This document shows, in pieces, positions 1-64,000 of a stretch of DNA of 64,000 nucleotides. A program made the position numbers and the translations under genes. Under the pieces are notes generated by a model that was not told where the DNA came from, searched no databases, and worked only from the letters and a program-made list of their open reading frames with translations. The first letter of the stretch is position 1, and each line of letters begins with the position of its first letter. Origin of the DNA: a bacterium (lineage in GTDB: Bacteria; UBP6; UBA1177); NCBI GenBank assembly GCA_017405875.1, contig JAFQZM010000025.1:62001-126000 (forward strand). Direction: 5' to 3'.

Positions 1-419
1 ATATTGTCGGTCGTAACAGGGTCAACGATGTAGCTTTCTTTAAGTCCGAAATCTTTTGCCAGTTTATCGGCAATGATTCCGCCCAGATTCGATGCGTGGT
101 TTGCGAATCTGCAACTGTTCAAATCATCAAGCAGCGCCTGATTGACAAGGTATGTGCCGCCTTCGAGCGGTTTTACCGGGCCGCCCCTGCCGACAGATGC
201 AACGACCTGAAAGCCTTTTTCCGCGACGACTTTGTCAACTGCTTTTTTTATCATCGAATACCTGAAATCGAACTGCTCCGAAACGAGTTTGAACTTTGCC
301 AGCTCTTCCTGCGGATGGCGGACGGTCTCTTCGTAAAGAGAACCTTCACGGCTGAAAACGGCGAATTTCGTTGAAGTTGAACCTGGATTTACTACGATTG
401 TGACTTCTGTTTTTGTCAT
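1..419 (-). CDS. buk: Butyrate kinase, N-terminal part (cut by window edge)
   Basis: Acetokinase-family enzyme that makes butyrate and ATP from butyryl phosphate and ADP, in the cytoplasm. The 139 visible residues begin MTKTEVTIVVNPGSTSTK; the NPGSTSTK phosphate-binding loop at residues 11-18 is typical of butyrate kinases. A conserved GRGG segment follows near residue 78. The ATG at 419 is preceded by GGAGAG. It is the third gene of ptb-DUF493-buk, starting 13 bases after the DUF493 stop. The pairing with a phosphate butyryltransferase favours butyrate over acetate as substrate; a branched-chain fatty acid kinase is the main alternative. The C-terminal part lies outside the window. Confidence 0.9.
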   Translation of the reverse strand, partial: MTKTEVTIVVNPGSTSTKFAVFSREGSLYEETVRHPQEELAKFKLVSEQFDFRYSMIKKAVDKVVAEKGFQVVASVGRGGPVKPLEGGTYLVNQALLDDLNSCRFANHASNLGGIIADKLAKDFGLKESYIVDPVTTDN

Positions 420-432
420 TTTTCTCTCCATA

Positions 433-702
433 TTAAATTGCGAATTTTACGTCAGGATGAGCTTTCAAAGCCTCGTAAAGAGCGTGCATTTTTTCTTTGT
501 TTTCCACATAGACCGGAACCGTGTATGATGTGTATTTTCCGGCTGAACTTTTGTTTTCGGTCACTTTTCCTTTGAGCGGGATTTCGGTTTTTGCAAGGAT
601 ATCAAGAAGATCGGCAACGTTTTTCCCGACTTCTTCCTTTGAATGCATAACCACTTTCAAAGTGATGAGAACCGGATATTTTACTTCGTGTTTTTCAGCC
701 AT
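433..702 (-). CDS. DUF493 (YbeD-like) family protein
   Basis: An 89-residue cytoplasmic protein whose C-terminal half (YTSYTVPVYVENKEKMHALYEAL then KAHPDVKFAI) matches the DUF493/YbeD pattern of a small ferredoxin-like alpha/beta domain that resembles ACT regulatory domains. No catalytic residues are expected. It starts 11 bases after the ptb stop and ends 13 bases before buk, so it is almost certainly cotranscribed with both. The E. coli relative YbeD sits near lipoate genes and has no firm function; a regulatory role towards Ptb or Buk is only an inference from position. Confidence 0.8.
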   Translation of the reverse strand: MAEKHEVKYPVLITLKVVMHSKEEVGKNVADLLDILAKTEIPLKGKVTENKSSAGKYTSYTVPVYVENKEKMHALYEALKAHPDVKFAI

Positions 703-713
703 AACTATCCAAT

Positions 714-1634
714 TTAATTAGCGTTTACCGTAATTCCGAGAACGAGCGAATTGATCTTTGCCCTTGCATCGTCGGCACGCGAGCTTAAGAGAACGGGAAC
801 TTTAGCGCCTACGATTACGTGACCGGTCTGAGCGCCGCCCCAGTAGTGAACGAGCTTGCCGAGAACGTTTCCGCTTTCGATGTTCGGGAAAATGAGGATG
901 TCTGCGCATCCCGCCATGACGGAATTGATCCCTTTGACTTTTGCCGCGTATTCCGAAATTACGTTGTCGATAGCGTAAGGTCCTTCAAGGTAAGCGTTGA
1001 TGTCGTCAAGCTCGCCTTCTGCTTTCATTCTCTGGATTTCAGCTGCGTCAACTGTCGACTGGATCTTCGGAGAAACGGTCTCGATCGCAGAAATGTATGC
1101 GACTCTCGGTTTTTCAAAGCCGAGTTTGTGGAAAACCTGAACCGCGCCGCGGGTCATCTCTATCTTCTGTTCAAGTGTCGGAAGCGGGATTATGCCGCCG
1201 TCCATAAGACCGACGAGACGCTTGCCCTCGCCTTTTGAAAGCGGATCTTCGTAAATGAGGATATCGCTGACGACTGCCGCAGCCTTGAGTCCGTTCTCCT
1301 TTCTGAAAACTGCTTTCATGATCTGCGCCGTCTCGACGCTTCCTTTGAGAAGGATGTTGACTCTGCCGTCTGCCGCATAATCTGCAGCTTTCGAGCAGCT
1401 TTCAACATTGTCGGCACACGGAACTATCTCGACTTTTCCTTCGAGAACGGTTCCTTCGATGAGGTGATTTATTTTTTCAGCGTTTCCGAAAAGAACGGGA
1501 ACCGCCAGATTTTCAACGACCATATCTATTGCCGCCTCTATTGCGACCGGCTTATCGGCGCCGACAACCGCAACGACCTGCTTTTTTTCCATTTTCTTAA
1601 CAAAATCAATCATTTCGTCAAAACTTCTGAACAT
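714..1634 (-). CDS. ptb: Phosphate butyryltransferase
   Basis: Converts butyryl-CoA and phosphate to butyryl phosphate and CoA, feeding butyrate kinase. The 306 residues fit the phosphate acetyl/butyryltransferase fold at the usual Ptb length, shorter than full Pta. Recognisable segments are KGSVETAQIMKAVFRKE (near 95-112), the AVVSDILIYEDPLSKGEG stretch, and the C-terminal GNVLGKLVHYWGGAQTGHVIVGAKVPVL, typical of Ptb. The ATG at 1634 has GGAGG seven bases upstream. It is the first gene of the buk operon, with a promoter candidate at 1679-1707. Substrate range could include branched acyl-CoAs. Confidence 0.93.
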   Translation of the reverse strand: MFRSFDEMIDFVKKMEKKQVVAVVGADKPVAIEAAIDMVVENLAVPVLFGNAEKINHLIEGTVLEGKVEIVPCADNVESCSKAADYAADGRVNILLKGSVETAQIMKAVFRKENGLKAAAVVSDILIYEDPLSKGEGKRLVGLMDGGIIPLPTLEQKIEMTRGAVQVFHKLGFEKPRVAYISAIETVSPKIQSTVDAAEIQRMKAEGELDDINAYLEGPYAIDNVISEYAAKVKGINSVMAGCADILIFPNIESGNVLGKLVHYWGGAQTGHVIVGAKVPVLLSSRADDARAKINSLVLGITVNAN

Positions 1635-1678
1635 TTTCGACCTCCGAACAAAAATAAGTCAATAATCAAAAACGCCGA

Positions 1679-1707
1679 ATACTTGCATTTTAAAAGAGTT
1701 AAATCAA
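1679..1707 (-). promoter_or_regulatory. Promoter of ptb-DUF493-buk
   Basis: On the minus strand a TTGATT -35 box (1702-1707) lies 17 bases before AAGTAT (1679-1684). TCGGCG and a T-run follow. Both boxes deviate from consensus. Confidence 0.45.
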
Positions 1708-1735
1708 GAAAATCCTGTGTGGGAAAGAAAAAAGA

Positions 1736-1812
<77 letters not shown>

Positions 1813-1830
1813 GTCTCGATTGTGAAAGAA

Positions 1831-1906
1831 TGGTAGGCGCTGCAGGGTTCGAACCTGCGACCACCGGCTTGTAAGGCCGATGCTCTCCCAGCTGAGCTAA
1901 GCGCCC
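1831..1906 (-). tRNA. tRNA-Val (TAC)
   Basis: A 76-nt cloverleaf with encoded CCA. The acceptor stem GGGCGCT/AGCGCCT begins with a G-U pair; the anticodon arm has loop CTTACAA with anticodon TAC between CGGC and GCCG; the T-loop is TTCGAAC. It is the first gene of a two-tRNA transcript with tRNA-Asp. Confidence 0.97.
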
Positions 1907-1919
1907 ATCAGCGGCAGGT

Positions 1920-1947
1920 AATATAGCCAGAATTGTTTTGAAGTCAA
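1920..1947 (-). promoter_or_regulatory. Promoter of the tRNA-Val/tRNA-Asp pair
   Basis: TTGACT (1942-1947), 16 bases, then TATATT (1920-1925) on the minus strand. The -10 box lies 13 bases before the mature 5' end of tRNA-Val, as expected for a stable-RNA promoter. Confidence 0.75.
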
Positions 1948-1991
1948 ATAAAAAATGATTTTTTTTGGAATAAGATGCTAATTGATTGAAT

Positions 1992-2240
1992 TTATTTGAA
2001 AAAATCGGACAAATCAAGCGGAGGGAGCTCACCTTTCTTTTCGACCAGATAAGCTCTCGTCTTTTCAAGAGCCGTCTGAACATCTTCCGGAAGCCCTGAA
2101 GCGCAGAAAGCTTCGATCTCATCACGCAGAGCATTGTATTTTTTCGCCAGCAGCTCCCATTCAAACGCCGATTTGCACAGCATTATCCTGACATCGATGT
2201 CACTGAGCGATTTCATAAGGATCTTAATATCGTTAAGCAT
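1992..2240 (-). CDS. Small helical protein of unknown function
   Basis: I do not recognise this 82-residue protein. It is charged and probably all-helical (MLNDIKILMKSLSDIDVRIM...), with no signal peptide or membrane segment, and a C-terminal PPLDLSDFFK tail. The ATG at 2240 has GGAG six bases upstream. It starts 12 bases after the stop of the 325-residue gene and is probably translated from the same message. Other reading frames across the adjacent tRNAs are not credible genes. Confidence 0.6.
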   Translation of the reverse strand: MLNDIKILMKSLSDIDVRIMLCKSAFEWELLAKKYNALRDEIEAFCASGLPEDVQTALEKTRAYLVEKKGELPPLDLSDFFK

Positions 2241-2252
2241 CTTCTACTCCGC

Positions 2253-3230
2253 CTAACCTTTTGATTTCTTCCAGTTTTCGAAAGTCGGGATATCAAACGC
2301 CGAAATGTAGTAATTCGTCAGATATTCCTTGAACTTGTCGGAATCGGAAAGCACTTTGAAACCGTATTTTTTGTCGATGTATTTGACAGCTTCCATGTAG
2401 ATTTTGTCGAAATTTGCCCTTCCGACGCGCATTTTAGCCTTGTCGATCTCGAGGCTGACGAAAGTTTTGTAGGATTTGTACATTTCGTCGTTTTCCATTC
2501 CTTCGACCGGTTTTCCGGGAATATCCTCGGCGCACTGCGTCTCTTCTTCCGGTTCCGCCTTTGCCTTGGGTGCCGGTTTGGGAGCCGGTTTTTTCACCGG
2601 TTTCTCAGGCTTTTTCTCCGGCTTTTTCGCCGTGCTGAGTTTTACCATGGTATCTTCGTCAAACGGAACGTAGAGAACGAACGTCTTCTGGTTTTCGGTG
2701 AGCTGTTCAAGAAGAAGAAGACCGTAAGCAGCGAGGTTGCTGCCGAGTTCTTCGAATTCTGAAGTCGTAAGCTGGTCAAGTCCGATTCTGCGCTTCAGAG
2801 TGCCGCCCCAGTAGCCGTAGTTTTTCTTCTGTTCGAGCGCGAAGCAGTAAAGTTTTACAAAGCAGGCATACTCGTCAAGCGGAAGCATTTTTATAAGTTC
2901 GGCAAGTTCTTTCGGGATTATTACGGAATCCTGACCTTTTTTGTATGAAACCCTGACGAATTCAAGGTCGTTTGAGATCGGATAAATTTCTTTTTTGCGC
3001 GGTTTTTCGCGGACTTCCTCAACTTCTTCAACGCGCTCCGGCTGAACTTTTTCCTCTTTTACAGCCGGTCTCTCCTCGACTTTCGGCTGCCCGGCCTTTG
3101 TTTCCGCCGGTTTCTGCACGTTCTCGGCTTCCGGATTTTTCGGAGCCTCTTTTTCTGCCTCGACGATCTTTAAAAGGTAGTCACGGACTTCGCTTTTTAC
3201 CGCATTTCCGATGTTTTTAATTAAACCCAT
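2253..3230 (-). CDS. Unknown protein with charged linkers flanking a central domain
   Basis: A 325-residue soluble protein. It has a short N-terminal helix (MGLIKNIGNAVKSEVRDYLL), a Glu/Lys/Pro-rich disordered stretch at about 25-80, and a compact domain at about 85-200 containing PLDEYACFVKLYCFAL and RRIGLDQLTTSEFEELG. A Lys-Pro-Ala linker follows at about 203-240, then a C-terminal helical domain (YKTFVSLEIDKAKMRVGRANFDKIY). The central part has the helical spacing of a winged-helix replication or plasmid protein, but that is only a resemblance. The ATG follows GGAGGAAAAG. It is clustered with two other unknown genes. Confidence 0.6.
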   Translation of the reverse strand: MGLIKNIGNAVKSEVRDYLLKIVEAEKEAPKNPEAENVQKPAETKAGQPKVEERPAVKEEKVQPERVEEVEEVREKPRKKEIYPISNDLEFVRVSYKKGQDSVIIPKELAELIKMLPLDEYACFVKLYCFALEQKKNYGYWGGTLKRRIGLDQLTTSEFEELGSNLAAYGLLLLEQLTENQKTFVLYVPFDEDTMVKLSTAKKPEKKPEKPVKKPAPKPAPKAKAEPEEETQCAEDIPGKPVEGMENDEMYKSYKTFVSLEIDKAKMRVGRANFDKIYMEAVKYIDKKYGFKVLSDSDKFKEYLTNYYISAFDIPTFENWKKSKG

Positions 3231-3241
3231 CTTTTCCTCCG

Positions 3242-3658
3242 TTATTTTATTTCAAGTTTCAAATTTTTTACCGTGCACTTCTCGGCAAGCCCCGTTTCAG
3301 GGTTGTAAAGGCATACCGGAAGCACTATTTTCACCGAAGATTCGCTGAATTTCGACGTGTATTTCGCCTTTCCCTCTCTATTTTTTACGAAAAAATCCTT
3401 CTCAATTCTGCCGAGTTCCTTTTTTTCGGAATCAAGAAACAAAAATTTGTAGGGAGCATATTCGTTATCGTTGAATTTCGTGTTTTTTCCGTAAGTTATC
3501 GTGTATTCAACCCCTGCTTTCGACTTTACGAAAGTGACATCGACTGTCGGAACTGCCGCCTCATCCGCAAAAAGTGCGCCGCAGAAAAGCATGGCCGCAA
3601 AAAACACCAATAAATTCAACTTTTTACTGTCTAAAACCGACTTAAAGAAAGCAGTCAT
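3242..3658 (-). CDS. Exported protein of unknown function
   Basis: A 138-residue protein with a long charged N-terminus and a hydrophobic segment ending LFCGALFA before DEAAVP, a likely Sec signal peptide cut near residue 31. The mature part is a small beta-rich domain (VDVTFVKSKAGVEYTITYGKN, YAPYKFLFLDSEKKELGRI) with two cysteines (CLYNPETGLAEKC) that could form one disulfide. The start is ATG 3658 with AAGGAG upstream; an upstream TTG at 3673 lacks its own ribosome site. It ends 11 bases before the 325-residue gene. Function unknown. Confidence 0.6.
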   Translation of the reverse strand: MTAFFKSVLDSKKLNLLVFFAAMLFCGALFADEAAVPTVDVTFVKSKAGVEYTITYGKNTKFNDNEYAPYKFLFLDSEKKELGRIEKDFFVKNREGKAKYTSKFSESSVKIVLPVCLYNPETGLAEKCTVKNLKLEIK

Positions 3659-3712
3659 TTTCAACTCCTTCAAAAAAACAACCGCAGGATTTTAAAAAGA
3701 GGACGGAAAAAG

Positions 3713-4624
3713 TCAATTTGTGCTCTGTTTTCCGCAGGAATCGACCGCCGCACCCGCCTTTTTCACAAGATCGGAGTATTTTTTTACCCCTTCGGCATAG
3801 ATTTTGTCATTGTTGTAGGCTTTAAACGCCGCGACGCTTCCTTTTTCGAAATAACCGTGCAGTTTCAGATAGTTGGCTACCGATACAATTGCGTCTTCCA
3901 TGACGAAAAGATCGATTTTGCCGTCACCGTTTCCGTCTTTCGCGAATTTCATCGAAGCCGGCATGAACTGCGGAAAACCTATAGCTCCCGCCCAAGAACC
4001 TTTGACTTCAAGCGGATCAAAATTTTTCTCTTTTGCCTGAATGAGAAGCGCCTTAAAGTTTGAAAAAGCGTTTTTTTTGAGCCTTTCGACCCGCTTTCTG
4101 CCCGCTTCGATACTGATTGCACCATCTTTTTTGTATTCTCCGCTTTTTATGAGCTCATCGTTTCTCTTTTCACCGAAAAAATACTGTGCCGCAAAAATTC
4201 TGATTATTTTCTGCTCTCCAGTAACAAGACCGAGCCTGCTTTCCCAGTTGAGGATTCCGATTATGTCTGACGCTTCGACCTTTGTTTCGGCATAGGTTTT
4301 ACAGAACAGTTCCTTGTATTTATTGAAAAAATCAACTCCGTTTTTCACGGTTTCGTCATTTATCAGCTTGTCGATATAGTTCGTGTGATCTTCCGCCTGT
4401 TTTCTTATTGAAAGCGGCGAATAGATAAACGCGAGATTTTTCTCGGTAAGTTCGTCAGGCTGGAGTGATTCTTCAACGATTTTCCGCAGTTCTTCTTTGG
4501 AATAGTGCTTTGAAACAGCCTTGAAAAGCGCATCAAAACTTTTTTCGTCGTATTTCTGTGTATTTTCAGCAGAAAGTGATGTGAAAATCAGGAAAAAGAG
4601 AAGAAAAATAAGAAATCTTTTCAC
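3713..4624 (-). CDS. Lytic murein transglycosylase, MltB-like
   Basis: A 303-residue periplasmic enzyme predicted to cleave the MurNAc-GlcNAc bond and form 1,6-anhydroMurNAc. A signal peptide ends SLSA at residue 19. The MltB/SLT_2 signature is clear: GILNWESRLG with the catalytic Glu, GSWAGAIGFPQFMPASMKF, the calcium-like loop DGNGDGKIDLF, and DAIVSVANYLKLHGY. There is no lipobox, so it should be soluble or periplasmic, unlike E. coli MltB. The start codon is GTG, and its G is the last base of the upstream TAG stop, implying translational coupling to the beta-helix lipoprotein. Confidence 0.9.
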   Translation of the reverse strand: MKRFLIFLLFFLIFTSLSAENTQKYDEKSFDALFKAVSKHYSKEELRKIVEESLQPDELTEKNLAFIYSPLSIRKQAEDHTNYIDKLINDETVKNGVDFFNKYKELFCKTYAETKVEASDIIGILNWESRLGLVTGEQKIIRIFAAQYFFGEKRNDELIKSGEYKKDGAISIEAGRKRVERLKKNAFSNFKALLIQAKEKNFDPLEVKGSWAGAIGFPQFMPASMKFAKDGNGDGKIDLFVMEDAIVSVANYLKLHGYFEKGSVAAFKAYNNDKIYAEGVKKYSDLVKKAGAAVDSCGKQSTN

Positions 4625-6738
4625 TATTTGTAGTAGACCTCAAGTCCGTTCGGGAACGGCTGGACGTTGTAGCTCGAAAGATCGGTTATAACGGAAGGCT
4701 GACCGGTGAATGACTGTATGTAACTGCCGGAAGTAGTCGGTTTGAAAGCGATGTTCGCGTTGCCGTAGACCGTGTTCGAGTTGAAACTCATATTATAGTT
4801 CGTACCTTTTTCTGATTTCGACTTACTGAAACCGAGAGCCGTCTGCGTTGTGAGACTTGCAGCACCGTCGGAATCGAACGAACCGCCCATGCCGCCGTTG
4901 ATCTGGCATTCAACAACGATTACGCCGCCCGAGATGGTCATCGTACCGTTGCTGTCGATACCGTCAACATCGCCGCTTCCGGTTTTGATGTAGTGGAAAC
5001 CGCCTTCAATGGTGAGATAACCTGTGCTGCTGCTTCCGCCCATACCGCCGCCCTGACCGGGACCGCCGTGACCTGCACCAGGACCGAAATCATCGGAAGA
5101 AGAGCCGTCGGCACCGCCCGCCGCGTTCCAACCGTCGTCTCTGCCGTAAACAGCCGTTACACCGCCGTAAACATTGATATACCAAGCCTCGAATCCTTCG
5201 TAAGACATCGTCACGTTGATCGTTCCCGCCAGGATCCTGAGTTCATTGTCGGCATGGATCCCGTCATCATCCGATGCGATCTCAATATCACCGCCTTTGA
5301 CATAGACAAGACCGCCGGAATGGATCGCGTCGTCTCTCGAGTTGATCTTGATCGTTCCGCCGAGGATCTTGATGTAGACGACATTTGCGTTGAGGTCTTC
5401 ATAACCGGAAACCGTATCCGGAATACTTGCCTTGATCCCTTTAAGAGAAGTGTCACCGGAATATTTCTGGGAGGAACTGCCGCCTCCGCCCCAGCCGCTG
5501 CCGCTGCTGGAAGTCGTGATGACACTGCCGCCGCCGGAAGTAACATCGACCGTTCCGTCTTTGATTTCGATGTAAGAAATGGCGTGGATTCCGTCACCGT
5601 TTGTTGCGTTTACGGTAACTTTGCCGCCTTTTACTTTGATGTATCCTTTGATATTTTCATAAGCTGCATCGTTTATCTCAGAGCCGTCATCTTCAACAGA
5701 AGCAAGTTCAAGAGCCGTTGTGTTGTCCGATTTGATGCCGTCGCCGCCGGAGGTGACAGAAATGTCTCCGCCGCGGATAACGACTGAATCCTTGCCGCGG
5801 ATGCCGTCGTCTTTAGCAGTTACGACAAGCGTTCCGCCGTCGATGTCAAGGTCGTCTTTTGATGAGATAGCGTCGTTGCAGTTACCGTTTATTGTGAGTG
5901 TTCCTTCGCCTGCAAGGATAAGATCTGACTTGCTGTAAAGGGCGGCCGCCGCATCAGGATTAGACGCGTCGTCTGTTGCGATAGTGTAGTTCGATCCGTC
6001 GGAAAGAGTGTTCTGCGTTCCGCTTACGGTGAAGATCCTGACATCTTTCGCCCCTTTTACCATAAAAGGAGAACTGCTTGAACTCGTGATGTCCGCTCCG
6101 TTTAGGACTACATGAACGACATCTTTATCGACAGTCTTATCGACATCTACCACGATACCGCCGTTGGAAAGGGTTCCGTCGATCTCGAAAACGCCCGATG
6201 CCGTGATCGTTGCAGTTGCGCCTGAAACCGTTACATCGTCAGGATTTGCACCGTCGACTGTGATCGAAGTACCGTTCAAATGGATGTAAGTTACATCCGC
6301 GCCGTCTCTCGGATCGCTGTTGTCGCCTGTGCTGCCGGTGTCATCATCAGTATCAGTCGGATCAGTCGAGTCTGTCGGATCGGTCGGATTTGTCGGAGTT
6401 CCCTGACATGCGGAAACATCCCAGCCCAGACAGTCTGATTTGCATACCGCATATCCGCCGGTGTAGCCGGAATCGATCGCAGCGCACTCCGCGGCATTAC
6501 CGTCGCAGACTTCGCCAGAATCAGTCTCTCTGTTTCCGCAGGTTTCACTGACTGTACTTGTGTCGGTGTCGCTTGTCGAGTCGGAATCAGTGTTGTCATC
6601 AGCTGACCCTGAATCGGTGTCGGTGCTGCCTGAGCCCGAATCAGTGTCATCACCTGTGCTGACTTTGCTTGAACCGCCGCAAGAAGCAAGTAGCAAAATC
6701 AAAGCAGCTGCAGATAAAATCAGAAAGAATTTTTTCAT
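4624..6738 (-). CDS. Lipoprotein with Cthe_2159-type beta-helix (DUF4353)
   Basis: A 704-residue surface lipoprotein. The signal peptide MKKFFLILSAAALILLLASC places the lipobox Cys at 20. A Ser/Asp/Thr linker follows (about 22-70), then a disulfide module (CGNRETDSGEVCDGNAAEC... DCLGWDVSAC) of the type common in myxobacterial secreted proteins, and a second Thr/Pro/Asp linker. The large C-terminal domain repeats GGxIxVxSxDDGIHADxxxxIxGG units, the pattern of Cthe_2159-like carbohydrate- and calcium-binding parallel beta-helices. Gly/Ser-rich insertions interrupt the coils. The start at ATG 6738 is chosen because GGAG lies six bases upstream; TTG 6750 would put the lipobox off register. Polysaccharide binding is inference. 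Confidence 0.85.
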   Translation of the reverse strand: MKKFFLILSAAALILLLASCGGSSKVSTGDDTDSGSGSTDTDSGSADDNTDSDSTSDTDTSTVSETCGNRETDSGEVCDGNAAECAAIDSGYTGGYAVCKSDCLGWDVSACQGTPTNPTDPTDSTDPTDTDDDTGSTGDNSDPRDGADVTYIHLNGTSITVDGANPDDVTVSGATATITASGVFEIDGTLSNGGIVVDVDKTVDKDVVHVVLNGADITSSSSSPFMVKGAKDVRIFTVSGTQNTLSDGSNYTIATDDASNPDAAAALYSKSDLILAGEGTLTINGNCNDAISSKDDLDIDGGTLVVTAKDDGIRGKDSVVIRGGDISVTSGGDGIKSDNTTALELASVEDDGSEINDAAYENIKGYIKVKGGKVTVNATNGDGIHAISYIEIKDGTVDVTSGGGSVITTSSSGSGWGGGGSSSQKYSGDTSLKGIKASIPDTVSGYEDLNANVVYIKILGGTIKINSRDDAIHSGGLVYVKGGDIEIASDDDGIHADNELRILAGTINVTMSYEGFEAWYINVYGGVTAVYGRDDGWNAAGGADGSSSDDFGPGAGHGGPGQGGGMGGSSSTGYLTIEGGFHYIKTGSGDVDGIDSNGTMTISGGVIVVECQINGGMGGSFDSDGAASLTTQTALGFSKSKSEKGTNYNMSFNSNTVYGNANIAFKPTTSGSYIQSFTGQPSVITDLSSYNVQPFPNGLEVYYK

Positions 6739-6803
6739 AAGCTTCTCCAATTAATAATGAGCAAACGAATGATTTTAGGCTTTTTCAAAAAAAAGAAAAG
6801 AAA

Positions 6804-8540
6804 TTATTTCTCAGTTTTGATGCAGAGTTCCTTGAGCTGTTTCTCGGTGACGGGAGCCGGAGCAGAAGTCATGAGGCAGGTCGCGCTCGTCGTTTTCGGG
6901 AACGCGATGACATCTCTTATCGCGTCGGTGTTGTTGAGAAGCATCATCAGCCTGTCAAAGCCGAGTGCCAGGCCGCCGTGTGGCGGAGCACCGAATTCAA
7001 GTGCTTCGACTAAGTATCCGAAATTCTCCTTCGCTTCTTCGTCGCTGATTCCCAAAAATTTGAAAACTTCCTTCTGTTTGTCGGTATTGTGGATCCTTAT
7101 GCTGCCGCCGCCCGCTTCGTAGCCGTTGATGACGATATCGTAAGCGCGGGAGTTGATAGTTCCGAGGTCATCTCCGCGTTTTGCAGCCTCAAAATCGAAA
7201 TCTGTGAAAGCGTGATGTTTAGCGACCCATTCGCCGGTTTCTTCATCGACTTCAAATGCCGGGAAATTGGTGATCCAGACGAATTCGTAGGAATTTTTGT
7301 CGTAAAGTTCGTATTCTGCAGCGAGTCTTTTTCTCAGGTTTCCGAGAGCCGTGAGAGCAACGCCGGTCTTATCCGCAACAATGAACATGATCCCGTTTTC
7401 AGGAATGATTTCAGAAAGTTGCGCTTTTTCATTATCGTTGAAGAACTTCATGAGCGGAGAATCGATCTCGCCGTTTTCTTTCTTTATCCATGCAAGTGCT
7501 TTCGCCCCGTCGCCCTGAACATCTTTTTCTATCTTTTTGATCTGGTTTTTAGAAAGTTCCGTCGCATGACCTTCGAGAACAACGCCTTTTACAACCATTT
7601 TCGGATCTGTCGCGGCGCCTTTGAAAGCGGCGAATTCCGAATTTGCAAAAATAGAATCAAGAGTCTTGAGTTCCATGCCGAATCTGAGGTCGGGCTTGTC
7701 GCTTCCGTATTTGTCCATCGCCTCGTTGAATGACATTTTTCTGAAAGGACGCTTGATGTCGAGGCCTTTGGTCTCTTTGAAAACTTTGCAGAGAAGCCCT
7801 TCGGTGACGCCCATGACGTCTTCTTCTTCGACAAAGCTCATCTCGAAGTCGATCTGAGTGAATTCGGGCTGTCTGTCGGCGCGCAGAGCCTCGTCTCTGA
7901 AGCACTTTGCGACCTGATAGTATTTATCCATTCCGGCAACCATGAGGATCTGCTTGAAAACCTGCGGCGACTGCGGCAGAGCGTAGAAAGATCCCGGCCA
8001 GAGCCTGCTCGGAACAAGGAAGTCTCTTGCACCGCCCGGGCTGCTCTTGATTAGGAAAGGAGTTTCGACTTCGACGAAATCAAGCGAATCGAAGTATGCG
8101 TGAACGAGCGCGCTCACTTTCGAACGCGAAATGAGGTTTTTCTGTATGTTCGACTTCCTGATGTCGATGTAGCGGTATTTCAGCTTGATCGTGTCTGAAG
8201 CATCCTTTCTGAAATCGAAGGGAAGCGGCTTCGACGGGTTGAGAAGCGTGATTTTTTCGGCTTCGACTTCGATCGCGCCTGTAGAATATTTGTCAGTTCT
8301 GTTTTCTTTGCGGTCGATGACCGTTCCGCTTACCGAAACGACCGATTCGAGCGTCAGTTTTTTTGCAGATTCGGCAAGTTCCGGATCGCTGACAAAAACC
8401 TGAGTCATGCCGTAACGGTCTGAAAGTATTAAGAAAACCATCGGTCCCATTTCTCTTTTCTGGGTAAGCCATCCCGAAATGACGACATGCTCTCCCAGAT
8501 TGTCGAGATTGAGCTCTCCGCAAGTGTGAGTTCTCAGCAT
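6804..8540 (-). CDS. aspS: Aspartyl-tRNA synthetase
   Basis: Charges tRNA-Asp with aspartate in the cytoplasm. The 578 residues have the bacterial-type arrangement: an N-terminal OB-fold anticodon domain ([21 protein letters not shown]), class II motif 2 ([23 protein letters not shown]) near 210-235, the GAD insertion in the middle, and motif 3 ([13 protein letters not shown]) near 522-534. The ATG follows GGAGG. It is divergent from the wecA-like gene. A tRNA-Asp gene lies 5 kb away, and whether the enzyme also charges tRNA-Asn cannot be told by eye. Confidence 0.97.
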
Positions 8541-8579
8541 TTTTACCTCCGAAAAACAATAAAAACCAAAAAGCGGCTA

Positions 8580-8607
8580 ATTATTCTCCCAACCTTCATT
8601 AAATCAA
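8580..8607 (-). promoter_or_regulatory. Promoter of aspS
   Basis: TTGATT (8602-8607), 16-base spacer, AATAAT (8580-8585) on the minus strand, followed by TAGCCGC and a T-rich start. The divergent wecA promoter begins 38 bases away. Confidence 0.6.
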
Positions 8608-8645
8608 GAAAAAGTTTGCCGCCTGAATGCCTCTCCGGTGATTAC

Positions 8646-8673
8646 TTGCTTTTAAACTAAAACTCCTTATCAT
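8646..8673 (+). promoter_or_regulatory. Promoter of the wecA-like gene
   Basis: TTGCTT (8646-8651), 16 bases, TATCAT (8668-8673). The ribosome site GGAGG of the gene follows at 8691. Confidence 0.55.
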
Positions 8674-8700
8674 CTTTACCTGCGGAATTTGGAGGCTGAG

Positions 8701-10095
8701 ATGACAACTTACCTGACTTCTTTTATCATTTCGTTTATTTTTGTTTGTTTCGCGACCCCAATACTCATAAAAATCGGACTCAAATTCGGATTCGTCGATC
8801 AGGTGAACCAGCGCAAGATCCACCGCGGTGCCATTCCCAGGATCGGCGGCATCGGCATTTCGCTCGGAACACTCCTTCCCATATTTCTTCTCTGCTTCTT
8901 TTTTCACACCGGTATCATTTTAAACACAACAAATAACATTGTGCTATATTTCGTAGGCGGTCTTGCGATAAGCCTGCTCGGACTTTTCGATGACATCAAC
9001 GGAATCAACGCAAAAATAAAGCTGCTTTTTCAGACAGCCATCGCTTTTCTGGCAACACAGTACGGAGCGCTTGTCGAAACGCTGCCGATGCCGTGGGGAA
9101 GACTTGAACTCGGCATTTTCAGCTATGTTATAACTATTTTCTGGATCATAGGCATCATCAATGCGTTCAACCTCATTGACGGAATGGACGGATTGTCTTC
9201 CGGAATCACCCTCTTTTCATCGCTTACTCTCGCAGTGCTCGCAATCGTGAACGGATACCTGCCGACAGCTTTAGTCGCACTCGCTCTCGCAGGCGCAGTT
9301 ACCGGATTTCTTATCTACAACTTCAATCCGGCACGAATTTTCATGGGCGACTCGGGCTCGATGTTCATCGGCTATATTCTGGCGATCCTTTCACTGCGGA
9401 GCCAGTCGAAAGCTCACGCCGTCGTTTCGATACTGGTTCCGATAATCGCAATGGGTGTGCCGATCCTCGACACGACTCTTGCATTTATGCGCCGGATGAT
9501 GAGACATCAGTCGATTTTTGCAGCCGACAAGCAGCATATACACCATTTTCTGCTTTCTCTCGGCTTCAACCAGCGCAAAACGGTACTCATTCTCTATTCG
9601 ATTTCGATTCTGTTCACGGTTCTTTCGCTGCTCATGATCTTCAACAAAAATATCGATACATTCCTTATCGTCCTCGTTTTTGCGATAATCATATTCGTCA
9701 TCATCACGAAACTCGGTTACATCGAAATGATTTACGGAAGATTCAGAGTAAAAAAGGAAAATTCTCTTGAAAAACACATTGAAAACTTTTTCATCGACAG
9801 AATTTCACTCGCAAAAGACGAAGATATTTTTTCCGGTCTCCCGATAAAAGGTTTCGACATCCTCGACATTAAAGGAAACAACCTTTTCTCGCAGGGCGAA
9901 AAGGACAAAATCAACTTTTTCGACATTTCGGCGAGACGTTCGCGTATCGTCCGCCTTTACTGGACTGAAAACGTTCCGATAATCGGTGCGCGCGAGTCTG
10001 CTATGCTCATACTCATGTCAAAAACTCTCGTTGCAAAATTCGCCCCCATCAGCGATGAAGACGAGAAAAAACTTTTAGCTGATATCAAAGAATAA
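8701..10095 (+). CDS. Undecaprenyl-phosphate sugar-1-phosphate transferase (WecA/TagO type)
   Basis: A polytopic membrane enzyme that loads a sugar-1-phosphate (often GlcNAc-1-P) onto undecaprenyl phosphate to start a surface polysaccharide. Family motifs are present: HRGAIPRIGGIGI near 40, the DD pair at 97-98 (FDDING), NLIDGMDGL with Asp 160, MGDSGSMFIGY, and the HIHH cluster starting at 279. About ten to eleven hydrophobic segments occupy residues 1-345. A soluble C-terminal tail of about 120 residues is unusual for WecA and unrecognised. ATG 8701 has GGAGG five bases upstream; an upstream TTG is rejected. MraY is a separate gene at 22279. Confidence 0.9.
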   Translation: MTTYLTSFIISFIFVCFATPILIKIGLKFGFVDQVNQRKIHRGAIPRIGGIGISLGTLLPIFLLCFFFHTGIILNTTNNIVLYFVGGLAISLLGLFDDINGINAKIKLLFQTAIAFLATQYGALVETLPMPWGRLELGIFSYVITIFWIIGIINAFNLIDGMDGLSSGITLFSSLTLAVLAIVNGYLPTALVALALAGAVTGFLIYNFNPARIFMGDSGSMFIGYILAILSLRSQSKAHAVVSILVPIIAMGVPILDTTLAFMRRMMRHQSIFAADKQHIHHFLLSLGFNQRKTVLILYSISILFTVLSLLMIFNKNIDTFLIVLVFAIIIFVIITKLGYIEMIYGRFRVKKENSLEKHIENFFIDRISLAKDEDIFSGLPIKGFDILDIKGNNLFSQGEKDKINFFDISARRSRIVRLYWTENVPIIGARESAMLILMSKTLVAKFAPISDEDEKKLLADIKE

Positions 10096-10854
10096 TCAGA
10101 GACTTGTAAGAACAACAGGACCGTTTGCGGTGATCGCGACAGTGTGCTCGAACTGGCAGCTCAGTTTGCCGTCCATCGTAACGACTGTCCAGCCGTCGCT
10201 CAAAGTGCGAGTTTTGTAGGTTCCTTCGTTTATCATCGGCTCGATAGCTACGACCATTCCCTCCTGAAGCCTGAGTCCGTCACCGCGCTTGCCGTAGTGC
10301 GGGATCGCAGGATCTTCGTGAAGATGGACGCCTGTTCCGTGCCCGACGTATTCTGTAACGACCGAAAAACCGTTGCTTTCGGCATACTCCTGAATAACCG
10401 CGCCGATGTCTCCTATGTGGTTGCCCGGAATGCACTGCTCTATTCCGAGTTCAAGGCATCTGCGGGTAACTTCGACCAGCTTTTTCGCCTTGTCGGTAGC
10501 ACCCGGCATGACGTAGGTCATAGTGCTGTCACCGATATAGCCGTTAAGCGTAACGCCGCAGTCGACCGAAAGAATGTCGCCGCGCTGGATTATCTTCGCC
10601 TTTCTCGGAATGCCGTGAACGACCTCGTTGTTTACTGCGATGCATGTCGCGTGAACATAATCGTCAACCGATTTGAAAGTAGGATGACCGCCGTGTTTTT
10701 TGATGAATTTATCGGCAAAAGCATCTATCTGCAAAGTCGACACGCCCGGTTTGATATAGGTTTTAAGTTCGTGGTAAAGTTCTGCAAGAACGTGACCGGC
10801 AGCTTTGATCTTTTCGATCTGTTCCGGTGTTTTGATGATGATTTCTTCACACAT
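10096..10854 (-). CDS. map: Methionine aminopeptidase, type I
   Basis: Removes the initiator methionine from new proteins using two metal ions. In 252 residues the pita-bread fold motifs appear in order: HATCIAVNNEVVHGIP, SVDCGVTLNGYIGDSTMTY (two Asp ligands), GHGTGVHLHEDP (His ligand), EPMINEG (Glu ligand) and QFEHTVAIT (Glu ligand). It lacks the type II insertion and any N-terminal zinc extension. ATG 10854 follows GAGGCTGAA; the longer TTG reading is unsupported. Its stop codon abuts the stop of the wecA-like gene with no base between, so the two converge. Confidence 0.96.
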   Translation of the reverse strand: MCEEIIIKTPEQIEKIKAAGHVLAELYHELKTYIKPGVSTLQIDAFADKFIKKHGGHPTFKSVDDYVHATCIAVNNEVVHGIPRKAKIIQRGDILSVDCGVTLNGYIGDSTMTYVMPGATDKAKKLVEVTRRCLELGIEQCIPGNHIGDIGAVIQEYAESNGFSVVTEYVGHGTGVHLHEDPAIPHYGKRGDGLRLQEGMVVAIEPMINEGTYKTRTLSDGWTVVTMDGKLSCQFEHTVAITANGPVVLTSL

Positions 10855-10949
10855 TTCAGCCTCAAAAAGCAAATTAGCAAAAAAACGGGGGATTATAGTC
10901 TTAAATCCGGCAGTTGCAAGCAGGCATAAGAGAAATGTCGCAAAATTTC

Positions 10950-10977
10950 TTGCCTTTTTGTTTAAATTAAATAGTAT
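10950..10977 (+). promoter_or_regulatory. Promoter of the giant lipoprotein gene
   Basis: TTGCCT (10950-10955), 16 bases, TAGTAT (10972-10977), followed by AACGCGCG and a T-run. GGAGG at 11004 and ATG at 11014 follow. Confidence 0.55.
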
Positions 10978-11013
10978 AACGCGCGATTTTTTGGATAAAA
11001 ACTGGAGGAAAAA

Positions 11014-14000
11014 ATGAGAAGATTTTCGGTTTTTTTGGCAGTTCTCGCGTCACTCGTTTTCATTGTGAGCTGCGGTGACGGAAACGGCAGCAGCAGCGGC
11101 AAAAAACAGGGCGAGCTTTACGGCGCATGTTATCCGAACAAGACCTGCAACGACGGTCTTACATGCGACGAGGAAAACGACGTCTGTCTGCCTGCGGGTA
11201 ATGACGAAGACTCTGAGGCTGACAGCGATACATCTGATGTCGAGACACCGGATGAAGATGCGGATACCGGCGATACGGAAGAGCCCGATGAAAAGGATGA
11301 TTCCGACACATCGGACACCGAAGAGCCCGATGAAAAGGACGATTCCGACACCGGCATTCCTGTAACTCCGGACGAAAACAACGATTCCGACGATACTCAG
11401 GAGCCGGAAGATAACGACATTCCGGAAACTCCGGATGAAACTCCCGACAACGAAACTCCCGTAAATTCCGAAGCGACCGAAAACCACAAGATTTCCGGTA
11501 TATTCCAAGTCGGAACAGGCGTTTCAGGAATAGAGGCTGCTCTTTTTGAGTGCGGCAGCACCGAAAAAATCGCTTTTGCCAACACCGATGCAAAAGGAAA
11601 ATTCTCATTCAATGCAGATATAACGGCTTCCAAAACATACTGCATAAAAGCGGGAGATTTCGCAAGCTGTTTCAAGGGCTTAAGCGACCACACGGCGAAC
11701 ATCTCCGAAATCACGACTGCGGCATATCTCCTCGACAAGACCTGTGCTGATTTAAGAAAAAGTGAAACAAAAATAAGAACTTACGCAAAGCTCGGAACCG
11801 GAGAATGGCTGGGCGAGCTTGATTATTCGAAGCTTTCCGGCATCAAAGAAGGCCTGAAACTTTTCTCGAACTACCTCAAAACGACAAACAACAAGACTCT
11901 TTCCGAAAAAATCGCAGAAGACGCAAATAAAGAGACTCCAGAATTTGCAAAATTCTTCAACGGCTTCAGAATTTCGGCAAATAAAACCGAAATAGTTTTA
12001 GACGAAAGTACCGACAACAGCACAACTTTCAGCGCTGAAGGCGGCAGCACGAAAATCGCATCCGGTTTCAAAATCACTTGGACTATGAAAAACAAAAACG
12101 CCGAAGCCGCAACATACAAATTCACGACTTCTACTCCCGGCGAATACGTCGCACGTGCAACACTCGTTTCGGGAAACACCACTCTTTCCGACGGTTCAGC
12201 AAGCGTTCTCTATCTCCAGAAAAAGAAAAGCGGCTCGATCTACCTGAACGGAAAATCGAAAAACATCTCCCAATATATCGATAACGGCATCTACGTCGTC
12301 ATTCCCAAGAACACCGTTGTCAAAAAGGACGGAAATGTTGTAACCAAGATAACTTATGACATTCTTTCCGCCGGCGGCAATCAGGTTTCGCGTCTTAAAT
12401 TCTACCCTGAAGGCGCAGTTTTCGAAGGCGATTCGATGTATTTCGTCTACGAACTCGGCACGGTTTACGGTGGCGATCCCATCATGCTCTCGGCAAAGAG
12501 AACGAATACTGACGGCACTGTCGATGTTCTCAATTCGGCTGCCGGAGACCCGATTATGATGGCTGCGGCAGGAGATCCGATAATGACAACAGCAGCCGGC
12601 GATCCGATAATGACGGCTGCTGCAGGAGATCCCATAATGACAAGCGCTGCAGGTGATCCGATCATGACAAGCGCAGCCGGTGATCCTATCATGAATGCCG
12701 CTGCAGGTGACCCGATAATGACTTCGGCTGCGGGAGATCCGATCATGGCGGCTGCCGCAGGTGACCCGATAATGATGGGAACAAGCTCCAGCGCAATGAT
12801 TTCGCAGACGAACCACTATTCGATTTTCACTGTCGAATCTGCAAATCTTCCCGTTTCGGTCGACGCTCTTCTTGACAGATGGTGCGACGGCTCATTCTAC
12901 CGCAACTATTCTCCGGTTGCTTTCATCGAAGCAGGCTTCAGACAGTTCAAACCTTCAAGCACGCTTCTTCCCTATCTGACTTGTGAAGGCAGAAAGTTCG
13001 GTGACCTCGGCAACGACCTTTACGAACTTATCAATAAGCAGGTCGGCTACCAGCGCAACCTCAATCTTATCGAAAATATTTTCTTTGTTTCCGAATTTTA
13101 CAACCGCATGAAAGTCAGAAGGGAAAGCGGCGAAGTCGCAGCCGTTAAGAACGGTCTGGAACTTCGTTCTGCAATCGCGGCACTCTACACTGCAACGACT
13201 TCATACAACAGAAGCGCGACTCTTGCCGATTTGTTTGATTCTTCGATGATTCCTCTCACTTACAGCGGCGTAACTCCCGCCGACTATACGGCAAAGGCAA
13301 AAAGCTCGATCACCGGAAATTCCGGTTCAGGCGATATATACACCGCAACGAAGAAAGAGATGATGATTTTCGCAAACTACATCACTACATCATCTAAAGG
13401 GCCCGATTTCGACTCTGTTGAATCGGTTCTCACGCCCGATCAGCTCGTCTGTGCATGGTTTGACAGCAATACCGAACCGCAGAACTGCAATAAAATCTAC
13501 ACTCTCAATGATGCAGGTCATGTAACTCTGGGCGGCACCGAATTAAGCGCAGCGGAAGCAAATGCCATCTTCTCCGAACACTTCATGCCGATGAACAGCA
13601 GACTGAGTGACGAAGAAAAACTCGATCTTTTCAGAATTTTCTATCTTGCACTTAAATATGCGGGAACAATTTTCTACGGCGGAAGCGACATCGACGAGCT
13701 CAACGACGCACTGCTTAAAACGGCATACCTCGTTTTTGACGGAATCGACGACAACGCGAAAGCGGTCAGCATAGTCGATACTTTCGACGCTTCGGCTCAC
13801 ACTGTTGCAGTTCTTGACGGCGCGGAAATGGCGACGAGACCCTACATCCAGAAACTCAGCGCACTCACCGACCAGATTTCTCTCAAAGTTGCTCCGGCAA
13901 GCGCAGACATCGAAAAAGTTCTCGTCAGCATCGAAGGAAACGAATTCGATAAAGTTCAGGAAAATACAAGAACTTACTACAAGCCGAAAGGCTCTTTGAA

Positions 14001-17000
14001 AGAAAAATCGATAGTCCTCACTCCGGGAACGCTTGCACAGGGCGAAAAGGCGCTGAAAGATCTGCTCGGAAGCGAAGACGTCGATTCTCTCGGCAATATC
14101 ACCGGAAAAATGACGATAGTCGTCAACTCTAAGATTTCTGGCAAAACCTATTCGACGCAGAAAGCTTACGAATTTTTCGTAAACGGCGAAAGTGACGGCG
14201 TAAATTCGAAGGAAGTTCCTGCAAACATCCAGATCCGCGTCAACGATTCAAACGGCAATGCGATTCCCGACAACGCAAATCCGACGATAATCCTCAATCC
14301 GGGCAACAGAGTATTCTATTCCGCCGGCAACCTCATCAGCATTGAAAACCTTACTCCCGCGGCATATACGATCGACGCTTTTGCAGACGGTTACTATGCA
14401 AAGAATGTCAGCGTAAACGTTCCATCGGGAGCAACGTTCGATGTCGAAATCAGACTTGACGAGGAAACTACGGGTTCGGCTGATGCAAATCTCGAACTTT
14501 CGGTAAAAATCGACACCGCAAAACATCCGTCGAAAGTCTATATTCAGATTTACAACGATGACATGGATCTCGTTGCGAACGAGACTGCAAAATTCAACGG
14601 CGAAGGCAGATACGAAACAATTAATATACCGATGGGTTCAGGAAGATACACTCTCCTTGCTGTCGGCGAAGACATGTACAACTACCTTGAAGCGATAACG
14701 CTCTACGAAGGAAACAACTCAAAGGAAATCACGGTCATCGCAAAGAACGCATGCGGAAACGGCATTGTCGATTCTGCTGAAGAGTGCGAACCTTCACAAA
14801 GCGAACCTGTTCTCTGCGGCACGATCTATCCTGCTGCTCCGAATCCCAATGAATATGCGACCTGTGATCCTGATACCTGCACATTCAACAAGACTGCCTG
14901 CGGAAAAGCTGCTTTCTGCGGCGACGGCATAATCGACAGCCCTGCAGAACACTGCGACGGCGGCTCAAAGGCATGTGCGGAAATAGCGGGTTCCGGCGAT
15001 TCCGGTTCTGCTCCGTGCGCAACTGACTGTTCGCGCTACATCACTGAAAACAACTGCAGGAAAACGACTGAAAGCTGCGGAAATCTCAAGGAAAACGCAG
15101 TCTGGAACGACGGAGAGGGCAAGTTTACTCAAACTCATGACGGCGCAAACTGGCTTCCGGCGACAAAATCTGCTTCTTACGGTATAACCAAAGAAGAATG
15201 CGTCTTCTCCTGCAAAAAAGGTTACAAGTGGGATGGCAGTGACTGCATCCCAAGCCCGCTTTCACTCGCACTTATCTGCACCGGCGAAACCGACTGCTTC
15301 AGCAATACTGATGAAACCGAGTGCCCCGCTTACGGCACAGTTTTCTTCGGTCAGGATGCACAGTATGCACAGACCGGCTTCTGTACACCTCACAAACTGA
15401 CTGCGGCAGTAAACGGCATTGTAAAAGACGCATACACTCATTACGAGTGGCAGGCTGTTTCAAGCGAAGAAATGAACTGGGATGATGCAAACGACTACTG
15501 CTCTCATCTCAACGACGAAAGCGGCTCATCGGCACTCTGGAGAATCCCGAGCCCGTCTGAACTTCTTACCATTGTCAACAGCGGCACGGCAAGTCCTGCA
15601 CTTGATGACAAATTTACAGCAAGAGGTCACACTTTCTGGGCAAGCGAGGACAGCAGAAACAGCGAAAAGGCATGGATGCTCGGAGAGAACGGAGAAATCA
15701 CAAGTGTTGATAAAGCAGATACAAACAGCGTAATCTGCGTAAAACACGGCTTCGATACCGTGCAGAACCGCTTCAGCGCTACTGCCGAGACAGTTAAAGA
15801 TTCTGACAGCGGTCTCATGTGGCAGAAACAGCCTGTTGCTTCGGTAACATGGGAAAAGGCGCTTTCATACTGTGAAGAAGTTTCGACTACCGACAAATTC
15901 GACTGGCGTCTTCCCAACAGAAACGAACTTGCTTCACTCATAAACTACGAAAAGAACAACGGCGCAATGAGCGACTTCCCGGGAATCGCTGCAAAAGGCT
16001 TCTGGACTTCGACTACTTCGGCTGCTTCGACAGGCTCAGCAACCGCAGGAAATGAGGCGTGGACAGTTGATTTTGCAAGCGGAAAAATCGAACCGGCTGA
16101 AAAGAACGACACCAAATATGTCATCTGCGTCCGCAACGACGAACCGTGCTTCGGTGACGAATGTCCGAACACATGCGGCTTTGCTCCCTGCAAAGGCATG
16201 GCTAATTCAACCGGACTCTGCACCGCGAATGACTACAGCTTCACATGCGGCTGCAAATCGGGATTCAACTGGAATCACGGCAAGTGCCTGCTTGACACCA
16301 CGCGCTACATTGCATGCGAAGGTTTGCCTGAAAACGCAATCTGGAACACCGTTTTCGGTATCAGCCAGAGCTACGACGGAAACAACTGGTATCCGAGCAA
16401 TATCGGCTCGTTCAACAAGATTGCAAGCACGACCGAATGCAGATTCATCTGCGCAACGAACTACAGCTGGGATGCCGACGAAGAAAAATGTCTCCCGAAA
16501 TCGAGAGTTGCACAGTGCTCCGACAAAACTCCTTACTCCGACTGGAACGTGGTTTCCAAAATTTCGCAGACATGGGACGGCGAAAAGTGGCAGCCTTCAT
16601 CAACTTCCGAATACAACGAAGAATCAAGCGAAGAAGAGTGCAGATTCGTATGCAAGGAACACTACACTTGGGACAGCGAAAATAAAATCTGCAAAGGCGA
16701 GACTCGTGAAAACGAGCCGTGCACCGGACTTCCGGCAAATGCACACTGGTGGAATGAACCGGCAACGATCACGCAGACCTGGACGAACGGCGGCTGGGCT
16801 CCGGCATCGGCAGGACGCTACAACGACTCCCAGGCGGACAATGAATGCTTCTTCGGATGCAACGAAAACTACTCTTGGAAAAACAATGCGTGTGTTGCTG
16901 ATGAAAAATTCAATGTTGCATGTAACGACCTGACACTTCCCGACAATGCGGAATGGAACCAGTACAACCAGATAAACCAGACCTGGAGCGGAGAAAAATG

Positions 17001-20000
17001 GCTTCCGACAACTGAAGGCAGCTACAACGAAACCCCAGATCCCGCTTACTGCCGCTTCAAATGCAAAGCTCACTACAACTGGAACGGCTCTACCTGTTCG
17101 GCAGAAACGAATATCGCAACATGTACCGGAAAACCGTCAAACGCTGAATGGAACACGGCTTCAAGCATTATTCAGTACTGGGACGGAGAAAAATTCTCTC
17201 CGACAGCTACAGCTTCATACGGCGAAACTCCGACAACAGAAGAATGCCGCTTCAAATGCAATGAAAACTATACTGTTTCCGACGATAGAAAATCCTGTAA
17301 ACCATCGACAAGAACAATAGACTGTGAAGGACTTCCCGAGAACGCAATTTGGAACACAGGAGCATCTTGGGGAAGGATCACTCAGACTTGGAGCGGATCC
17401 GACTGGACTCCGTCACTCTCAGGAGTGTTCAGCGAAACTCCGAGTACTGAAAACTGCGTATTCAAATGCTTTGACAACTACGAGTGGCAGGGAGGTCGCT
17501 GCGTTGCCAAAAAGCAGACTTCGATATGTACCGGACTTCCTGAAAACGCGCAGTGGAACAGTGTCGCAACAGTACTTCAGGAATGGAAAGAAAACGGTGA
17601 GTGGGAACCTAGCGATATCGGCATTTACAGCGAAGAAGAGAGTCTGACGGAATGCCGCTTCAAATGCAGGGAAAACTTTACATGGGACGGAAAGAAAACA
17701 TGTGTCGCAAACACAAGGTTTATTGAATGCAATCCCCGCCCGGCAAACTCGCTCTGGAACGAAGTTCACTTTATAACGCAGACTTGGAACGGCTCAGAAT
17801 GGCTGCCATCGCTCGATCCTGAATACAGCGTTTCTCCAAGCAATAGCGAGTGCAAATATAAATGCGATACAGGATACTATCCGCTTGACGGCAGATGTGT
17901 CGCAGATCCGTGCAATGATAACGGCTACAACCCGTGCAGCGAGGTCAATAATTCAACGGGAGTATGTACCGCAAACAATAATGTATTTCTTCCTTATTCC
18001 TGTGAATGCGCAGATGGTTACTCCTGGCACGGCAAGACAGGCTGCCGCAGTAAAAAAGCAACTCTCGGCAATATCTGCACAGATGCAGTGAAATGCTTCA
18101 ATAACGAAGAGGAGATTGCATGCCCCTCGCAGGGAAACGATTTCTACGGTCAGGATGCCCAGTATGCCGAAATGGGCTACTGCACACCGAAGATGTTGGA
18201 AGTTAAAGAGACAATAGTCGGAGCTGAAACCCAAAAAACCGTTATTGACAAAAACACAGGTCTTGAATGGCTGAAATCAAGATCAGACGAATCCTATAAA
18301 CAGGAAGATGCTGTAACTTACTGTGACGGTCTTGTATACGGCGGACATGCCGACTGGAGACTTCCTTCAGCCAAAGAGCTGATGACGGTGCTCAGTTACA
18401 CCCAAATACTGCCTGAATTAGATAGAGAATACTTTGATAACATCTACGTTGCCTGGACGAGCACTCCCGATTTGAATGAATCGAACAATGCTGTTCTATT
18501 GTCATTCGGACAGTTCAATTCTGAAATGAAAACGAATGAATTTGGGGCTGTCTGCGTCAGAGGAAATGCTCTGCCTGAAAGCGACTTTTCAGCTTTTACT
18601 GTAAACGGAGATGAAATCGTCAAAGATTTAACCACAGAACTTTACTGGCAGAAAACTTACGTAACCGAAAAAACATGGCCGGAACTTCTTGAATACTGCG
18701 AAAATCTTGAATACGGCGGTTTCAGTGACTGGAGAATGCCGAATATCAGCGAATTACGTTCCCTCATAAATTATGAAAAGTCCTATCCTGCTTCGGATTT
18801 TCCTGATATGCCGTCTGATTGGCTTATTTCCTCCACCACTCAGTTTTCTGCAGATACGGTGGAAGGAGTTCTTTTCGAAACAGGTCTCGAATCCGGATTA
18901 TATAAATCCGGTTCCGCAGGTCGCGTCCGCTGTGTCCGCTCCGATCTGTGCGATGAAGGTGAATTCCTGTTCGGGAAAAACTGTGTCGCAAGCCCGTGCA
19001 AGGCAAATTCGTGCGAAATAGAACATTCTGACGGGATCTGCACTCCGCTAAACCTTGACGATTTTTCATGCGGTTGCGACGAAGGATACAGCTGGAACGG
19101 TTCAAAGTGCATAAACAATCCGTGTTTCAACAACCAATGTTCTGCAATCGAACACTCTGACGGAATCTGCACTCCGCTGAATGATACGGAATTTGCTTGC
19201 GGCTGTGCTGACGGCTATTTCTGGAAAGGTTCGAGATGCATGACAAAGCATGCTTTCGGTAACATCTGCACAGGTCAGAACAAGTGCTATAACAATTCGG
19301 AAGAAATGTATTGCCCTGCGAACGGGGAAGATTTCTTCGGACAGGATGCTCAGTATGCAGCAAAAGAAAGATGCACTCCGCAAAGTTTTAGTGACGATGA
19401 CCCTGACAGCAACCATCCTGAAGAAATTATCGTCATTGACAACAACACAGGGCTTATGTGGCAGAAAAATATTCCTGATCTTAAGCCTGACTGGTATCAT
19501 GCAGTAGCTTATTGCTCCGATTTGGAATATGCCGGATACAGCGACTGGAGACTGCCTAAACCTGAAGAATTTTTGTCAATAGCTGATCTTAAAAACACCG
19601 ACCCTTCAATCTTCACATACCCTGGACCGGGTTATTTCTCGCCGTGGACATCCGCATCAGTTGCCAAATCAATAGGCAATGCATTTATAATGGAATTCTC
19701 AAGTATGACTACTAATATGGCTTACACCGGCAAAGAGGCGTCCGATTCTTTTGATGTTGTTTGTGTCAGAGGAAACATTCTTCCGAAGAGCCGGTTTGTC
19801 GTTTCGAGAGAAAACGGTTACGAAATTGTCACGGATACAGTAAGCGGACTTATCTGGCAGAAAACATCCCTCGGTTGGCAAACATGGAAAGATGCTCTTG
19901 CATACTGCGAAAATTCTGAATATGCCGGATTCACAGACTGGAGAGTTCCGAATCTCAAAGAAGCATTCACTCTTGCAGATTTTACCAAAACAAGCGGTAT

Positions 20001-20157
20001 CGCTACAAACTTCCCTGATATGCCTGATATTGCTTTATGGACATCCAACACGATAGAGGACAATGTTCAAAGTGCTTATGTTCTGGATTTTGGTTATGGA
20101 ATAGGCGGCGGCTATATGGAAAAAACCGATTATCAGTCTGTCCTCTGCGTCCGTTAG
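11014..20157 (+). CDS. Giant modular lipoprotein with GDPIM repeats, W/C modules and six DUF1566 domains
   Basis: A 3047-residue outer-surface lipoprotein of unknown function. Order by residue: lipobox Cys 20; CYPNKTCNDGLTCDEENDVC (about 41-60); Asp/Glu/Thr/Pro linker to 155; a carboxypeptidase-regulatory-like beta domain (160-215); nine 9-residue AAGDPIM repeats (508-588); a helical region (600-1000); another beta-sandwich (1069-1150); DUF4215-type disulfide repeats (1246-1350); one tryptophan/cysteine module (1353-1415); a DUF1566 (Lcl) pair (1417-1709); an EGF-like unit; eight tandem W/C modules (1766-2298); an EGF-like unit; a second DUF1566 pair (2350-2644); two EGF-like units; and a third DUF1566 pair to the C-terminus. 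DUF1566 halves show TGLMWQ, YC, SDWRLP and CVR. Role in adhesion or predation is inference. Confidence 0.9.
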   Translation: MRRFSVFLAVLASLVFIVSCGDGNGSSSGKKQGELYGACYPNKTCNDGLTCDEENDVCLPAGNDEDSEADSDTSDVETPDEDADTGDTEEPDEKDDSDTSDTEEPDEKDDSDTGIPVTPDENNDSDDTQEPEDNDIPETPDETPDNETPVNSEATENHKISGIFQVGTGVSGIEAALFECGSTEKIAFANTDAKGKFSFNADITASKTYCIKAGDFASCFKGLSDHTANISEITTAAYLLDKTCADLRKSETKIRTYAKLGTGEWLGELDYSKLSGIKEGLKLFSNYLKTTNNKTLSEKIAEDANKETPEFAKFFNGFRISANKTEIVLDESTDNSTTFSAEGGSTKIASGFKITWTMKNKNAEAATYKFTTSTPGEYVARATLVSGNTTLSDGSASVLYLQKKKSGSIYLNGKSKNISQYIDNGIYVVIPKNTVVKKDGNVVTKITYDILSAGGNQVSRLKFYPEGAVFEGDSMYFVYELGTVYGGDPIMLSAKRTNTDGTVDVLNSAAGDPIMMAAAGDPIMTTAAGDPIMTAAAGDPIMTSAAGDPIMTSAAGDPIMNAAAGDPIMTSAAGDPIMAAAAGDPIMMGTSSSAMISQTNHYSIFTVESANLPVSVDALLDRWCDGSFYRNYSPVAFIEAGFRQFKPSSTLLPYLTCEGRKFGDLGNDLYELINKQVGYQRNLNLIENIFFVSEFYNRMKVRRESGEVAAVKNGLELRSAIAALYTATTSYNRSATLADLFDSSMIPLTYSGVTPADYTAKAKSSITGNSGSGDIYTATKKEMMIFANYITTSSKGPDFDSVESVLTPDQLVCAWFDSNTEPQNCNKIYTLNDAGHVTLGGTELSAAEANAIFSEHFMPMNSRLSDEEKLDLFRIFYLALKYAGTIFYGGSDIDELNDALLKTAYLVFDGIDDNAKAVSIVDTFDASAHTVAVLDGAEMATRPYIQKLSALTDQISLKVAPASADIEKVLVSIEGNEFDKVQENTRTYYKPKGSLKEKSIVLTPGTLAQGEKALKDLLGSEDVDSLGNITGKMTIVVNSKISGKTYSTQKAYEFFVNGESDGVNSKEVPANIQIRVNDSNGNAIPDNANPTIILNPGNRVFYSAGNLISIENLTPAAYTIDAFADGYYAKNVSVNVPSGATFDVEIRLDEETTGSADANLELSVKIDTAKHPSKVYIQIYNDDMDLVANETAKFNGEGRYETINIPMGSGRYTLLAVGEDMYNYLEAITLYEGNNSKEITVIAKNACGNGIVDSAEECEPSQSEPVLCGTIYPAAPNPNEYATCDPDTCTFNKTACGKAAFCGDGIIDSPAEHCDGGSKACAEIAGSGDSGSAPCATDCSRYITENNCRKTTESCGNLKENAVWNDGEGKFTQTHDGANWLPATKSASYGITKEECVFSCKKGYKWDGSDCIPSPLSLALICTGETDCFSNTDETECPAYGTVFFGQDAQYAQTGFCTPHKLTAAVNGIVKDAYTHYEWQAVSSEEMNWDDANDYCSHLNDESGSSALWRIPSPSELLTIVNSGTASPALDDKFTARGHTFWASEDSRNSEKAWMLGENGEITSVDKADTNSVICVKHGFDTVQNRFSATAETVKDSDSGLMWQKQPVASVTWEKALSYCEEVSTTDKFDWRLPNRNELASLINYEKNNGAMSDFPGIAAKGFWTSTTSAASTGSATAGNEAWTVDFASGKIEPAEKNDTKYVICVRNDEPCFGDECPNTCGFAPCKGMANSTGLCTANDYSFTCGCKSGFNWNHGKCLLDTTRYIACEGLPENAIWNTVFGISQSYDGNNWYPSNIGSFNKIASTTECRFICATNYSWDADEEKCLPKSRVAQCSDKTPYSDWNVVSKISQTWDGEKWQPSSTSEYNEESSEEECRFVCKEHYTWDSENKICKGETRENEPCTGLPANAHWWNEPATITQTWTNGGWAPASAGRYNDSQADNECFFGCNENYSWKNNACVADEKFNVACNDLTLPDNAEWNQYNQINQTWSGEKWLPTTEGSYNETPDPAYCRFKCKAHYNWNGSTCSAETNIATCTGKPSNAEWNTASSIIQYWDGEKFSPTATASYGETPTTEECRFKCNENYTVSDDRKSCKPSTRTIDCEGLPENAIWNTGASWGRITQTWSGSDWTPSLSGVFSETPSTENCVFKCFDNYEWQGGRCVAKKQTSICTGLPENAQWNSVATVLQEWKENGEWEPSDIGIYSEEESLTECRFKCRENFTWDGKKTCVANTRFIECNPRPANSLWNEVHFITQTWNGSEWLPSLDPEYSVSPSNSECKYKCDTGYYPLDGRCVADPCNDNGYNPCSEVNNSTGVCTANNNVFLPYSCECADGYSWHGKTGCRSKKATLGNICTDAVKCFNNEEEIACPSQGNDFYGQDAQYAEMGYCTPKMLEVKETIVGAETQKTVIDKNTGLEWLKSRSDESYKQEDAVTYCDGLVYGGHADWRLPSAKELMTVLSYTQILPELDREYFDNIYVAWTSTPDLNESNNAVLLSFGQFNSEMKTNEFGAVCVRGNALPESDFSAFTVNGDEIVKDLTTELYWQKTYVTEKTWPELLEYCENLEYGGFSDWRMPNISELRSLINYEKSYPASDFPDMPSDWLISSTTQFSADTVEGVLFETGLESGLYKSGSAGRVRCVRSDLCDEGEFLFGKNCVASPCKANSCEIEHSDGICTPLNLDDFSCGCDEGYSWNGSKCINNPCFNNQCSAIEHSDGICTPLNDTEFACGCADGYFWKGSRCMTKHAFGNICTGQNKCYNNSEEMYCPANGEDFFGQDAQYAAKERCTPQSFSDDDPDSNHPEEIIVIDNNTGLMWQKNIPDLKPDWYHAVAYCSDLEYAGYSDWRLPKPEEFLSIADLKNTDPSIFTYPGPGYFSPWTSASVAKSIGNAFIMEFSSMTTNMAYTGKEASDSFDVVCVRGNILPKSRFVVSRENGYEIVTDTVSGLIWQKTSLGWQTWKDALAYCENSEYAGFTDWRVPNLKEAFTLADFTKTSGIATNFPDMPDIALWTSNTIEDNVQSAYVLDFGYGIGGGYMEKTDYQSVLCVR
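12535..12777 (+). repeat. Nine 27-bp tandem repeats encoding (S/A/T)AAGDPIM(M/T/N/A)
   Basis: Nine contiguous in-frame units, each nine codons. The core AAGDPIM is invariant in protein, while the DNA differs at synonymous positions (GGA/GGC/GGT, GAC/GAT, CCG/CCC/CCT). The array is therefore kept by protein-level selection rather than being a very recent slippage product. A degenerate GGDPIM occurs just upstream at about residue 489. Confidence 0.95.
16309..17907 (+). repeat. Eight tandem ~65-residue Trp/Cys modules
   Basis: Protein repeats with the plan C-x-G-L-P-E-N-A-x-W-N, then I-T-Q-T-W-x-G-x-x-W-x-P, Y-x-E-x-P, E-C-R-F-K-C, N-Y-x-W-x-x-x-x-C-V-A. Four cysteines per unit suggest two disulfides. 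A ninth copy lies apart at 15070-15255, and two more occur in the lipoprotein gene at 37129. I do not recognise a named domain. Confidence 0.85.
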
Positions 20158-20223
20158 CATCGTTTTGAGGGAGATGCCGCGGAACAACCCTACAAAATAC
20201 ATATAATTTTATATCTTTTTTAC

Positions 20224-20251
20224 TTGTAATATTCCTTATTTTTGTTAAAAA
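20224..20251 (+). promoter_or_regulatory. Promoter of murG-mraY
   Basis: TTGTAA (20224-20229), 16 bases, TAAAAA (20246-20251), then GCAGTGG and a T-run. The -10 box lacks the final T of consensus. Confidence 0.5.
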
Positions 20252-20281
20252 GCAGTGGTTTTTTGTACAAAAAGAGGTTCT

Positions 20282-22282
20282 ATGAAAGAAAAAAAGATAA
20301 AATTCATCTTCACGGGCGGCGGAAGCGGAGGTCACGTAAGCCCCGCTCTTGCAGTCGCAGCCGAACTCAAAAAAACTCTTCCGGAAGCTGAAATCACCTA
20401 CATCGGCGTTAAAAACAAGGCTGAAGCGCACATGGTTCCGAAAGCGGGAATCCCGCTTAAATTTGTGAAAAGCGCACCTCTTCCGCAGGGAAAATCGCCT
20501 GTTTCTCTGTTTAAATTCGCGATGACGATGTTTTCCGGGCTTTCTAAAGCGGCTCTGCTCCTGCTCAAAATAAGACCTAAAGCAGTTTTCGCTACCGGCG
20601 GATTCGTAAGTGCACCTACCGTATTTGCCGCATGGATACTGCGCAAGGCGACATTCGGGCTCTTCAAAACGAAGATAATGATCCACGAATCAAATACCGA
20701 TCTCGGAAAGATGAACAAGGCAGCGGCAAAAGCGGCTGACAAAGTTGCGGTATCGTTCTCCGAAACGATAAGACACCTGCCGAAAAACAAAGGATTTTTC
20801 TCAGGATACCCGGTAAGAAGTTCTATCGCTCTCGAAGAAAGAGCGGCGGCGCGTAAAGAACTCGGAATTCCGGAAAATGCATTCGTCATTTTTGCTTTCG
20901 GCGGCTCGCAGGGATCGCGCACCATCAACCGCGTTCTGGCAAATTCGGCAAAAAAACTTCTTGAAGATCCGGACACTTACATAATCAACGGCGCGGGAAA
21001 ACCTTTCGGAAAAGTTTACGAATACCACGGTTTCAACGATGTTTCCGGAATTCTGGAAAAACAGAATCTGGGAGAAGCGAAAAAGAGATATATTCTCCGC
21101 GATTTCATCGACAACATGGGGCTTTACTACGCCGCGTCAGACCTGCTTGTAATCAGAGCCGGAGCGGGTTCGATCGTCGAAGTGTGCCGTCAGGGAAAGC
21201 CTTCGCTCATAATCCCGATAAGCAATATCGGAAACGATCACCAAATTGGTAACGCCCGCTTTATCGAACGCGCCGGAGCGGCAGCAGTAATATATGAGAG
21301 AACCGATCCCTTGAACGGAATCGACATCGCGTTCGCTGATTCAGCCGAATTCTGCGAAACCGTTTCGAGATTAAGGGATGACAAGCTCAAACTTGCCGAA
21401 ATGTCGGAAGCTGCAAAGAATATTTTCCCCGGCAATCCGGCTGAAATAATCGTCAAAAACCTGCTTTATCTCTGTCACCTCGGCGAAAAACCGGCTGAAA
21501 TAAAGGGAACGGAATTCGTGACTGACCGCGTTTTAGGGCTCAATTCGACAACGCTCGAAAAATTTCTGCAGAAAACGAAAACGGGCGCAGAAAAGCCGCT
21601 CGAAGCTGACGAAGTGAAACTAATAAAAAACAAGATCGACATGCTTTTCTCGTCTCACAATCCGGTCATCAAGGCGCGCGCGTGCCGCTCTTCTGGAATC
21701 TTAGGTTACGCCGAAGTCATTCCGCTCATAATCCGCTATGCAGCAGACAAAAACAGCGCTCCCTTCTTAAGCAGAGACGCTTTTGCAGCACTGAAGCAGC
21801 TAACTCTCATCTGCGAAACCGGAAGACGCGAAGACCTTTTCAATGCGATACTTTCAGGGCTTGAAAATTCATACTACGAGACCCGTTTTTCTGCTGAAAA
21901 GTGCATTCCTGCCTTTGCCGGACACTTCGGAATCAGCGAAAACGAACGCGGAAAATTTTTGGATCTGCTCTTTAAAAACATGTCCGACCACTGCTTTGAA
22001 GTGCGTGCGGAAGCTGTTCTTGCGGCGGCGCAGATTTCAACCGATACCGGAAATCTGCTCGAACACTTCTCAAAACTCTATTTCGATGCAGTCTGGAAAG
22101 TGCGGATGGCGCTTCTTCAGGCCTTTGAAATCCTCATAAAAAGAGGAGTTCTCGACAAAAAAACGGCTGCAGCCGAAATCGACAGAATCCTTATCACGAG
22201 CAACGGATACACGACCGAATACGAGCTTAAAAAAGAGTATAATTCGGTCATGGAACTTATTTCACAGGAGAAAAAATCATGA
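20282..22282 (+). CDS. murG: MurG glycosyltransferase fused to a C-terminal HEAT-like domain
   Basis: Residues 1 to about 385 of 666 form MurG, which transfers GlcNAc from UDP-GlcNAc to lipid I at the inner membrane face. Visible motifs are TGGGSGGHVSPALA (11-24), ATGGFVSAP, HESNTDLGKMNK, FGGSQGSRTIN, and RAGAGSIVEVCRQGKPSLIIPI near the UDP site, with GNDHQIGNA close by. Normal MurG ends near 360. Here about 270 further residues form HEAT-like helical pairs (NPVIKARACRSSGILG, YETRFSAEKCIPAFAG, CFEVRAEAVLAAAQI, WKVRMALLQAFEIL). ATG 20282 follows AGAGG. Its TGA overlaps the mraY ATG as ATGA. Confidence 0.93.
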   Translation: MKEKKIKFIFTGGGSGGHVSPALAVAAELKKTLPEAEITYIGVKNKAEAHMVPKAGIPLKFVKSAPLPQGKSPVSLFKFAMTMFSGLSKAALLLLKIRPKAVFATGGFVSAPTVFAAWILRKATFGLFKTKIMIHESNTDLGKMNKAAAKAADKVAVSFSETIRHLPKNKGFFSGYPVRSSIALEERAAARKELGIPENAFVIFAFGGSQGSRTINRVLANSAKKLLEDPDTYIINGAGKPFGKVYEYHGFNDVSGILEKQNLGEAKKRYILRDFIDNMGLYYAASDLLVIRAGAGSIVEVCRQGKPSLIIPISNIGNDHQIGNARFIERAGAAAVIYERTDPLNGIDIAFADSAEFCETVSRLRDDKLKLAEMSEAAKNIFPGNPAEIIVKNLLYLCHLGEKPAEIKGTEFVTDRVLGLNSTTLEKFLQKTKTGAEKPLEADEVKLIKNKIDMLFSSHNPVIKARACRSSGILGYAEVIPLIIRYAADKNSAPFLSRDAFAALKQLTLICETGRREDLFNAILSGLENSYYETRFSAEKCIPAFAGHFGISENERGKFLDLLFKNMSDHCFEVRAEAVLAAAQISTDTGNLLEHFSKLYFDAVWKVRMALLQAFEILIKRGVLDKKTAAAEIDRILITSNGYTTEYELKKEYNSVMELISQEKKS

Positions 22283-23373
22283 TATACGCGATCTTCAAAT
22301 CGGTTTTCGGTGCCGGCGGATTCGCAGTTTTCAAATACCTTTCTTCGAGAACCCTGATCGCTTTCGTAACTGCGTTTTTCCTTTCGCTCATCATCGGCAG
22401 ACCGCTTATCAACGCGCTTTACAGGCACGGTTTCCGCTCGTTCGAAAGAAGCTACGGCGAAATAAATTCGCAGAAAAAAACGGGAACTCCGATGCTCGGC
22501 GGAATCCTGATTTTCATAACGGGAATCGGCAGCGCCCTGCTCTGGTGCGACCTTGCCAATCCGTTTATCTGGGCTCTTCTTGCAAGTGCAATCTGGTTCG
22601 CCCTTTTCGGAGCTATTGACGATTACAAGAAAATCAAAGGGAAAGATGCCGATGAAGGGCTTTCGCGCTTTGCAAAATACACGATTCAGATCCTTTTCGG
22701 CGTGTTCCTTGCAGTTTTCGTACTTACTCCCGCGATCTCTCCGCTTCCCGCCGAAGTTGCGAACTCTTTCCAGTTTCCGTTTTTCAAAGGATTCATTTTC
22801 AGCTCGACTGCTCTCACGGCGCTCTGGATAGTTTTCATAATCGTCTACTCGGCTAATGCGGTCAACTTTGCAGACGGCATGGACGGACTCACGATAGTTC
22901 CTTCGGTTTTTGTCTTTATCGTTCTCGGCGTTTTCGCATACATCGTCGGCAACAAGATCCAGGCACAGCACCTGCTTTACGAATACATTCCTGGAAGCGG
23001 TGAAATCGCCGTTTTCTGCGGCGCAATAGTTGGAGCGGGAATCGGATTTCTGTGGTTCAACTCGCACCCGGCAGAAGTTTTCATGGGCGACATGGGAAGC
23101 CTTTTCCTTGGCGGAACAATGGGAACGGCAGCAGTACTCATCAGGCAGGAAGTGGTATATATCATTGCCGGAGCGATTTTCGTAATTGAAATAACTTCAA
23201 CTTTCGTTCAGGAAAATATCGGCTTCAAAATGCACCGCAGAATCCTTTACCGCGCGCCGCTGCATCACCACTATCAGCATCAGGGAATGGCGGAAGCAAA
23301 GATCGTAACAAGGTTCTGGATAGTCAGCGCAATCATGGCGACCTTAGCTCTTATCACTATTAAATTCAGGTAG
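22279..23373 (+). CDS. mraY: Phospho-N-acetylmuramoyl-pentapeptide transferase
   Basis: Membrane enzyme that makes lipid I from UDP-MurNAc-pentapeptide and undecaprenyl phosphate. The 364 residues contain about ten membrane segments and the MraY-specific motifs TGTPMLGGILI, GAIDDYKK (Asp pair), NAVNFADGMDGL, MGDMGSLFLGG and the HHHYQHQG loop. It overlaps murG by four bases and is followed two bases later by the YkgJ-like gene. In the usual division and cell wall cluster mraY precedes murG with murD and ftsW between; here the order is reversed and the others are absent. Confidence 0.97.
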   Translation: MIYAIFKSVFGAGGFAVFKYLSSRTLIAFVTAFFLSLIIGRPLINALYRHGFRSFERSYGEINSQKKTGTPMLGGILIFITGIGSALLWCDLANPFIWALLASAIWFALFGAIDDYKKIKGKDADEGLSRFAKYTIQILFGVFLAVFVLTPAISPLPAEVANSFQFPFFKGFIFSSTALTALWIVFIIVYSANAVNFADGMDGLTIVPSVFVFIVLGVFAYIVGNKIQAQHLLYEYIPGSGEIAVFCGAIVGAGIGFLWFNSHPAEVFMGDMGSLFLGGTMGTAAVLIRQEVVYIIAGAIFVIEITSTFVQENIGFKMHRRILYRAPLHHHYQHQGMAEAKIVTRFWIVSAIMATLALITIKFR

Positions 23374-23375
23374 CT

Positions 23376-23813
23376 ATGGCTAAAAAGCAGGAAATGTACT
23401 TCAACGGAGACGATTGCAAATTCTGCAACGGGATGTGCTGCCGCTACGTCACGATAGATATCGAAAAAGAGCCGCGTTCAGAAGAGCGTTTTGACGAAAT
23501 AATCTGGTGGCTTTTTAACCCGAATATCAAAATTCTGAAAAACGGGCATTTCTGGTCGATCCTCGTCATGGGAAAGTGCGAAAATCTCAATGAATCGAAT
23601 AAGTGTGTGATCTACGAAGCGCGCCCCGATCTCTGCCGCGAATACCCGCCGGAAGAAGACGGCTGCCACTTCGACAGCATCAAAAGGCTCGAAGGAATTA
23701 TCTTCAACACCGCTGAAGAGCTTCTCACCTATTTAGCCGTCGAGCGCAAAAAAGAGTGGGCGAAAAAACGGCTCGAAAATATGAAAAACCAACTTCTGCA
23801 GGTAAAAAAATAA
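23376..23813 (+). CDS. YkgJ-like cysteine-cluster protein
   Basis: A 145-residue cytoplasmic protein of the CxxCxxxxCC family (putative zinc- or iron-chelating domain, formerly UPF0153). The cluster is CKFCNGMCC near 14-22, followed by single cysteines at GKCENLNESNKCVIYEARPDLCREYP and GCHFD. The CVIYEARPxxCRxYP segment is diagnostic. The C-terminus is a charged helix. It begins two bases after the mraY stop and its TAA shares a base with the next gene's ATG. Its role is unknown in general; possibly Fe-S or metal handling. Confidence 0.85.
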   Translation: MAKKQEMYFNGDDCKFCNGMCCRYVTIDIEKEPRSEERFDEIIWWLFNPNIKILKNGHFWSILVMGKCENLNESNKCVIYEARPDLCREYPPEEDGCHFDSIKRLEGIIFNTAEELLTYLAVERKKEWAKKRLENMKNQLLQVKK

Positions 23814-24556
23814 TGAGTTCAGCAAAATTTTTCCTGTTTGCTGCAATTTTGAGCGTCTTTTTTCCGGTTTCGGCAAAATGCGTCCTTTTTGCAGACCGTG
23901 ACGGCGACGGATTCGGCAGCGAAAAAGCGGTTTTCGACTATGACTGCTCCGACGACGACGGGATTCCGACAGGCTATTCGCGCAAAGGCGGCGACTGCAA
24001 CGACAACAACCGCTACGTCAACCCGAAAGCGGAAGAACTCTGCAACGGAGTCGATGACAACTGCGACGGCGTAGTCGATCCTGAAAACGCAAAAGACTGC
24101 AACAGATACTACAAAGATTTGGATTATGACGGATTCGGAACGGACAAATCACGCTGCCTGTGCGTTTCCGAAGGCGATTTCCGCGCACTCGAAAGAGGCG
24201 ACTGCAACGATGACAATCCGAAAATCCACCCCGACGCAAAAGAGATATGCAACGACCTTGACGACAACTGCAACGGCATAGTTGACGAAGGTGAAAACGT
24301 CGCGAACTGCCGTCCGTTCTACCGCGACAGCGACGGCGACGGATTCGGAATCGGCGACGACAGCAGGTGTCTATGCAAGGCTGACGGGATTTTCAGAGCC
24401 GAAAAAACGGGCGACTGCAACGATAACAATCCCGAAATTTATCCGGGAGCATACGAGCATTTCGACAGGCTTGACAACAACTGCAACGGCATAATTGACG
24501 AAAATCCAGGCAGCCTTCCACCACCGCCGCCAAGACCTAAACCTAGAAATCACTGA
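23813..24556 (+). CDS. Exported MopE-like metal-binding repeat protein
   Basis: A 247-residue secreted protein with signal peptide ending FFPVSA at about residue 21. The mature chain is about two and a half tandem units of the MopE-like metal-binding motif: DRDGDGFG, GGDCNDNNRYVNPKAEELCN, GVDDNCDGVVD, with the second and third copies DLDYDGFG... DDNCNGIVD and DSDGDGFG... DNNCNGIID. The Asp/Asn-rich loops resemble calcium sites and the cysteines should be disulfide-bonded. The tail is proline-rich (PPPPPRPKPRNH). The short ATG start at 23813 shares a base with the previous TAA. Such repeats abound in myxobacterial secretomes. Confidence 0.85.
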   Translation: MSSAKFFLFAAILSVFFPVSAKCVLFADRDGDGFGSEKAVFDYDCSDDDGIPTGYSRKGGDCNDNNRYVNPKAEELCNGVDDNCDGVVDPENAKDCNRYYKDLDYDGFGTDKSRCLCVSEGDFRALERGDCNDDNPKIHPDAKEICNDLDDNCNGIVDEGENVANCRPFYRDSDGDGFGIGDDSRCLCKADGIFRAEKTGDCNDNNPEIYPGAYEHFDRLDNNCNGIIDENPGSLPPPPPRPKPRNH

Positions 24557-24561
24557 AATAT

Positions 24562-25572
24562 TTAAAGATTTTCTTTTTTAAATTCGCGAAGTTTGAGAAT
24601 TTTCTTATACATTGATTCGAAATGTTCGAAATTCAGAGACTGGAATCCGTCTGAAAGTGCATTTGTCGGATTGTAGTGAGTTTCAACTATAAGACCGTCA
24701 GCTCCTAAAACAACAGCCGCTTCAGAAACGACCGGAACATACTTGAAGTTGCCGACGCTGTGCGACGGGTCTAAAATCAGCGGAAGATGAGTAAGTCCTT
24801 TTATTATCGGGATCGCCGCGATATTCACGATGCCGCGCGTCGAATCGTCGAAAGAAGTGATTCCGCGCTCGCAGAGAATGATATTTTCGTTTCCTTCCGC
24901 CATGATGTATTCAGCGCTCGACAGAAATTCGTCGATCGTTGCATTCGCGGAACGCTTGAGAAGTATCGGCTTGCTGCACTTTCCGAGCTCCTTGAGAAGT
25001 GCGAAATTCATCATGTTTCTCGCACCGACCTGAATGATGTCGATATACTGCTCGAAAAGATCGATGTGTCTGACATCGACTATCTCGGAAACCGATTTCA
25101 TGTTGTATCTTTTGGCAGTATCATTCAGGATTTTAACGCCGTTTTCGCCCAAACCCTGGAAAGAATAAGGCGAAGTCCTCATTTTGAACGTACCGCCGCG
25201 AAGGATTTTCACACCCAAACCGGAAAGGAATGCTGCTATTTTATCGAGGGAATCGGCACTTTCGACACTGCATGGACCTGACATCATTGTAAAATCTTCA
25301 CCGATCGAAACACCGTCACCCAAGTCGACGACGCTCTTTTCCCGATAATGTTTGGACGCCATGTAATAAGGTTTCGAAATGTTGATTATCCGCTCGACTC
25401 CGGGCAGCGATTTAAAACGCCCGACATCGGAAGTCGTAAGATCTCCGGTAACGGGAATAAGCACGTAGCTCGATCCCTGCAGAACGTAGAACGACATCCC
25501 GTTCGCCGTAAGAGTCTCTCTTATATTGTCCAAAAACTCTTCGTTTGTTCCCTTTTTTACAACAATGATCAT
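24562..25572 (-). CDS. aroF: 3-deoxy-7-phosphoheptulonate (DAHP) synthase
   Basis: First step of the shikimate pathway, joining phosphoenolpyruvate and erythrose 4-phosphate. The 336 residues match the Thermotoga/Bacillus-like class with an N-terminal ACT/ferredoxin-like regulatory domain (about 1-70) before a TIM barrel. Barrel motifs are MSGPCSVES, LRGGTFKMRTSPYSFQG, IQVGARNMMNF, LLKRSANATIDEF, LCERGI, and DPSHSVG with metal ligands. The regulatory domain suggests feedback control by an aromatic amino acid, but which one is not visible. The ATG overlaps the rph stop as ATGA. Confidence 0.95.
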   Translation of the reverse strand: MIIVVKKGTNEEFLDNIRETLTANGMSFYVLQGSSYVLIPVTGDLTTSDVGRFKSLPGVERIINISKPYYMASKHYREKSVVDLGDGVSIGEDFTMMSGPCSVESADSLDKIAAFLSGLGVKILRGGTFKMRTSPYSFQGLGENGVKILNDTAKRYNMKSVSEIVDVRHIDLFEQYIDIIQVGARNMMNFALLKELGKCSKPILLKRSANATIDEFLSSAEYIMAEGNENIILCERGITSFDDSTRGIVNIAAIPIIKGLTHLPLILDPSHSVGNFKYVPVVSEAAVVLGADGLIVETHYNPTNALSDGFQSLNFEHFESMYKKILKLREFKKENL

Positions 25573-26249
25573 TTTGCAAATCCTGCGATTGATTTCATTT
25601 CAGCTATAATCTCTTTCACGCTCTCACGTGATTTATTCAACAGTTCAAAGAACTTAGCATCGTCAAGAGGGACTCTCTCGGCGGTTCCCTGAAGCTCGAT
25701 TATATTGCCGTTTTCAGAAAAAACAAAATTAAAATCGGTATCTGCGCGGGAATCTTTTTCATAGTCCAAGTCAATAACTACTTCGCCGTCGATAACGCCG
25801 CCGCTTATAGCTCCGAGCCAGTTTTTAAGCGGATTTTCGCTAACTACGCCTTCTTCGACCAGTTTTCTGCATGCAAGTGCAACCGCAAGCATTCCGCCGT
25901 TTACCGAAGCGGTGCGCGTTCCGCCGTCGGCTTCAAGGACATCGCAGTCGATAAGCATCGTGATTCCGGGGATTTTTTCGAGATCGACTGCCATTCTGAG
26001 CGAGCGCCCGATCAAGCGCTGGATCTCAGCAGTTCTGCCCGAAATTTTTGTCCTTTCGCGGGCACTCCTTACGTTTGTCGAACCCGGGAGAAGCGAATAT
26101 TCGGCAGTGAGCCAGCCGCCGCTTTTGACGTGCGGAGGAACTTTGAAATCAAGCGAAAGCGCCGTGATGACCTTCGTGTTTCCCGAAACCGAGAGCACCG
26201 AAGCGTAAGGATTATTCAGATAATTCGTAACAAACGAGTGTTCCCTCAA
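25569..26249 (-). CDS. rph: Ribonuclease PH with a shortened N-terminus
   Basis: Phosphorolytic 3'-5' exoribonuclease that trims tRNA 3' ends. The core is clear in 226 residues: GNTKVITALS, GGWLTAEYSLLPGST, RTKISGRTAEIQRLIGRSLRMAVDL with the arginine cluster, LEADGGTRTASVNGGMLA, and AISGGVIDGEVVIDLDYEKDSRADTDFNFV. The usual opening (R-x-D-G-R) is missing: the protein begins REHSFVTNYLNNPYASVL. The start chosen is TTG 26249, with GGAG six bases upstream; TTG 26261 adds only four residues. It is the next-to-last gene of the long thrS series. Confidence 0.9.
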   Translation of the reverse strand: MREHSFVTNYLNNPYASVLSVSGNTKVITALSLDFKVPPHVKSGGWLTAEYSLLPGSTNVRSARERTKISGRTAEIQRLIGRSLRMAVDLEKIPGITMLIDCDVLEADGGTRTASVNGGMLAVALACRKLVEEGVVSENPLKNWLGAISGGVIDGEVVIDLDYEKDSRADTDFNFVFSENGNIIELQGTAERVPLDDAKFFELLNKSRESVKEIIAEMKSIAGFAK

Positions 26250-26278
26250 AGTTATCTCCAATCAAAAAAATTCAATAA

Positions 26279-27229
26279 TTATCCGTGTTTTTCCGAAATT
26301 CTGTCAAGAACGACTATCAAAACAACGCCAACTATCATCAGTGCGATGCAGAGGAAAAAATATCCGCCGAAACTTTCAGGAAAAACATTCGCCTGAGAAA
26401 CAACCTTGCCGGCTTCCATAACCGCTTCACCTTTCCACGGCCAGATGCTGCGCAGCGAACCTGCCATGAGACCGGTGAGGAACGCAAGCGTCACGGAATG
26501 CCATTTGGTCAGAAGCCAGTTGAAAAAGCGCGAAAATCCGATGAGACCTGCGCCGCAGCCGATGCAGAAAACAACAATTACGAGGATGCTGTTCAAGCTG
26601 AACGGATTTTTAACAGCTTCGATGATGTATTCATATTTTTTGAGAACGAGCAGAATGAATGCGCCGCTTATGCCCGGAAGGATCATCGCGCAGATGCTCA
26701 AAACGCCGCAGAGAAAGATGAACCAGAGTCCGTTCGGAGTTTCGACCGGAATAAGTCCGACCAGGAAATATGCCGCGACAGTTCCTGCAAGTATCGAAAT
26801 CACTTCGGGAATACGCCATTTTATCGTTTTTCCTACGACATAGATCGAAGCAGCGATGAGACCGTAAAAAAGGCTGTATGTCGGTTCCGGACACTCGTTG
26901 AGCAAAAATTTCATAATGTGCGCTAGTGTTACTATCGCAACGGCTACACCGAAGAAAAGAACCGCAAGAAAGCGGGTGTGAAGATGAGCAAGAGCACCTT
27001 TGATATCGAAAGAAAGCAGCTTTTTCACGCATACGGAATCAAAAGATTTGATCGCGGCGAGAAGTTTCTGGTAGATTCCCGCGATAAGCGCGATCGTGCC
27101 GCCCGAAACGCCGGGAATGACGTTTGCAGCTCCCATGCAGAGACCGGTTATGGCAAGAAATACCGCCTCTTTCCATGAATTCGGCCCCGGAGTAGCCATG
27201 ATAGCCTTTTTAAAAGTGAGCTTTTCCAT
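26279..27229 (-). CDS. DUF368 membrane protein, probable undecaprenyl phosphate translocase
   Basis: A 316-residue polytopic protein of the DUF368 family, whose members (PopT) were reported to flip undecaprenyl phosphate back across the inner membrane. The defining segment GLCMGAANVIPGVSGGTIALIAGIYQKLL is at residues 29-57, and a second VSGxF-like repeat, MILPGISGAFILLVLKKYEYI, near 185-205. About nine hydrophobic helices are visible. ATG 27229 follows AGAGG, one base after the surE stop. With MraY, MurG and the WecA-like enzyme it adds a third lipid-carrier function to the window. Confidence 0.88.
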   Translation of the reverse strand: MEKLTFKKAIMATPGPNSWKEAVFLAITGLCMGAANVIPGVSGGTIALIAGIYQKLLAAIKSFDSVCVKKLLSFDIKGALAHLHTRFLAVLFFGVAVAIVTLAHIMKFLLNECPEPTYSLFYGLIAASIYVVGKTIKWRIPEVISILAGTVAAYFLVGLIPVETPNGLWFIFLCGVLSICAMILPGISGAFILLVLKKYEYIIEAVKNPFSLNSILVIVVFCIGCGAGLIGFSRFFNWLLTKWHSVTLAFLTGLMAGSLRSIWPWKGEAVMEAGKVVSQANVFPESFGGYFFLCIALMIVGVVLIVVLDRISEKHG

Positions 27230-27230
27230 T

Positions 27231-28007
27231 TTAACCTCTTATTTTTTCGAGAGTTTTTTCATCGGTAAAATCAAGTGAAACCGGCGTTATCGTCGCACAA
27301 CCGCGTCTTATTTCGTGACAGTCGCTGCCGTCGATATCGGCAAAACCGAACTGGTCGCCGCCTATCCAGTAATACTCCTTTCCGCGCGGATCGACCCGTT
27401 TCAAAACGTCGCCGCCGTACAGCCTTTTGCCGAAAGGAGTCCATTTTATCGGAACTTTTCCCAACTTTGCGATTGTTTCCGGAATGTTGATATTAAAAAG
27501 TTTAGGATTCTCGTACAGTTCTGATTTTCCTATCTTTTTTTCAATTTCCGGAAGGATTTCGTCAAAAAAGAAATCGGCACAAATATCAAAAGTCTCGTTT
27601 TTGAACGCAGCAAAATCTGTGATGTAAAGCGAAACGGCAAACGAAGTTACTCCGTCGTAAAAAGTTTCCATAGCCGCAGAAACAGTGCCTGAATAAGTGA
27701 TGTCATCGCCTAAATTTCCGCCTTTATTGATGCCGGAAACTGCAAAAAGAGGCATTTCCCCCATCAAAGCGTTGAGACCAATATAAACCGCGTCTGTCGG
27801 AGTTCCGTGAACGGCAAAACGATTTTCTGAAAACTTTGAAACTCTCAGCGGAGAACCGAGAGTTATCGAATGACCGGCTCCGCTCTGTTCGTTGAGCGGC
27901 GCGGAAATAAAACACGTCAGATTTCTCTTCGATGCCGCGATTTCCAAAGCCGACAAACCTGCGGCATAAATTCCGTCATCGTTTGTAAGAAAAATCTTTT
28001 TAATCAT
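27231..28007 (-). CDS. surE: 5'/3'-nucleotidase SurE
   Basis: Metal-dependent phosphatase acting on nucleoside monophosphates, linked to stationary-phase survival. The 258 residues open with MIKKIFLTNDDGIYAAGL, where Asp 10 and Asp 11 are the metal ligands. APLNEQSGAGHSITLG follows near 37, then VHGTPTDAVYIGL, SGINKGGNLGDDITYSGTVSAAME, and NINIPET. The ATG at 28007 lies 12 bases beyond the mature 3' end of tRNA-Pro and has no strong ribosome site, so processing of the tRNA may matter for its translation. It precedes the DUF368 gene by one base. Confidence 0.95.
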   Translation of the reverse strand: MIKKIFLTNDDGIYAAGLSALEIAASKRNLTCFISAPLNEQSGAGHSITLGSPLRVSKFSENRFAVHGTPTDAVYIGLNALMGEMPLFAVSGINKGGNLGDDITYSGTVSAAMETFYDGVTSFAVSLYITDFAAFKNETFDICADFFFDEILPEIEKKIGKSELYENPKLFNINIPETIAKLGKVPIKWTPFGKRLYGGDVLKRVDPRGKEYYWIGGDQFGFADIDGSDCHEIRRGCATITPVSLDFTDEKTLEKIRG

Positions 28008-28018
28008 TTTTCAAAAAA

Positions 28019-28096
28019 TGGTCGGGATGACTGGATTTGAACCAGCGACCACCTGAACCCCATTCAGGTACGCTACCCAGACTGCGCTACATCCCG
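28019..28096 (-). tRNA. tRNA-Pro (GGG)
   Basis: A 78-nt cloverleaf with encoded CCA and discriminator A. The acceptor stem CGGGATG/CATCCCG starts with the C typical of tRNA-Pro. The anticodon arm CCTGA/TCAGG holds loop ATGGGGT with anticodon GGG, and the T-loop is TTCAAAT. It lies between the IHF/HU gene and surE on the same strand, 16 bases after the former, so it is probably cut from the polycistronic message. Confidence 0.96.
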
Positions 28097-28112
28097 ACCT
28101 TATAAGGAACAA

Positions 28113-28397
28113 CTACTTGTTGTTGAGCCTGTCTTTCAGCACCTGACTGTGATGGAAAGTCGCAACTTTTCTTTTGCTGATCGTCAAGGGTTTTTTGGTC
28201 TGAGGATTGCGTCCTCTTCTCTCTTTCTTTTCCTTAACGGTGAATTTGCCGAAACCGCTGAGCTGGATCTCGCCCTCTTTTGCAAGAGTGTCTTTCAATT
28301 CTTCAAAGAACATATCTACGAGTTCCGATGCATATTTTTTATCGATTTTCATCTGCTCGTAAACGAAATCTGAAAGTTCAACTTTTGTTACACTCAT
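28113..28397 (-). CDS. IHF/HU-family DNA-bending protein
   Basis: A 94-residue nucleoid protein. It has the standard HU fold: helices 1-2 (VTKVELSDFVYEQM... YASELVDMFFEELKDTLAKEGEIQLSGFGKF), the saddle strands with GRNPQTKKPLTISKRKVATF, and a C-terminal helix. The RNPQT sequence at the arm tip and the position directly after rplT, as in thrS-infC-rpmI-rplT-pheST-ihfA of enterobacteria, favour an IHF-alpha-like protein. The ATG at 28397 follows GGGGGAA; an upstream TTG is rejected. Confidence 0.9.
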   Translation of the reverse strand: MSVTKVELSDFVYEQMKIDKKYASELVDMFFEELKDTLAKEGEIQLSGFGKFTVKEKKERRGRNPQTKKPLTISKRKVATFHHSQVLKDRLNNK

Positions 28398-28413
28398 TTT
28401 TTCCCCCAATTAA

Positions 28414-28764
28414 TCAGTTAACGCCTCTGGCTTCTTCTATGATTCTGTCGAAAGCTTTCGGATCTTCAGCTGCGAGGTAAGCAAGAACCTTTCTGTCAAT
28501 GTCAATATTTGCCTTATGAATCATATCCATGAATTTCGAGTATGAAAGACCTCTTTCTCTGACTGCGGAATTGATTCTCGTGATCCAGAGTTTTCTGAAA
28601 TCTCTCTTTTTAAGTTTTCTGTGAGCAAACGCATAAGCCCAGCCTCTTTCTACGGTTTCCTTGGCAACTCTGTATCTTCTCGATCTTGCCATATAGTTGC
28701 CTTTTGCGGCTTTGAGTATCGTAGCTCTTCTTCTATTGGCTTTAAATCCTCTTTTTACTCTCAT
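28414..28764 (-). CDS. rplT: 50S ribosomal protein L20
   Basis: Binds 23S rRNA early in large-subunit assembly. The 116 residues have the usual length and sequence: MRVKRGFKANRRRATILKAAKG, then ARSRRYRVAKETVERGWAYAFAHRKLKKRDFRKLWITRINSAVRERGLSYSKFM. It follows rpmI by 12 bases in the conserved infC-rpmI-rplT order. L20-mediated autoregulation is known in other bacteria; I see no obvious operator here by eye. Confidence 0.98.
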   Translation of the reverse strand: MRVKRGFKANRRRATILKAAKGNYMARSRRYRVAKETVERGWAYAFAHRKLKKRDFRKLWITRINSAVRERGLSYSKFMDMIHKANIDIDRKVLAYLAAEDPKAFDRIIEEARGVN

Positions 28765-28776
28765 TTCTAACTCCTA

Positions 28777-28974
28777 TTAAAGATACGGAAGAAGTTTCTT
28801 CATCTGCGGCATATCGCATGTTTCGATGTATGCGCCCTTTCTCAAATCTCTTTTTCTCTTGCGTGTTTTTTTCGTAAGGATGTGGCTTTTGAAAGGATGC
28901 CATCTTTTCAATTTACCGCTGCCGTTCGATTTAACTCTTTTCGCAGCAGCTCTATTCGTTTTCATTTTCGGCAT
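28777..28974 (-). CDS. rpmI: 50S ribosomal protein L35
   Basis: A 65-residue ribosomal protein, [25 protein letters not shown], with the [17 protein letters not shown] basic segment and a tail ending MKKLLPYL, all typical of bL35. It starts 12 bases after the infC stop and has AAGGAG upstream of its ATG. Confidence 0.98.
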
Positions 28975-28986
28975 AACAAATTCTCC

Positions 28987-29538
28987 TTAATTTTTTTGCG
29001 CTACCAACATTGTCATTTTTTTATTTTTAACAACACTATCCAATTCGATCGCAAGCTGATCTTCTCCACCGAGTTCCTTAACGATAACATTAAGATTTTC
29101 CAGCGCTTTTTCAGCAAACATGATTTCTCTGCCTCTGAAAAAAACGGTAAATTTGACCTTGTTTCCGTCCTCTAGGAACTTTTTGGCCTGACGGACTTTC
29201 GTCATAAGGTCGTGAGTATCGGTGTTCGGACGGATCTTAAGCTCTTTAATTTCAACAACTACCTGATTTGCCTTAGCTTTTTTAGCTTTTTTCTTCAGTT
29301 TGTAAAGATGCTTTCCGAAATCCATTATCTTACATACTACAGGATCCGTGTTTGGGGAAACACAGACGAGATCCAGCCCAAATTCTCTAGCTTTTTCCAA
29401 AGCTTCCCGTTTTGTAAGGACACCCAGCACTTCGCCCGTGGGAGCAACCACCCGCATCGTTGGTGATTTTATGGTCTCGTTTACAAGACCAGGTGCAGGC
29501 TGTGCCGAATTGCCTGATTCCGGCTTAGCAGGCTTCAT
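28987..29538 (-). CDS. infC: Translation initiation factor IF-3
   Basis: Keeps 30S subunits free and proofreads start codons. The 183 residues hold a disordered 20-residue N-terminal extension (KPAKPESGNSAQPAPG) before the IF3-N domain (RVVAPTGEVLGVLTKREALEKAREFGLDLVCVS), a lysine-rich linker, then IF3-C (KELKIRPNTDTHDLMTKVRQAKKFLEDGNKVKFTVFFRGREI). The start is an ordinary ATG at 29538 that overlaps the thrS TGA by one base, not the rare AUU/AUC used by enterobacterial infC, so that form of autoregulation is not indicated. Confidence 0.97.
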   Translation of the reverse strand: MKPAKPESGNSAQPAPGLVNETIKSPTMRVVAPTGEVLGVLTKREALEKAREFGLDLVCVSPNTDPVVCKIMDFGKHLYKLKKKAKKAKANQVVVEIKELKIRPNTDTHDLMTKVRQAKKFLEDGNKVKFTVFFRGREIMFAEKALENLNVIVKELGGEDQLAIELDSVVKNKKMTMLVAQKN

Positions 29539-31451
29539 CAATAGTAGACTCCGTTGTAATTTTCAGAGTTCAACTTAGCAAGGAAATCTTCCGTTGCAAA
29601 AGTTTCCTGTTCTCCGCCTCTCTTTCTGACCGTGATAGTCTTGAGATCGGCTTCGTTATCGCCTATTACAACGATGTAAGGAACTTTCTGAACAGACCAT
29701 TCGCGAATTTTATATCCAACTTTTTCGTTTCTGTCGTCAAGTTTGACTCTGATGCCGGTTACGACAAGCTTCTGAATCAGTTTGTCGGCAGTTTCGGCAT
29801 GTTTTTCGGAAACCGGAAGAACTGCGACCTGAACAGGAGCGAGCCACATCGGGAAAGCGCCCTTGAAGTGCTCGATAAGAACACCGAAGAAGCGCTCGAT
29901 CGAACCGAGCAGAGCCCTGTGGAGCATGATCGGGCGGTGTTCCTGACCGTCTTCGCCGACATAGGAAATGTCGAATCTTTCCGGCAGGTTGAAATCGACC
30001 TGAACAGTTGAAAGCTGCCACAGTCTGCCGATTGAATCGGTGATGTTTATATCGATTTTCGGACCGTAGAACGCACCGTCGCCTTCCTGAATTTCCCAGG
30101 GAAGACCTGACGCTTCGAGAACGTCTTTCAAAGCAGCTTCAGCTCTGTTCCAGACTTCGATTTCGCCGACATACTCTTTCGGGCGGGTGCTGAGGAAAAG
30201 TTTGAAACTTTCGAATTCAAAACTCTTCAGCATGAAAAGAGAGAAATCGAGAACGCGTTTGATCTCGTCTTCAAGCTGGTCAAGCCTGCAGAAAAGGTGA
30301 GCATCGTCCTGGGTGAACCCGCGGACGCGCTTCAAACCGTTGAGAGTTCCCGATTTTTCATATCTGTAAACCGTGCCGAGTTCAGCCCATCTGAACGGGA
30401 ATTCACGATAGCTCCATTTTTTTCTTTTATAGAGCATTACGTGGAACGGGCAGTTCATCGGTTTTACGTAATAATCTTCACCGTCTATATCCATCGGATT
30501 GTACATTCCGTCTTTGTAGAAACCGAGGTGTCCGCTCGTTTCCCAGAGAAGGCTTCTTCCGATGTGCGGAGTGAAAACCAGATTATATCCGTTTCTTACG
30601 TGCTGTTTTCTCCAGAAATTCTCGATGACAGTTCTGACTATGCCGCCGTTCGGAGTCCAGAGAACGAGTCCGCCGCCGACATTTTCGGAAAATGCGAACA
30701 GATCAAGGTCTGCACCGATTTTTCTGTGGTCTCTCTCTTTTGCTTCTTCGAGCATCTTGAGATATTCGTCCAGAGATTCCTTGTTCGGAAACGCCGTCGC
30801 ATAGATTCTCTGAAGCATGTTTCTGTTTTCGTCTCCTCTCCAGTATGCACCTGCAACCGACATAAGTTTGAAAGCCTTTACAAAGCCGGTGTTCGGAACG
30901 TGAGGACCGCGGCAGAGATCGACGAAATCGCCGTGGTAGTAGAGAGAAACGAACGGTTCGCCCAAATCTTCAATGATTTCGACCTTATAATTTTCGCCCA
31001 TTTTGGTGAAAAGTTCGATCGCAGCTTCTTTCGTGACGACCTTTCTCATAAAAGGAAATCTGCCTTTTACGATTTCGGACATCTTCTTTTCGATAGCTTC
31101 GAAATCATCAACCGAAAAACGGTGGGGCGAATCAAAATCGTAATAAAAACCGTTCTCTATCGAAGGACCGATCGTGACTTTCGTGCCAGGAAAAAGTTTC
31201 TGGACTGCATCAGCCATGATGTGGGAAGCGGAGTGGCGCATGATTGCAACGCCTTCCGGCATCTTCATCGTGATGACCGACATATTGCCCGATTCGACTT
31301 CGGCGGTAACATCGACGAGTTTGTCGTTTATCGAAACGGCAACAGCCGCTTTCGCAAGACCTTCGCCTATTACGCGCTTTATGAACGATAACCAGTTTTC
31401 AGAAATTTCGGATTCGATTTTATTCCCGTCGGGAAGTATTACTTCAAACAT
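29538..31451 (-). CDS. thrS: Threonyl-tRNA synthetase
   Basis: Charges tRNA-Thr. The 637 residues comprise an N-terminal TGS domain (MFEVILPDGNKIESEI), the second additional editing domain with MRHSASHIMADAVQ and its HxxxH zinc-like site, a class II catalytic core (MNCPFHVMLYKRK with the zinc Cys, RWAELGTVYRYEKSGTLNGLKRVRGFTQDDAHLF), and an anticodon domain ending in WSVQKVPYIVVIGDNE. It is the first protein gene after tRNA-Val (GAC), which lies 19 bases upstream, so the two share the promoter at 31571-31599. Confidence 0.97.
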   Translation of the reverse strand: MFEVILPDGNKIESEISENWLSFIKRVIGEGLAKAAVAVSINDKLVDVTAEVESGNMSVITMKMPEGVAIMRHSASHIMADAVQKLFPGTKVTIGPSIENGFYYDFDSPHRFSVDDFEAIEKKMSEIVKGRFPFMRKVVTKEAAIELFTKMGENYKVEIIEDLGEPFVSLYYHGDFVDLCRGPHVPNTGFVKAFKLMSVAGAYWRGDENRNMLQRIYATAFPNKESLDEYLKMLEEAKERDHRKIGADLDLFAFSENVGGGLVLWTPNGGIVRTVIENFWRKQHVRNGYNLVFTPHIGRSLLWETSGHLGFYKDGMYNPMDIDGEDYYVKPMNCPFHVMLYKRKKWSYREFPFRWAELGTVYRYEKSGTLNGLKRVRGFTQDDAHLFCRLDQLEDEIKRVLDFSLFMLKSFEFESFKLFLSTRPKEYVGEIEVWNRAEAALKDVLEASGLPWEIQEGDGAFYGPKIDINITDSIGRLWQLSTVQVDFNLPERFDISYVGEDGQEHRPIMLHRALLGSIERFFGVLIEHFKGAFPMWLAPVQVAVLPVSEKHAETADKLIQKLVVTGIRVKLDDRNEKVGYKIREWSVQKVPYIVVIGDNEADLKTITVRKRGGEQETFATEDFLAKLNSENYNGVYY

Positions 31452-31470
31452 ATCAACCTCAAAAGAAACA

Positions 31471-31545
31471 TGGTAGGCCCGAGTGGGATCGAACCACTGA
31501 CCCCTGCTACGTCAAAGCAGTGCTCTCCCGCTGAGCTACGAGCCC
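31471..31545 (-). tRNA. tRNA-Val (GAC)
   Basis: A 75-nt cloverleaf including CCA. The anticodon arm CTGCT/AGCAG has loop TTGACGT with anticodon GAC; the T-loop is TTCGATC; the acceptor GGGCTCG/CGGGCCT tolerates two G-U pairs. It heads the thrS series. Confidence 0.96.
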
Positions 31546-31570
31546 ACACATGAACAAGAAAATTGCCGCG

Positions 31571-31599
31571 CTTTATAATCAAATCTCACCCTGATGTCA
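31571..31599 (-). promoter_or_regulatory. Promoter of tRNA-Val-thrS series
   Basis: A perfect TTGACA -35 box (31594-31599), a 17-base spacer and TATAAA (31571-31576) on the minus strand, followed by GCGCGGC. A G+C-rich discriminator of this type is associated with stringent control of stable RNA promoters in E. coli; control here is inference. Confidence 0.75.
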
Positions 31600-31634
31600 A
31601 CATTTTTTCCACAAACTGACACAAATATTTGATT

Positions 31635-32189
31635 TTATTTGCATTTTTTCGTTTTTCCGAAGCCTTTGAAGAACTCAAACATTCTCAAAACCGACACAAC
31701 ATAGCGTTTTGTTTCGGGATTTTCGTAAATTTTTCCGGCAAGCCTTCCGCTCTTTTCAGTCGGTTTCGTCTCGGTCGAGTAAGTTCCGCCGTTGTAGCCC
31801 GAAAGCGTCTTCGTAATGTCACCTTTATTATAAGTTAAAAGTGCAGCCAGAAATTTTACCGAGCAACCGATCGCATTTTCCGGCACGTTCAAAGTCTTGT
31901 AATCGCAGCCCAGAAGTTTTGCTGTAGCCGGCATTATCTGCGTAAGTCCGTATGCCCCTGCTTTGCTTTTTGCATCCGGTTTTCCGCGCGATTCGACATA
32001 AATCACAGCCTTTATCAGCGCTGGATCTATGATTTTTCTGCTGCCGTCAGCCGAAATGTAGGGATATTTTCTAACCGCTTCTTCGATAATGGACGAATAT
32101 TCGGCATCAATCAGCCTTGCGGCATCCGTGTCAATGTTTGCAAAAAGGATAAAAAGCGCGGCAAAAAGCAAAATCACCTCAAATCTCAA
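31635..32189 (-). CDS. Lytic transglycosylase, SLT family
   Basis: A 184-residue exported lysozyme-like enzyme that should cut peptidoglycan glycan strands. A signal peptide occupies about residues 1-23. The SLT signature is intact: IYVESRGKPDAKSKAGAYGLTQIMPATA with catalytic Glu 66, then LLTYNKGDITKTLSGYNGG and YVVSVLRMFEFF. No LysM or other wall-binding domain is present, so it is at the short end of the family. The start is TTG 32189, overlapping the TGA of the upstream gene. GTG 32177 is an alternative. Small SLT proteins often serve secretion systems, a weak hint given the neighbour. Confidence 0.88.
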   Translation of the reverse strand: MRFEVILLFAALFILFANIDTDAARLIDAEYSSIIEEAVRKYPYISADGSRKIIDPALIKAVIYVESRGKPDAKSKAGAYGLTQIMPATAKLLGCDYKTLNVPENAIGCSVKFLAALLTYNKGDITKTLSGYNGGTYSTETKPTEKSGRLAGKIYENPETKRYVVSVLRMFEFFKGFGKTKKCK

Positions 32190-33049
32190 AGCCCGAAAAT
32201 ACTCTTTTTCTTCTCACTTTTCTGCAAATCCTTCTCCTTGTTTTCCTCTCTCAAAAACCGGAGATAAGACCCTGCCGAATCGCGGTCGAACTGCTCTTTC
32301 ATCACCTTTAAATCAAGGTTTTTGCGTATGTGTTCAAGCGTTTCGGCTGAAATGTATGAAGCCTGCATGAGGTTTGCAAGCCCCAGAGCCTCGATGTTGT
32401 CGTTTTCTTTCGCGCTTTTCATATATTCTTCATAGTATTTTCTGAACATTTCGCCGCGCACCGCATCATTTTTCATCTCGTATTCCATTCCCGATTCAAG
32501 CCACGCCTTGTGGACGATTTTCTGCGAACTTTCGGCACTTATAAAATCTTTTCCCGACTTCGCCGCGGCTGGAAAAAGCTCAGGAAAAACAGTGTGATTT
32601 CCGTAATTTTCCAAGAGTTTGTCGTGGTACTCTCCGAGCTTTCTGCTCCATCCTGAAACATAACCGGCATACTTTCCGGCACTTGCCGCTTTTGCGCCTG
32701 TTTCCGAAACAAATTCAGCAACTTCTCCAAGATCGGGATAAACTTTTTCAAGTCCTTTTTCAACTTCAGAAAGCCACTCTTCAGCGCTTTTATTTTTAAG
32801 TTCGCGCCCGATCTGAAGCACTTTTGCAGCCTCTGCGCCCCGTTTTTTTATCTCCGAAATAACTTCTGCAAACTGCCCCAGATATTCGATGAAGCGCTCC
32901 GTTTCAGACGTCCGGCTGCTGACTGCGAGCTCGTTTATCATAATCATCTGCGTCGCCAGAAGCGCGTCGGTCTCAGGACTTTCGACCACGACCTGCGCCG
33001 AAAGAAAAAAAGTTGCGGAAAAACATAAAATAAAAATAACAATTTTCAT
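32186..33049 (-). CDS. Exported helical protein, weakly TrbJ/VirB5-like
   Basis: A 287-residue protein with signal peptide MKIVIFILCFSATFFLSA cut before QVVV. The mature chain is almost entirely helical and charged, with QMIMINELAVSSRTSETERFIEYLGQFAEVISEI near the N-terminus and a basic C-terminus (KEKDLQKSEKKKSIFGL). That arrangement, and an SLT gene directly downstream with a four-base overlap, recalls TrbJ/VirB5 pilus proteins of type IV secretion, but I see no conserved motif and no other secretion genes. ATG 33049 has GAGAGG upstream; the longer frame lacks a signal peptide. Confidence 0.6.
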   Translation of the reverse strand: MKIVIFILCFSATFFLSAQVVVESPETDALLATQMIMINELAVSSRTSETERFIEYLGQFAEVISEIKKRGAEAAKVLQIGRELKNKSAEEWLSEVEKGLEKVYPDLGEVAEFVSETGAKAASAGKYAGYVSGWSRKLGEYHDKLLENYGNHTVFPELFPAAAKSGKDFISAESSQKIVHKAWLESGMEYEMKNDAVRGEMFRKYYEEYMKSAKENDNIEALGLANLMQASYISAETLEHIRKNLDLKVMKEQFDRDSAGSYLRFLREENKEKDLQKSEKKKSIFGL

Positions 33050-33148
33050 AACAGGCCTCTCAAAAAAACGAATCACTATATAAATTTTAAAACTATTTTC
33101 AAGTTTTTCTAAAATAAAATCGAGTTTCAAGGCGCAGGCACAAAAATC

Positions 33149-33176
33149 TTGCATTTTCTGCGGCGATCCCTAAAAT
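33149..33176 (+). promoter_or_regulatory. Promoter of the 33236 lipoprotein gene
   Basis: TTGCAT (33149-33154), 16 bases, TAAAAT (33171-33176), then CCGCCG, a T-run and TTGATTTC. The block from -10 onward is nearly identical to that at 36970. Confidence 0.65.
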
Positions 33177-33235
33177 CCGCCGTTTTTTTGTTGATTTCAG
33201 GTTTTGAATATTACCAACTTTTTTAGGAGAGAAAA

Positions 33236-34120
33236 ATGAAAAAATTTTTGGTTTTCGCAGCTATGTTTGCTGCAGCGTTTATGACGGTTTCATGCGGCGG
33301 CGACCTTAACGGCGACGGCATTACTCAAGACGGTGACAAAATCTGCGGAGAATTCTGGAGAGAGGAACAGTGCAACGGGCATGATGCCAAAATCTGCACT
33401 GAAAACGACAAAACATGGTATGAAGTTGAAGGAACCGGCAAAAAATTCTATTGCGACAAGGACGGCGAATGCACAAAAGCAGCTATAGAACTTACAAACT
33501 ACTGCACCGGTTCAAACATGGATTATGACGACGACGGTACTTGGTGCAATACAGTTGAAGGCGAAGATTCAAACTGCAACGGAAAAAAGGTCAAATACTG
33601 TCAGAAAGATGATGAAATCTGGTATGAAGTTGATGATCAGATTTTCAAATGCGACACCAACAACGAAAATGATTGTACTGACGCATTCCTGAAACTTGGA
33701 GAATACTGCGGCGACGACGAAAACGGCGAAGGAAATGAAGGCGAGTCGGAATTTACTGACAAAGCAACAGCTTATTTTCCGAACGCTTACGCCGAAAAAA
33801 CTCTTGCTGCATGGTACTCCCTCACTGACGCGAACGAAGACAGAATAAAAATAGAAGCTATCTTTCTGTTTGACGACAACACTTTGGTAAAAACAAACAG
33901 CAAAGTTTATTCTGCAGCAGACGGCAGAGAGCCCAGCGATGAACTCGAGGCAGAAGGCGAATTCACGATCACTTCCGGCGATTACGACAACGGCGAAGCC
34001 CATGTTGTTTTAGCAGGAGGGGAAATGGAATTCGATGTCACCATCAGCGACGGTGTCCTCTCCGCAATGGATGCTGAATTCACCAAACAGGATAACGCTG
34101 ACTTACCTGAAGCAAGATAA
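33236..34120 (+). CDS. Lipoprotein with two tandem six-cysteine modules
   Basis: A 294-residue lipoprotein, MKKFLVFAAMFAAAFMTVSC, lipobox Cys 20. Two homologous modules follow. The first runs from CGEFWREEQC to ELTNYC and the second from WCNTVEGEDSNC to LKLGEYC. Each contains six cysteines in the same order and a shared (I/T)WYEV core. A Gly/Glu-rich spacer leads to a cysteine-free beta domain (about 175-290) with TLAAWYSLTDANEDRIKIEAIFLFDDNTLVKTNSKVYS, which looks like a small lipocalin-like or META-like barrel. Function unknown. The ATG has AGGAGAG upstream, and a 16-bp-spacer promoter lies 60 bases before it. Confidence 0.8.
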   Translation: MKKFLVFAAMFAAAFMTVSCGGDLNGDGITQDGDKICGEFWREEQCNGHDAKICTENDKTWYEVEGTGKKFYCDKDGECTKAAIELTNYCTGSNMDYDDDGTWCNTVEGEDSNCNGKKVKYCQKDDEIWYEVDDQIFKCDTNNENDCTDAFLKLGEYCGDDENGEGNEGESEFTDKATAYFPNAYAEKTLAAWYSLTDANEDRIKIEAIFLFDDNTLVKTNSKVYSAADGREPSDELEAEGEFTITSGDYDNGEAHVVLAGGEMEFDVTISDGVLSAMDAEFTKQDNADLPEAR

Positions 34121-34180
34121 TTAATCTCTGTCAAAAATTTTCCCATTTACAGTTTCCTCTAAAATAGTTCAAAGATTTTC

Positions 34181-34208
34181 TTGACATAAGATTTTTTATG
34201 ACTAGATA
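34181..34208 (+). promoter_or_regulatory. Promoter of the AlbA_2 regulator gene
   Basis: TTGACA (34181-34186), 16 bases, TAGATA (34203-34208). The -10 box overlaps the first of the 12-bp iterons, which then fill the leader up to the ribosome site. Confidence 0.7.
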
Positions 34209-34264
34209 AATGACAAGATATTTGACAAGATAAATGATAAGATAAATGATAAGATAAAAAGAGG
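34205..34264 (+). repeat. 12-bp iterons in the leader of the AlbA_2 gene
   Basis: Consecutive units GATAAATGACAA (34205), GATATTTGACAA (34217), GATAAATGATAA (34229 and 34241) and the partial GATAAAAAGAGG (34253). They begin at the -10 box and end at the ribosome binding site, so a bound protein would block transcription. Read in the frame starting at 34206 they would encode NDKI repeats like those inside the gene itself at 35384-35449. Confidence 0.85.
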
Positions 34265-34270
34265 TCAATT

Positions 34271-35653
34271 ATGAAGTTCCGGGAATCAGAAACTCTTGAG
34301 TTCAAAAAAACAACAGTTCAGTTGAAAGAAGCTGTTATTTCCATCTGCGCTATGCTGAACAAACACAATGTCGGGACTGTCTATTTTGGAATCAAAGACG
34401 ACGGTTCCGTATTCGGTCAGGATATAGGAAAAAAAACAGTTTCCGACATATCGCATGAATTTAGAAACAACCTGAAACCGACTCCCAATATTTCGATAAC
34501 ACCCGAAATTATAGATAAAAAAAATGTAATAAAGTTGTTTGCGACAGGTGACGACACTCCATATTCCGCCTATGGACGCTACTACATAAGAGTTCATGAT
34601 TCAGATGTTTTCATGGATTCCAAACTTTTGTGGAAATATTTCGAATCGAAGGATAAAACCTATTCCAAGTGGGAAGAAAAAATAACATCCTACAACATTG
34701 ATCATGTAAATGAAGATCTTTTGATTCAGTATATAAGAAGTGCTAACGATACAGGCAGATTGAACTATATTTACAGAAATCCTGAAGAGGCGTTGAGAAA
34801 ACTGAATCTTATAAATGAAGAAGGTTTTCTAAATAATGCCGGATATTTTTTGTTCGGGAACGACGGTCCCGTACTTTTGAAAGAAGTAATTTATCCGACA
34901 GACGAACGGAGCTCATTTACAGATTTGAAGCAATTCCGTGGAAATATTATCGAGTGCATCGGCGAAGGGCTGAAATATATACAGAACAACATTCACTATA
35001 TTTCCGAAATTGTCGGAGCAAAACGAGAGGAAACACCAGAAATACCGTCGGGAGCACTGCGCGAAATTGTTATAAATTCCTTTGCACACTGTCATTATCA
35101 GAAAGGTGACAGCAACGAAATCTCGATTACAAAATCAAATGTCAGGATTTATAATCCTGGCGGCATTCTGAACGATGCAAACCCGCTTGATTTCGCTTCC
35201 GGCAAAATAGGAAGCAAGATCAGAAACCCGCTTATTGCGACAGTTTTGTTCAAAAACGGAATGATTGACGCTTTTGGAACAGGTTTTGACAGAACATTCA
35301 GATTATGCGCAGAAAGCCGGGTAGATTATGAATATTTCAGTGATGAATACGGTTTTACCTTTCTATTCAAACGCAGGAATTATGATAAGATAAACGAGCA
35401 AAATGACAAGACAAATGACAAGATAAACAAGCAGAACGATAAGATAAAATCTTCAAAGACGGCTAAAGCATCAAATCTTGACGATAAAATCATGCTGATA
35501 ATTTCAGAGGACAGCAACATAACTATTCCGAAAATTGCCGAGCGCGTCCAAAAATCTGAAGCAACAGTTTACCGCCACATAGAGAAACTTGTTTCAGATG
35601 GAAAGATAGAACGTATCGGTTCAAGGAAAAGCGGTTTTTGGAAAGTATTTTGA
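34271..35653 (+). CDS. AlbA_2 / HATPase-like regulator with C-terminal winged helix
   Basis: A 460-residue cytoplasmic protein of the COG2865 type. The N-terminal AlbA_2 (Schlafen-like) domain is at about 1-120: RESETLEFKKT, ICAMLNKHNVGTVYFGIKDDG, YYIRVHDSD. A HATPase_c_4-like region follows at about 180-370 (IPSGALREIVINSFAHCHY, VRIYNPGGILND, GSKIRNPLIATVLFKNGMIDAFGTGFDR). A linker of DKIN/NDKI repeats (372-393) leads to a winged helix (IPKIAERVQKSEATVYRHIEKLVSDGKIERIGSRKSGFW). The gene is more A+T-rich than its neighbours, suggesting transfer. Self-repression through the iterons is a plausible inference. Confidence 0.88.
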   Translation: MKFRESETLEFKKTTVQLKEAVISICAMLNKHNVGTVYFGIKDDGSVFGQDIGKKTVSDISHEFRNNLKPTPNISITPEIIDKKNVIKLFATGDDTPYSAYGRYYIRVHDSDVFMDSKLLWKYFESKDKTYSKWEEKITSYNIDHVNEDLLIQYIRSANDTGRLNYIYRNPEEALRKLNLINEEGFLNNAGYFLFGNDGPVLLKEVIYPTDERSSFTDLKQFRGNIIECIGEGLKYIQNNIHYISEIVGAKREETPEIPSGALREIVINSFAHCHYQKGDSNEISITKSNVRIYNPGGILNDANPLDFASGKIGSKIRNPLIATVLFKNGMIDAFGTGFDRTFRLCAESRVDYEYFSDEYGFTFLFKRRNYDKINEQNDKTNDKINKQNDKIKSSKTAKASNLDDKIMLIISEDSNITIPKIAERVQKSEATVYRHIEKLVSDGKIERIGSRKSGFWKVF

Positions 35654-35671
35654 TTGTCAGAACCATTAATT

Positions 35672-35699
35672 TTACTTTTCCGTTACTTTTCCATAAAAT
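35672..35699 (+). promoter_or_regulatory. Promoter of the 35736 lipoprotein gene
   Basis: TTACTT (35672-35677), 16 bases, TAAAAT (35694-35699). The spacer TTCCGTTACTTTTCC is almost the same as that at 36954, marking a shared ancestry of the two upstream regions. Confidence 0.6.
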
Positions 35700-35735
35700 T
35701 CCGAGTTTTTGAATTTTTACAAGGAGACAAAAAAA

Positions 35736-36833
35736 ATGAAAAAACTACTATTAATTTCAGCTGTTTTAGCAGCGATGTTTTTTATGGTTTCGTGTGAAAA
35801 CAAGTTAACTTCCGTAAGCACGCACGATGTGGACGACAATACTGCTGATTCCGGAAAAACAGGAAAAGAAGGCGGCGAATGCTACGAGGACAAAAGCTGT
35901 GATGAAGGTCTGAGCTGTGAGGAGGAACGCAATTTATGCGTAAAAAATGAAGATGCCGGCGATGATTCAGACAGCCTTACTGATACGGATGATGACAATG
36001 ATCATGGCGAAACTACTGCTGAAACATGTGCTGAAATTTATCAGTGTGTGGCAGACTGCGGTCAGAACAGCGAATGCCAAAAGAAATGCTATGACAATGG
36101 TACTGCTGAAGCTCAGGAAACATTTACGACAATGTACAACTGCTGGATGGATAATTGTCAGAATGAACAGACAACTGGAGAATTCACTAATTGTATCGTA
36201 AAAAACTGCTGTGATGAAACCGCAGCCTGCGGTATTGTCGGTCCTTCATGTGAGATTTATAGCGGCCCCTATGCAAATCCTTACGGCACCGCGCAGATCA
36301 ATATTGCGAACAACTATATTGTATCGGAAGCTGACAACCCTGATGTTACCAAGATTGAGATGGGCTCGTTCATTACAGGCAACATCGGACACAGCCCGAT
36401 AGAAAATCCCGACGCAGTACACAGCTATTACTACAGTATGCTTTACACTACTGAGCAGGGCGAAACCTTTATACGGACAATTCAGTTTTTCACCAATGAA
36501 AATGGTGTGGAGGTCTTTAACCCGTTCGTAATTGCACTTACAAATATCAGTGCAACTGCAGGAAGCAACCATTATGGTATTGTTGGTTCGTATAACCCTA
36601 CAGGTCTGATTATGATTGTCGATGCGGATATAACCGACAACGATCTGGACATTTCCTGCTACCACGCATTTTCGGAAGGCGAACTTGACATTCAGAATAT
36701 AGTTCCGTCGGCAGGTTCCGAAGGTGCTCTTGCAGTTTCAGGCACAATCGACCTTTACAGCCCGAAAAACTATGCTTATTCTCTTGGCGATATTTCCGCT
36801 CAGCTTGACGTACCGGTTTGCAACCCGCAATAA
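35736..36833 (+). CDS. Cysteine-rich lipoprotein of unknown function
   Basis: A 365-residue lipoprotein with lipobox Cys 20 (MKKLLLISAVLAAMFFMVSC). After a short polar stretch it carries GGECYEDKSCDEGLSCEEERNLC, the same four-cysteine motif found at the start of the giant lipoprotein. An Asp/Thr linker follows. A cysteine-rich helical segment (CAEIYQCVADCGQNSECQKKC to CCDETAACG) is at about 100-165 and a cysteine-poor beta domain at about 170-365 ends VPVCNPQ. ATG 35736 is preceded by AAGGAG; the ORF's earlier start at 35709 would displace the lipobox. A fragment related to its C-terminus lies downstream. Confidence 0.8.
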   Translation: MKKLLLISAVLAAMFFMVSCENKLTSVSTHDVDDNTADSGKTGKEGGECYEDKSCDEGLSCEEERNLCVKNEDAGDDSDSLTDTDDDNDHGETTAETCAEIYQCVADCGQNSECQKKCYDNGTAEAQETFTTMYNCWMDNCQNEQTTGEFTNCIVKNCCDETAACGIVGPSCEIYSGPYANPYGTAQINIANNYIVSEADNPDVTKIEMGSFITGNIGHSPIENPDAVHSYYYSMLYTTEQGETFIRTIQFFTNENGVEVFNPFVIALTNISATAGSNHYGIVGSYNPTGLIMIVDADITDNDLDISCYHAFSEGELDIQNIVPSAGSEGALAVSGTIDLYSPKNYAYSLGDISAQLDVPVCNPQ

Positions 36834-36887
36834 ATAAACGGGAACTCTTTTTTCGCATCGTTCTTTTAATTTTCAACGGAGAAAGTC

Positions 36888-36929
36888 ATTTCCAACCAGC
36901 TCGGCATACAGGTTTGTGCCCCGCAATAA
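36888..36929 (+). pseudogene. Remnant of a paralogous lipoprotein C-terminus
   Basis: In frame this reads ISNQLGIQVCAPQ and then TAA, matching the end of the preceding gene, ISAQLDVPVCNPQ and TAA (36792-36833), at nine of thirteen residues. Nothing upstream forms an open frame. It is best explained as the last piece of a deleted second copy. The rest of the 295-base gap holds the promoter of the next gene, four CAACT pentamers (37021-37040) and nothing else I can name. Confidence 0.65.
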
Positions 36930-36947
36930 TTGATAAAACCCCAAATT

Positions 36948-36975
36948 TTGCTTTTCCGTCACTTTTCCCTAAAAT
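36948..36975 (+). promoter_or_regulatory. Promoter of the 37129 lipoprotein gene
   Basis: TTGCTT (36948-36953), 16 bases, TAAAAT (36970-36975), followed by CCCCGCG, a T-run and TTGATTT. The leader is about 145 bases long. Confidence 0.65.
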
Positions 36976-37128
36976 CCCCGCGTTTTTTTGTTGATTTAGT
37001 TTTTGAGGGCGCAGTGACGGCAACTCAACTCAACTCAACTTTATCAACAAAGCGTACCCCGTTTTTACCCAAGTCAAGTTTTTTCTTCAATATTTTTACA
37101 ACTTTATCAACTTCTTAAGGAGAGAATT

Positions 37129-39342
37129 ATGAAAAAATTCCTTGTTTCTTTTGCTCTTTTTGCCGCTTTGATTTTTGTCGTAAGCTGCGGCGGAAGCAGC
37201 AAAAAAGACAACAAAGAAAATGAACCTGTTGACGACACCGACGTTGTAGAAACTGACAGCGACACCGAGCCAACGGAAGAACCAACAACTGAGCCGACCA
37301 CAGAGCCGACAACTGAGCCGACCACAGAGCCGACTACTGAACCGACTACCGAACCGACAACTGAACCGACTACTGAGCCGACTACCGAACCGACAACTGA
37401 ACCGACTACTGAGCCGACTACCGAACCGACAACTGAACCGACTACCGAGCCGACTGAGCCGACCGGCCCTACTGCCGAAGAGATCTGCACCACGGCCGGC
37501 GGAACATGGAATTCCGAAACTGAGACCTGCACAAAAACCGCAACCTGCACTGATCTGCCTGAACACGCTGAGTGGAACGGAGACGAATCCTACACTCAGA
37601 CTTATACTGACAGTGCATGGAGTGCTGAAACAGCCGCAGAACACAACGAAACAGAAGGCACATGCCATTTCAAGTGCATTGCAGGATACTTCTGGAACGA
37701 CACCGAATGCAGAAAACCGCTTTCTCTCGGCAACATCTGCACAGGTCAGACAAAATGTTACAATGCTTCCGCAAAACTTGAAACATGTCCTGCGGAAGAA
37801 GCTGCTTTTTTCGGTCAGGATCCGCAATACACAGATAAATGCAACGCTCAGAATTTGAGTCTTGAAACACCTGTTGCCGGGCAGAATGTCGTTTTTGACC
37901 ACAACACAGGGCTGATGTGGCAGCAGGCAACGCCAGACAGCACTTACAATTGGGAAGATGCTGTAAATTATTGTGACGGCTTGGAGTATGCCGGATATTC
38001 CGATTGGAGACTGCCCGATTCTAAAGAGCTTTTGAGCATTCTGGACAACGGCAAATCAAATCCTGCCGTAGATACAACAAAATTCCCGAACATGCCGACA
38101 GGAGAGTCTAATTTATGGACAAGCCGTGAATATGCCGAAGACTCAACCAAGGCTCGCGCTTTATTCCCGAATTACGGCTGGATAAGGAACAGAGCGAAAA
38201 CAGAATCCTCCAACATAATGTGTGTACGTGGAAACGGTTTTCCGGTCTCCTCATTCACCATCCGGACGATAGCCGGTCAAGATGTGGTCACAGACTCAAC
38301 GACAGGGCTGATGTGGAGATACAGCTACTGGTCTGACGTCAATTGGACTGCCGCACTGGAATCATGCGAAACTACGAATTACGCAGGATATTCGGACTGG
38401 CGACTGCCGAACAAGAATGAACTTGCTTCTCTGCTCAATTTCGACAAATCAGGCAAACCGTATTCCGATTTTCCGGATATGCCAAGCAGCAGATTCTGGG
38501 CTTCCACTTCCGTTTTCGACGCCGCATGGGATGTGCGTTTCGATAGCGGCACTATCTATTATGACAGCAAGACGAGTAGCTACAATGTCCGCTGCGTAAG
38601 AAACGCTTCTGACGAACCGACTGCCGAAGAAAAGTGTACGGCACTTGGCGGGATATGGGATCCTGAAGCTGAAACCTGCACCAAGATCTCAAATTGTATA
38701 GGTTTACTGCCCGAATACGCCGAATGGAACGACGACGGCAAAGACGGCAAGTACACTCAGACTTACAATTACACCGAAAATGCATGGAGTGCGGGAATCG
38801 CTAAAGAATACAGCGAAGAAGCCGGAATCTGCCATTTCAAATGCGAAAGCGGCTATTTATGGAACGGCACCGAATGTGCACTTCTTCCAGTGTGCAGTTC
38901 AACTTCTTCGACTCCCTGCAAAGACTCTGAGGGTGTGCTTATCTGGTCATCAAAGGCACCGAGTATGATGAATTTAAGCGATGCCGATTCACACTGCGAC
39001 GGTCTCACAGAAGGCGGTCTCTCGGATTGGCACCTGCCTACAATCAGCGAGCTCAGGACACTTATTCAAAATTGTGAATACACAGCAACAAACGGTTCCT
39101 GCGGTGTTAAAGACAGTTGTCTTTCATCAGGCAGTTGCTGGAATACCACCTGTTCCATCTGTACAGCAAATTCAACAGAGGGATATTACAGCAAGTTCAG
39201 TGATACAGGCTGGTTTTGGTCTTCATCCGAAACATCGGATATTACAAATTATGCATGGCGCATAAATTTCGATTTTGCCTCCGTTGCCGAAGGCAGTAAT
39301 ACTGGAGAACTTTATGTCAGATGCGTAAGAGCCAATAACTGA
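37129..39342 (+). CDS. DUF1566 lipoprotein with TTEP linker
   Basis: A 737-residue lipoprotein (lipobox Cys 20). Fourteen TTEP units form an extended linker at about 53-108. Then come a W/C module (CTDLPEHAEWNGDESYTQTYTDSAW... CHFKCIAGYFW), a cysteine-containing FFGQDPQY segment, and a pair of DUF1566 domains (TGLMWQQATPDSTYNWEDAVNYC... SDWRLPD... CVRGN and TGLMWRYS... SDWRLPN... CVRNA). A second W/C module and a divergent DUF1566 domain (DWHLPTISELRTLIQNC... VRCVRAN) complete it. Each module type also occurs in the giant lipoprotein, so this is a smaller relative. Function unknown; the DUF1566 fold relates to C-type-lectin-like FGE domains and ligand binding is inference. Confidence 0.88.
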   Translation: MKKFLVSFALFAALIFVVSCGGSSKKDNKENEPVDDTDVVETDSDTEPTEEPTTEPTTEPTTEPTTEPTTEPTTEPTTEPTTEPTTEPTTEPTTEPTTEPTTEPTTEPTEPTGPTAEEICTTAGGTWNSETETCTKTATCTDLPEHAEWNGDESYTQTYTDSAWSAETAAEHNETEGTCHFKCIAGYFWNDTECRKPLSLGNICTGQTKCYNASAKLETCPAEEAAFFGQDPQYTDKCNAQNLSLETPVAGQNVVFDHNTGLMWQQATPDSTYNWEDAVNYCDGLEYAGYSDWRLPDSKELLSILDNGKSNPAVDTTKFPNMPTGESNLWTSREYAEDSTKARALFPNYGWIRNRAKTESSNIMCVRGNGFPVSSFTIRTIAGQDVVTDSTTGLMWRYSYWSDVNWTAALESCETTNYAGYSDWRLPNKNELASLLNFDKSGKPYSDFPDMPSSRFWASTSVFDAAWDVRFDSGTIYYDSKTSSYNVRCVRNASDEPTAEEKCTALGGIWDPEAETCTKISNCIGLLPEYAEWNDDGKDGKYTQTYNYTENAWSAGIAKEYSEEAGICHFKCESGYLWNGTECALLPVCSSTSSTPCKDSEGVLIWSSKAPSMMNLSDADSHCDGLTEGGLSDWHLPTISELRTLIQNCEYTATNGSCGVKDSCLSSGSCWNTTCSICTANSTEGYYSKFSDTGWFWSSSETSDITNYAWRINFDFASVAEGSNTGELYVRCVRANN
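37285..37452 (+). repeat. Fourteen 12-bp tandem repeats encoding TTEP
   Basis: Fourteen exact TTEP codon quartets. Units 5 to 13 (37333-37440) form three near-identical 36-bp blocks in which ACT/ACC/ACA and GAA/GAG alternate in the same order, so the array expanded by blocks rather than single units. Copy number is likely variable between strains. Confidence 0.93.
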
Positions 39343-39375
39343 TCCAAAATAAAATCACAAATCAGAATCTTAATT

Positions 39376-40293
39376 TTATGATTCACTGACATCTATAAAA
39401 GGGAATCTCTTTTTTGCCATATTAAAACTTGTTTTGAAGTTATCGGGAATGCAGAATTCGGTTTCACCTTCTTTGGCAAGACGTGAAATTGCTTCTGCAA
39501 CAACGACCTGAAACAGATTCGCCGGGTAAATTTCGGGAACATCGCTGCTTTGCGGCAGGCCTACCCTGATCACCGGAATTTCAAGTTTCATCGCGGCAAG
39601 AAAAAGCGTCACCGTTCTTTCAAGAACCGTTTCAATGCTGTGCATTTGAACGATTCCCGATGAAATTTCCCGCTCGACAGGCGTATTTTTAAGCGGCACA
39701 AAAGGATAGATCCTTATAAAATCTGGGCGCAGAATCGAAAGTGCGCCGCATGAAATTTTGACATCTTCATCAGTTTCATAAGGAAAGCCCGTCATAAACT
39801 GCAGACCGACCGAAATTCCGGCATTTTTCAGGAGTCTGACCGCATTTTCAACACATTCAGCCGTGTGTCCGCGCTTCATTTTTTCAAGAAGGCTTTCCGA
39901 CATGCTCTGAACTCCGAGTTCTACGACCTCAAAATGGTTGTTTTTCAGTATTCCGGTGCGTTCTTCATCGATTTCATCAGGTCTTGTCGAGCAGCGGAGA
40001 GCATCGACCGAGCCGTTTTCGACAAATTCGACACCTTTTCTGATGTAGTTCATCATTTTTTCATGCGAAAGAGCGGTGAAGGTGCCGCCGTAGAAAGAAA
40101 TTTCTCTTCTTTCGCGCGGTTTTGACCACGAAAGATAGCTGTTTACCGCTTTTTCGACATCTTCAAGCGTCGGCTCGGTGACTCCGGTCACATCGCGCTG
40201 GTTGCAGAAAGCGCACTGCCTTTTGCAGCCTAAATGCGGGATAAACACCGGAATTATCAGAGGTTTCTGTGTTGCGGCAACAAACTTGAACAT
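39376..40293 (-). CDS. Radical SAM protein, Elp3-like N-terminal class
   Basis: A 305-residue iron-sulfur enzyme. The cluster motif is CKRQCAFC (Cys 23, 27, 30), preceded by IIPVFIPHLG. It is followed by SFYGGTFTALS, STRPDEIDEE, VELGVQSMSESLLEKMKRGH, and GLQFMTGFPYETDED, the pattern shared by Elp3 and coproporphyrinogen-oxidase-like radical SAM proteins. There is no acetyltransferase or TRAM domain, and the C-terminus is a short unique region. Its ATG begins one base after the stop of the secreted hydrolase gene. Substrate unknown; tRNA modification is one possibility. Confidence 0.85.
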   Translation of the reverse strand: MFKFVAATQKPLIIPVFIPHLGCKRQCAFCNQRDVTGVTEPTLEDVEKAVNSYLSWSKPRERREISFYGGTFTALSHEKMMNYIRKGVEFVENGSVDALRCSTRPDEIDEERTGILKNNHFEVVELGVQSMSESLLEKMKRGHTAECVENAVRLLKNAGISVGLQFMTGFPYETDEDVKISCGALSILRPDFIRIYPFVPLKNTPVEREISSGIVQMHSIETVLERTVTLFLAAMKLEIPVIRVGLPQSSDVPEIYPANLFQVVVAEAISRLAKEGETEFCIPDNFKTSFNMAKKRFPFIDVSES

Positions 40294-40294
40294 C

Positions 40295-41395
40295 TTAGAA
40301 TTCGAATGTCGCTTTCAGAGCGGCGTGATCGGAAGAACCTAAAGAATAGGTGCTCGGCGCGTCTTTTACGACTTCGGCAGAGCCTGTTTTGTACGAACCG
40401 AGAGAACTTTTTACCCAGAAAATATGGTCGATTGCGATTGCTTCGCCGCGGTATGAGTAAGTCGCCTGATTTTTTGAAGAAAGTTCGTCCGCGACTCTAA
40501 GAAACGAGGATTCCTGTTCAAAAGGTTCCAGAGTGTCGCTTCCCGGCTGGTCGTTGAGATCGCCGCCCATAACGATAAGCGCATCGGGATATTTTTCAGC
40601 AGTTTTTTTGAGTATTTTTGCAGCCGCAGCAGCTTCGGCAAGGCGTCTCGGAGCATCGTCGTCGGCTTTTGACTTGAAGTGAGCCGAAAAAACTATGATT
40701 TTGCGGCATCCGAGTTTGATGTGTGTTTCAAGAAAAGCGCGTGAAAACGTGGTCTTGCCGCCATCGCATCCGGCACATTCGATCGATTCGGTGTGCTTGT
40801 TTTTATAGGTAATCTCACCTTTTGTCATAACTCCGATATCAACAGAAGAGGGCGTTCCTTTTTCGCCCAGGAAAAATTCATCGTAAGCACCTGATTTTTC
40901 AAATAAATCTTTAAGACACGACTCTTTTTCGACTTCCTGCAGGAGAATTATGTCAGCACCGATTTTTTTCACTGAATCGGCAAGATCTTTGACCTTGCTG
41001 TTATATTCCGAATTGCTCGGAACACTTTCGAAATCGGAGCTTGAACAGTAGCCGGAATCGCAGATTTTATCAAAAAAGAGATGCGTATTGTAAGTACCTA
41101 TAATTACAGAATTTATCTTTTCGGCATCCGCGGCTTGGCAGGGATCTTCCGGCTCTGTCGGATCGGTTGGCTCCGTTGGTTCGACTGTCGGTTCATCAGA
41201 CTCTGTCGGATCGGTCGGTTCCGTCTGGTCAGTCGGATCAGTCGGCTCTGTCGGATCGACTGTCGGTTCGGTTGGTTCAGTCGTATCGGTCGGATCGACG
41301 GCATCGGTATTTTCCGTGTTTTCATAGGTTTCTTCACAAGCCGCAAAACACAAAACAAACACCGAAAACGCCAGCACCACAAAAATTTTTACCAT
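40295..41395 (-). CDS. Endonuclease/exonuclease/phosphatase-family lipoprotein
   Basis: A 366-residue lipoprotein, MVKIFVVLAFSVFVLCFAAC, with Cys 20. A TEPTDPT linker follows (about 30-85), then an EEP (DNase I-like) domain: IGTYNTHLFF, DIILLQEVEKESC with the catalytic Glu, RKIIVFSAHFKS, IVMGGDLNDQPGS and SSDHAALKATFEF. It may hydrolyse extracellular DNA or phosphoesters. Six cysteines in the domain suggest disulfides, fitting export. The ATG at 41395 puts the lipobox at 20 as in the other lipoproteins; GTG 41416, overlapping the purB end, is an alternative. It lies between purB and the radical SAM gene. Confidence 0.85.
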   Translation of the reverse strand: MVKIFVVLAFSVFVLCFAACEETYENTENTDAVDPTDTTEPTEPTVDPTEPTDPTDQTEPTDPTESDEPTVEPTEPTDPTEPEDPCQAADAEKINSVIIGTYNTHLFFDKICDSGYCSSSDFESVPSNSEYNSKVKDLADSVKKIGADIILLQEVEKESCLKDLFEKSGAYDEFFLGEKGTPSSVDIGVMTKGEITYKNKHTESIECAGCDGGKTTFSRAFLETHIKLGCRKIIVFSAHFKSKADDDAPRRLAEAAAAAKILKKTAEKYPDALIVMGGDLNDQPGSDTLEPFEQESSFLRVADELSSKNQATYSYRGEAIAIDHIFWVKSSLGSYKTGSAEVVKDAPSTYSLGSSDHAALKATFEF

Positions 41396-41408
41396 TGAAA
41401 ACAAGCAC

Positions 41409-42788
41409 TTATTCACTTTTACCACCCAATCTTGCAAAGTATTCGTCAACAAGTTTTTCGGCAATTCCGAGGTAAGTCGAAGGAGTGAGTTTTTTGAGTT
41501 TTTCTTTGACATCAGCGGGAACTTTTTCAAGCGAATCGATGAATTCATCAAGCGCTTTCCTCTCGATTTTTTTGCCGCGGGTAAGCCCTTTCAGCTTTTC
41601 GTAAGGATTTTCTTCGCCGTAAACTCTCATGACGGTCTGCACCGGCTCAGCCAGAAGTTCGAGATTTTCTTCAAGATCTTCGGCAATTTTCGGATAGTTG
41701 ACTTCTATTTTCGACAAACCTTTCTTGCAGTTTTTAAGGCTTATCAGAATGTAGCCGAAAATTATGCCGATATTTCTCAGAACAGTCGAATCGGTAAGGT
41801 CACGCTGAAGCCTCGAATTGAGAAGTTTCGTGCTCAAATGCTCCATGAGAGAAATCGCAACGCCCGAATTTCCTTCGCTGTTTTCGAAATCTATCGGGTT
41901 GATTTTGTGCGGCATCGTGGATGAGCCGACCTCTCCTTCCTTCGGTTTCTGCTTGAAATATGCAAGCGAAATGTATGTCCAGATGTCTCTATCCATGTCG
42001 ATGAGAGTTGAACAAATTCTGATAAGTGCGTGGAAAATCTCGGAAATATAGTGATAATTGTTGATCTGCGTAGTCCAGATGAGCGGTTTTGCACCAAGAG
42101 AATTCGAAATAAAATCTTCCGCCGCTCTCAGCCAGTCAACATCTGGTTTTGCCGCAACGTGAGCATTCCAGTTGCCTGTCGCACCGCTGAATTTGCACTC
42201 GACTTCAATTTTTTCGAGAATGTCAAGTTCGCGTCTGAAGCGTGCCGCGAAATTTATGAATTCCTTGCCGACAGTGGTCGGAGTCGCAGGCTGGCCGTGA
42301 GTACGCGACATCATAGGAACAGCTTTGTTGTTACAAGCTAAAGTTTCAATCTTTTCAAGCACTTCTCTCAACGTATCGCAGACGATTTTCTTTCCTTTTT
42401 TGATCATCAGAGCGTAGGAAGTGTTGTTGATGTCTTCCGAAGTGCAGCAGAAGTGGACCCACTCTTTCAAATGTCCCAGACCGCGGTTTTCAAGCTGATC
42501 CTTGACGTAGTATTCAACCGATTTCACATCGTGGTTCGTCACCGATTCGAACTTTTTGACCATAAGTCCGCTTTCGGTGTTAAAACCCGTGTAGATCGCG
42601 TCGATCGCATCGATCACACCCTGCGGAGCCTCGTCGAAACCGAGCTTTGAAAGTATGAATTTCAGCCATTCGACTTCGACAAAAACACGGTGCTTTATAA
42701 GACCGTATTCTGAAAAAATATCCCTGAGTTCGTCGGTATGCTTTGCATAACGTCCGTCAACTACCGAAATCGCGTTCAAATTGTCCAT
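41409..42788 (-). CDS. purB: Adenylosuccinate lyase
   Basis: Cleaves SAICAR and adenylosuccinate in purine synthesis. The 459 residues belong to the longer, E. coli-like PurB subfamily: MDNLNAISVVDGRYAKHTDELRDIFSEYGLIKHRV, FCCTSEDINNTSYAL, MSRTHGQPATPTTVGKE, GATGNWNAH, and the fumarase/aspartase signature GSSTMPHKINPIDFENSEGN. The ATG at 42788 has GGAGGG upstream and is selected over an earlier in-frame codon that lies within the promoter. It is the first gene of purB, EEP hydrolase, radical SAM. Confidence 0.97.
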   Translation of the reverse strand: MDNLNAISVVDGRYAKHTDELRDIFSEYGLIKHRVFVEVEWLKFILSKLGFDEAPQGVIDAIDAIYTGFNTESGLMVKKFESVTNHDVKSVEYYVKDQLENRGLGHLKEWVHFCCTSEDINNTSYALMIKKGKKIVCDTLREVLEKIETLACNNKAVPMMSRTHGQPATPTTVGKEFINFAARFRRELDILEKIEVECKFSGATGNWNAHVAAKPDVDWLRAAEDFISNSLGAKPLIWTTQINNYHYISEIFHALIRICSTLIDMDRDIWTYISLAYFKQKPKEGEVGSSTMPHKINPIDFENSEGNSGVAISLMEHLSTKLLNSRLQRDLTDSTVLRNIGIIFGYILISLKNCKKGLSKIEVNYPKIAEDLEENLELLAEPVQTVMRVYGEENPYEKLKGLTRGKKIERKALDEFIDSLEKVPADVKEKLKKLTPSTYLGIAEKLVDEYFARLGGKSE

Positions 42789-42817
42789 TTTACCCTCCGA
42801 AAGACAAATTTCGCGGA

Positions 42818-42845
42818 AGTATAGTTTTGAACAGCAATTTTTCAA
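42818..42845 (-). promoter_or_regulatory. Promoter of purB
   Basis: TTGAAA (42840-42845), 16 bases, TATACT (42818-42823) on the minus strand, followed by TCCGCG. Only about 20 bases of leader precede the ribosome site. Confidence 0.65.
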
Positions 42846-42878
42846 TATTTATAGGAGTGAAAATTATCATATTAAAAA

Positions 42879-43598
42879 CTAGAAAACCACGACTCCGCTT
42901 TTTTCAAGAAGCGCTTTCCGCTCTCTCCAGTCGGGCAGAAAAACCGAAAGCTGCCTGTAAAAATCGGGCGAATGGTCGGGATGTAGAAAATGCGTGAATT
43001 CGTGGATCACGACATATTCGATGCTGACAAAAGGAACCGATGCCAGCGCGTAGTTGAAAGTCAACCGGCTTCCTCTAGGCATGCAGCTTCCCCAGCGCGA
43101 GACCATTTCCCTGAATTTTATTTCGGGAAAAGGAATCCCGTATTTGCCGAATTTGGGATAAGCCGCTTCGCAAAGTTTAGTGACAGTCTCGCGGCAGAGC
43201 TCCCTGAACCATTTGCGGAAAACACTGCGTTTGAGCGCGAGATCAAAGGGATCCTTCACCCTCAAAGTTATGAAAACGCCGTCATTTTTGACCTCGTTTT
43301 TTGCTCCGCGCAGCACTTTCAGCCTTAAGTCATGCCCGAAAATACGGAACGATTCGCCGTCAACATACTGTTTTGAAGCTGCATCGCTGTTTTCTATTTC
43401 CGCATAATAACTTATCGCCTTGAAGATAAAATCGGCCTTTCCGCGAAGAAAATTCTCAATATATTCAATAGAAACTCTGCTGTTTGCCGACACCGCGACA
43501 GTTCCGTCCCTTCGGACTCTCAAATTCAGATTTTTCACCTTTTTGCGTTCAAGATCGTATTCTAAAATCCTGCCGGATATTTCGAGCTGTCTGATCAT
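42879..43598 (-). CDS. YgjP-like metallopeptidase-fold protein (DUF45)
   Basis: A 239-residue protein of the YgjP/DUF45 family related to SprT and M48 peptidases. The zinc site is VVIHEFTHFLHPDHSPDFY (HEFTH plus the downstream His). Typical flanking sequence is FREMVSRWGSCMPRGSRLTFNYALASVPFVSIEYVV. Some family members have been reported to hydrolyse UTP, so the true activity is uncertain. The start at ATG 43598 is the first ATG giving a family-like N-terminus (RQLEISGRILEYDLERKKVKNLNLRV), but its ribosome site is weak. It overlaps no gene and follows the MATE gene by 20 bases. Confidence 0.8.
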   Translation of the reverse strand: MIRQLEISGRILEYDLERKKVKNLNLRVRRDGTVAVSANSRVSIEYIENFLRGKADFIFKAISYYAEIENSDAASKQYVDGESFRIFGHDLRLKVLRGAKNEVKNDGVFITLRVKDPFDLALKRSVFRKWFRELCRETVTKLCEAAYPKFGKYGIPFPEIKFREMVSRWGSCMPRGSRLTFNYALASVPFVSIEYVVIHEFTHFLHPDHSPDFYRQLSVFLPDWRERKALLEKSGVVVF

Positions 43599-43618
43599 TC
43601 CCGTTTTAAAAACCTCTT

Positions 43619-44947
43619 CTAATACCCGTATTTTTTCCGTTTCAGCGCGTAGAAGACGATCGTTACCAAGGCTGCGACAAATTCCGCGGCGACAAGCGAA
43701 AACCATACGCCGTTTATGCCGAAAAGAAGCGGCAGGAGAAGGACTGCTGCGGTTTCAAAAACTACCGTGCGCAGAAACGAGATCGCTGCCGAGACAAAGC
43801 CGTCATTGAGCGCAGTGAAGAAGGATGAACCGTAGATCGGTATTTCGGCAAGCAGAAAACTGCATGAAAAGATTCTGAATCCGCTGATCGTGAGCCCGGT
43901 GAGTCCTGCGTCGTAACCGACAAATATTTTCGCGATCGGTACGGCCAGAAGTTCTCCGGCAGAAAACATGACAAGTGCGGCAACTGCGAGGATCTTTACA
44001 CTTTTTCCGAAGACGTTTTTGAGTTCGGAAGTGTTCTTCGCACCGAAATTGAAGCTCACGAGCGGAGCAGTTCCGACTGCATAACCTATGAATACCGCAA
44101 GAAAGAGGAAGTTGACGTACATCAGAACGCCGAAAGCCGCAACGCCGTCTTCCCCGCTGTATTTCATGAGCTGCATGTTGTAAAGCATGCTGACGAGCGA
44201 CATCGAAACGCCCGAAACGAATTCCGACGAGCCGTTAGTGCAGGTTTTGATAAGTGCGGAAGCATCGAATTTTCCTTTTCCGAGTTTGAGCAGACTCGTG
44301 TTCCTGCGTGAAAAGTAGATAAGCGGAATCATTCCGCCTACAAACTGGCTCGCAACGGTCGCAAGTGCCGCTCCGGTGACTCCGTAACGGAAGAGTGCGA
44401 CTAAAATAAAGTCGAAAATCATGTTCGTGAAACCTGCCGCCAGGGTCGTGTAAAAGCCGAACTTGGGTTTTTCGGCGGTAACGAAAAGGCTGTGAAATTC
44501 AAACTGCAGCATCACTGCCGGAAGCCCGATTAGATTAAGCCTTCCGTAAAGAACACAGTCGGGAAGCATCGTTTCGTCGGCTCCCAGAAGACGCGCGACT
44601 GACTCCATCAAGATCCAGCCGGTCAGAGCTACGGCGATACCGACGAAAATCGTGAAATAAACGAGAAATGAAAAGACAGAATTTGCTTTTTCGCGTTTTC
44701 CTTCACCCAAAAGTTTGCCAATGAGAGCACTTCCGCCGGTGCCGAAAATGAAGCCGAAAACCCCTAAAATCATTAAGAAAGGATAAATCAGATTTATTGC
44801 CGCGAACGGAGTCTTGCCCACAAAATTCGAGATGAAAAAGCCGTCCACCATGCCGTAGATAGAAGTGAAGATTATCATCATGATTGTCGGAAGGGCGAAA
44901 CGGATCAGCCTGCCGTATGAAAAATGGTCTGAAAGTTTTATCTCCAC
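43619..44947 (-). CDS. MATE-family efflux transporter
   Basis: A 442-residue inner-membrane protein with twelve hydrophobic segments, of the MATE class that exports cationic or aromatic compounds using sodium or proton gradients. The N-terminal YGRLIRFALPTIMMIIFTSIYGMVDGFFISNFVG and the repeated half near 230-260 (SSEFVSGVSMSLVSMLYNMQLMKY) match the DinF/MepA-like branch common in anaerobes. Start codon is GTG 44947 with GAGGTG five bases upstream. The YgjP-like gene follows. Confidence 0.9.
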   Translation of the reverse strand: MEIKLSDHFSYGRLIRFALPTIMMIIFTSIYGMVDGFFISNFVGKTPFAAINLIYPFLMILGVFGFIFGTGGSALIGKLLGEGKREKANSVFSFLVYFTIFVGIAVALTGWILMESVARLLGADETMLPDCVLYGRLNLIGLPAVMLQFEFHSLFVTAEKPKFGFYTTLAAGFTNMIFDFILVALFRYGVTGAALATVASQFVGGMIPLIYFSRRNTSLLKLGKGKFDASALIKTCTNGSSEFVSGVSMSLVSMLYNMQLMKYSGEDGVAAFGVLMYVNFLFLAVFIGYAVGTAPLVSFNFGAKNTSELKNVFGKSVKILAVAALVMFSAGELLAVPIAKIFVGYDAGLTGLTISGFRIFSCSFLLAEIPIYGSSFFTALNDGFVSAAISFLRTVVFETAAVLLLPLLFGINGVWFSLVAAEFVAALVTIVFYALKRKKYGY

Positions 44948-45121
44948 TTGTCACCTCTGAACAAAAAGCAGCCCAATATAGCCGAAAAGCGGAATTTTTC
45001 GATAAAAATAAGAGCTCAAAAATCACGACGGGCTTTTTTTAACCGGTCAAAATACAAAATATTTATTTTTTAAAATTTTTCCGTATAATTTTTCGTCTTT
45101 GGCTTATTTATGAGGTGGATC

Positions 45122-46096
45122 ATGAAAAAGTTTGAAATGATTGTCGTTTTAATTCTAACTCTCTTATTCGTTTCTGCTTGTATTCCTGAAGATGAAGACG
45201 AAGAGGATTTTTTGGACAACGACACGACCGACACGGTAACTGACGGAAATACTGACACATCAGGAGACACACTTCCCGATACTCCGACCGATACAGAACC
45301 GACCGAACAGACTGAACCGACAAACCCGTCTGAACCCACTACAGAGCCGACAGCTGATCCAACTGAGCCGACTACTGAGCCAACTACTGAGCCGTCGGAT
45401 GATTCTGACACTCCGTCAACAGACAACGATGACACACCGCTTCCGGACAACGATTCGGAAGAACCTTCATCCGACGATGACATTCAGCCGGCAGCGGATG
45501 ATGATCAGGAAATTTTGAATGACGAAGACAGTGAAAATCCTTCGGACAACGATTTGACTGACAACGACATTCAGACAGATTATGATATTGAAACTGATGA
45601 TGATGACGCGGACTCCACTCCGGATGAGGATGATGACGCAGACAGCGAACTGCCGGAATGCTCCTCTGGAATCACGACAGTCTGCAAAGATTCGTCAAGC
45701 ACCCTGATCTGGTCTACTCTTTCAAGCAGTCAATATAAGCTGGCTGACGCAGAAAACTACTGCAATACGCTGAATGAAGGCGGCTACCCGGCAGGTTCAT
45801 GGAAACTGCCTAATATCGGTCAACTCAGAACTTTGATTCAAAATTGTCCCGGCACCGTATCAAGCAATACAGAATGCAAGATCGGAGAAGGCTGCACAGC
45901 TTACGGCTGCAACAACAACTGTAATGCCTGCACAGCATCCTCATCCGGCACATACAGCAAATTGGGAGACACAGACATTTTATGGTCATCAAGTCTGTAT
46001 AACAGCATGAATGCATGGCGCATCGTATTCTCTACTTCTCTGATAAATTATGCTTCTACCGGATATTCATACCATGTCCGCTGCGTCATAAAATAA
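45122..46096 (+). CDS. Short DUF1566 lipoprotein with acidic linker
   Basis: A 324-residue lipoprotein, MKKFEMIVVLILTLLFVSAC, Cys 20. Residues 21-175 are an extremely acidic Asp/Thr/Pro/Glu linker with a few TTEP units (a possible calcium-binding or extended stalk region). One C-terminal DUF1566-type domain follows: TTVCKDSSSTLIWSTLSSSQYKLADAENYC, SWKLPNIGQLRTLIQNC, two extra disulfide pairs (CKIGEGC, CNNNCNAC), and VRCVIK at the end. It closely resembles the last domain of the 37129 lipoprotein. ATG 45122 follows GAGGTGG; a TATAAT box lies at 45084 with only a weak -35 element. Confidence 0.85.
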   Translation: MKKFEMIVVLILTLLFVSACIPEDEDEEDFLDNDTTDTVTDGNTDTSGDTLPDTPTDTEPTEQTEPTNPSEPTTEPTADPTEPTTEPTTEPSDDSDTPSTDNDDTPLPDNDSEEPSSDDDIQPAADDDQEILNDEDSENPSDNDLTDNDIQTDYDIETDDDDADSTPDEDDDADSELPECSSGITTVCKDSSSTLIWSTLSSSQYKLADAENYCNTLNEGGYPAGSWKLPNIGQLRTLIQNCPGTVSSNTECKIGEGCTAYGCNNNCNACTASSSGTYSKLGDTDILWSSSLYNSMNAWRIVFSTSLINYASTGYSYHVRCVIK

Positions 46097-46116
46097 AAAA
46101 AAATCGCTCCGATTTC

Positions 46117-46144
46117 TTGTCTTTCGATCAAAAATCCCTAAACT
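46117..46144 (+). promoter_or_regulatory. Promoter of pyrG
   Basis: TTGTCT (46117-46122), 16 bases, TAAACT (46139-46144). The leader is about 45 bases, ending in GGGAGAAAG before the ATG. No pyrimidine-dependent G-tract is visible at the likely start. Confidence 0.55.
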
Positions 46145-46195
46145 ATGCAGGCTCTTTAAACATTTTTGGCAACATTTTTTTCAAGGGAGAAAGTT

Positions 46196-47842
<1,647 letters not shown>

Positions 47843-47859
47843 TCTTTTAAAACAGCTTC

Positions 47860-49332
47860 ATGGCAAAGTATATCGTTCTCGAAAACCTGTCCAATTTAAA
47901 CGAAAATCAATATCATGATACCGGCATCACCGCATCAAAACTGAATGATCCGGAGATACCTGCAAAAATCTGGGAGATGATGCAGCTCTACGAATACGGC
48001 GACGGTTCATACGCGCAGCAGAAGAAAAATTTTCTCCGTCAGGGCGAATTCATGAAGGATTTTGAGGACAGCTACGACGGCTGGAGCGGAAAATGCACAT
48101 ACTTTTCGCCCGCTTACCACGATCTTACGCTGAGTCAGCTTAGAAAATATTTCACTTGGAGAACTAAGGCGAGAAAAGGTGATTTTCAGCCGATAGAATC
48201 TCCTTTCGCATACCTTTATCTCAGCGAACTGCTGTGCGGTATCGGAGCTGAAACACCTGAAGAAACTCTGAAAAAAATGGCTGATTTCGAAACCGGCTTC
48301 GTAAATTCAGGTTTTGCCGATACGCTTCTTAAAATGCACCTTAAAAACTGGATGTTCGAATACGCCGTGATCCACGGAATGCAGCCTGAAACTGTCATGC
48401 AGCATGCCGATCCGCAGATCTTAGCGCACGACACCTATATGACGATCCTCAAAAATCCCGCATCAAAAAATGATAACGAGATATTTCTGGCACTCAGTTT
48501 TTTTGCCGAAAAAGATTTGTTTTTATCCCCGGTTGTTTCTGAAGGAGGAAACAGAGGAAAGCACCTTTTTGCGGAACTCTGGAGATGCGTGTCGGCTAAA
48601 TACAACGAATGCGGTCTCGATTTTTTTACCGAATGTTTCGGGCAAATCTACACAATAAAATGGCATCCGCTTTTCAACGCGCTCTACCACGACGACTGTG
48701 CCGATTCCGACAAAGAGTGCCGCATCGACGAATGCAGACGGTATTTCTGCAAAAACGGTGTGTGGTATGAGGAATACTACGAAAAAATGATGTTCGACAA
48801 GGAAAAATTCTATGCGCTTCTTCATGAAGGAGAGAGAGTTTTCCGCAAATATCTGAAAATCGGCAGAACTTTACGTAAAAAACCTGATGAAAGCTGGGCG
48901 ACACAGTATGCCGAAGCAGTCGTGGCGGCAGACAAAAAGGCCGAAACCGAGGCAAAAAGACCGAAAATAAATATCGACATTTCTGGTTTGGACAAGATCA
49001 GAAGCGACGCGGCTCTTACAAGAGAAAGCCTCCTCACAGAAGACGAGATCGAAGAAGAAACCGCCGCCGAAACAGTTCCCGAAAACGAAGAAAACGGCCT
49101 CCTTGACAAGATCCACACAGAAATCCTGCGAAACCTGCTTAAAACAGGCTCGGCAGACGAATACATCAAAGCCGCGCATCTCATGCCGTCAGTAGTCGCC
49201 GACACGATAAACGCCACACTTTTCGACGAGATCGGTGACAATATTCTTGAATGTGACGGAAAAACACTTGCAATTATTGAAGATTATGTTGAAGAGGTTG
49301 AAAAACTGCTGCAAAATTCAAAGCCTTGTTAA
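47860..49332 (+). CDS. TerB_N-type protein of a helicase/ATPase locus
   Basis: A 490-residue soluble protein. Residues about 80-290 match the TerB_N pattern: YFSPAYHDLTLSQLRKYFTW, RTKARKGDFQPIESPFAYLYLSELLCGIG, and the paired-helix ALSFFAEKDLFLS region. A variable acidic stretch occupies about 405-430 and a C-terminal helical segment (LLDKIHTEILRNLLKTGSADEYI to LQNSKPC) may be a reduced TerB_C. In other bacteria such proteins are, as far as I know, encoded with a DUF2791 ATPase and an SF2 helicase; exactly those genes follow after an inserted cassette. The ribosome site is weak. Likely a scaffold or sensor; no enzymatic residues are evident. Confidence 0.75.
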   Translation: MAKYIVLENLSNLNENQYHDTGITASKLNDPEIPAKIWEMMQLYEYGDGSYAQQKKNFLRQGEFMKDFEDSYDGWSGKCTYFSPAYHDLTLSQLRKYFTWRTKARKGDFQPIESPFAYLYLSELLCGIGAETPEETLKKMADFETGFVNSGFADTLLKMHLKNWMFEYAVIHGMQPETVMQHADPQILAHDTYMTILKNPASKNDNEIFLALSFFAEKDLFLSPVVSEGGNRGKHLFAELWRCVSAKYNECGLDFFTECFGQIYTIKWHPLFNALYHDDCADSDKECRIDECRRYFCKNGVWYEEYYEKMMFDKEKFYALLHEGERVFRKYLKIGRTLRKKPDESWATQYAEAVVAADKKAETEAKRPKINIDISGLDKIRSDAALTRESLLTEDEIEEETAAETVPENEENGLLDKIHTEILRNLLKTGSADEYIKAAHLMPSVVADTINATLFDEIGDNILECDGKTLAIIEDYVEEVEKLLQNSKPC

Positions 49333-49353
49333 AAATCCTTTTTCTGCTATAAT
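49326..49353 (+). promoter_or_regulatory. Promoter of the DUF3791 cassette
   Basis: TTGTTA (49326-49331), 16 bases, TATAAT (49348-49353), then CCGCTG and a T-run. The -35 box overlaps the TAA of the TerB_N gene, so the inserted cassette, and possibly the nuclease, ATPase and helicase beyond it, has its own start. Confidence 0.7.
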
Positions 49354-49385
49354 CCGCTGTTTTTTTTTGAGACGGAGACACTCAA

Positions 49386-49610
49386 ATGGCCATTCTTAAA
49401 CAAAATAACCAGATTTCCTACATGGTTGCATGTGTAAGTGGTTTTGCTGCCGCTCACGATCTTTCAAAGAAAGACGCTTTTATTTATCTTTACAACAACA
49501 AAGCGATAGCGTTTCTGAAAGAGTTTTATGACATTGAACACACTCTTTCGATCGAAGACGCTGTCAATGATATGGCTGAGATCTGCCGTCAGAACGGAGG
49601 AACGCTTTGA
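49386..49610 (+). CDS. DUF3791 protein
   Basis: A 74-residue cytoplasmic protein matching DUF3791: ISYMVACVSGFAAAHDLSKKDAFIYLYNNKAIAFLKEFYDIEHTLSIEDAVNDM. These small helical proteins are usually paired with a DUF3990 gene, an arrangement suggestive of a toxin-antitoxin-like or ADP-ribosylation module, though unproven. The DUF3990 partner here overlaps its stop codon and is broken. The cassette separates the TerB_N gene from the ATPase and helicase. Confidence 0.8.
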   Translation: MAILKQNNQISYMVACVSGFAAAHDLSKKDAFIYLYNNKAIAFLKEFYDIEHTLSIEDAVNDMAEICRQNGGTL

Positions 49611-49779
49611 TTCTCTATCACGGAAGCAATATCGAAGTTCAAGAAATCAATTTGAAAATGTGCAAACCTTTCAGAGATTTCGGCAGAAAATGACTTACAA
49701 AGAACTTTCGATGCAGTATTCGTTTCACACGGAAAAAGCCGTAAAATTATTGAAAAAACTGGAGACGATTTATGTGTAA
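49607..49779 (+). pseudogene. Internally deleted DUF3990 gene
   Basis: Starting at TTG 49607 with GGAGG upstream, 28 codons read ILYHGSNIEVQEINLKMCKPFRDFGRK, the typical DUF3990 N-terminus (ILYHGSN... DFG). TGA then stops the frame at 49691. One frame over, LSMQYSFHTEKAVKLLKKLE matches the typical C-terminus. About 100 central residues, including most of the putative catalytic fold, are missing. It is therefore a remnant, and the adjacent DUF3791 gene is an orphan. Confidence 0.75.
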
Positions 49780-49999
49780 AGCGGACAAAAAAGACTGGCT
49801 TATCGACTCTCTCACAAAGGAAATCGCAGCTTTCATCGTTGAAGATGAAAAAATAGAATACGAAGAAGCGTTGAAAAAACTTTACACATCGCGGATTTTT
49901 GAAGCTCTTAACGATAAGGAAACAGGGCTTTACCGCGAAGGCGCGGCATATGTTTATCAGCATTATCTTGAAGAACAGAAAAACAAAGATTCAAAGTGA
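49772..49999 (+). CDS. Small acidic protein linked to DUF3791/DUF3990 cassettes
   Basis: A 75-residue helical, acidic protein (DKKDWLIDSLTKEIAAFIVEDEKIEYEEALKKLYTSRIFEALNDKETGLYREGAAYVYQHYLEEQKN). I do not know a family name, but small proteins with a DxETGLYxExxxYVYxxLxxE tail commonly follow DUF3990 genes. Its ATG overlaps the end of the DUF3990 remnant by eight bases. Probably the third member of the cassette and perhaps an antitoxin-like partner that has outlived its toxin. Confidence 0.65.
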   Translation: MCKADKKDWLIDSLTKEIAAFIVEDEKIEYEEALKKLYTSRIFEALNDKETGLYREGAAYVYQHYLEEQKNKDSK

Positions 50000-50017
50000 T
50001 TTTTTAATTTCATAACC

Positions 50018-51103
50018 ATGACTGACAAAACACAAAGCTATGAAATTCTTTTGAAAGAGTTCAATAATTTGCCAAAGAAGACACCAATAGAAAAATCATT
50101 CATTTCAATTTGCGGATTCCCAAGCCGAGAAAAAGTTTCGAGCAACATTCTGGCTTTTTTTCTGGATACGCATAGAGAGCATAAGTTGAAAAATTTATTT
50201 GTGAAAAGCTTATTGGAATCCGTTGGATTAAATGCAAATGATTATCCTGAAGATTTTGAATCAGAGACGGAAGTGTATACTAAAAACGGCAAATATATAG
50301 ATCTGCTTCTGTGTAACGAACAAATAAATATCGTTATAGAAAACAAGATTTATGCCGAATTATATAACGATCTAAAAGATTATTATGAAAAAGCATCAGA
50401 AGAAGGCAAAGATGAACCTATAGGAATTGTTTTGAGCCTATCTCCTATAGATGAAAGTAAGAAAGGAACTAAAAAGTTCAAGTTTGTAACATACGAAGAT
50501 TTCTTTAGTAAAGTTAAGGAAAATATTGGAAATTATTTAGAAGAGGCGAATCCGAAATATATACCTTTCCTGTTGGATTATTTTTACAATATCGAAAATC
50601 TTGAACGGGGTGAAAATATGGATAAGGAATTCTTGGAATTTTTGCGTAAAAACGATAACGAAAAACTTTCTCTAGAATTTATTAGCAAAATAGAAGAGTT
50701 TAGAAGTAATTTGCGAGGTATTGTAAAAAATGTAAGCCAATTAATTGGAGACAAAATTGAAGATAAAAATGTAAAAATATGGGCGGCTCGAGACAGAAAT
50801 AGTCAGGAGATTTTTGATATTGCCGTCGTCGATTATTATCCAAACAAGGATATTGATATCGCTCTTGATTCCCGTTTGACTCTGAATGGATGGGAATTTG
50901 TTCTTTTTACAAGACCTAAATCGAATAAAGTGAATCTGGATGATTATATCAAACAAGTAGGACTTAAAGGAAAACTCGAAAACGGGCGTTTTAAATTCGA
51001 TCAAACTTTCGACTTTGATGCAAAGATAGAAGATGTCTCAGATTTTATCGTAAGCATTATAAATTGTCTGGGAAAAAACATGTCGAAAATTCCGGAGAAA
51101 TAA
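50018..51103 (+). CDS. PD-(D/E)XK nuclease family protein (PDDEXK_4)
   Basis: A 361-residue protein whose N-terminal half is a PD-(D/E)XK nuclease of the PDDEXK_4 type: NILAFFLDTHREHKLKNLFVKSLLE (about 43-67), then KYIDLLLCNEQINIVIENKIYAE with Asp 95 and Glu 108-x-Lys 110, the full catalytic triad. The C-terminal half (200-361) is unrecognised and may recognise the target (IWAARDRNSQEIFDIAVVDYYP). The gene is visibly more A+T-rich than its neighbours, suggesting recent acquisition. Its TAA is followed directly by the ATPase ATG, so they are almost certainly cotranslated. Predicted effector of the locus. Confidence 0.8.
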   Translation: MTDKTQSYEILLKEFNNLPKKTPIEKSFISICGFPSREKVSSNILAFFLDTHREHKLKNLFVKSLLESVGLNANDYPEDFESETEVYTKNGKYIDLLLCNEQINIVIENKIYAELYNDLKDYYEKASEEGKDEPIGIVLSLSPIDESKKGTKKFKFVTYEDFFSKVKENIGNYLEEANPKYIPFLLDYFYNIENLERGENMDKEFLEFLRKNDNEKLSLEFISKIEEFRSNLRGIVKNVSQLIGDKIEDKNVKIWAARDRNSQEIFDIAVVDYYPNKDIDIALDSRLTLNGWEFVLFTRPKSNKVNLDDYIKQVGLKGKLENGRFKFDQTFDFDAKIEDVSDFIVSIINCLGKNMSKIPEK

Positions 51104-52435
51104 ATGGCTGAAGAAAAGAGGATCGTTCCCAAACGCATTGCCCAGACTGTCATAAATTCGCTGAAAGGGGGTGTCGTTCCGAGGATCGGGCTACCGTATA
51201 TCGCGGTCGGCAGGAAAAGCGAGATCGAGGCGCTGCTTCACGATGTCGAGATCATATCTGAGGGCGGCGCGTCATTCCGCTTTATCGTCGGAAGATACGG
51301 CTCGGGAAAGAGTTTTCTGATCCAGACGATACGGAATTACGTGATGGACAAAGGTTTTATCGTCGCCGATGCAGACCTTTCGCCCGAAAGAAGACTTCAG
51401 GGAACTCACGGACAGGGCCTGGCGACTTACCGCGAGCTGATAGGCAACCTTTCTACCAAAACAAAACCTGAAGGTGGAGCGCTGACGCTCGTGCTCGACC
51501 GCTGGATAAACACGGTGCAGTCTGAAACTATGCAGGAAAGCGGACTTTCGCCTGACGATCCGGCTTTGGCGGCGGCAGTTGACAGAAAAATTTACGCCGT
51601 GACCTCGGCTGTGAGCGAACTAGTACATGGATTCGAGTTCGCAAGACTTCTTTCGCTATATTACCGCGCTTATTCTGAAGGAAACGACGAAACGAAAATG
51701 AAGGTCGTCCGCTGGTTCCGTGCCGAATACGCCACAAAGCGCGAGGCAAAGGAAGAACTCGGCGTGAACATTATAATCACCGACGATGACTGGTACGACT
51801 ATCTCAAACTTTTCGCCCTCTTTTTCAGGCTCGCGGGATACGCCGGAATGATGATAATGATAGACGAGCTCGTGAACATCTACAAGATCCCGAATTCGAT
51901 AACTAGACAATATAATTACGAAAAAATGCTCACGATGTACAACGACACCCTTCAGGGAAAGGCTCGTTATTTAGGGATAATCATGGGTGCCACGCCGCAG
52001 GCGGTCGATGACAAAAGACGCGGAGTTTACAGCTATGAAGCGCTCCGTTCGCGCCTTGCTGAAGGAAAATTTTCTAGAGAGGGTGCCCGTGACATGCTTG
52101 CGCCGGTCATACGCCTTGAGCCTCTGACTGCGGAAGAGATGCTTGTTTTATGCGAAAAACTCGCTGATATGCATGCATCACTTTACGGTTACCAGCGAAA
52201 AATCAATGTCGATGACCTCTCTGCATTTATCAAACTTGAATACGGCAGGATCGGAGCAGACCAGAACATCACTCCGCGAGAAGTCATCAGAGATTTCATC
52301 GAACTCATGGATCTCATGTATCAGCATCCGGACACGGATATGGCGGCACTGCTTCAGTCGGATGATTTCACATACACAAAATCGGAAGCGGTCTCCGACG
52401 AAGCCGATGACAACTTCGCGGAGTTCACGATATGA
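51104..52435 (+). CDS. BrxD-like ATPase (DUF2791)
   Basis: A 443-residue P-loop ATPase. After IVPKRIAQTVINSLKGGVVPRIGLPYIAVGR it has Walker A VGRYGSGKS (62-70) and Walker B MMIMIDELVNIY with Asp 254 and Glu 255. The sequences LSPERRLQGTHGQGLATYRELIGNL and LAPVIRLEPLTAEEMLVLCEKLADMH are typical of DUF2791, the family containing BrxD of type 2 BREX. There is no C-terminal nuclease or methylase domain. Its ATG abuts the nuclease stop and its TGA overlaps the helicase ATG as ATGA, so it surely works with the helicase. A DNA-loading role is inference. Confidence 0.88.
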   Translation: MAEEKRIVPKRIAQTVINSLKGGVVPRIGLPYIAVGRKSEIEALLHDVEIISEGGASFRFIVGRYGSGKSFLIQTIRNYVMDKGFIVADADLSPERRLQGTHGQGLATYRELIGNLSTKTKPEGGALTLVLDRWINTVQSETMQESGLSPDDPALAAAVDRKIYAVTSAVSELVHGFEFARLLSLYYRAYSEGNDETKMKVVRWFRAEYATKREAKEELGVNIIITDDDWYDYLKLFALFFRLAGYAGMMIMIDELVNIYKIPNSITRQYNYEKMLTMYNDTLQGKARYLGIIMGATPQAVDDKRRGVYSYEALRSRLAEGKFSREGARDMLAPVIRLEPLTAEEMLVLCEKLADMHASLYGYQRKINVDDLSAFIKLEYGRIGADQNITPREVIRDFIELMDLMYQHPDTDMAALLQSDDFTYTKSEAVSDEADDNFAEFTI

Positions 52436-54678
52436 ACGTATTTGCCAGATACGCTCCTTTTATTCAGGATTACATCTACAAAAGCGGCTGGAAAGTGCTC
52501 CGCGCCGTGCAGAATGCAGCCGGAGACACGATCTTCGGAAGCGACGACAACGTTCTTCTTGCGGCTTCGACAGCATCGGGAAAGACCGAAGCGGCATTTT
52601 TCCCGATACTCACTCTGCTTGATGAAAATCCTTCGGCTAGTGTCGGAGTCCTTTATATCGCGCCGCTCAAAGCACTTATCAACGACCAGTTCGGAAGACT
52701 GAACGAACTTTGCGAAGAAGCCGGGATCCCCGTTTACCGCTGGCACGGCGATGTTCCGCAGACACAGAAACGGAAACTCATAAAAAAACCGGCTGGGATC
52801 CTTCAAATAACGCCCGAATCGCTCGAATCGCTGATGATAAACAAGCACATGGAGATCCCTTCGCTTTTCGGTGACTTGCGTTTCATCGTGATAGACGAGA
52901 TCCACTCTCTGTTGCGCGGTGACCGCGGAATGCAGACATTCTGCCTGATCGAGCGCCTGTGCAGAACTGCCGGCTGCAATCCCCGAAGGATCGGACTTTC
53001 GGCGACCATCGGAGACCCAGAAGCGGCAGGAGCTTTCCTTTCGGCTGGAAGCGGAAGGAAGACCGTTATCCCCCGTTTTGACGGCGGAAAGGAAGTGTGG
53101 CGGCTCGCAATGGAGCATTTTTACAATACCAATCCGCAGGCAGATTCACCTGACATTCCAAGTGAAGCGACAGAAGACGAAGCGGCGACCGACACCGCTC
53201 CGGACAAGGCTGATCCTGGTCTCGCCTATATTTTCGAGCATACGAGAGGAAGAAAGTGCCTTATTTTCACCAATTCACGGGAAGAGTGCGAATCGGTCTG
53301 CCAGAATCTGCGGCAGTACTGCGAAATAAAGCACGAGCCGGAGCGTTTTCTCATACATCACGGCAACCTTTCTGCATCGTATCGCGAAAGTGCCGAAGAA
53401 GAGATGAAAGACGACTCTTCGCTGATGTCTGTCTGCGCCACGGCAACACTTGAGCTCGGAATAGATATCGGAAAACTTGAAAGAGCCTTCCAGATTGATG
53501 CACCTTTCACAGTTTCAGGCTTTCTGCAGCGGATGGGGCGCACCGGCAGACGCGGAGATCCCTCGGAAATGCGCTTCGTCATGCGTGAAGACCATCCCGA
53601 AGAAAGGGCGATGCTTCCCGCGCTTATTCCGTGGTATCTCGTGCAGGGGATCGCGATCGTGCAGCTCTACATCGAAGAGCGTTTCGTGGAGCCGCCGAAA
53701 ACCGACAGACTTCCATTCAGTCTGCTCTACCACCAGACAATGAGCACGCTTGCCTCATGCGGAGAAATGACTCCTGCAGAGCTTGCTTCAAGGGTTCTAC
53801 CGCTCAACTGCTTCAAAAGGATAACTCAAGACGACTACAAAATCCTTCTCAGACACCTGATAAATACCGGTCACATCAGCCGCACCGAAAACGGCGGTCT
53901 CATAGTCGGACTTGCCGGAGAGCGCATAGTCAGCAACTTCAAATTCTACGCGGTATTTCAGGAAAATATCGAATATTCGGTAAAAGCCGGTTCGGAGGAG
54001 CTGGGAACGATCGTAAAACCGCCGCCAGCAGGAGAAAAGATCGCGATCGCAGGAAGAGTCTGGGTCGTGGATGAAGTCGATCACCAGAAAAAACTTGTTT
54101 ACTGCACGCTCGTCAAGGGAAATATTCCGGCGTACTTCGGCGATGTCGCGGGAGATATCCACACCCGCATTCTTGAGCGGATGCACGGCGTTCTGAACGA
54201 GGATAAAACTTATCAATATCTTATGCGCCACGCACTCTGCAGACTTAGCGACGCAAGAGAGACTTTCAGAAAATCTGGAATGTCACAAAACCCGCTCGTT
54301 CACTTGGGCGGCAGCATGTGGGCACTTTTCCCGTGGCTCGGAACTTACGCATTCATCGCACTTGAGCGCTTTTTGAAAATACGCTGCGGCTCCCGTCTCG
54401 GACTCAAAGGGCTTTCTTCGTCGCGCCCGTATTTCATGCAGTTCACGATGAAAGCCGATCCCGAAACTTTCTACAAAGTCGTTTCGGAAGAGGCTGCGAA
54501 GGGGATCGACCCGATGGAGCTCATCTATCCGAAAGAGAATCCCGTTTTTGAAAAATACGACGAATTCGTGCCTGTAGAACTTATCAGAAAAGGCTTTGCT
54601 TTCGGAATTTTAGATATCGAAGGAATGAAAAAACGGATTTCGGAGTGGGCAAACATCGTGGATTCCAAACGGAGTTGA
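52432..54678 (+). CDS. Superfamily 2 helicase, BrxHI/Lhr-like
   Basis: A 748-residue ATP-dependent helicase with all motifs: I (LAASTASGKTE, 43-53), Ia (YIAPLKALINDQ), Ib (ITPESLESLM), II (VIDEIHSLL with DEIH at 155-158), III (GLSATIGD), IV (IFTNSREECE), V (VCATATLELGIDIGKLE) and VI (QRMGRTGRRGDPSEM, from about 366). Past residue 400 it has the winged-helix and beta-rich extension of Lhr-like helicases (VLPLNCFKRITQDDYKILLRHLINTGHI, ENIEYSVKAGSEELGTI). It overlaps the ATPase gene by four bases. This pair corresponds to the BrxD-BrxHI pair of type 2 BREX but without PglX, PglZ, PglW or PglY. Confidence 0.92.
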   Translation: MNVFARYAPFIQDYIYKSGWKVLRAVQNAAGDTIFGSDDNVLLAASTASGKTEAAFFPILTLLDENPSASVGVLYIAPLKALINDQFGRLNELCEEAGIPVYRWHGDVPQTQKRKLIKKPAGILQITPESLESLMINKHMEIPSLFGDLRFIVIDEIHSLLRGDRGMQTFCLIERLCRTAGCNPRRIGLSATIGDPEAAGAFLSAGSGRKTVIPRFDGGKEVWRLAMEHFYNTNPQADSPDIPSEATEDEAATDTAPDKADPGLAYIFEHTRGRKCLIFTNSREECESVCQNLRQYCEIKHEPERFLIHHGNLSASYRESAEEEMKDDSSLMSVCATATLELGIDIGKLERAFQIDAPFTVSGFLQRMGRTGRRGDPSEMRFVMREDHPEERAMLPALIPWYLVQGIAIVQLYIEERFVEPPKTDRLPFSLLYHQTMSTLASCGEMTPAELASRVLPLNCFKRITQDDYKILLRHLINTGHISRTENGGLIVGLAGERIVSNFKFYAVFQENIEYSVKAGSEELGTIVKPPPAGEKIAIAGRVWVVDEVDHQKKLVYCTLVKGNIPAYFGDVAGDIHTRILERMHGVLNEDKTYQYLMRHALCRLSDARETFRKSGMSQNPLVHLGGSMWALFPWLGTYAFIALERFLKIRCGSRLGLKGLSSSRPYFMQFTMKADPETFYKVVSEEAAKGIDPMELIYPKENPVFEKYDEFVPVELIRKGFAFGILDIEGMKKRISEWANIVDSKRS

Positions 54679-54679
54679 A

Positions 54680-55351
54680 ATGCATTTCACCGTTTCAGGC
54701 AGAACAGTCGAGATTTTTTCAACTGCAGAGGGCATTGCACCGCTTGTCATTCTGAACACCATACAAGACGAAGGTGAAAAAATATTCGATAAATCCCTTG
54801 AACTAGGCGGCAAAGACTTCACTCTCGCCGCAATCAGCGGACTCAACTGGAACAGAGACCTTTCACCGTGGGAAACTCCTGAGATAAGAAACAACAGACA
54901 CGGTTTTGGCGGCGCGGATGAATATATTTCGGAACTCACGACTTCAATCCTTCCCGAAATCTGCGCCAGACTCCACGAAAAACCTGAATACACCGCGATA
55001 GCAGGGTATTCCCTCGCAGGACTTTTCGCGCTTTACGCAGCTTATAAAACCGATGTTTTCAGCCGCGTTGCAAGCGTTTCAGGCTCTCTCTGGTTTCCAG
55101 ATTTCACCGGATTTGCACAGTCGCACGATTTTGTAAAAACTCCTGACCGCATCTACCTTTCCCTGGGAGATGCCGAAGCAAAAACCCGCGATAAAAACCT
55201 TGCCCCGGTGCAGAAAAACACAGAGTTTCTTGCCGGTTTTTACCAATCACGCGGTATCACTACAACTTTCGAACTGAATCCCGGCAACCACTTCAATGAC
55301 CCGACCGGACGCACGGCGAAAGGGATAAAGAAGATGATTGGAAACAACTGA
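54680..55351 (+). CDS. Alpha/beta-hydrolase, esterase D-like
   Basis: A 223-residue soluble hydrolase. The nucleophile elbow is AIAGYSLAGLFALYAAY with Ser 111; ISGLNWNRDLSPWETPEI near the N-terminus resembles the oxyanion loop of the putative-esterase (IroE/esterase D) family; GDAEAKTRDKNLAPVQKNTEFL and GNHFNDP supply the likely Asp and His. It begins one base after the helicase stop, so it is in the same transcript, but its fold gives no obvious link to DNA processing. It ends at a terminator shared with the convergent cytX gene. Confidence 0.82.
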   Translation: MHFTVSGRTVEIFSTAEGIAPLVILNTIQDEGEKIFDKSLELGGKDFTLAAISGLNWNRDLSPWETPEIRNNRHGFGGADEYISELTTSILPEICARLHEKPEYTAIAGYSLAGLFALYAAYKTDVFSRVASVSGSLWFPDFTGFAQSHDFVKTPDRIYLSLGDAEAKTRDKNLAPVQKNTEFLAGFYQSRGITTTFELNPGNHFNDPTGRTAKGIKKMIGNN

Positions 55352-55359
55352 AATGACTT

Positions 55360-55379
55360 AGCGGTTACGCCGCTTTTTT
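55360..55379 (+). terminator. Intrinsic terminator of the helicase-esterase transcript
   Basis: AGCGG, loop TTACG, CCGCT, followed by TTTTT on the plus strand. The stem contains the last codons and TAA of the convergent cytX gene, so the two genes share sequence at their ends. In the other direction the hairpin is preceded, not followed, by the U-run, so it should not stop cytX transcription. Confidence 0.7.
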
Positions 55380-56537
55380 CATTCCTACGATCTTATTCGC
55401 AGCGACGCACAAAACCATCGTGATTAGCATGTCTGGAAGAGTGTTTCCGAGGATGAAATCAACATTCATCAGATAGCGGTAAATGACAAAGCCGATGACC
55501 CAGACGACGAGGTTCGTCCAGACGAAAGCCTTTTCGATGCTGCGGCGTTTAAGGATGAAGTAATCTGCGATCATGACAGCCGTCATCGGAGCGAAAACAG
55601 AGCCGATGAGATAGAGAAAATCGGTGATGTCATCCATGTTGAAGAGTATTGCGCCGATGGTTCCGAGAACAGCCGCCGCGACTGCAACAGCCTTGGATTT
55701 GAGTTTCGTCGAGACTGATTCCGAGGAAACTCCCGCCGAATATGCATCCAGAAACGTCGTCGTGACTGTCGAAAAGACGATGATTATAAGTCCTGCGCCG
55801 AGTCCTGCTTTGGTCATTATCTGCGCGAGGTCGCTCTCACCCGTGAAAATTGCGGCTCCCATGCCTATCGTGTACATCCAGCAGCTTACAACGCCGTAGA
55901 TAATTGCGCTTACTGCCGATGCTTTGACGGGTTCTTCAGCTTTGCTCGTGTAGTCGCTGATGAGCGGCAGCCACGAAAGGGGCATTGCAGCGGAAAGTTC
56001 GACAGCCGCCCCGAAAGACATCGCTTCTTCAGTTGATACCGCGGCACCTTCGCCAGTGAAGATCTTTACACTCAGAATCACAGTCAGAACAAGAAGCGCC
56101 GAGACTGCGACGCTGTTTATTTTGGTGACGTTGACGATGCCGAACATTACCCAGAGAACTATGAGTATGCCGATGACTATCGCCCACACCCAGTTCCCGG
56201 CAGACAAAAGTCCGTTTGCCGAAAGCGCGCCGTCATAGATCATTATTCCAGTCCAGCCCAGAAGCTGCATTATGTTGAGAAGTGCAAAGAGTATTCCGCC
56301 TTTTTCGCCGAAACTCATTTTGACTGAATCCATCGCGCTCTTTCTCACTTTTCCGCCGACTACGCCTGCAAGGAATAGCATGCAGCAGCCGATTATGTGG
56401 CCTAAAATAATAGCTAAAAATCCGTTTTTGAAGCCGAGCGGCGCGAAGTAAGTACCAGTGAGGATTTCTGCGATAGAAACCGCCGCACCGAACCATATAA
56501 AACTGTTTTCAAGCAGTGATGTCCTTTTTTCTTCCAT
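55365..56537 (-). CDS. cytX: Hydroxymethylpyrimidine transporter CytX
   Basis: A 390-residue permease of the nucleobase:cation symporter-1 (CodB-like) family, predicted to import the pyrimidine moiety of thiamin. About twelve hydrophobic segments are seen, beginning SFIWFGAAVSIAEILTGTYFAPLGFKNG, with MPLSWLPLISDYTSKAEEPV in the middle and DYFILKRR near 325. Membership in a TPP-riboswitch operon with thiE and thiD, one base after thiD, identifies it as CytX rather than a cytosine transporter. ATG 56537 follows AAGGAGG. Confidence 0.88.
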   Translation of the reverse strand: MEEKRTSLLENSFIWFGAAVSIAEILTGTYFAPLGFKNGFLAIILGHIIGCCMLFLAGVVGGKVRKSAMDSVKMSFGEKGGILFALLNIMQLLGWTGIMIYDGALSANGLLSAGNWVWAIVIGILIVLWVMFGIVNVTKINSVAVSALLVLTVILSVKIFTGEGAAVSTEEAMSFGAAVELSAAMPLSWLPLISDYTSKAEEPVKASAVSAIIYGVVSCWMYTIGMGAAIFTGESDLAQIMTKAGLGAGLIIIVFSTVTTTFLDAYSAGVSSESVSTKLKSKAVAVAAAVLGTIGAILFNMDDITDFLYLIGSVFAPMTAVMIADYFILKRRSIEKAFVWTNLVVWVIGFVIYRYLMNVDFILGNTLPDMLITMVLCVAANKIVGMKKAA

Positions 56538-56538
56538 A

Positions 56539-57342
56539 TCAGGCCTCCTTAGCAAATTCGCCGCTAAGATCGAAGTTGTGCTTCATCGGGCCGCGTCCTT
56601 TTCCTAAATCGAGCATTGCGGAAAGTGCACCCGAAATGTAGGCTTTCGCCCTTTCGACCGAGGTCTCAAGCGAAAATCCTTTCGCCAGGTTCGCTGCGAT
56701 TGCCGAAGAGAGCGTGCAGCCTGTTCCGTGGGTGTTGGGGTTTTCGATCCTTTTTCCGGTGAACCACTTGGTTTCAGTCCCTTTGCAGAGAAGGTCGTTC
56801 GCGTCGTTTATGCTGTGACCGCCTTTAAGAAGCACCGCACATCCGAATTTTCCGCTTATCAGTTTTGCCGCTTTTTCCATATCGTCTGCATTTTTTATCG
56901 TAATGCCGGAAAGGATCTCCGCTTCGGGGATATTCGGCGTGACGAGAGCCGCTATCGGAAGGAGTTTTTCTTCCAAAGTTGACACCGCGTCAGTTTTCAT
57001 AAGTGCCGAACCGCTTGTTGCGACCATTACCGGATCGACCACGATGTTTTTTGCTTTGTAGAACCCAAGCCTTTCCGAAATGACCTCTATCAGCTGCGAC
57101 GACGAGACCATCCCGATCTTTACGGCATCCGGAAAAATGTCCGTAAATACCGCATCGATCTGTTGTTTGAGAAAATCTGGAGTTACCTCCGAAATACCTG
57201 TTACGCCGGTGGTGTTCTGTGCCGTGAGAGCTGTTACCGCGCTCATCGCATAGACTCCGTTCATGGTCATCGTTTTGAGATCGGCCTGGATACCGGCGCC
57301 TCCGCTGCAGTCACTGCCAGCGATTGATAATGCTGTTTTCAT
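56539..57342 (-). CDS. thiD: Hydroxymethylpyrimidine (phosphate) kinase
   Basis: Phosphorylates HMP to HMP-P and HMP-PP for thiamin synthesis. The 267 residues show the ribokinase-like ThiD pattern: ALSIAGSDCSGGAGIQADLKTM (N-terminal substrate site), TALTAQNTTGVTGI, NIVVDPVMVATSGSAL, TPNIPEAEILSG, AVLLKGGH, and NTHGTGCTLSSAIAANLAKG with the anion hole and catalytic Asp-equivalent region. ATG 57342 has AAAGGAGG upstream. No ThiE fusion is present, since thiE is the separate preceding gene. Confidence 0.95.
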   Translation of the reverse strand: MKTALSIAGSDCSGGAGIQADLKTMTMNGVYAMSAVTALTAQNTTGVTGISEVTPDFLKQQIDAVFTDIFPDAVKIGMVSSSQLIEVISERLGFYKAKNIVVDPVMVATSGSALMKTDAVSTLEEKLLPIAALVTPNIPEAEILSGITIKNADDMEKAAKLISGKFGCAVLLKGGHSINDANDLLCKGTETKWFTGKRIENPNTHGTGCTLSSAIAANLAKGFSLETSVERAKAYISGALSAMLDLGKGRGPMKHNFDLSGEFAKEA

Positions 57343-57412
57343 AATTCCTCCTTTTTCAGCACTACTTTTATAAAGCGACGCGAAGTGGTGCCCCCGGCGC
57401 GCCGCATAACAT

Positions 57413-58048
57413 CTAGCTTCCGGCAATACGCGCAGAAAGCCTTTTCAATTCCTTACACTTGTTTTCTATATCAACTGCTCCGAATATCGCGCTTATAACT
57501 GCGACTCCGTCGATGCCTGTTCCGGCAAGCCGCATCATGTTGTTCTCGTTTATGCCGCCTATCGCAACGACAGGGATTTTCACGCTCGAGCAGATGTTTT
57601 TCAGCGTTTCAAGCGGAAGAGTATGCACATTTGACTTGGTCGCACTTCCGAAAACTGCGCCGCTTCCGAGATAGTCCGCCCCCGCTTTTTCAGCGGCAAG
57701 AGCTTCTTCGACATTGTGCGCAGAAACACCGATGACGAGCCTGCTACCCGCGATCCTGCGGACTTCCGCAACGTTTCCGTCATCCTGCCCGATATGGACG
57801 CCGTCAGCTCCGCATGAAAGCGCAATTTCATTGTTATCGTTGATGATCAGCGGAACATCGTACTTCGCGCAGAGTTTTTTGACTTCACGTGCTTCGGCTA
57901 AAAATTCACCAAACGGAAGATGTTTTTCCCTAAGCTGGAAACATGTGATGCCGCCTTTTAAAGCAGATTCAAGATCAGTCAGAAAACTTTCTTTTCCGTC
58001 TGCTCCGCCGACAGCGTAAAGCAGAAGATTTTTTCCTTCAAAAGCCAT
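57413..58048 (-). CDS. thiE: Thiamin-phosphate synthase
   Basis: Joins HMP-PP and thiazole phosphate to thiamin phosphate. The 211-residue TIM barrel contains CFQLREKHL, PLIINDNNEIALSCGADGVHIGQDD, VIGVSAHNVEEALAAEKAGADYLGSGAVFGSATKS, and PVVAIGGINENN, all conserved in ThiE. ATG 58048 has AAGGAAG upstream. It is the first gene after the TPP riboswitch. No thiazole genes (thiG, thiH, thiS) or thiC are present, so the operon here fits salvage of imported HMP. Confidence 0.95.
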   Translation of the reverse strand: MAFEGKNLLLYAVGGADGKESFLTDLESALKGGITCFQLREKHLPFGEFLAEAREVKKLCAKYDVPLIINDNNEIALSCGADGVHIGQDDGNVAEVRRIAGSRLVIGVSAHNVEEALAAEKAGADYLGSGAVFGSATKSNVHTLPLETLKNICSSVKIPVVAIGGINENNMMRLAGTGIDGVAVISAIFGAVDIENKCKELKRLSARIAGS

Positions 58049-58101
58049 AAAAACTTCCTTCGGGAACGGGGAAAAAGCAGACAAAAAAGATTCTGAAAAA
58101 G

Positions 58102-58188
58102 ACTCCCTACGGCGGCATTATCCGCATCAGGTCAAAGGGTCAAAGCCGAACTTCCTCTCAGCCTGCCTTTCAGCACGCTCCCCTGCAA
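58102..58188 (-). promoter_or_regulatory. TPP riboswitch (THI element)
   Basis: On the minus strand the conserved pieces occur in order: GGGGAGC, GCTGAGAGG, GACCCTTTGACCTGAT, GCGGATAATGCCGCC, and closing GTAGGGAG that pairs with the opening segment. CTGAGA and ACCTGAT are the thiamin pyrophosphate-binding core. It lies 53 bases upstream of the thiE start. No long T-run hairpin follows, so control of translation initiation is more likely than termination. Confidence 0.96.
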
Positions 58189-58215
58189 TTATGATGATAA
58201 AGAACAAAAACTAAC

Positions 58216-59139
58216 TTACTTGTTTACCTGGAAACGGACATCGCCCTTTTCAAAGAAGTTTACGATCTCCGTTGCAGCAGCTTCTGCAGCGTTGTCGTTT
58301 GCTTCGCTCGTCTGTGCGCCCATTTTCTTCGGGGTGAAGAAAACTCTGCCTTCGAATTTAGCTTTGAGCTCTTCAGCGTTGTCCGGAGCGACGTCTGCGA
58401 CGTATTTGAAATCGGGTCTTGCTTCAAGAACAGCCGCGAGGTCTTCTTCGTTGATGATCTCTTTTCTTGCGGTGTTGATGAGGGTAGCCGGTTTTGGCAT
58501 ATCCATCATGAATTCTTTCGTGATTGACTTCTTGGTCTCGTCGTTAGCCGGGATGTGAAGCGATACGTAGTTGCAAGTTTTGTAGAGCTCTTCTTTGGTA
58601 GCGATGTATTTTACGCCCTCGGATTCGATTTTCTCTTTGGTAAGGAACGGATCGAATGCATAAACTTCCATGCCGAGTCCTTTAGCGATCCTTGCAACGT
58701 TTCTGCCGACGTTTCCGTAAGCCTGAAGACCGAGTTTTTTGCCTTTAAGTTCGGTTCCGGTCGACGGAGTGAAGCAGGTTCTTGCGGTGTAGATTGCCAT
58801 ACCGATCGCAAGCTCTGCAACAGCGTTAGCGTTTACGCCGGGGGTGTTCATAACGACGATGCCTTTCTCTTTTGCAGCTGCACAGTCAACGTTGTCGAAT
58901 CCTGCGCCGCCTCTGACTACGATCTTGAGTTCCGGAGCTGCGTCCATGATCTCTTTCGTGATTTTGTCGCTTCTGATGATGATTGCGTTTACGTCTTTGA
59001 CAGCTGCCTTGAGCTCGTCAACTGATGTGTACTTTTCAAGTTTGCGGAATTCGTAACCTGCGCCTTTGCAGATCTCTTCGATTTTTGCAACAGCCTTTGC
59101 TGCAAAAGGTTTTTCGGTAGCAAGAAGAACTTTTTTCAT
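58216..59139 (-). CDS. serA: D-3-phosphoglycerate dehydrogenase, lysine-type active site
   Basis: Oxidises 3-phosphoglycerate in serine synthesis. The 307 residues hold a substrate domain, an NAD domain with GLQAYGNVGRNVARIAKGLGMEVYAFDPF (GxxxxGNVG), SLHIPANDETKKSI, NTARKEIINEEDL and DVAPDN. The position usually occupied by the catalytic His (TPHxGA) reads FFTPKKMGAQTSEAN, the Lys-type active site described for Bacteroides and Entamoeba enzymes. No ACT or ASB regulatory domain is present, so serine feedback is unlikely. ATG 59139 follows GGAGG; the in-frame codon four residues earlier lies within that site. Confidence 0.92.
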   Translation of the reverse strand: MKKVLLATEKPFAAKAVAKIEEICKGAGYEFRKLEKYTSVDELKAAVKDVNAIIIRSDKITKEIMDAAPELKIVVRGGAGFDNVDCAAAKEKGIVVMNTPGVNANAVAELAIGMAIYTARTCFTPSTGTELKGKKLGLQAYGNVGRNVARIAKGLGMEVYAFDPFLTKEKIESEGVKYIATKEELYKTCNYVSLHIPANDETKKSITKEFMMDMPKPATLINTARKEIINEEDLAAVLEARPDFKYVADVAPDNAEELKAKFEGRVFFTPKKMGAQTSEANDNAAEAAATEIVNFFEKGDVRFQVNK

Positions 59140-59174
59140 ATTGACCTCCATAAGTGTTAAAGAAAATAACGCGC

Positions 59175-59204
59175 TATCTAATATTTTAAAAACCGCTTTG
59201 TCAA
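59175..59204 (-). promoter_or_regulatory. Promoter of serA
   Basis: A perfect TTGACA (59199-59204), an 18-base spacer and TAGATA (59175-59180) on the minus strand, followed by GCGCG. Confidence 0.6.
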
Positions 59205-59226
59205 CTATATCCGCAGGAATAAAAAA

Positions 59227-60987
59227 TTATCCTATTTTTTCGTTGACTTCATTGTCGATTGCTTCGCGGTTTGCAGTGAAAACATCAAAAAGGGTGGAAT
59301 CGATTTTGCCGTCATCGACTTCTTTCTGAATAATGGAAACGGCTATATCCGGCGGTATCGCCTTTTTGTAAGGTCTGTCTTTTGCCGTGAGAGCGTCATA
59401 GATGTCGGCAATAGCCATGACACGTTCGATAATGCCGAGTTCATCACCTTTTTTGTGGAACGGATAGCCGCTGCCGTCGAGTTTTTCGTGGTGGGATGCG
59501 GCGATATTCGGCACAGATTTGAGCGAAACAGGCCAGTCGATCGAATTGAGCAGTTCGTAGCTGTAAAGAACGTGCTTTTCCATGTTCGAACGCTCTTCGG
59601 TAGTAAACGTGCCCTTCTGAATGTTGAGATATGAAAGTTCTTCCGAAGTGACGAGCTCTATTTTTTCACCGTTCACATCGACTACGATGTTTGCCGCCTT
59701 TTCGATAAGTTTGATCTCGTCTTCATTGTGCGGACGCGGAATATCGAGCGAATCGAGCTTTGAAAGGAACTCTTCGGCGACCGCCTTATCTTCGCTTCCC
59801 TCCTTCATGAAAACAAGGGCATACTTGATGCGCCACTTCATCGTTTCGAGCTCTTCGGGATAAAATCTGTGCTGTTTCATAAGGAGTTTTTCTCGGACTC
59901 CGACCTTTCCGAAATCGTGAAGCAGAGAAGCTGTTTCGGCAACTTTCATAGTGTTTTTGTCAACATGGTACAACTGTGCGATTTCCGGTTTTTCGAGTGC
60001 GTGTTTCAGAATCGCCATCGTGTAAGCCGAAACGCGGATGCTGTGACCTTTAGTTATCGGATCCCGCTGCTCGATTGCTTTTACCGAAGAAATTATCATG
60101 TTGTTGAGAAGTTTTTCAGTTTCAAGAAGCAGATTGTTGTTTTCGACCGAAACCGCCGCCAGAGTCGAAAGACTCTTGAGCATGATCGTGTCAAAATCGC
60201 TGAACGGAACAGGCTCTTCCGACTCACTGTCGAGCTTGTTGATGAGTTGTACTGCGCCGACGACGTCTCCTGTCGCAGTTTTCATCGGAACTGTGATTAT
60301 TGAAACCGTCTTGTAGTTGAGTCTTTTATCCAGATCGCTGTTGAAAGTGTAAGGCGCATCTTCGGGAATGCTGTATGCATCGGGAATATTCAGAGTTTCG
60401 CCCTTGTCGCAGACGTAACCGACGAAACTTCTTTTGTTAAAGGGGATTTCGCGCTTTTCGAAAACCTTTGAACCGAGGCGGCTGTTCTGGCTTGAAACAA
60501 AGAATATTTTGTCGTGCTCTTCATTCATCAGATAGAGCGTTCCCGCTTCGGCATTGGTCGCCTTGCGCAGGAAAGTGAGGATCTGACCGTAAAGTTTGTT
60601 CGGTTCCTTCTCGACGCTGAGACTGATACCGATCTGCGCGTTTTCAAGAATTTTGTTGTAAAGATCACTCGTGATGTTGATAAAATCAAGAATATATTCA
60701 AGGGAAAAGCGGTCAAACTTTTCTCCGTCAACGACAAAAACGCGCTGGTCGAGCTGCTTGAATTCGCAGTCGAAAGAAACGATGAGCACCGCTTTTGCAT
60801 TCTTTATCAGCGAAAGTTCCGGCTGATAGTCGCGCATCGACATTATCAGAATGTAAGGTGTCCCGCCTGCCCCGGCAAGTTTCGCCTCAATGTCGGCAAA
60901 ACTGTCGTAAACAACCGGCGTTCTGTTGTCGAAACGCTCGATTTTGAGAAACGACGGAATAAATATCAAATCTTCGTGAACTGCCAA
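59227..60987 (-). CDS. GAF-HD-GYP regulator
   Basis: A 586-residue cytoplasmic protein predicted to degrade cyclic dinucleotides (probably c-di-GMP). An unrecognised N-terminal domain (1-105) is followed by GAF (about 125-285: GTLYLMNEEHDKIFFV, SFVGYVCDKGETLNIPDAYSIPEDAPY, VGAVQLINKLD). The HD-GYP domain follows: GHSIRVSAYT, SLLHDFGKVGVREKLL with the HD pair near 357, and HHEKLDGSGYPFHKKGDEL near 497-515. It keeps HDxGK, HHExxDGSGYP and the downstream D. The start is TTG 60987 with GGAGG six bases upstream. It follows the dCMP deaminase gene by 43 bases. Confidence 0.9.
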   Translation of the reverse strand: MAVHEDLIFIPSFLKIERFDNRTPVVYDSFADIEAKLAGAGGTPYILIMSMRDYQPELSLIKNAKAVLIVSFDCEFKQLDQRVFVVDGEKFDRFSLEYILDFINITSDLYNKILENAQIGISLSVEKEPNKLYGQILTFLRKATNAEAGTLYLMNEEHDKIFFVSSQNSRLGSKVFEKREIPFNKRSFVGYVCDKGETLNIPDAYSIPEDAPYTFNSDLDKRLNYKTVSIITVPMKTATGDVVGAVQLINKLDSESEEPVPFSDFDTIMLKSLSTLAAVSVENNNLLLETEKLLNNMIISSVKAIEQRDPITKGHSIRVSAYTMAILKHALEKPEIAQLYHVDKNTMKVAETASLLHDFGKVGVREKLLMKQHRFYPEELETMKWRIKYALVFMKEGSEDKAVAEEFLSKLDSLDIPRPHNEDEIKLIEKAANIVVDVNGEKIELVTSEELSYLNIQKGTFTTEERSNMEKHVLYSYELLNSIDWPVSLKSVPNIAASHHEKLDGSGYPFHKKGDELGIIERVMAIADIYDALTAKDRPYKKAIPPDIAVSIIQKEVDDGKIDSTLFDVFTANREAIDNEVNEKIG

Positions 60988-61030
60988 AACTGCCTCCCTA
61001 AAAACAAAAAACCACCGATTATAGTGAAAT

Positions 61031-61513
61031 TCAATTAAATTTCAAAACAATATTCTCAGGCAGGGGTTCGAGTTTTCTCATTTTGACGTTTGCCTGAGCC
61101 AGCATGAGTTTTGATGCTTTGACGGCGTCTGTGTCGGCATATTTGTCGGAAAGATAGACGATTTCTGAAATTCCCGACTGGATTATCGCCTTTGCGCATT
61201 CGTTGCACGGAAAAAGAGCAACGTAAATCGTGCAGCCGCGGAGATTCTGAATCGAATTGAGTATCGCGTTAAGTTCGGCGTGAACTACGAAAGGATATTT
61301 TGTGTCCAGATAATCACCTTCTCGGTCCCACGGAAGAGCATCGTCGCCGCAGCCTGCCGGAAAACCGTTGTAGCCTACTCCGACAATGCGGTGCTCACTG
61401 TTCACGATGCATGCTCCGACCTGCGTGTTCGGGTCTTTGGAACGCTGCGCGCTGAGCAGTGCGACACCCATAAAATACTGATCCCACGATATGTAGTTTT
61501 CTCTTTTCGCCAT
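61031..61513 (-). CDS. Deoxycytidylate deaminase
   Basis: Converts dCMP to dUMP for dTTP synthesis, cytoplasmic. The 160 residues have the cytidine deaminase-like zinc site: FVVHAELNAILN (His and Glu) and ALFPCNECAKAIIQSGISEI (Cys pair), with QRSKDPNTQVGACIVN at the N-terminus, as in ComEB and T4 dCMP deaminases. The internal DDALPWDREGDYLDTKYPF segment is the usual insertion of the family. ATG 61513 is preceded by GGAGGAATC; the longer frame overlaps the divergent promoter region. Confidence 0.93.
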   Translation of the reverse strand: MAKRENYISWDQYFMGVALLSAQRSKDPNTQVGACIVNSEHRIVGVGYNGFPAGCGDDALPWDREGDYLDTKYPFVVHAELNAILNSIQNLRGCTIYVALFPCNECAKAIIQSGISEIVYLSDKYADTDAVKASKLMLAQANVKMRKLEPLPENIVLKFN

Positions 61514-61614
61514 GATTCCTCCGCTGAAAAAGGACAAAACGCCAAAAAATCCAGTTCTTTTCGCATAAAAAAAGCAAAAAATCAAATCATATCGGAACTC
61601 AAACCTTTTCTGCT

Positions 61615-61642
61615 TTGACTTATTTCAATTTTTTGGTAAAAT
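61615..61642 (+). promoter_or_regulatory. Promoter of the DUF11-like gene
   Basis: TTGACT (61615-61620), 16 bases, TAAAAT (61637-61642), then TTGCGGC and TTGATTT. AGGAG at 61666 leads to ATG 61677. Confidence 0.7.
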
Positions 61643-61676
61643 TTGCGGCTTTATGTTGATTTAATAGGAGACTGTG

Positions 61677-64000
61677 ATGAAGAAACTTTTACTTTTGACT
61701 TTGATTCTTGCGGCGACGATGACAGCATTCGCCTATGACGGAACGACGATCGGTCCCGAAGTTTCCACGCTTGACGGCAAAAAACTTCAGTGGGAAGCCG
61801 GAAGTTTCGACTATTTCGTAATGTTCAAATCTTTGATGGGCAACGATATACGCGACAGCTGTGTCGATGCCAATTCGCCGGCAGGATGCGACTGGACTGA
61901 TAACGGTGATTACAACCCGGAACCTGACAGCTGCCTTCCGCAGAGCACTTTCAAGCTCACAAACGCTCATATTCCGGAAGATGCATACGTCGAAGCGGCT
62001 TATCTTGTCTGGACTTCGAGTCTCGACCCGAAGAATGTATTCAACACCGACAATACGGCAACACTCAACTTCACATCGGATGACGGTCAGATCACTCAGA
62101 CTATAAACGCTGTTGCTCCGAGAATCGGAACAGCCGGAACCGATTCAAATCCCGGTATTCAGGACTTCACATTTGAAGGAATCACGACCGAACAAAACGG
62201 CACTATTTACGGCGGATACTACACCTATCGCGTTGATGTCACCGATTTTTTCAACCTGATCCACGCTCAGGGAAGAGAGCTTGGCTACAAAACGGACGGT
62301 ATGTCGCTTTACGGAAACTACACTGTCAGCGATGTCGAATGTTCAAACGATTCCGGTTATCTTTCACAGATAGTAGGAGGAAACGGTTACAGCGCATCGG
62401 TAATGTGCGGATGGTCACTCATCACGGTTTACCGCTCAGTCAGAGTCAACCCGAAAATGGTCTACATCTACAACGGTTTCGGAAGATTCTGTAAACAGGA
62501 AGTCGATCTCGGCATTTCAGGCTTCGAATTCCCGGATAAACCGATAATCAAAATGACCATGGCGGTTCACGAAGGCGACCCGGGTCTGGCAAGCGCATCA
62601 GGCTGCGGCAGTCTGGGTTTCGCGGCATGCCCGCCGGAAGGTCTTCAGGTAACAGGCGAGACAACTCCTCCGGAAGATATGATTATTCTTCAGAACAGCT
62701 GTAACCCTGCAAAATTTCAGGATTCTCAAGGAACTGCTTTCAACTATTCCGACACCTACAACTCGATTTCGAGTTTCTACGGCTGGAACGATAAGATCGA
62801 AACCTGCATCGGAGGCGACCCGAACAACCCCGATCCTGACACTCTCGAATACACCATGGATGTCGATACTTTCCTGCTTGATGCCGAGGTAAATCCCGAT
62901 TTTGACAGACAGTTCAAAAAAGGCGATTCCAACATGTTCATAAAAATAGGTGCGAACGCGGACTGCATCTATCCGAACTACATGGTTGTCTCTCTTGACA
63001 CCAAAGCTCCGAGATACGATATTCCGGTAAACCCTGTCACTCCCGACGGAAGAGAGAAAAACTACTGTTCATGCTCGGAACAGGCTGATTCAGTCTGCTC
63101 GACCGCTCCGTTCTACTTCATGATCAAAGTCCAGAACTGGGGCAACGATCTTTCGACGAACGTCACAGTTCAGGATACTCTTTAGGGAAAAGTCGAATAC
63201 GTTCCCGGCACGACCGAAATGTGCAAAGAGTGGAAAAGCGACAATGTCTGCAAAAAATGGGAGCCGATCGAAGATATGGGCGGTCAATTCCCGTTGACAA
63301 ACCCGTATAAGGTTGCAGACGTGCTCAGCTACTGCGATTCGACCATGATGACTTGCGAAGAAACGATAATGATCCGTTTCAAGGTTAAACCGAAAGACAA
63401 CCTTCCGAAAAATGAAGTTATTGAAAACACTGCAATAATCAACGACGATTCGGGCAAACCTTACAAAACCAACACTTCGATTCCGCTCAGACTTACATTC
63501 GGCTCATGTCCTTCTGCTGCCGCATGTGAAAATCCCGACCTCACGAACTGCGGCGGCTACGGTGACGGCGAAGGCTGCACGAAAGACGAAGAGTGCGGCG
63601 CAGGCAAAGTCTGCAAAAACGGCGGATGCGTAGTTGACGACACTCTGTTCGCAAGCAATGCCAAAATCACCGTTGCAAAAGGTAAAAACTCTCCTGTCAG
63701 CGGTGAGGCGGCGATAATCGTTTCCGCCCCGACCGAAAAACTCGTTATGGGTCAGTTCACCGTTATGGCGGCAACTGAAGAAAACGGCAAAAACTTCTCG
63801 TTTGAATCAGTCATAGCCAGCCTCGATACAAAAGATCAGTCTACGCAGGTAAGCAATGTCAAACTTGTTTACGACAAAAACGGAAACGGCATTATCGACG
63901 AGGGCGATGTTGAAGTTACTGATCCGCAGAGCGTAAAGACAAACACCGTTTCGCTCGCTCTGAAAGGCGATTCAACGATTTACGAGTCGAACATCCTTCA
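61677..64000 (+). pseudogene. Exported DUF11-like protein interrupted by an in-frame TAG (3' end outside window)
   Basis: A signal peptide MKKLLLLTLILAATMTAFA (19 residues) is followed by a long beta-rich, cysteine-containing extracellular protein. Residues 1-502 run to ... NWGNDLSTNVTVQDTL and then TAG (63183-63185). The same frame continues open for at least 271 codons to the window edge, from GKVEYVPGTTEMC through a GCTKDEECGAGKVCKNGGCV disulfide motif. VTVQDTL-x-GKVEYVPGT is the repeat junction of a DUF11 domain, so the two parts are one gene. The TAG would be CAG (Gln) with one base change. It may be a nonsense mutation, assembly error, or readthrough site. Called a pseudogene provisionally. 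Confidence 0.6.

Follow-up and report, generated by a model that had tools for sequence, protein, structure and literature searches.

A 3047-residue lipoprotein of an uncultured UBP6 bacterium combines a conserved base with variable pairs of lectin-like heads

Is an open reading frame for 3047 amino acids (aa) in a metagenome assembly one genuine gene, and what might its product do? The frame starts with ATG and runs uninterrupted over positions 11014-20157 (+) of the window, by which we mean the whole stretch of 64,000 nucleotides analysed here. Its genome (G000; 2.51 Mb, 47 contigs, 99% complete) belongs to UBP6, an uncultured candidate phylum known here from metagenome-assembled genomes (MAGs) alone, mostly ruminant. 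The original prediction, made from the letters only, described a single mosaic surface lipoprotein with an order of parts of its own, suggestive of a long surface fibre.

The frame begins as expected of a lipoprotein. GGAGG lies immediately 5´ of the ATG (10993-11020), the N-terminus, MRRFSVFLAVLASLVFIVSC, carries the lipobox IVSC with Cys20, and a homologue (L133) has the lipobox MVSC. The protein, called the giant below, contains 113 cysteines. Its parts and flanking genes are the following.

8689-10929 (+): left flank, genes up2 (Glycos_transf_4) and up1 (without Pfam match); from Pfam
11014-11073 (+): signal peptide and lipobox (aa 1-20, IVSC, Cys20); from sequence
11191-11478 (+): acidic linker rich in Asp, Glu, Pro and Ser (aa 60-155), with direct repeats D4 and D11; from sequence
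11479-12540 (+): N-terminal region (aa 156-509), 91% identity in L133, beta-rich by eye only
12538-12783 (+): nine tandem 9-residue GDPIM repeats (aa 511-587); motif search
12790-13764 (+): helical domain, conserved base (aa 593-917); AlphaFold2 at moderate confidence and identity across the genus
13765-14727 (+): tandem beta-sandwich region of the base (aa 918-1238); model, weak CarboxypepD_reg match, Ig-like fold matches
14728-15054 (+): Cys-rich CGNG...CGDG repeats, 'DUF4215-like' in the original prediction; from sequence, without Pfam match
15076-15270 (+): W/C module W1; module alignment
15256-15414 (+): element q1 (CTGE..C...CPAYG..FFGQDAQYA), ahead of a head pair; direct repeat D2
15415-15741 (+): head 1, Lcl_C type A; Lcl_C profile and A/B models
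15787-16134 (+): head 1, Lcl_C type B; Pfam and A/B models
16141-16308 (+): EGF-like linker E1; pattern
16315-17922 (+): stalk of eight tandem W/C modules, W2-W9; module alignment and AlphaFold2
17923-18213 (+): EGF-like E2 and element q2; repeats and pattern
18235-18561 (+): head 2, Lcl_C type A; Lcl_C profile and A/B models
18616-18939 (+): head 2, Lcl_C type B; best match in its own genome is C14b, a target of a diversity-generating retroelement (DGR), at 54% identity
18940-19398 (+): EGF-like E3 and E4 and element q3; direct repeat D9
19429-19770 (+): head 3, Lcl_C type A; Lcl_C profile and A/B models
19825-20154 (+): head 3, Lcl_C type B, forming the C-terminus (SVLCVR); without TR match or adenine bias
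20255-22282 (+): right flank, gene dn1 (GT28 glycosyltransferase with HEAT repeats); from Pfam

This anatomy confirms the predicted one in most respects. Ten GDPIM motifs were found, nine of them in tandem at 9-residue spacing (aa 511-587; DNA 12538-12775); the motif is common to the giant and other paralogues of the same genome, and its number differs between homologues, reaching 20. An RTX-like reading of these repeats was rejected, PDB matches having only E 0.08-0.5. Pfam search of the giant returned six stretches of Lcl_C (PF07603, formerly DUF1566; 424.7 bits against a cut-off of 34.9, E 2.8e-129) and little else, in keeping with the three DUF1566 pairs foreseen. An AlphaFold2 model of the base, of moderate confidence (pLDDT 61.5), supports the helical domain by a helical stretch at aa ~616-917; this domain is 60-92% identical across most of the genus. 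In the beta-sandwich region (aa 918-1238), Pfam gave a weak match to CarboxypepD_reg. The labels 'DUF4215-like' and 'EGF-like' had to be softened to the level of a pattern: neither family has a Pfam match at E<=1 in the giant, and the likeness consists in Cys spacing and motifs only.

The nine W/C modules, of about 65 residues each, do align as predicted, with Cys, Trp, Asn, Gln and Pro invariant. Three of them modelled together by AlphaFold2 reached pLDDT 94.6. The module has neither a Pfam match nor a PDB sequence match, and a fold search against PDB gave nothing significant, the nearest structures being EGF- and complement-type modules at E of at least 0.07. Of the 25 genomes of the order, 23 have matches to the module, as do, weakly, two of three other genomes of the phylum; none was found in 33 genomes outside it. 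A phage or plasmid origin of the stalk was rejected, since phage and plasmid records held no match and none was confirmed in IMG/VR. Judged by this distribution, the W/C module appears to occur almost only in UBP6, and it offers structural work a new stalk module with a confident model.

Could the giant nevertheless be an assembly chimera, pieces of unrelated lipoprotein genes fused at repeats? The original prediction named this as a finding that would overturn it, and the assembly is a metagenomic one, with contigs in G004, G007 and G010 ending inside or beside giant genes and with a different right flank in G006, where the left neighbours are present. Homologues of the same layout and shared flanking genes make this explanation extremely improbable. 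Of 15 genomes, 13 contain the base region, 12 of them with long matches, in up to five copies per genome; complete base-bearing frames measure 2327-4117 aa. They are laid out like the giant: GDPI motifs come first, then the base with its helical and beta parts, the Cys repeats and one W module; head pair 1 follows, and after it several W modules in a row and further head pairs. Complete giants contain 4-17 W modules and 1-5 head pairs; a more distant one (L152, 40%) has 17 W modules and a single Lcl_C pair. A search for homologous architectures thus showed that the order is not peculiar to our giant but constitutes a genus-wide scaffold, with a conserved base and a distal half of varying module number.

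Synteny points the same way. The pair up2/up1 adjoins a giant in G006 and G007, and in G004 the contig end follows it; dn1 adjoins a giant tip in G004 and G007. The homologue in G004 (L151) has the same right neighbour and module count as our giant, and G007 keeps both flanks, on two contigs each ending inside the giant. Moreover, the base is single-copy in G000, and the strongest DNA matches of the giant to its own paralogues are about 70-83%, both of which speak against fusion. The single lipoprotein frame is therefore real: its ORF is intact, lipobox and GGAGG are in place, and most genomes of the genus have a homologue built alike. In G001 and G002, up1 lies directly beside dn1 and the giant is absent, so the gene is either present or absent at this site.

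Two loci deserve separate mention. On contig C47 of G006 (L133/L169), the left flank matches the window and the right one differs, dn1 lying on C32 without a giant alongside; this is either a rearrangement inside the gene or a misassembly. On contig C11 of G001 (L150), a giant is broken, by frameshift or assembly error, into overlapping frames for 1556 and 1437 aa; its DNA is 98% identical to that of the intact gene L135 of G009.

The six Lcl_C domains of the giant form three strict A-B pairs (ABABAB). Models of the two types were built from the giant itself and thus presuppose its alternation, but not that of the other giants, nearly all of which alternate when scored against these models. 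The base-to-head-1 model, whose pLDDT of 61.5 renders fold matches tentative, matches the tandem C-type-lectin-like domains of Endo180, the mannose receptor and PLA2R (probability 0.99-1.00), as well as Ig-like pilin and adhesin stalks. Lcl of Legionella, after which PF07603 is named, is an adhesin for GAG whose head is C-type-lectin-like, and Lcl_C is present in many protein types, its general role being unclear (PMC11162425). Like the giant, Lcl of Legionella pneumophila has an elongated stalk that ends in a head of this Pfam family. Lcl is secreted, however, has one head per chain and trimerizes via a collagen-like stalk, whereas the giant is a lipoprotein whose six Lcl_C domains, paired as A-B, sit on a stalk of W/C modules. 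The Lsa25 family of Leptospira (NF047850), a surface adhesin, has a domain similar to Lcl_C; its profile scored 77 bits against the giant (E 1.7e-21), below the cut-off of 260, and matched in the Lcl_C part alone.

The reading we favour, with a probability of about 0.6, is that the giant is an outer-surface adhesin with exchangeable lectin-like heads, both its surface display and its binding being predicted from sequence. A lipid anchor and the conserved base (GDPIM repeats, helical domain, beta-sandwiches) would hold head pair 1 near the cell, and the disulfide-bonded W/C stalk would carry the further head pairs, each composed of a q element and C-type-lectin-like Lcl_C domains of types A and B. 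The giant would then be exposed on the surface, its heads would bind a ligand, probably glycans or glycoproteins of the host, feed or other microbes, and head variety would alter what the cell sticks to. Omp85 is encoded in the genome, which points to an outer membrane and not to exposure of the giant as such. Of the functions first proposed for a long surface fibre, adhesion fits the large lipoprotein, the disulfide-rich stalk, the lectin-like domains and an Omp85-bearing genome. Prey contact is not supported: named relatives come from ruminant stomachs and nothing suggests predation. These relatives, identified through the conserved base, are MAGs, mostly ruminant, along with two UBA assemblies labelled UBP6 (UBA1177 and UBA1209), and it is on them that the placement of G000 in UBP6 rests; some relatives are deposited as 'Spirochaetales'.

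L133 was rejected as a full positional orthologue, and because it is syntenic at the left flank only, L151 and L210 served as references for head comparison. Between the giant and L151, dN is ~0.14 in the base, ~0.15-0.19 in most stalk modules (0.22-0.25 in W1 and W9, 0.42 in W5) and 0.15-0.25 in head 1; in heads 2 and 3 it reaches 0.45-0.55, with dS similar: most segments lie at about 1-2 and a few are saturated. Relative to this positional orthologue, amino-acid change in heads 2 and 3 is hence 3-4 times that in base and stalk; with synonymous sites near saturation in distal heads, replacement and fast divergence look alike in some pairs. Over all giants, mean best identity is 0.44 for distal heads and 0.67 for the base.

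Two pairs of giants bear on exchange between species. L138 and L139, from different genomes, differ in the base by dS ~0.4 and in the last ~600 codons by 0-0.04, and their 96-99% identity runs ~900 bp beyond the gene before falling to 83%. L135 and L150 share ~98% identity over the gene and 77% beyond. These patterns show that distal parts or whole genes have been transferred between species. The best relatives of single modules also differ by genome, W5 leading to G010 (80%) and W6 to G004 (79%). Positive selection on head 1 was not seen (dN/dS 0.12-0.27 against L133). Recent gene conversion from paralogues of the same genome was rejected as well, no long or near-identical tract having been detected (best matches about 70-83%).

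The giant is one member of a large family. A profile search of the contigs of G000 gave 132 Lcl_C matches, and a model built in this analysis assigned Lcl_C to 68 ORFs, ~4.7% of the assembly; 47 of these start with a lipobox-like sequence by a loose pattern. Among 14 control genomes a single one matched, below the cut-off, and other members of the genus have at least 47 to at least 110 matches per genome among the matches listed. Two further Lcl_C genes lie in the window. The one at 37129-39342 (+) encodes 737 aa with three Pfam stretches and, at 37279-37455, a linker of EPTT repeats; the other, at 45110-46096 (+), encodes 328 aa with one Pfam stretch. On contig C45 (L081, 14001-34000), Lcl_C genes for ~1060-1560 aa adjoin in an array, several with GDPIM repeats.

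Genome G000 also contains two DGR loci, L037 (C14:1-7945) and L038 (C46:29000-40375), with RTs 86% identical in amino acids. Each comprises an RT, a 128-aa ORF in the position of Avd (between VR and TR), a TR and Lcl_C targets. PF00078 scores above its cut-off at both loci, the RT carries the motif IGNLTSQ, and its best PDB match is 8ub7 (E 6e-42), which we take to be the DGR RT of a Bordetella phage; the RT was unconfirmed in an IMG/VR search. The 128-aa ORF of one locus matches 23S_rRNA_IVP weakly (E 0.023) and has no significant PDB sequence match. Seven VRs were identified at the 3´ ends of seven smaller Lcl_C genes at six loci, in the last Lcl_C domain. Compared with TR, they differ at 35-61% of A positions and 0-14% of non-A positions (p 3e-5 to 2e-10), a pattern indicating that the two DGRs rewrite the last Lcl_C of these seven paralogues by adenine-specific changes. 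Some DGR targets share W modules with the giant. What the original prediction missed was the family size, the pair of DGRs and the contrast between conserved base and variable heads.

The giant itself was considered as a DGR target and rejected, its heads having no TR-specific pattern. Its terminal head mismatches TR at 24/46 A and 36/72 non-A positions (p=0.48), and the best of its six heads (p=0.004) has 32% non-A mismatches, within the family background. Judged by these mismatches, its heads are not current DGR targets, and rewriting of the last Lcl_C holds for the family and not for the giant gene. The terminal head of one giant homologue (L148, G005) is VR-like, with mismatches at 22/46 A against 8/74 non-A positions (p=8e-6). 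The TR-mutable columns, marked by the AAY codons of TR, are the most variable ones in 205 non-VR Lcl_C domains (3.49 versus 2.37 bits, p=1e-4); because loops at the surface are variable in any case and the domains are related to one another, the match supports, but does not prove, a shared binding face.

The variability of heads bears on two other explanations. The heads might capture polymers, binding plant or mucin polysaccharide and fixing the cell on feed or mucus, with a variety that follows diet and not partners. The rumen habitat of named relatives would suit this, as would a Cthe_2159-type carbohydrate-binding protein (PF14262) encoded upstream at 4624-6750. Polysaccharide ligands alter little, however, while heads 2 and 3 alter fast; the variable columns coincide with DGR-rewritten ones, and Pfam detects no CAZyme or dockerin domain in the giant. 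We regard polymer capture as rather unlikely. Less probable still is that heads vary chiefly in order to evade phages, protozoal grazing or host antibodies, binding being secondary. The large paralogue family, the interspecies exchange of tips and the presence or absence of the gene at its locus do resemble variable surface antigens, but escape alone would not lead one to expect a conserved stalk and head pair 1, and surveyed VR-containing regions of DGR targets have C-type-lectin folds mostly tied to attachment (PMC8144416).

An adhesin with exchangeable heads remains our preferred reading, and the small DGR-driven paralogues and the recombining giants would represent two routes to a changing repertoire of one head domain. 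In a wider scenario, possible though on the whole doubtful, UBP6 would operate two tiers: DGRs make Lcl_C heads on small lipoproteins, recombination brings them onto giant fibres, and tips are exchanged between species over a fixed base, the stalk being a new disulfide module family more or less confined to the phylum. One head domain links hypermutated small receptors with recombining giants, and the idea that DGR variety feeds larger adhesins becomes testable. A 2.5-Mb genome with ~5% devoted to proteins with lectin-like domains, many of them with a lipobox, and with two DGRs and giant multi-headed members, suggests a lifestyle of changing attachments, which would matter for rumen colonisation if feed, protozoa or host surfaces are what the heads bind.

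DUF1566 proteins are already known as DGR targets (PMC4159848, PMC6642488). DGR variable proteins such as TvpA of Treponema, the Legionella variable lipoprotein and DUF1566 targets of the human microbiome (PMC4159848) share head family or fold with the giant, and the smaller paralogues in G000 are targets of the same kind, with RT, Avd-like ORF, TR and VRs. Unlike them, the giant has heads without TR-VR relation, whose variety arises via divergence and recombination, and it has internal head pairs besides a terminal one, whereas VRs of the family lie in terminal heads. Genomes with DGRs and dispersed lectin paralogues have likewise been described: in cyanobacteria (PMC7517822), DGR-internal and remote variable proteins occur together with many further paralogues per genome. 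Those proteins are mostly predicted to serve in cytosolic signalling (kinases, caspase-like), while UBP6, an unrelated phylum, has many predicted lipoproteins with modular stalks. Novel, as far as our searches reach, are a giant lipoprotein with many heads, the W/C module, the pairing of a conserved base with a variable and transferable tip, and the family size in UBP6.

Some smaller observations concern the RT. Short ORFs corresponding to its last ~70 residues (aa ~414-491), the rest being absent, occur on C18 (L053:4752-4967), where the ORF lies directly behind a VR-bearing gene, and on G002:C22, G003:C1 and G008:C75; they are either relics or an independent part of the cassette. In the complete RT frames, L037:3254-4729 (-) and L038:4718-6187 (-), an insert-like stretch (LPLTQGEVSRSDGEG) and parts of the N-terminus resemble dispersed repeats.

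Near the giant, 4624-6750 (-) encodes a protein of 708 aa in which two stretches are of the Cthe_2159 carbohydrate-binding type (PF14262, E 2.7e-79). Also in the window, 23756-24556 (+) is a frame for 266 aa, which has three copies of the MopE-type metal-binding motif (PF11617) and overlaps the end of one for a CxxCxxCC protein.
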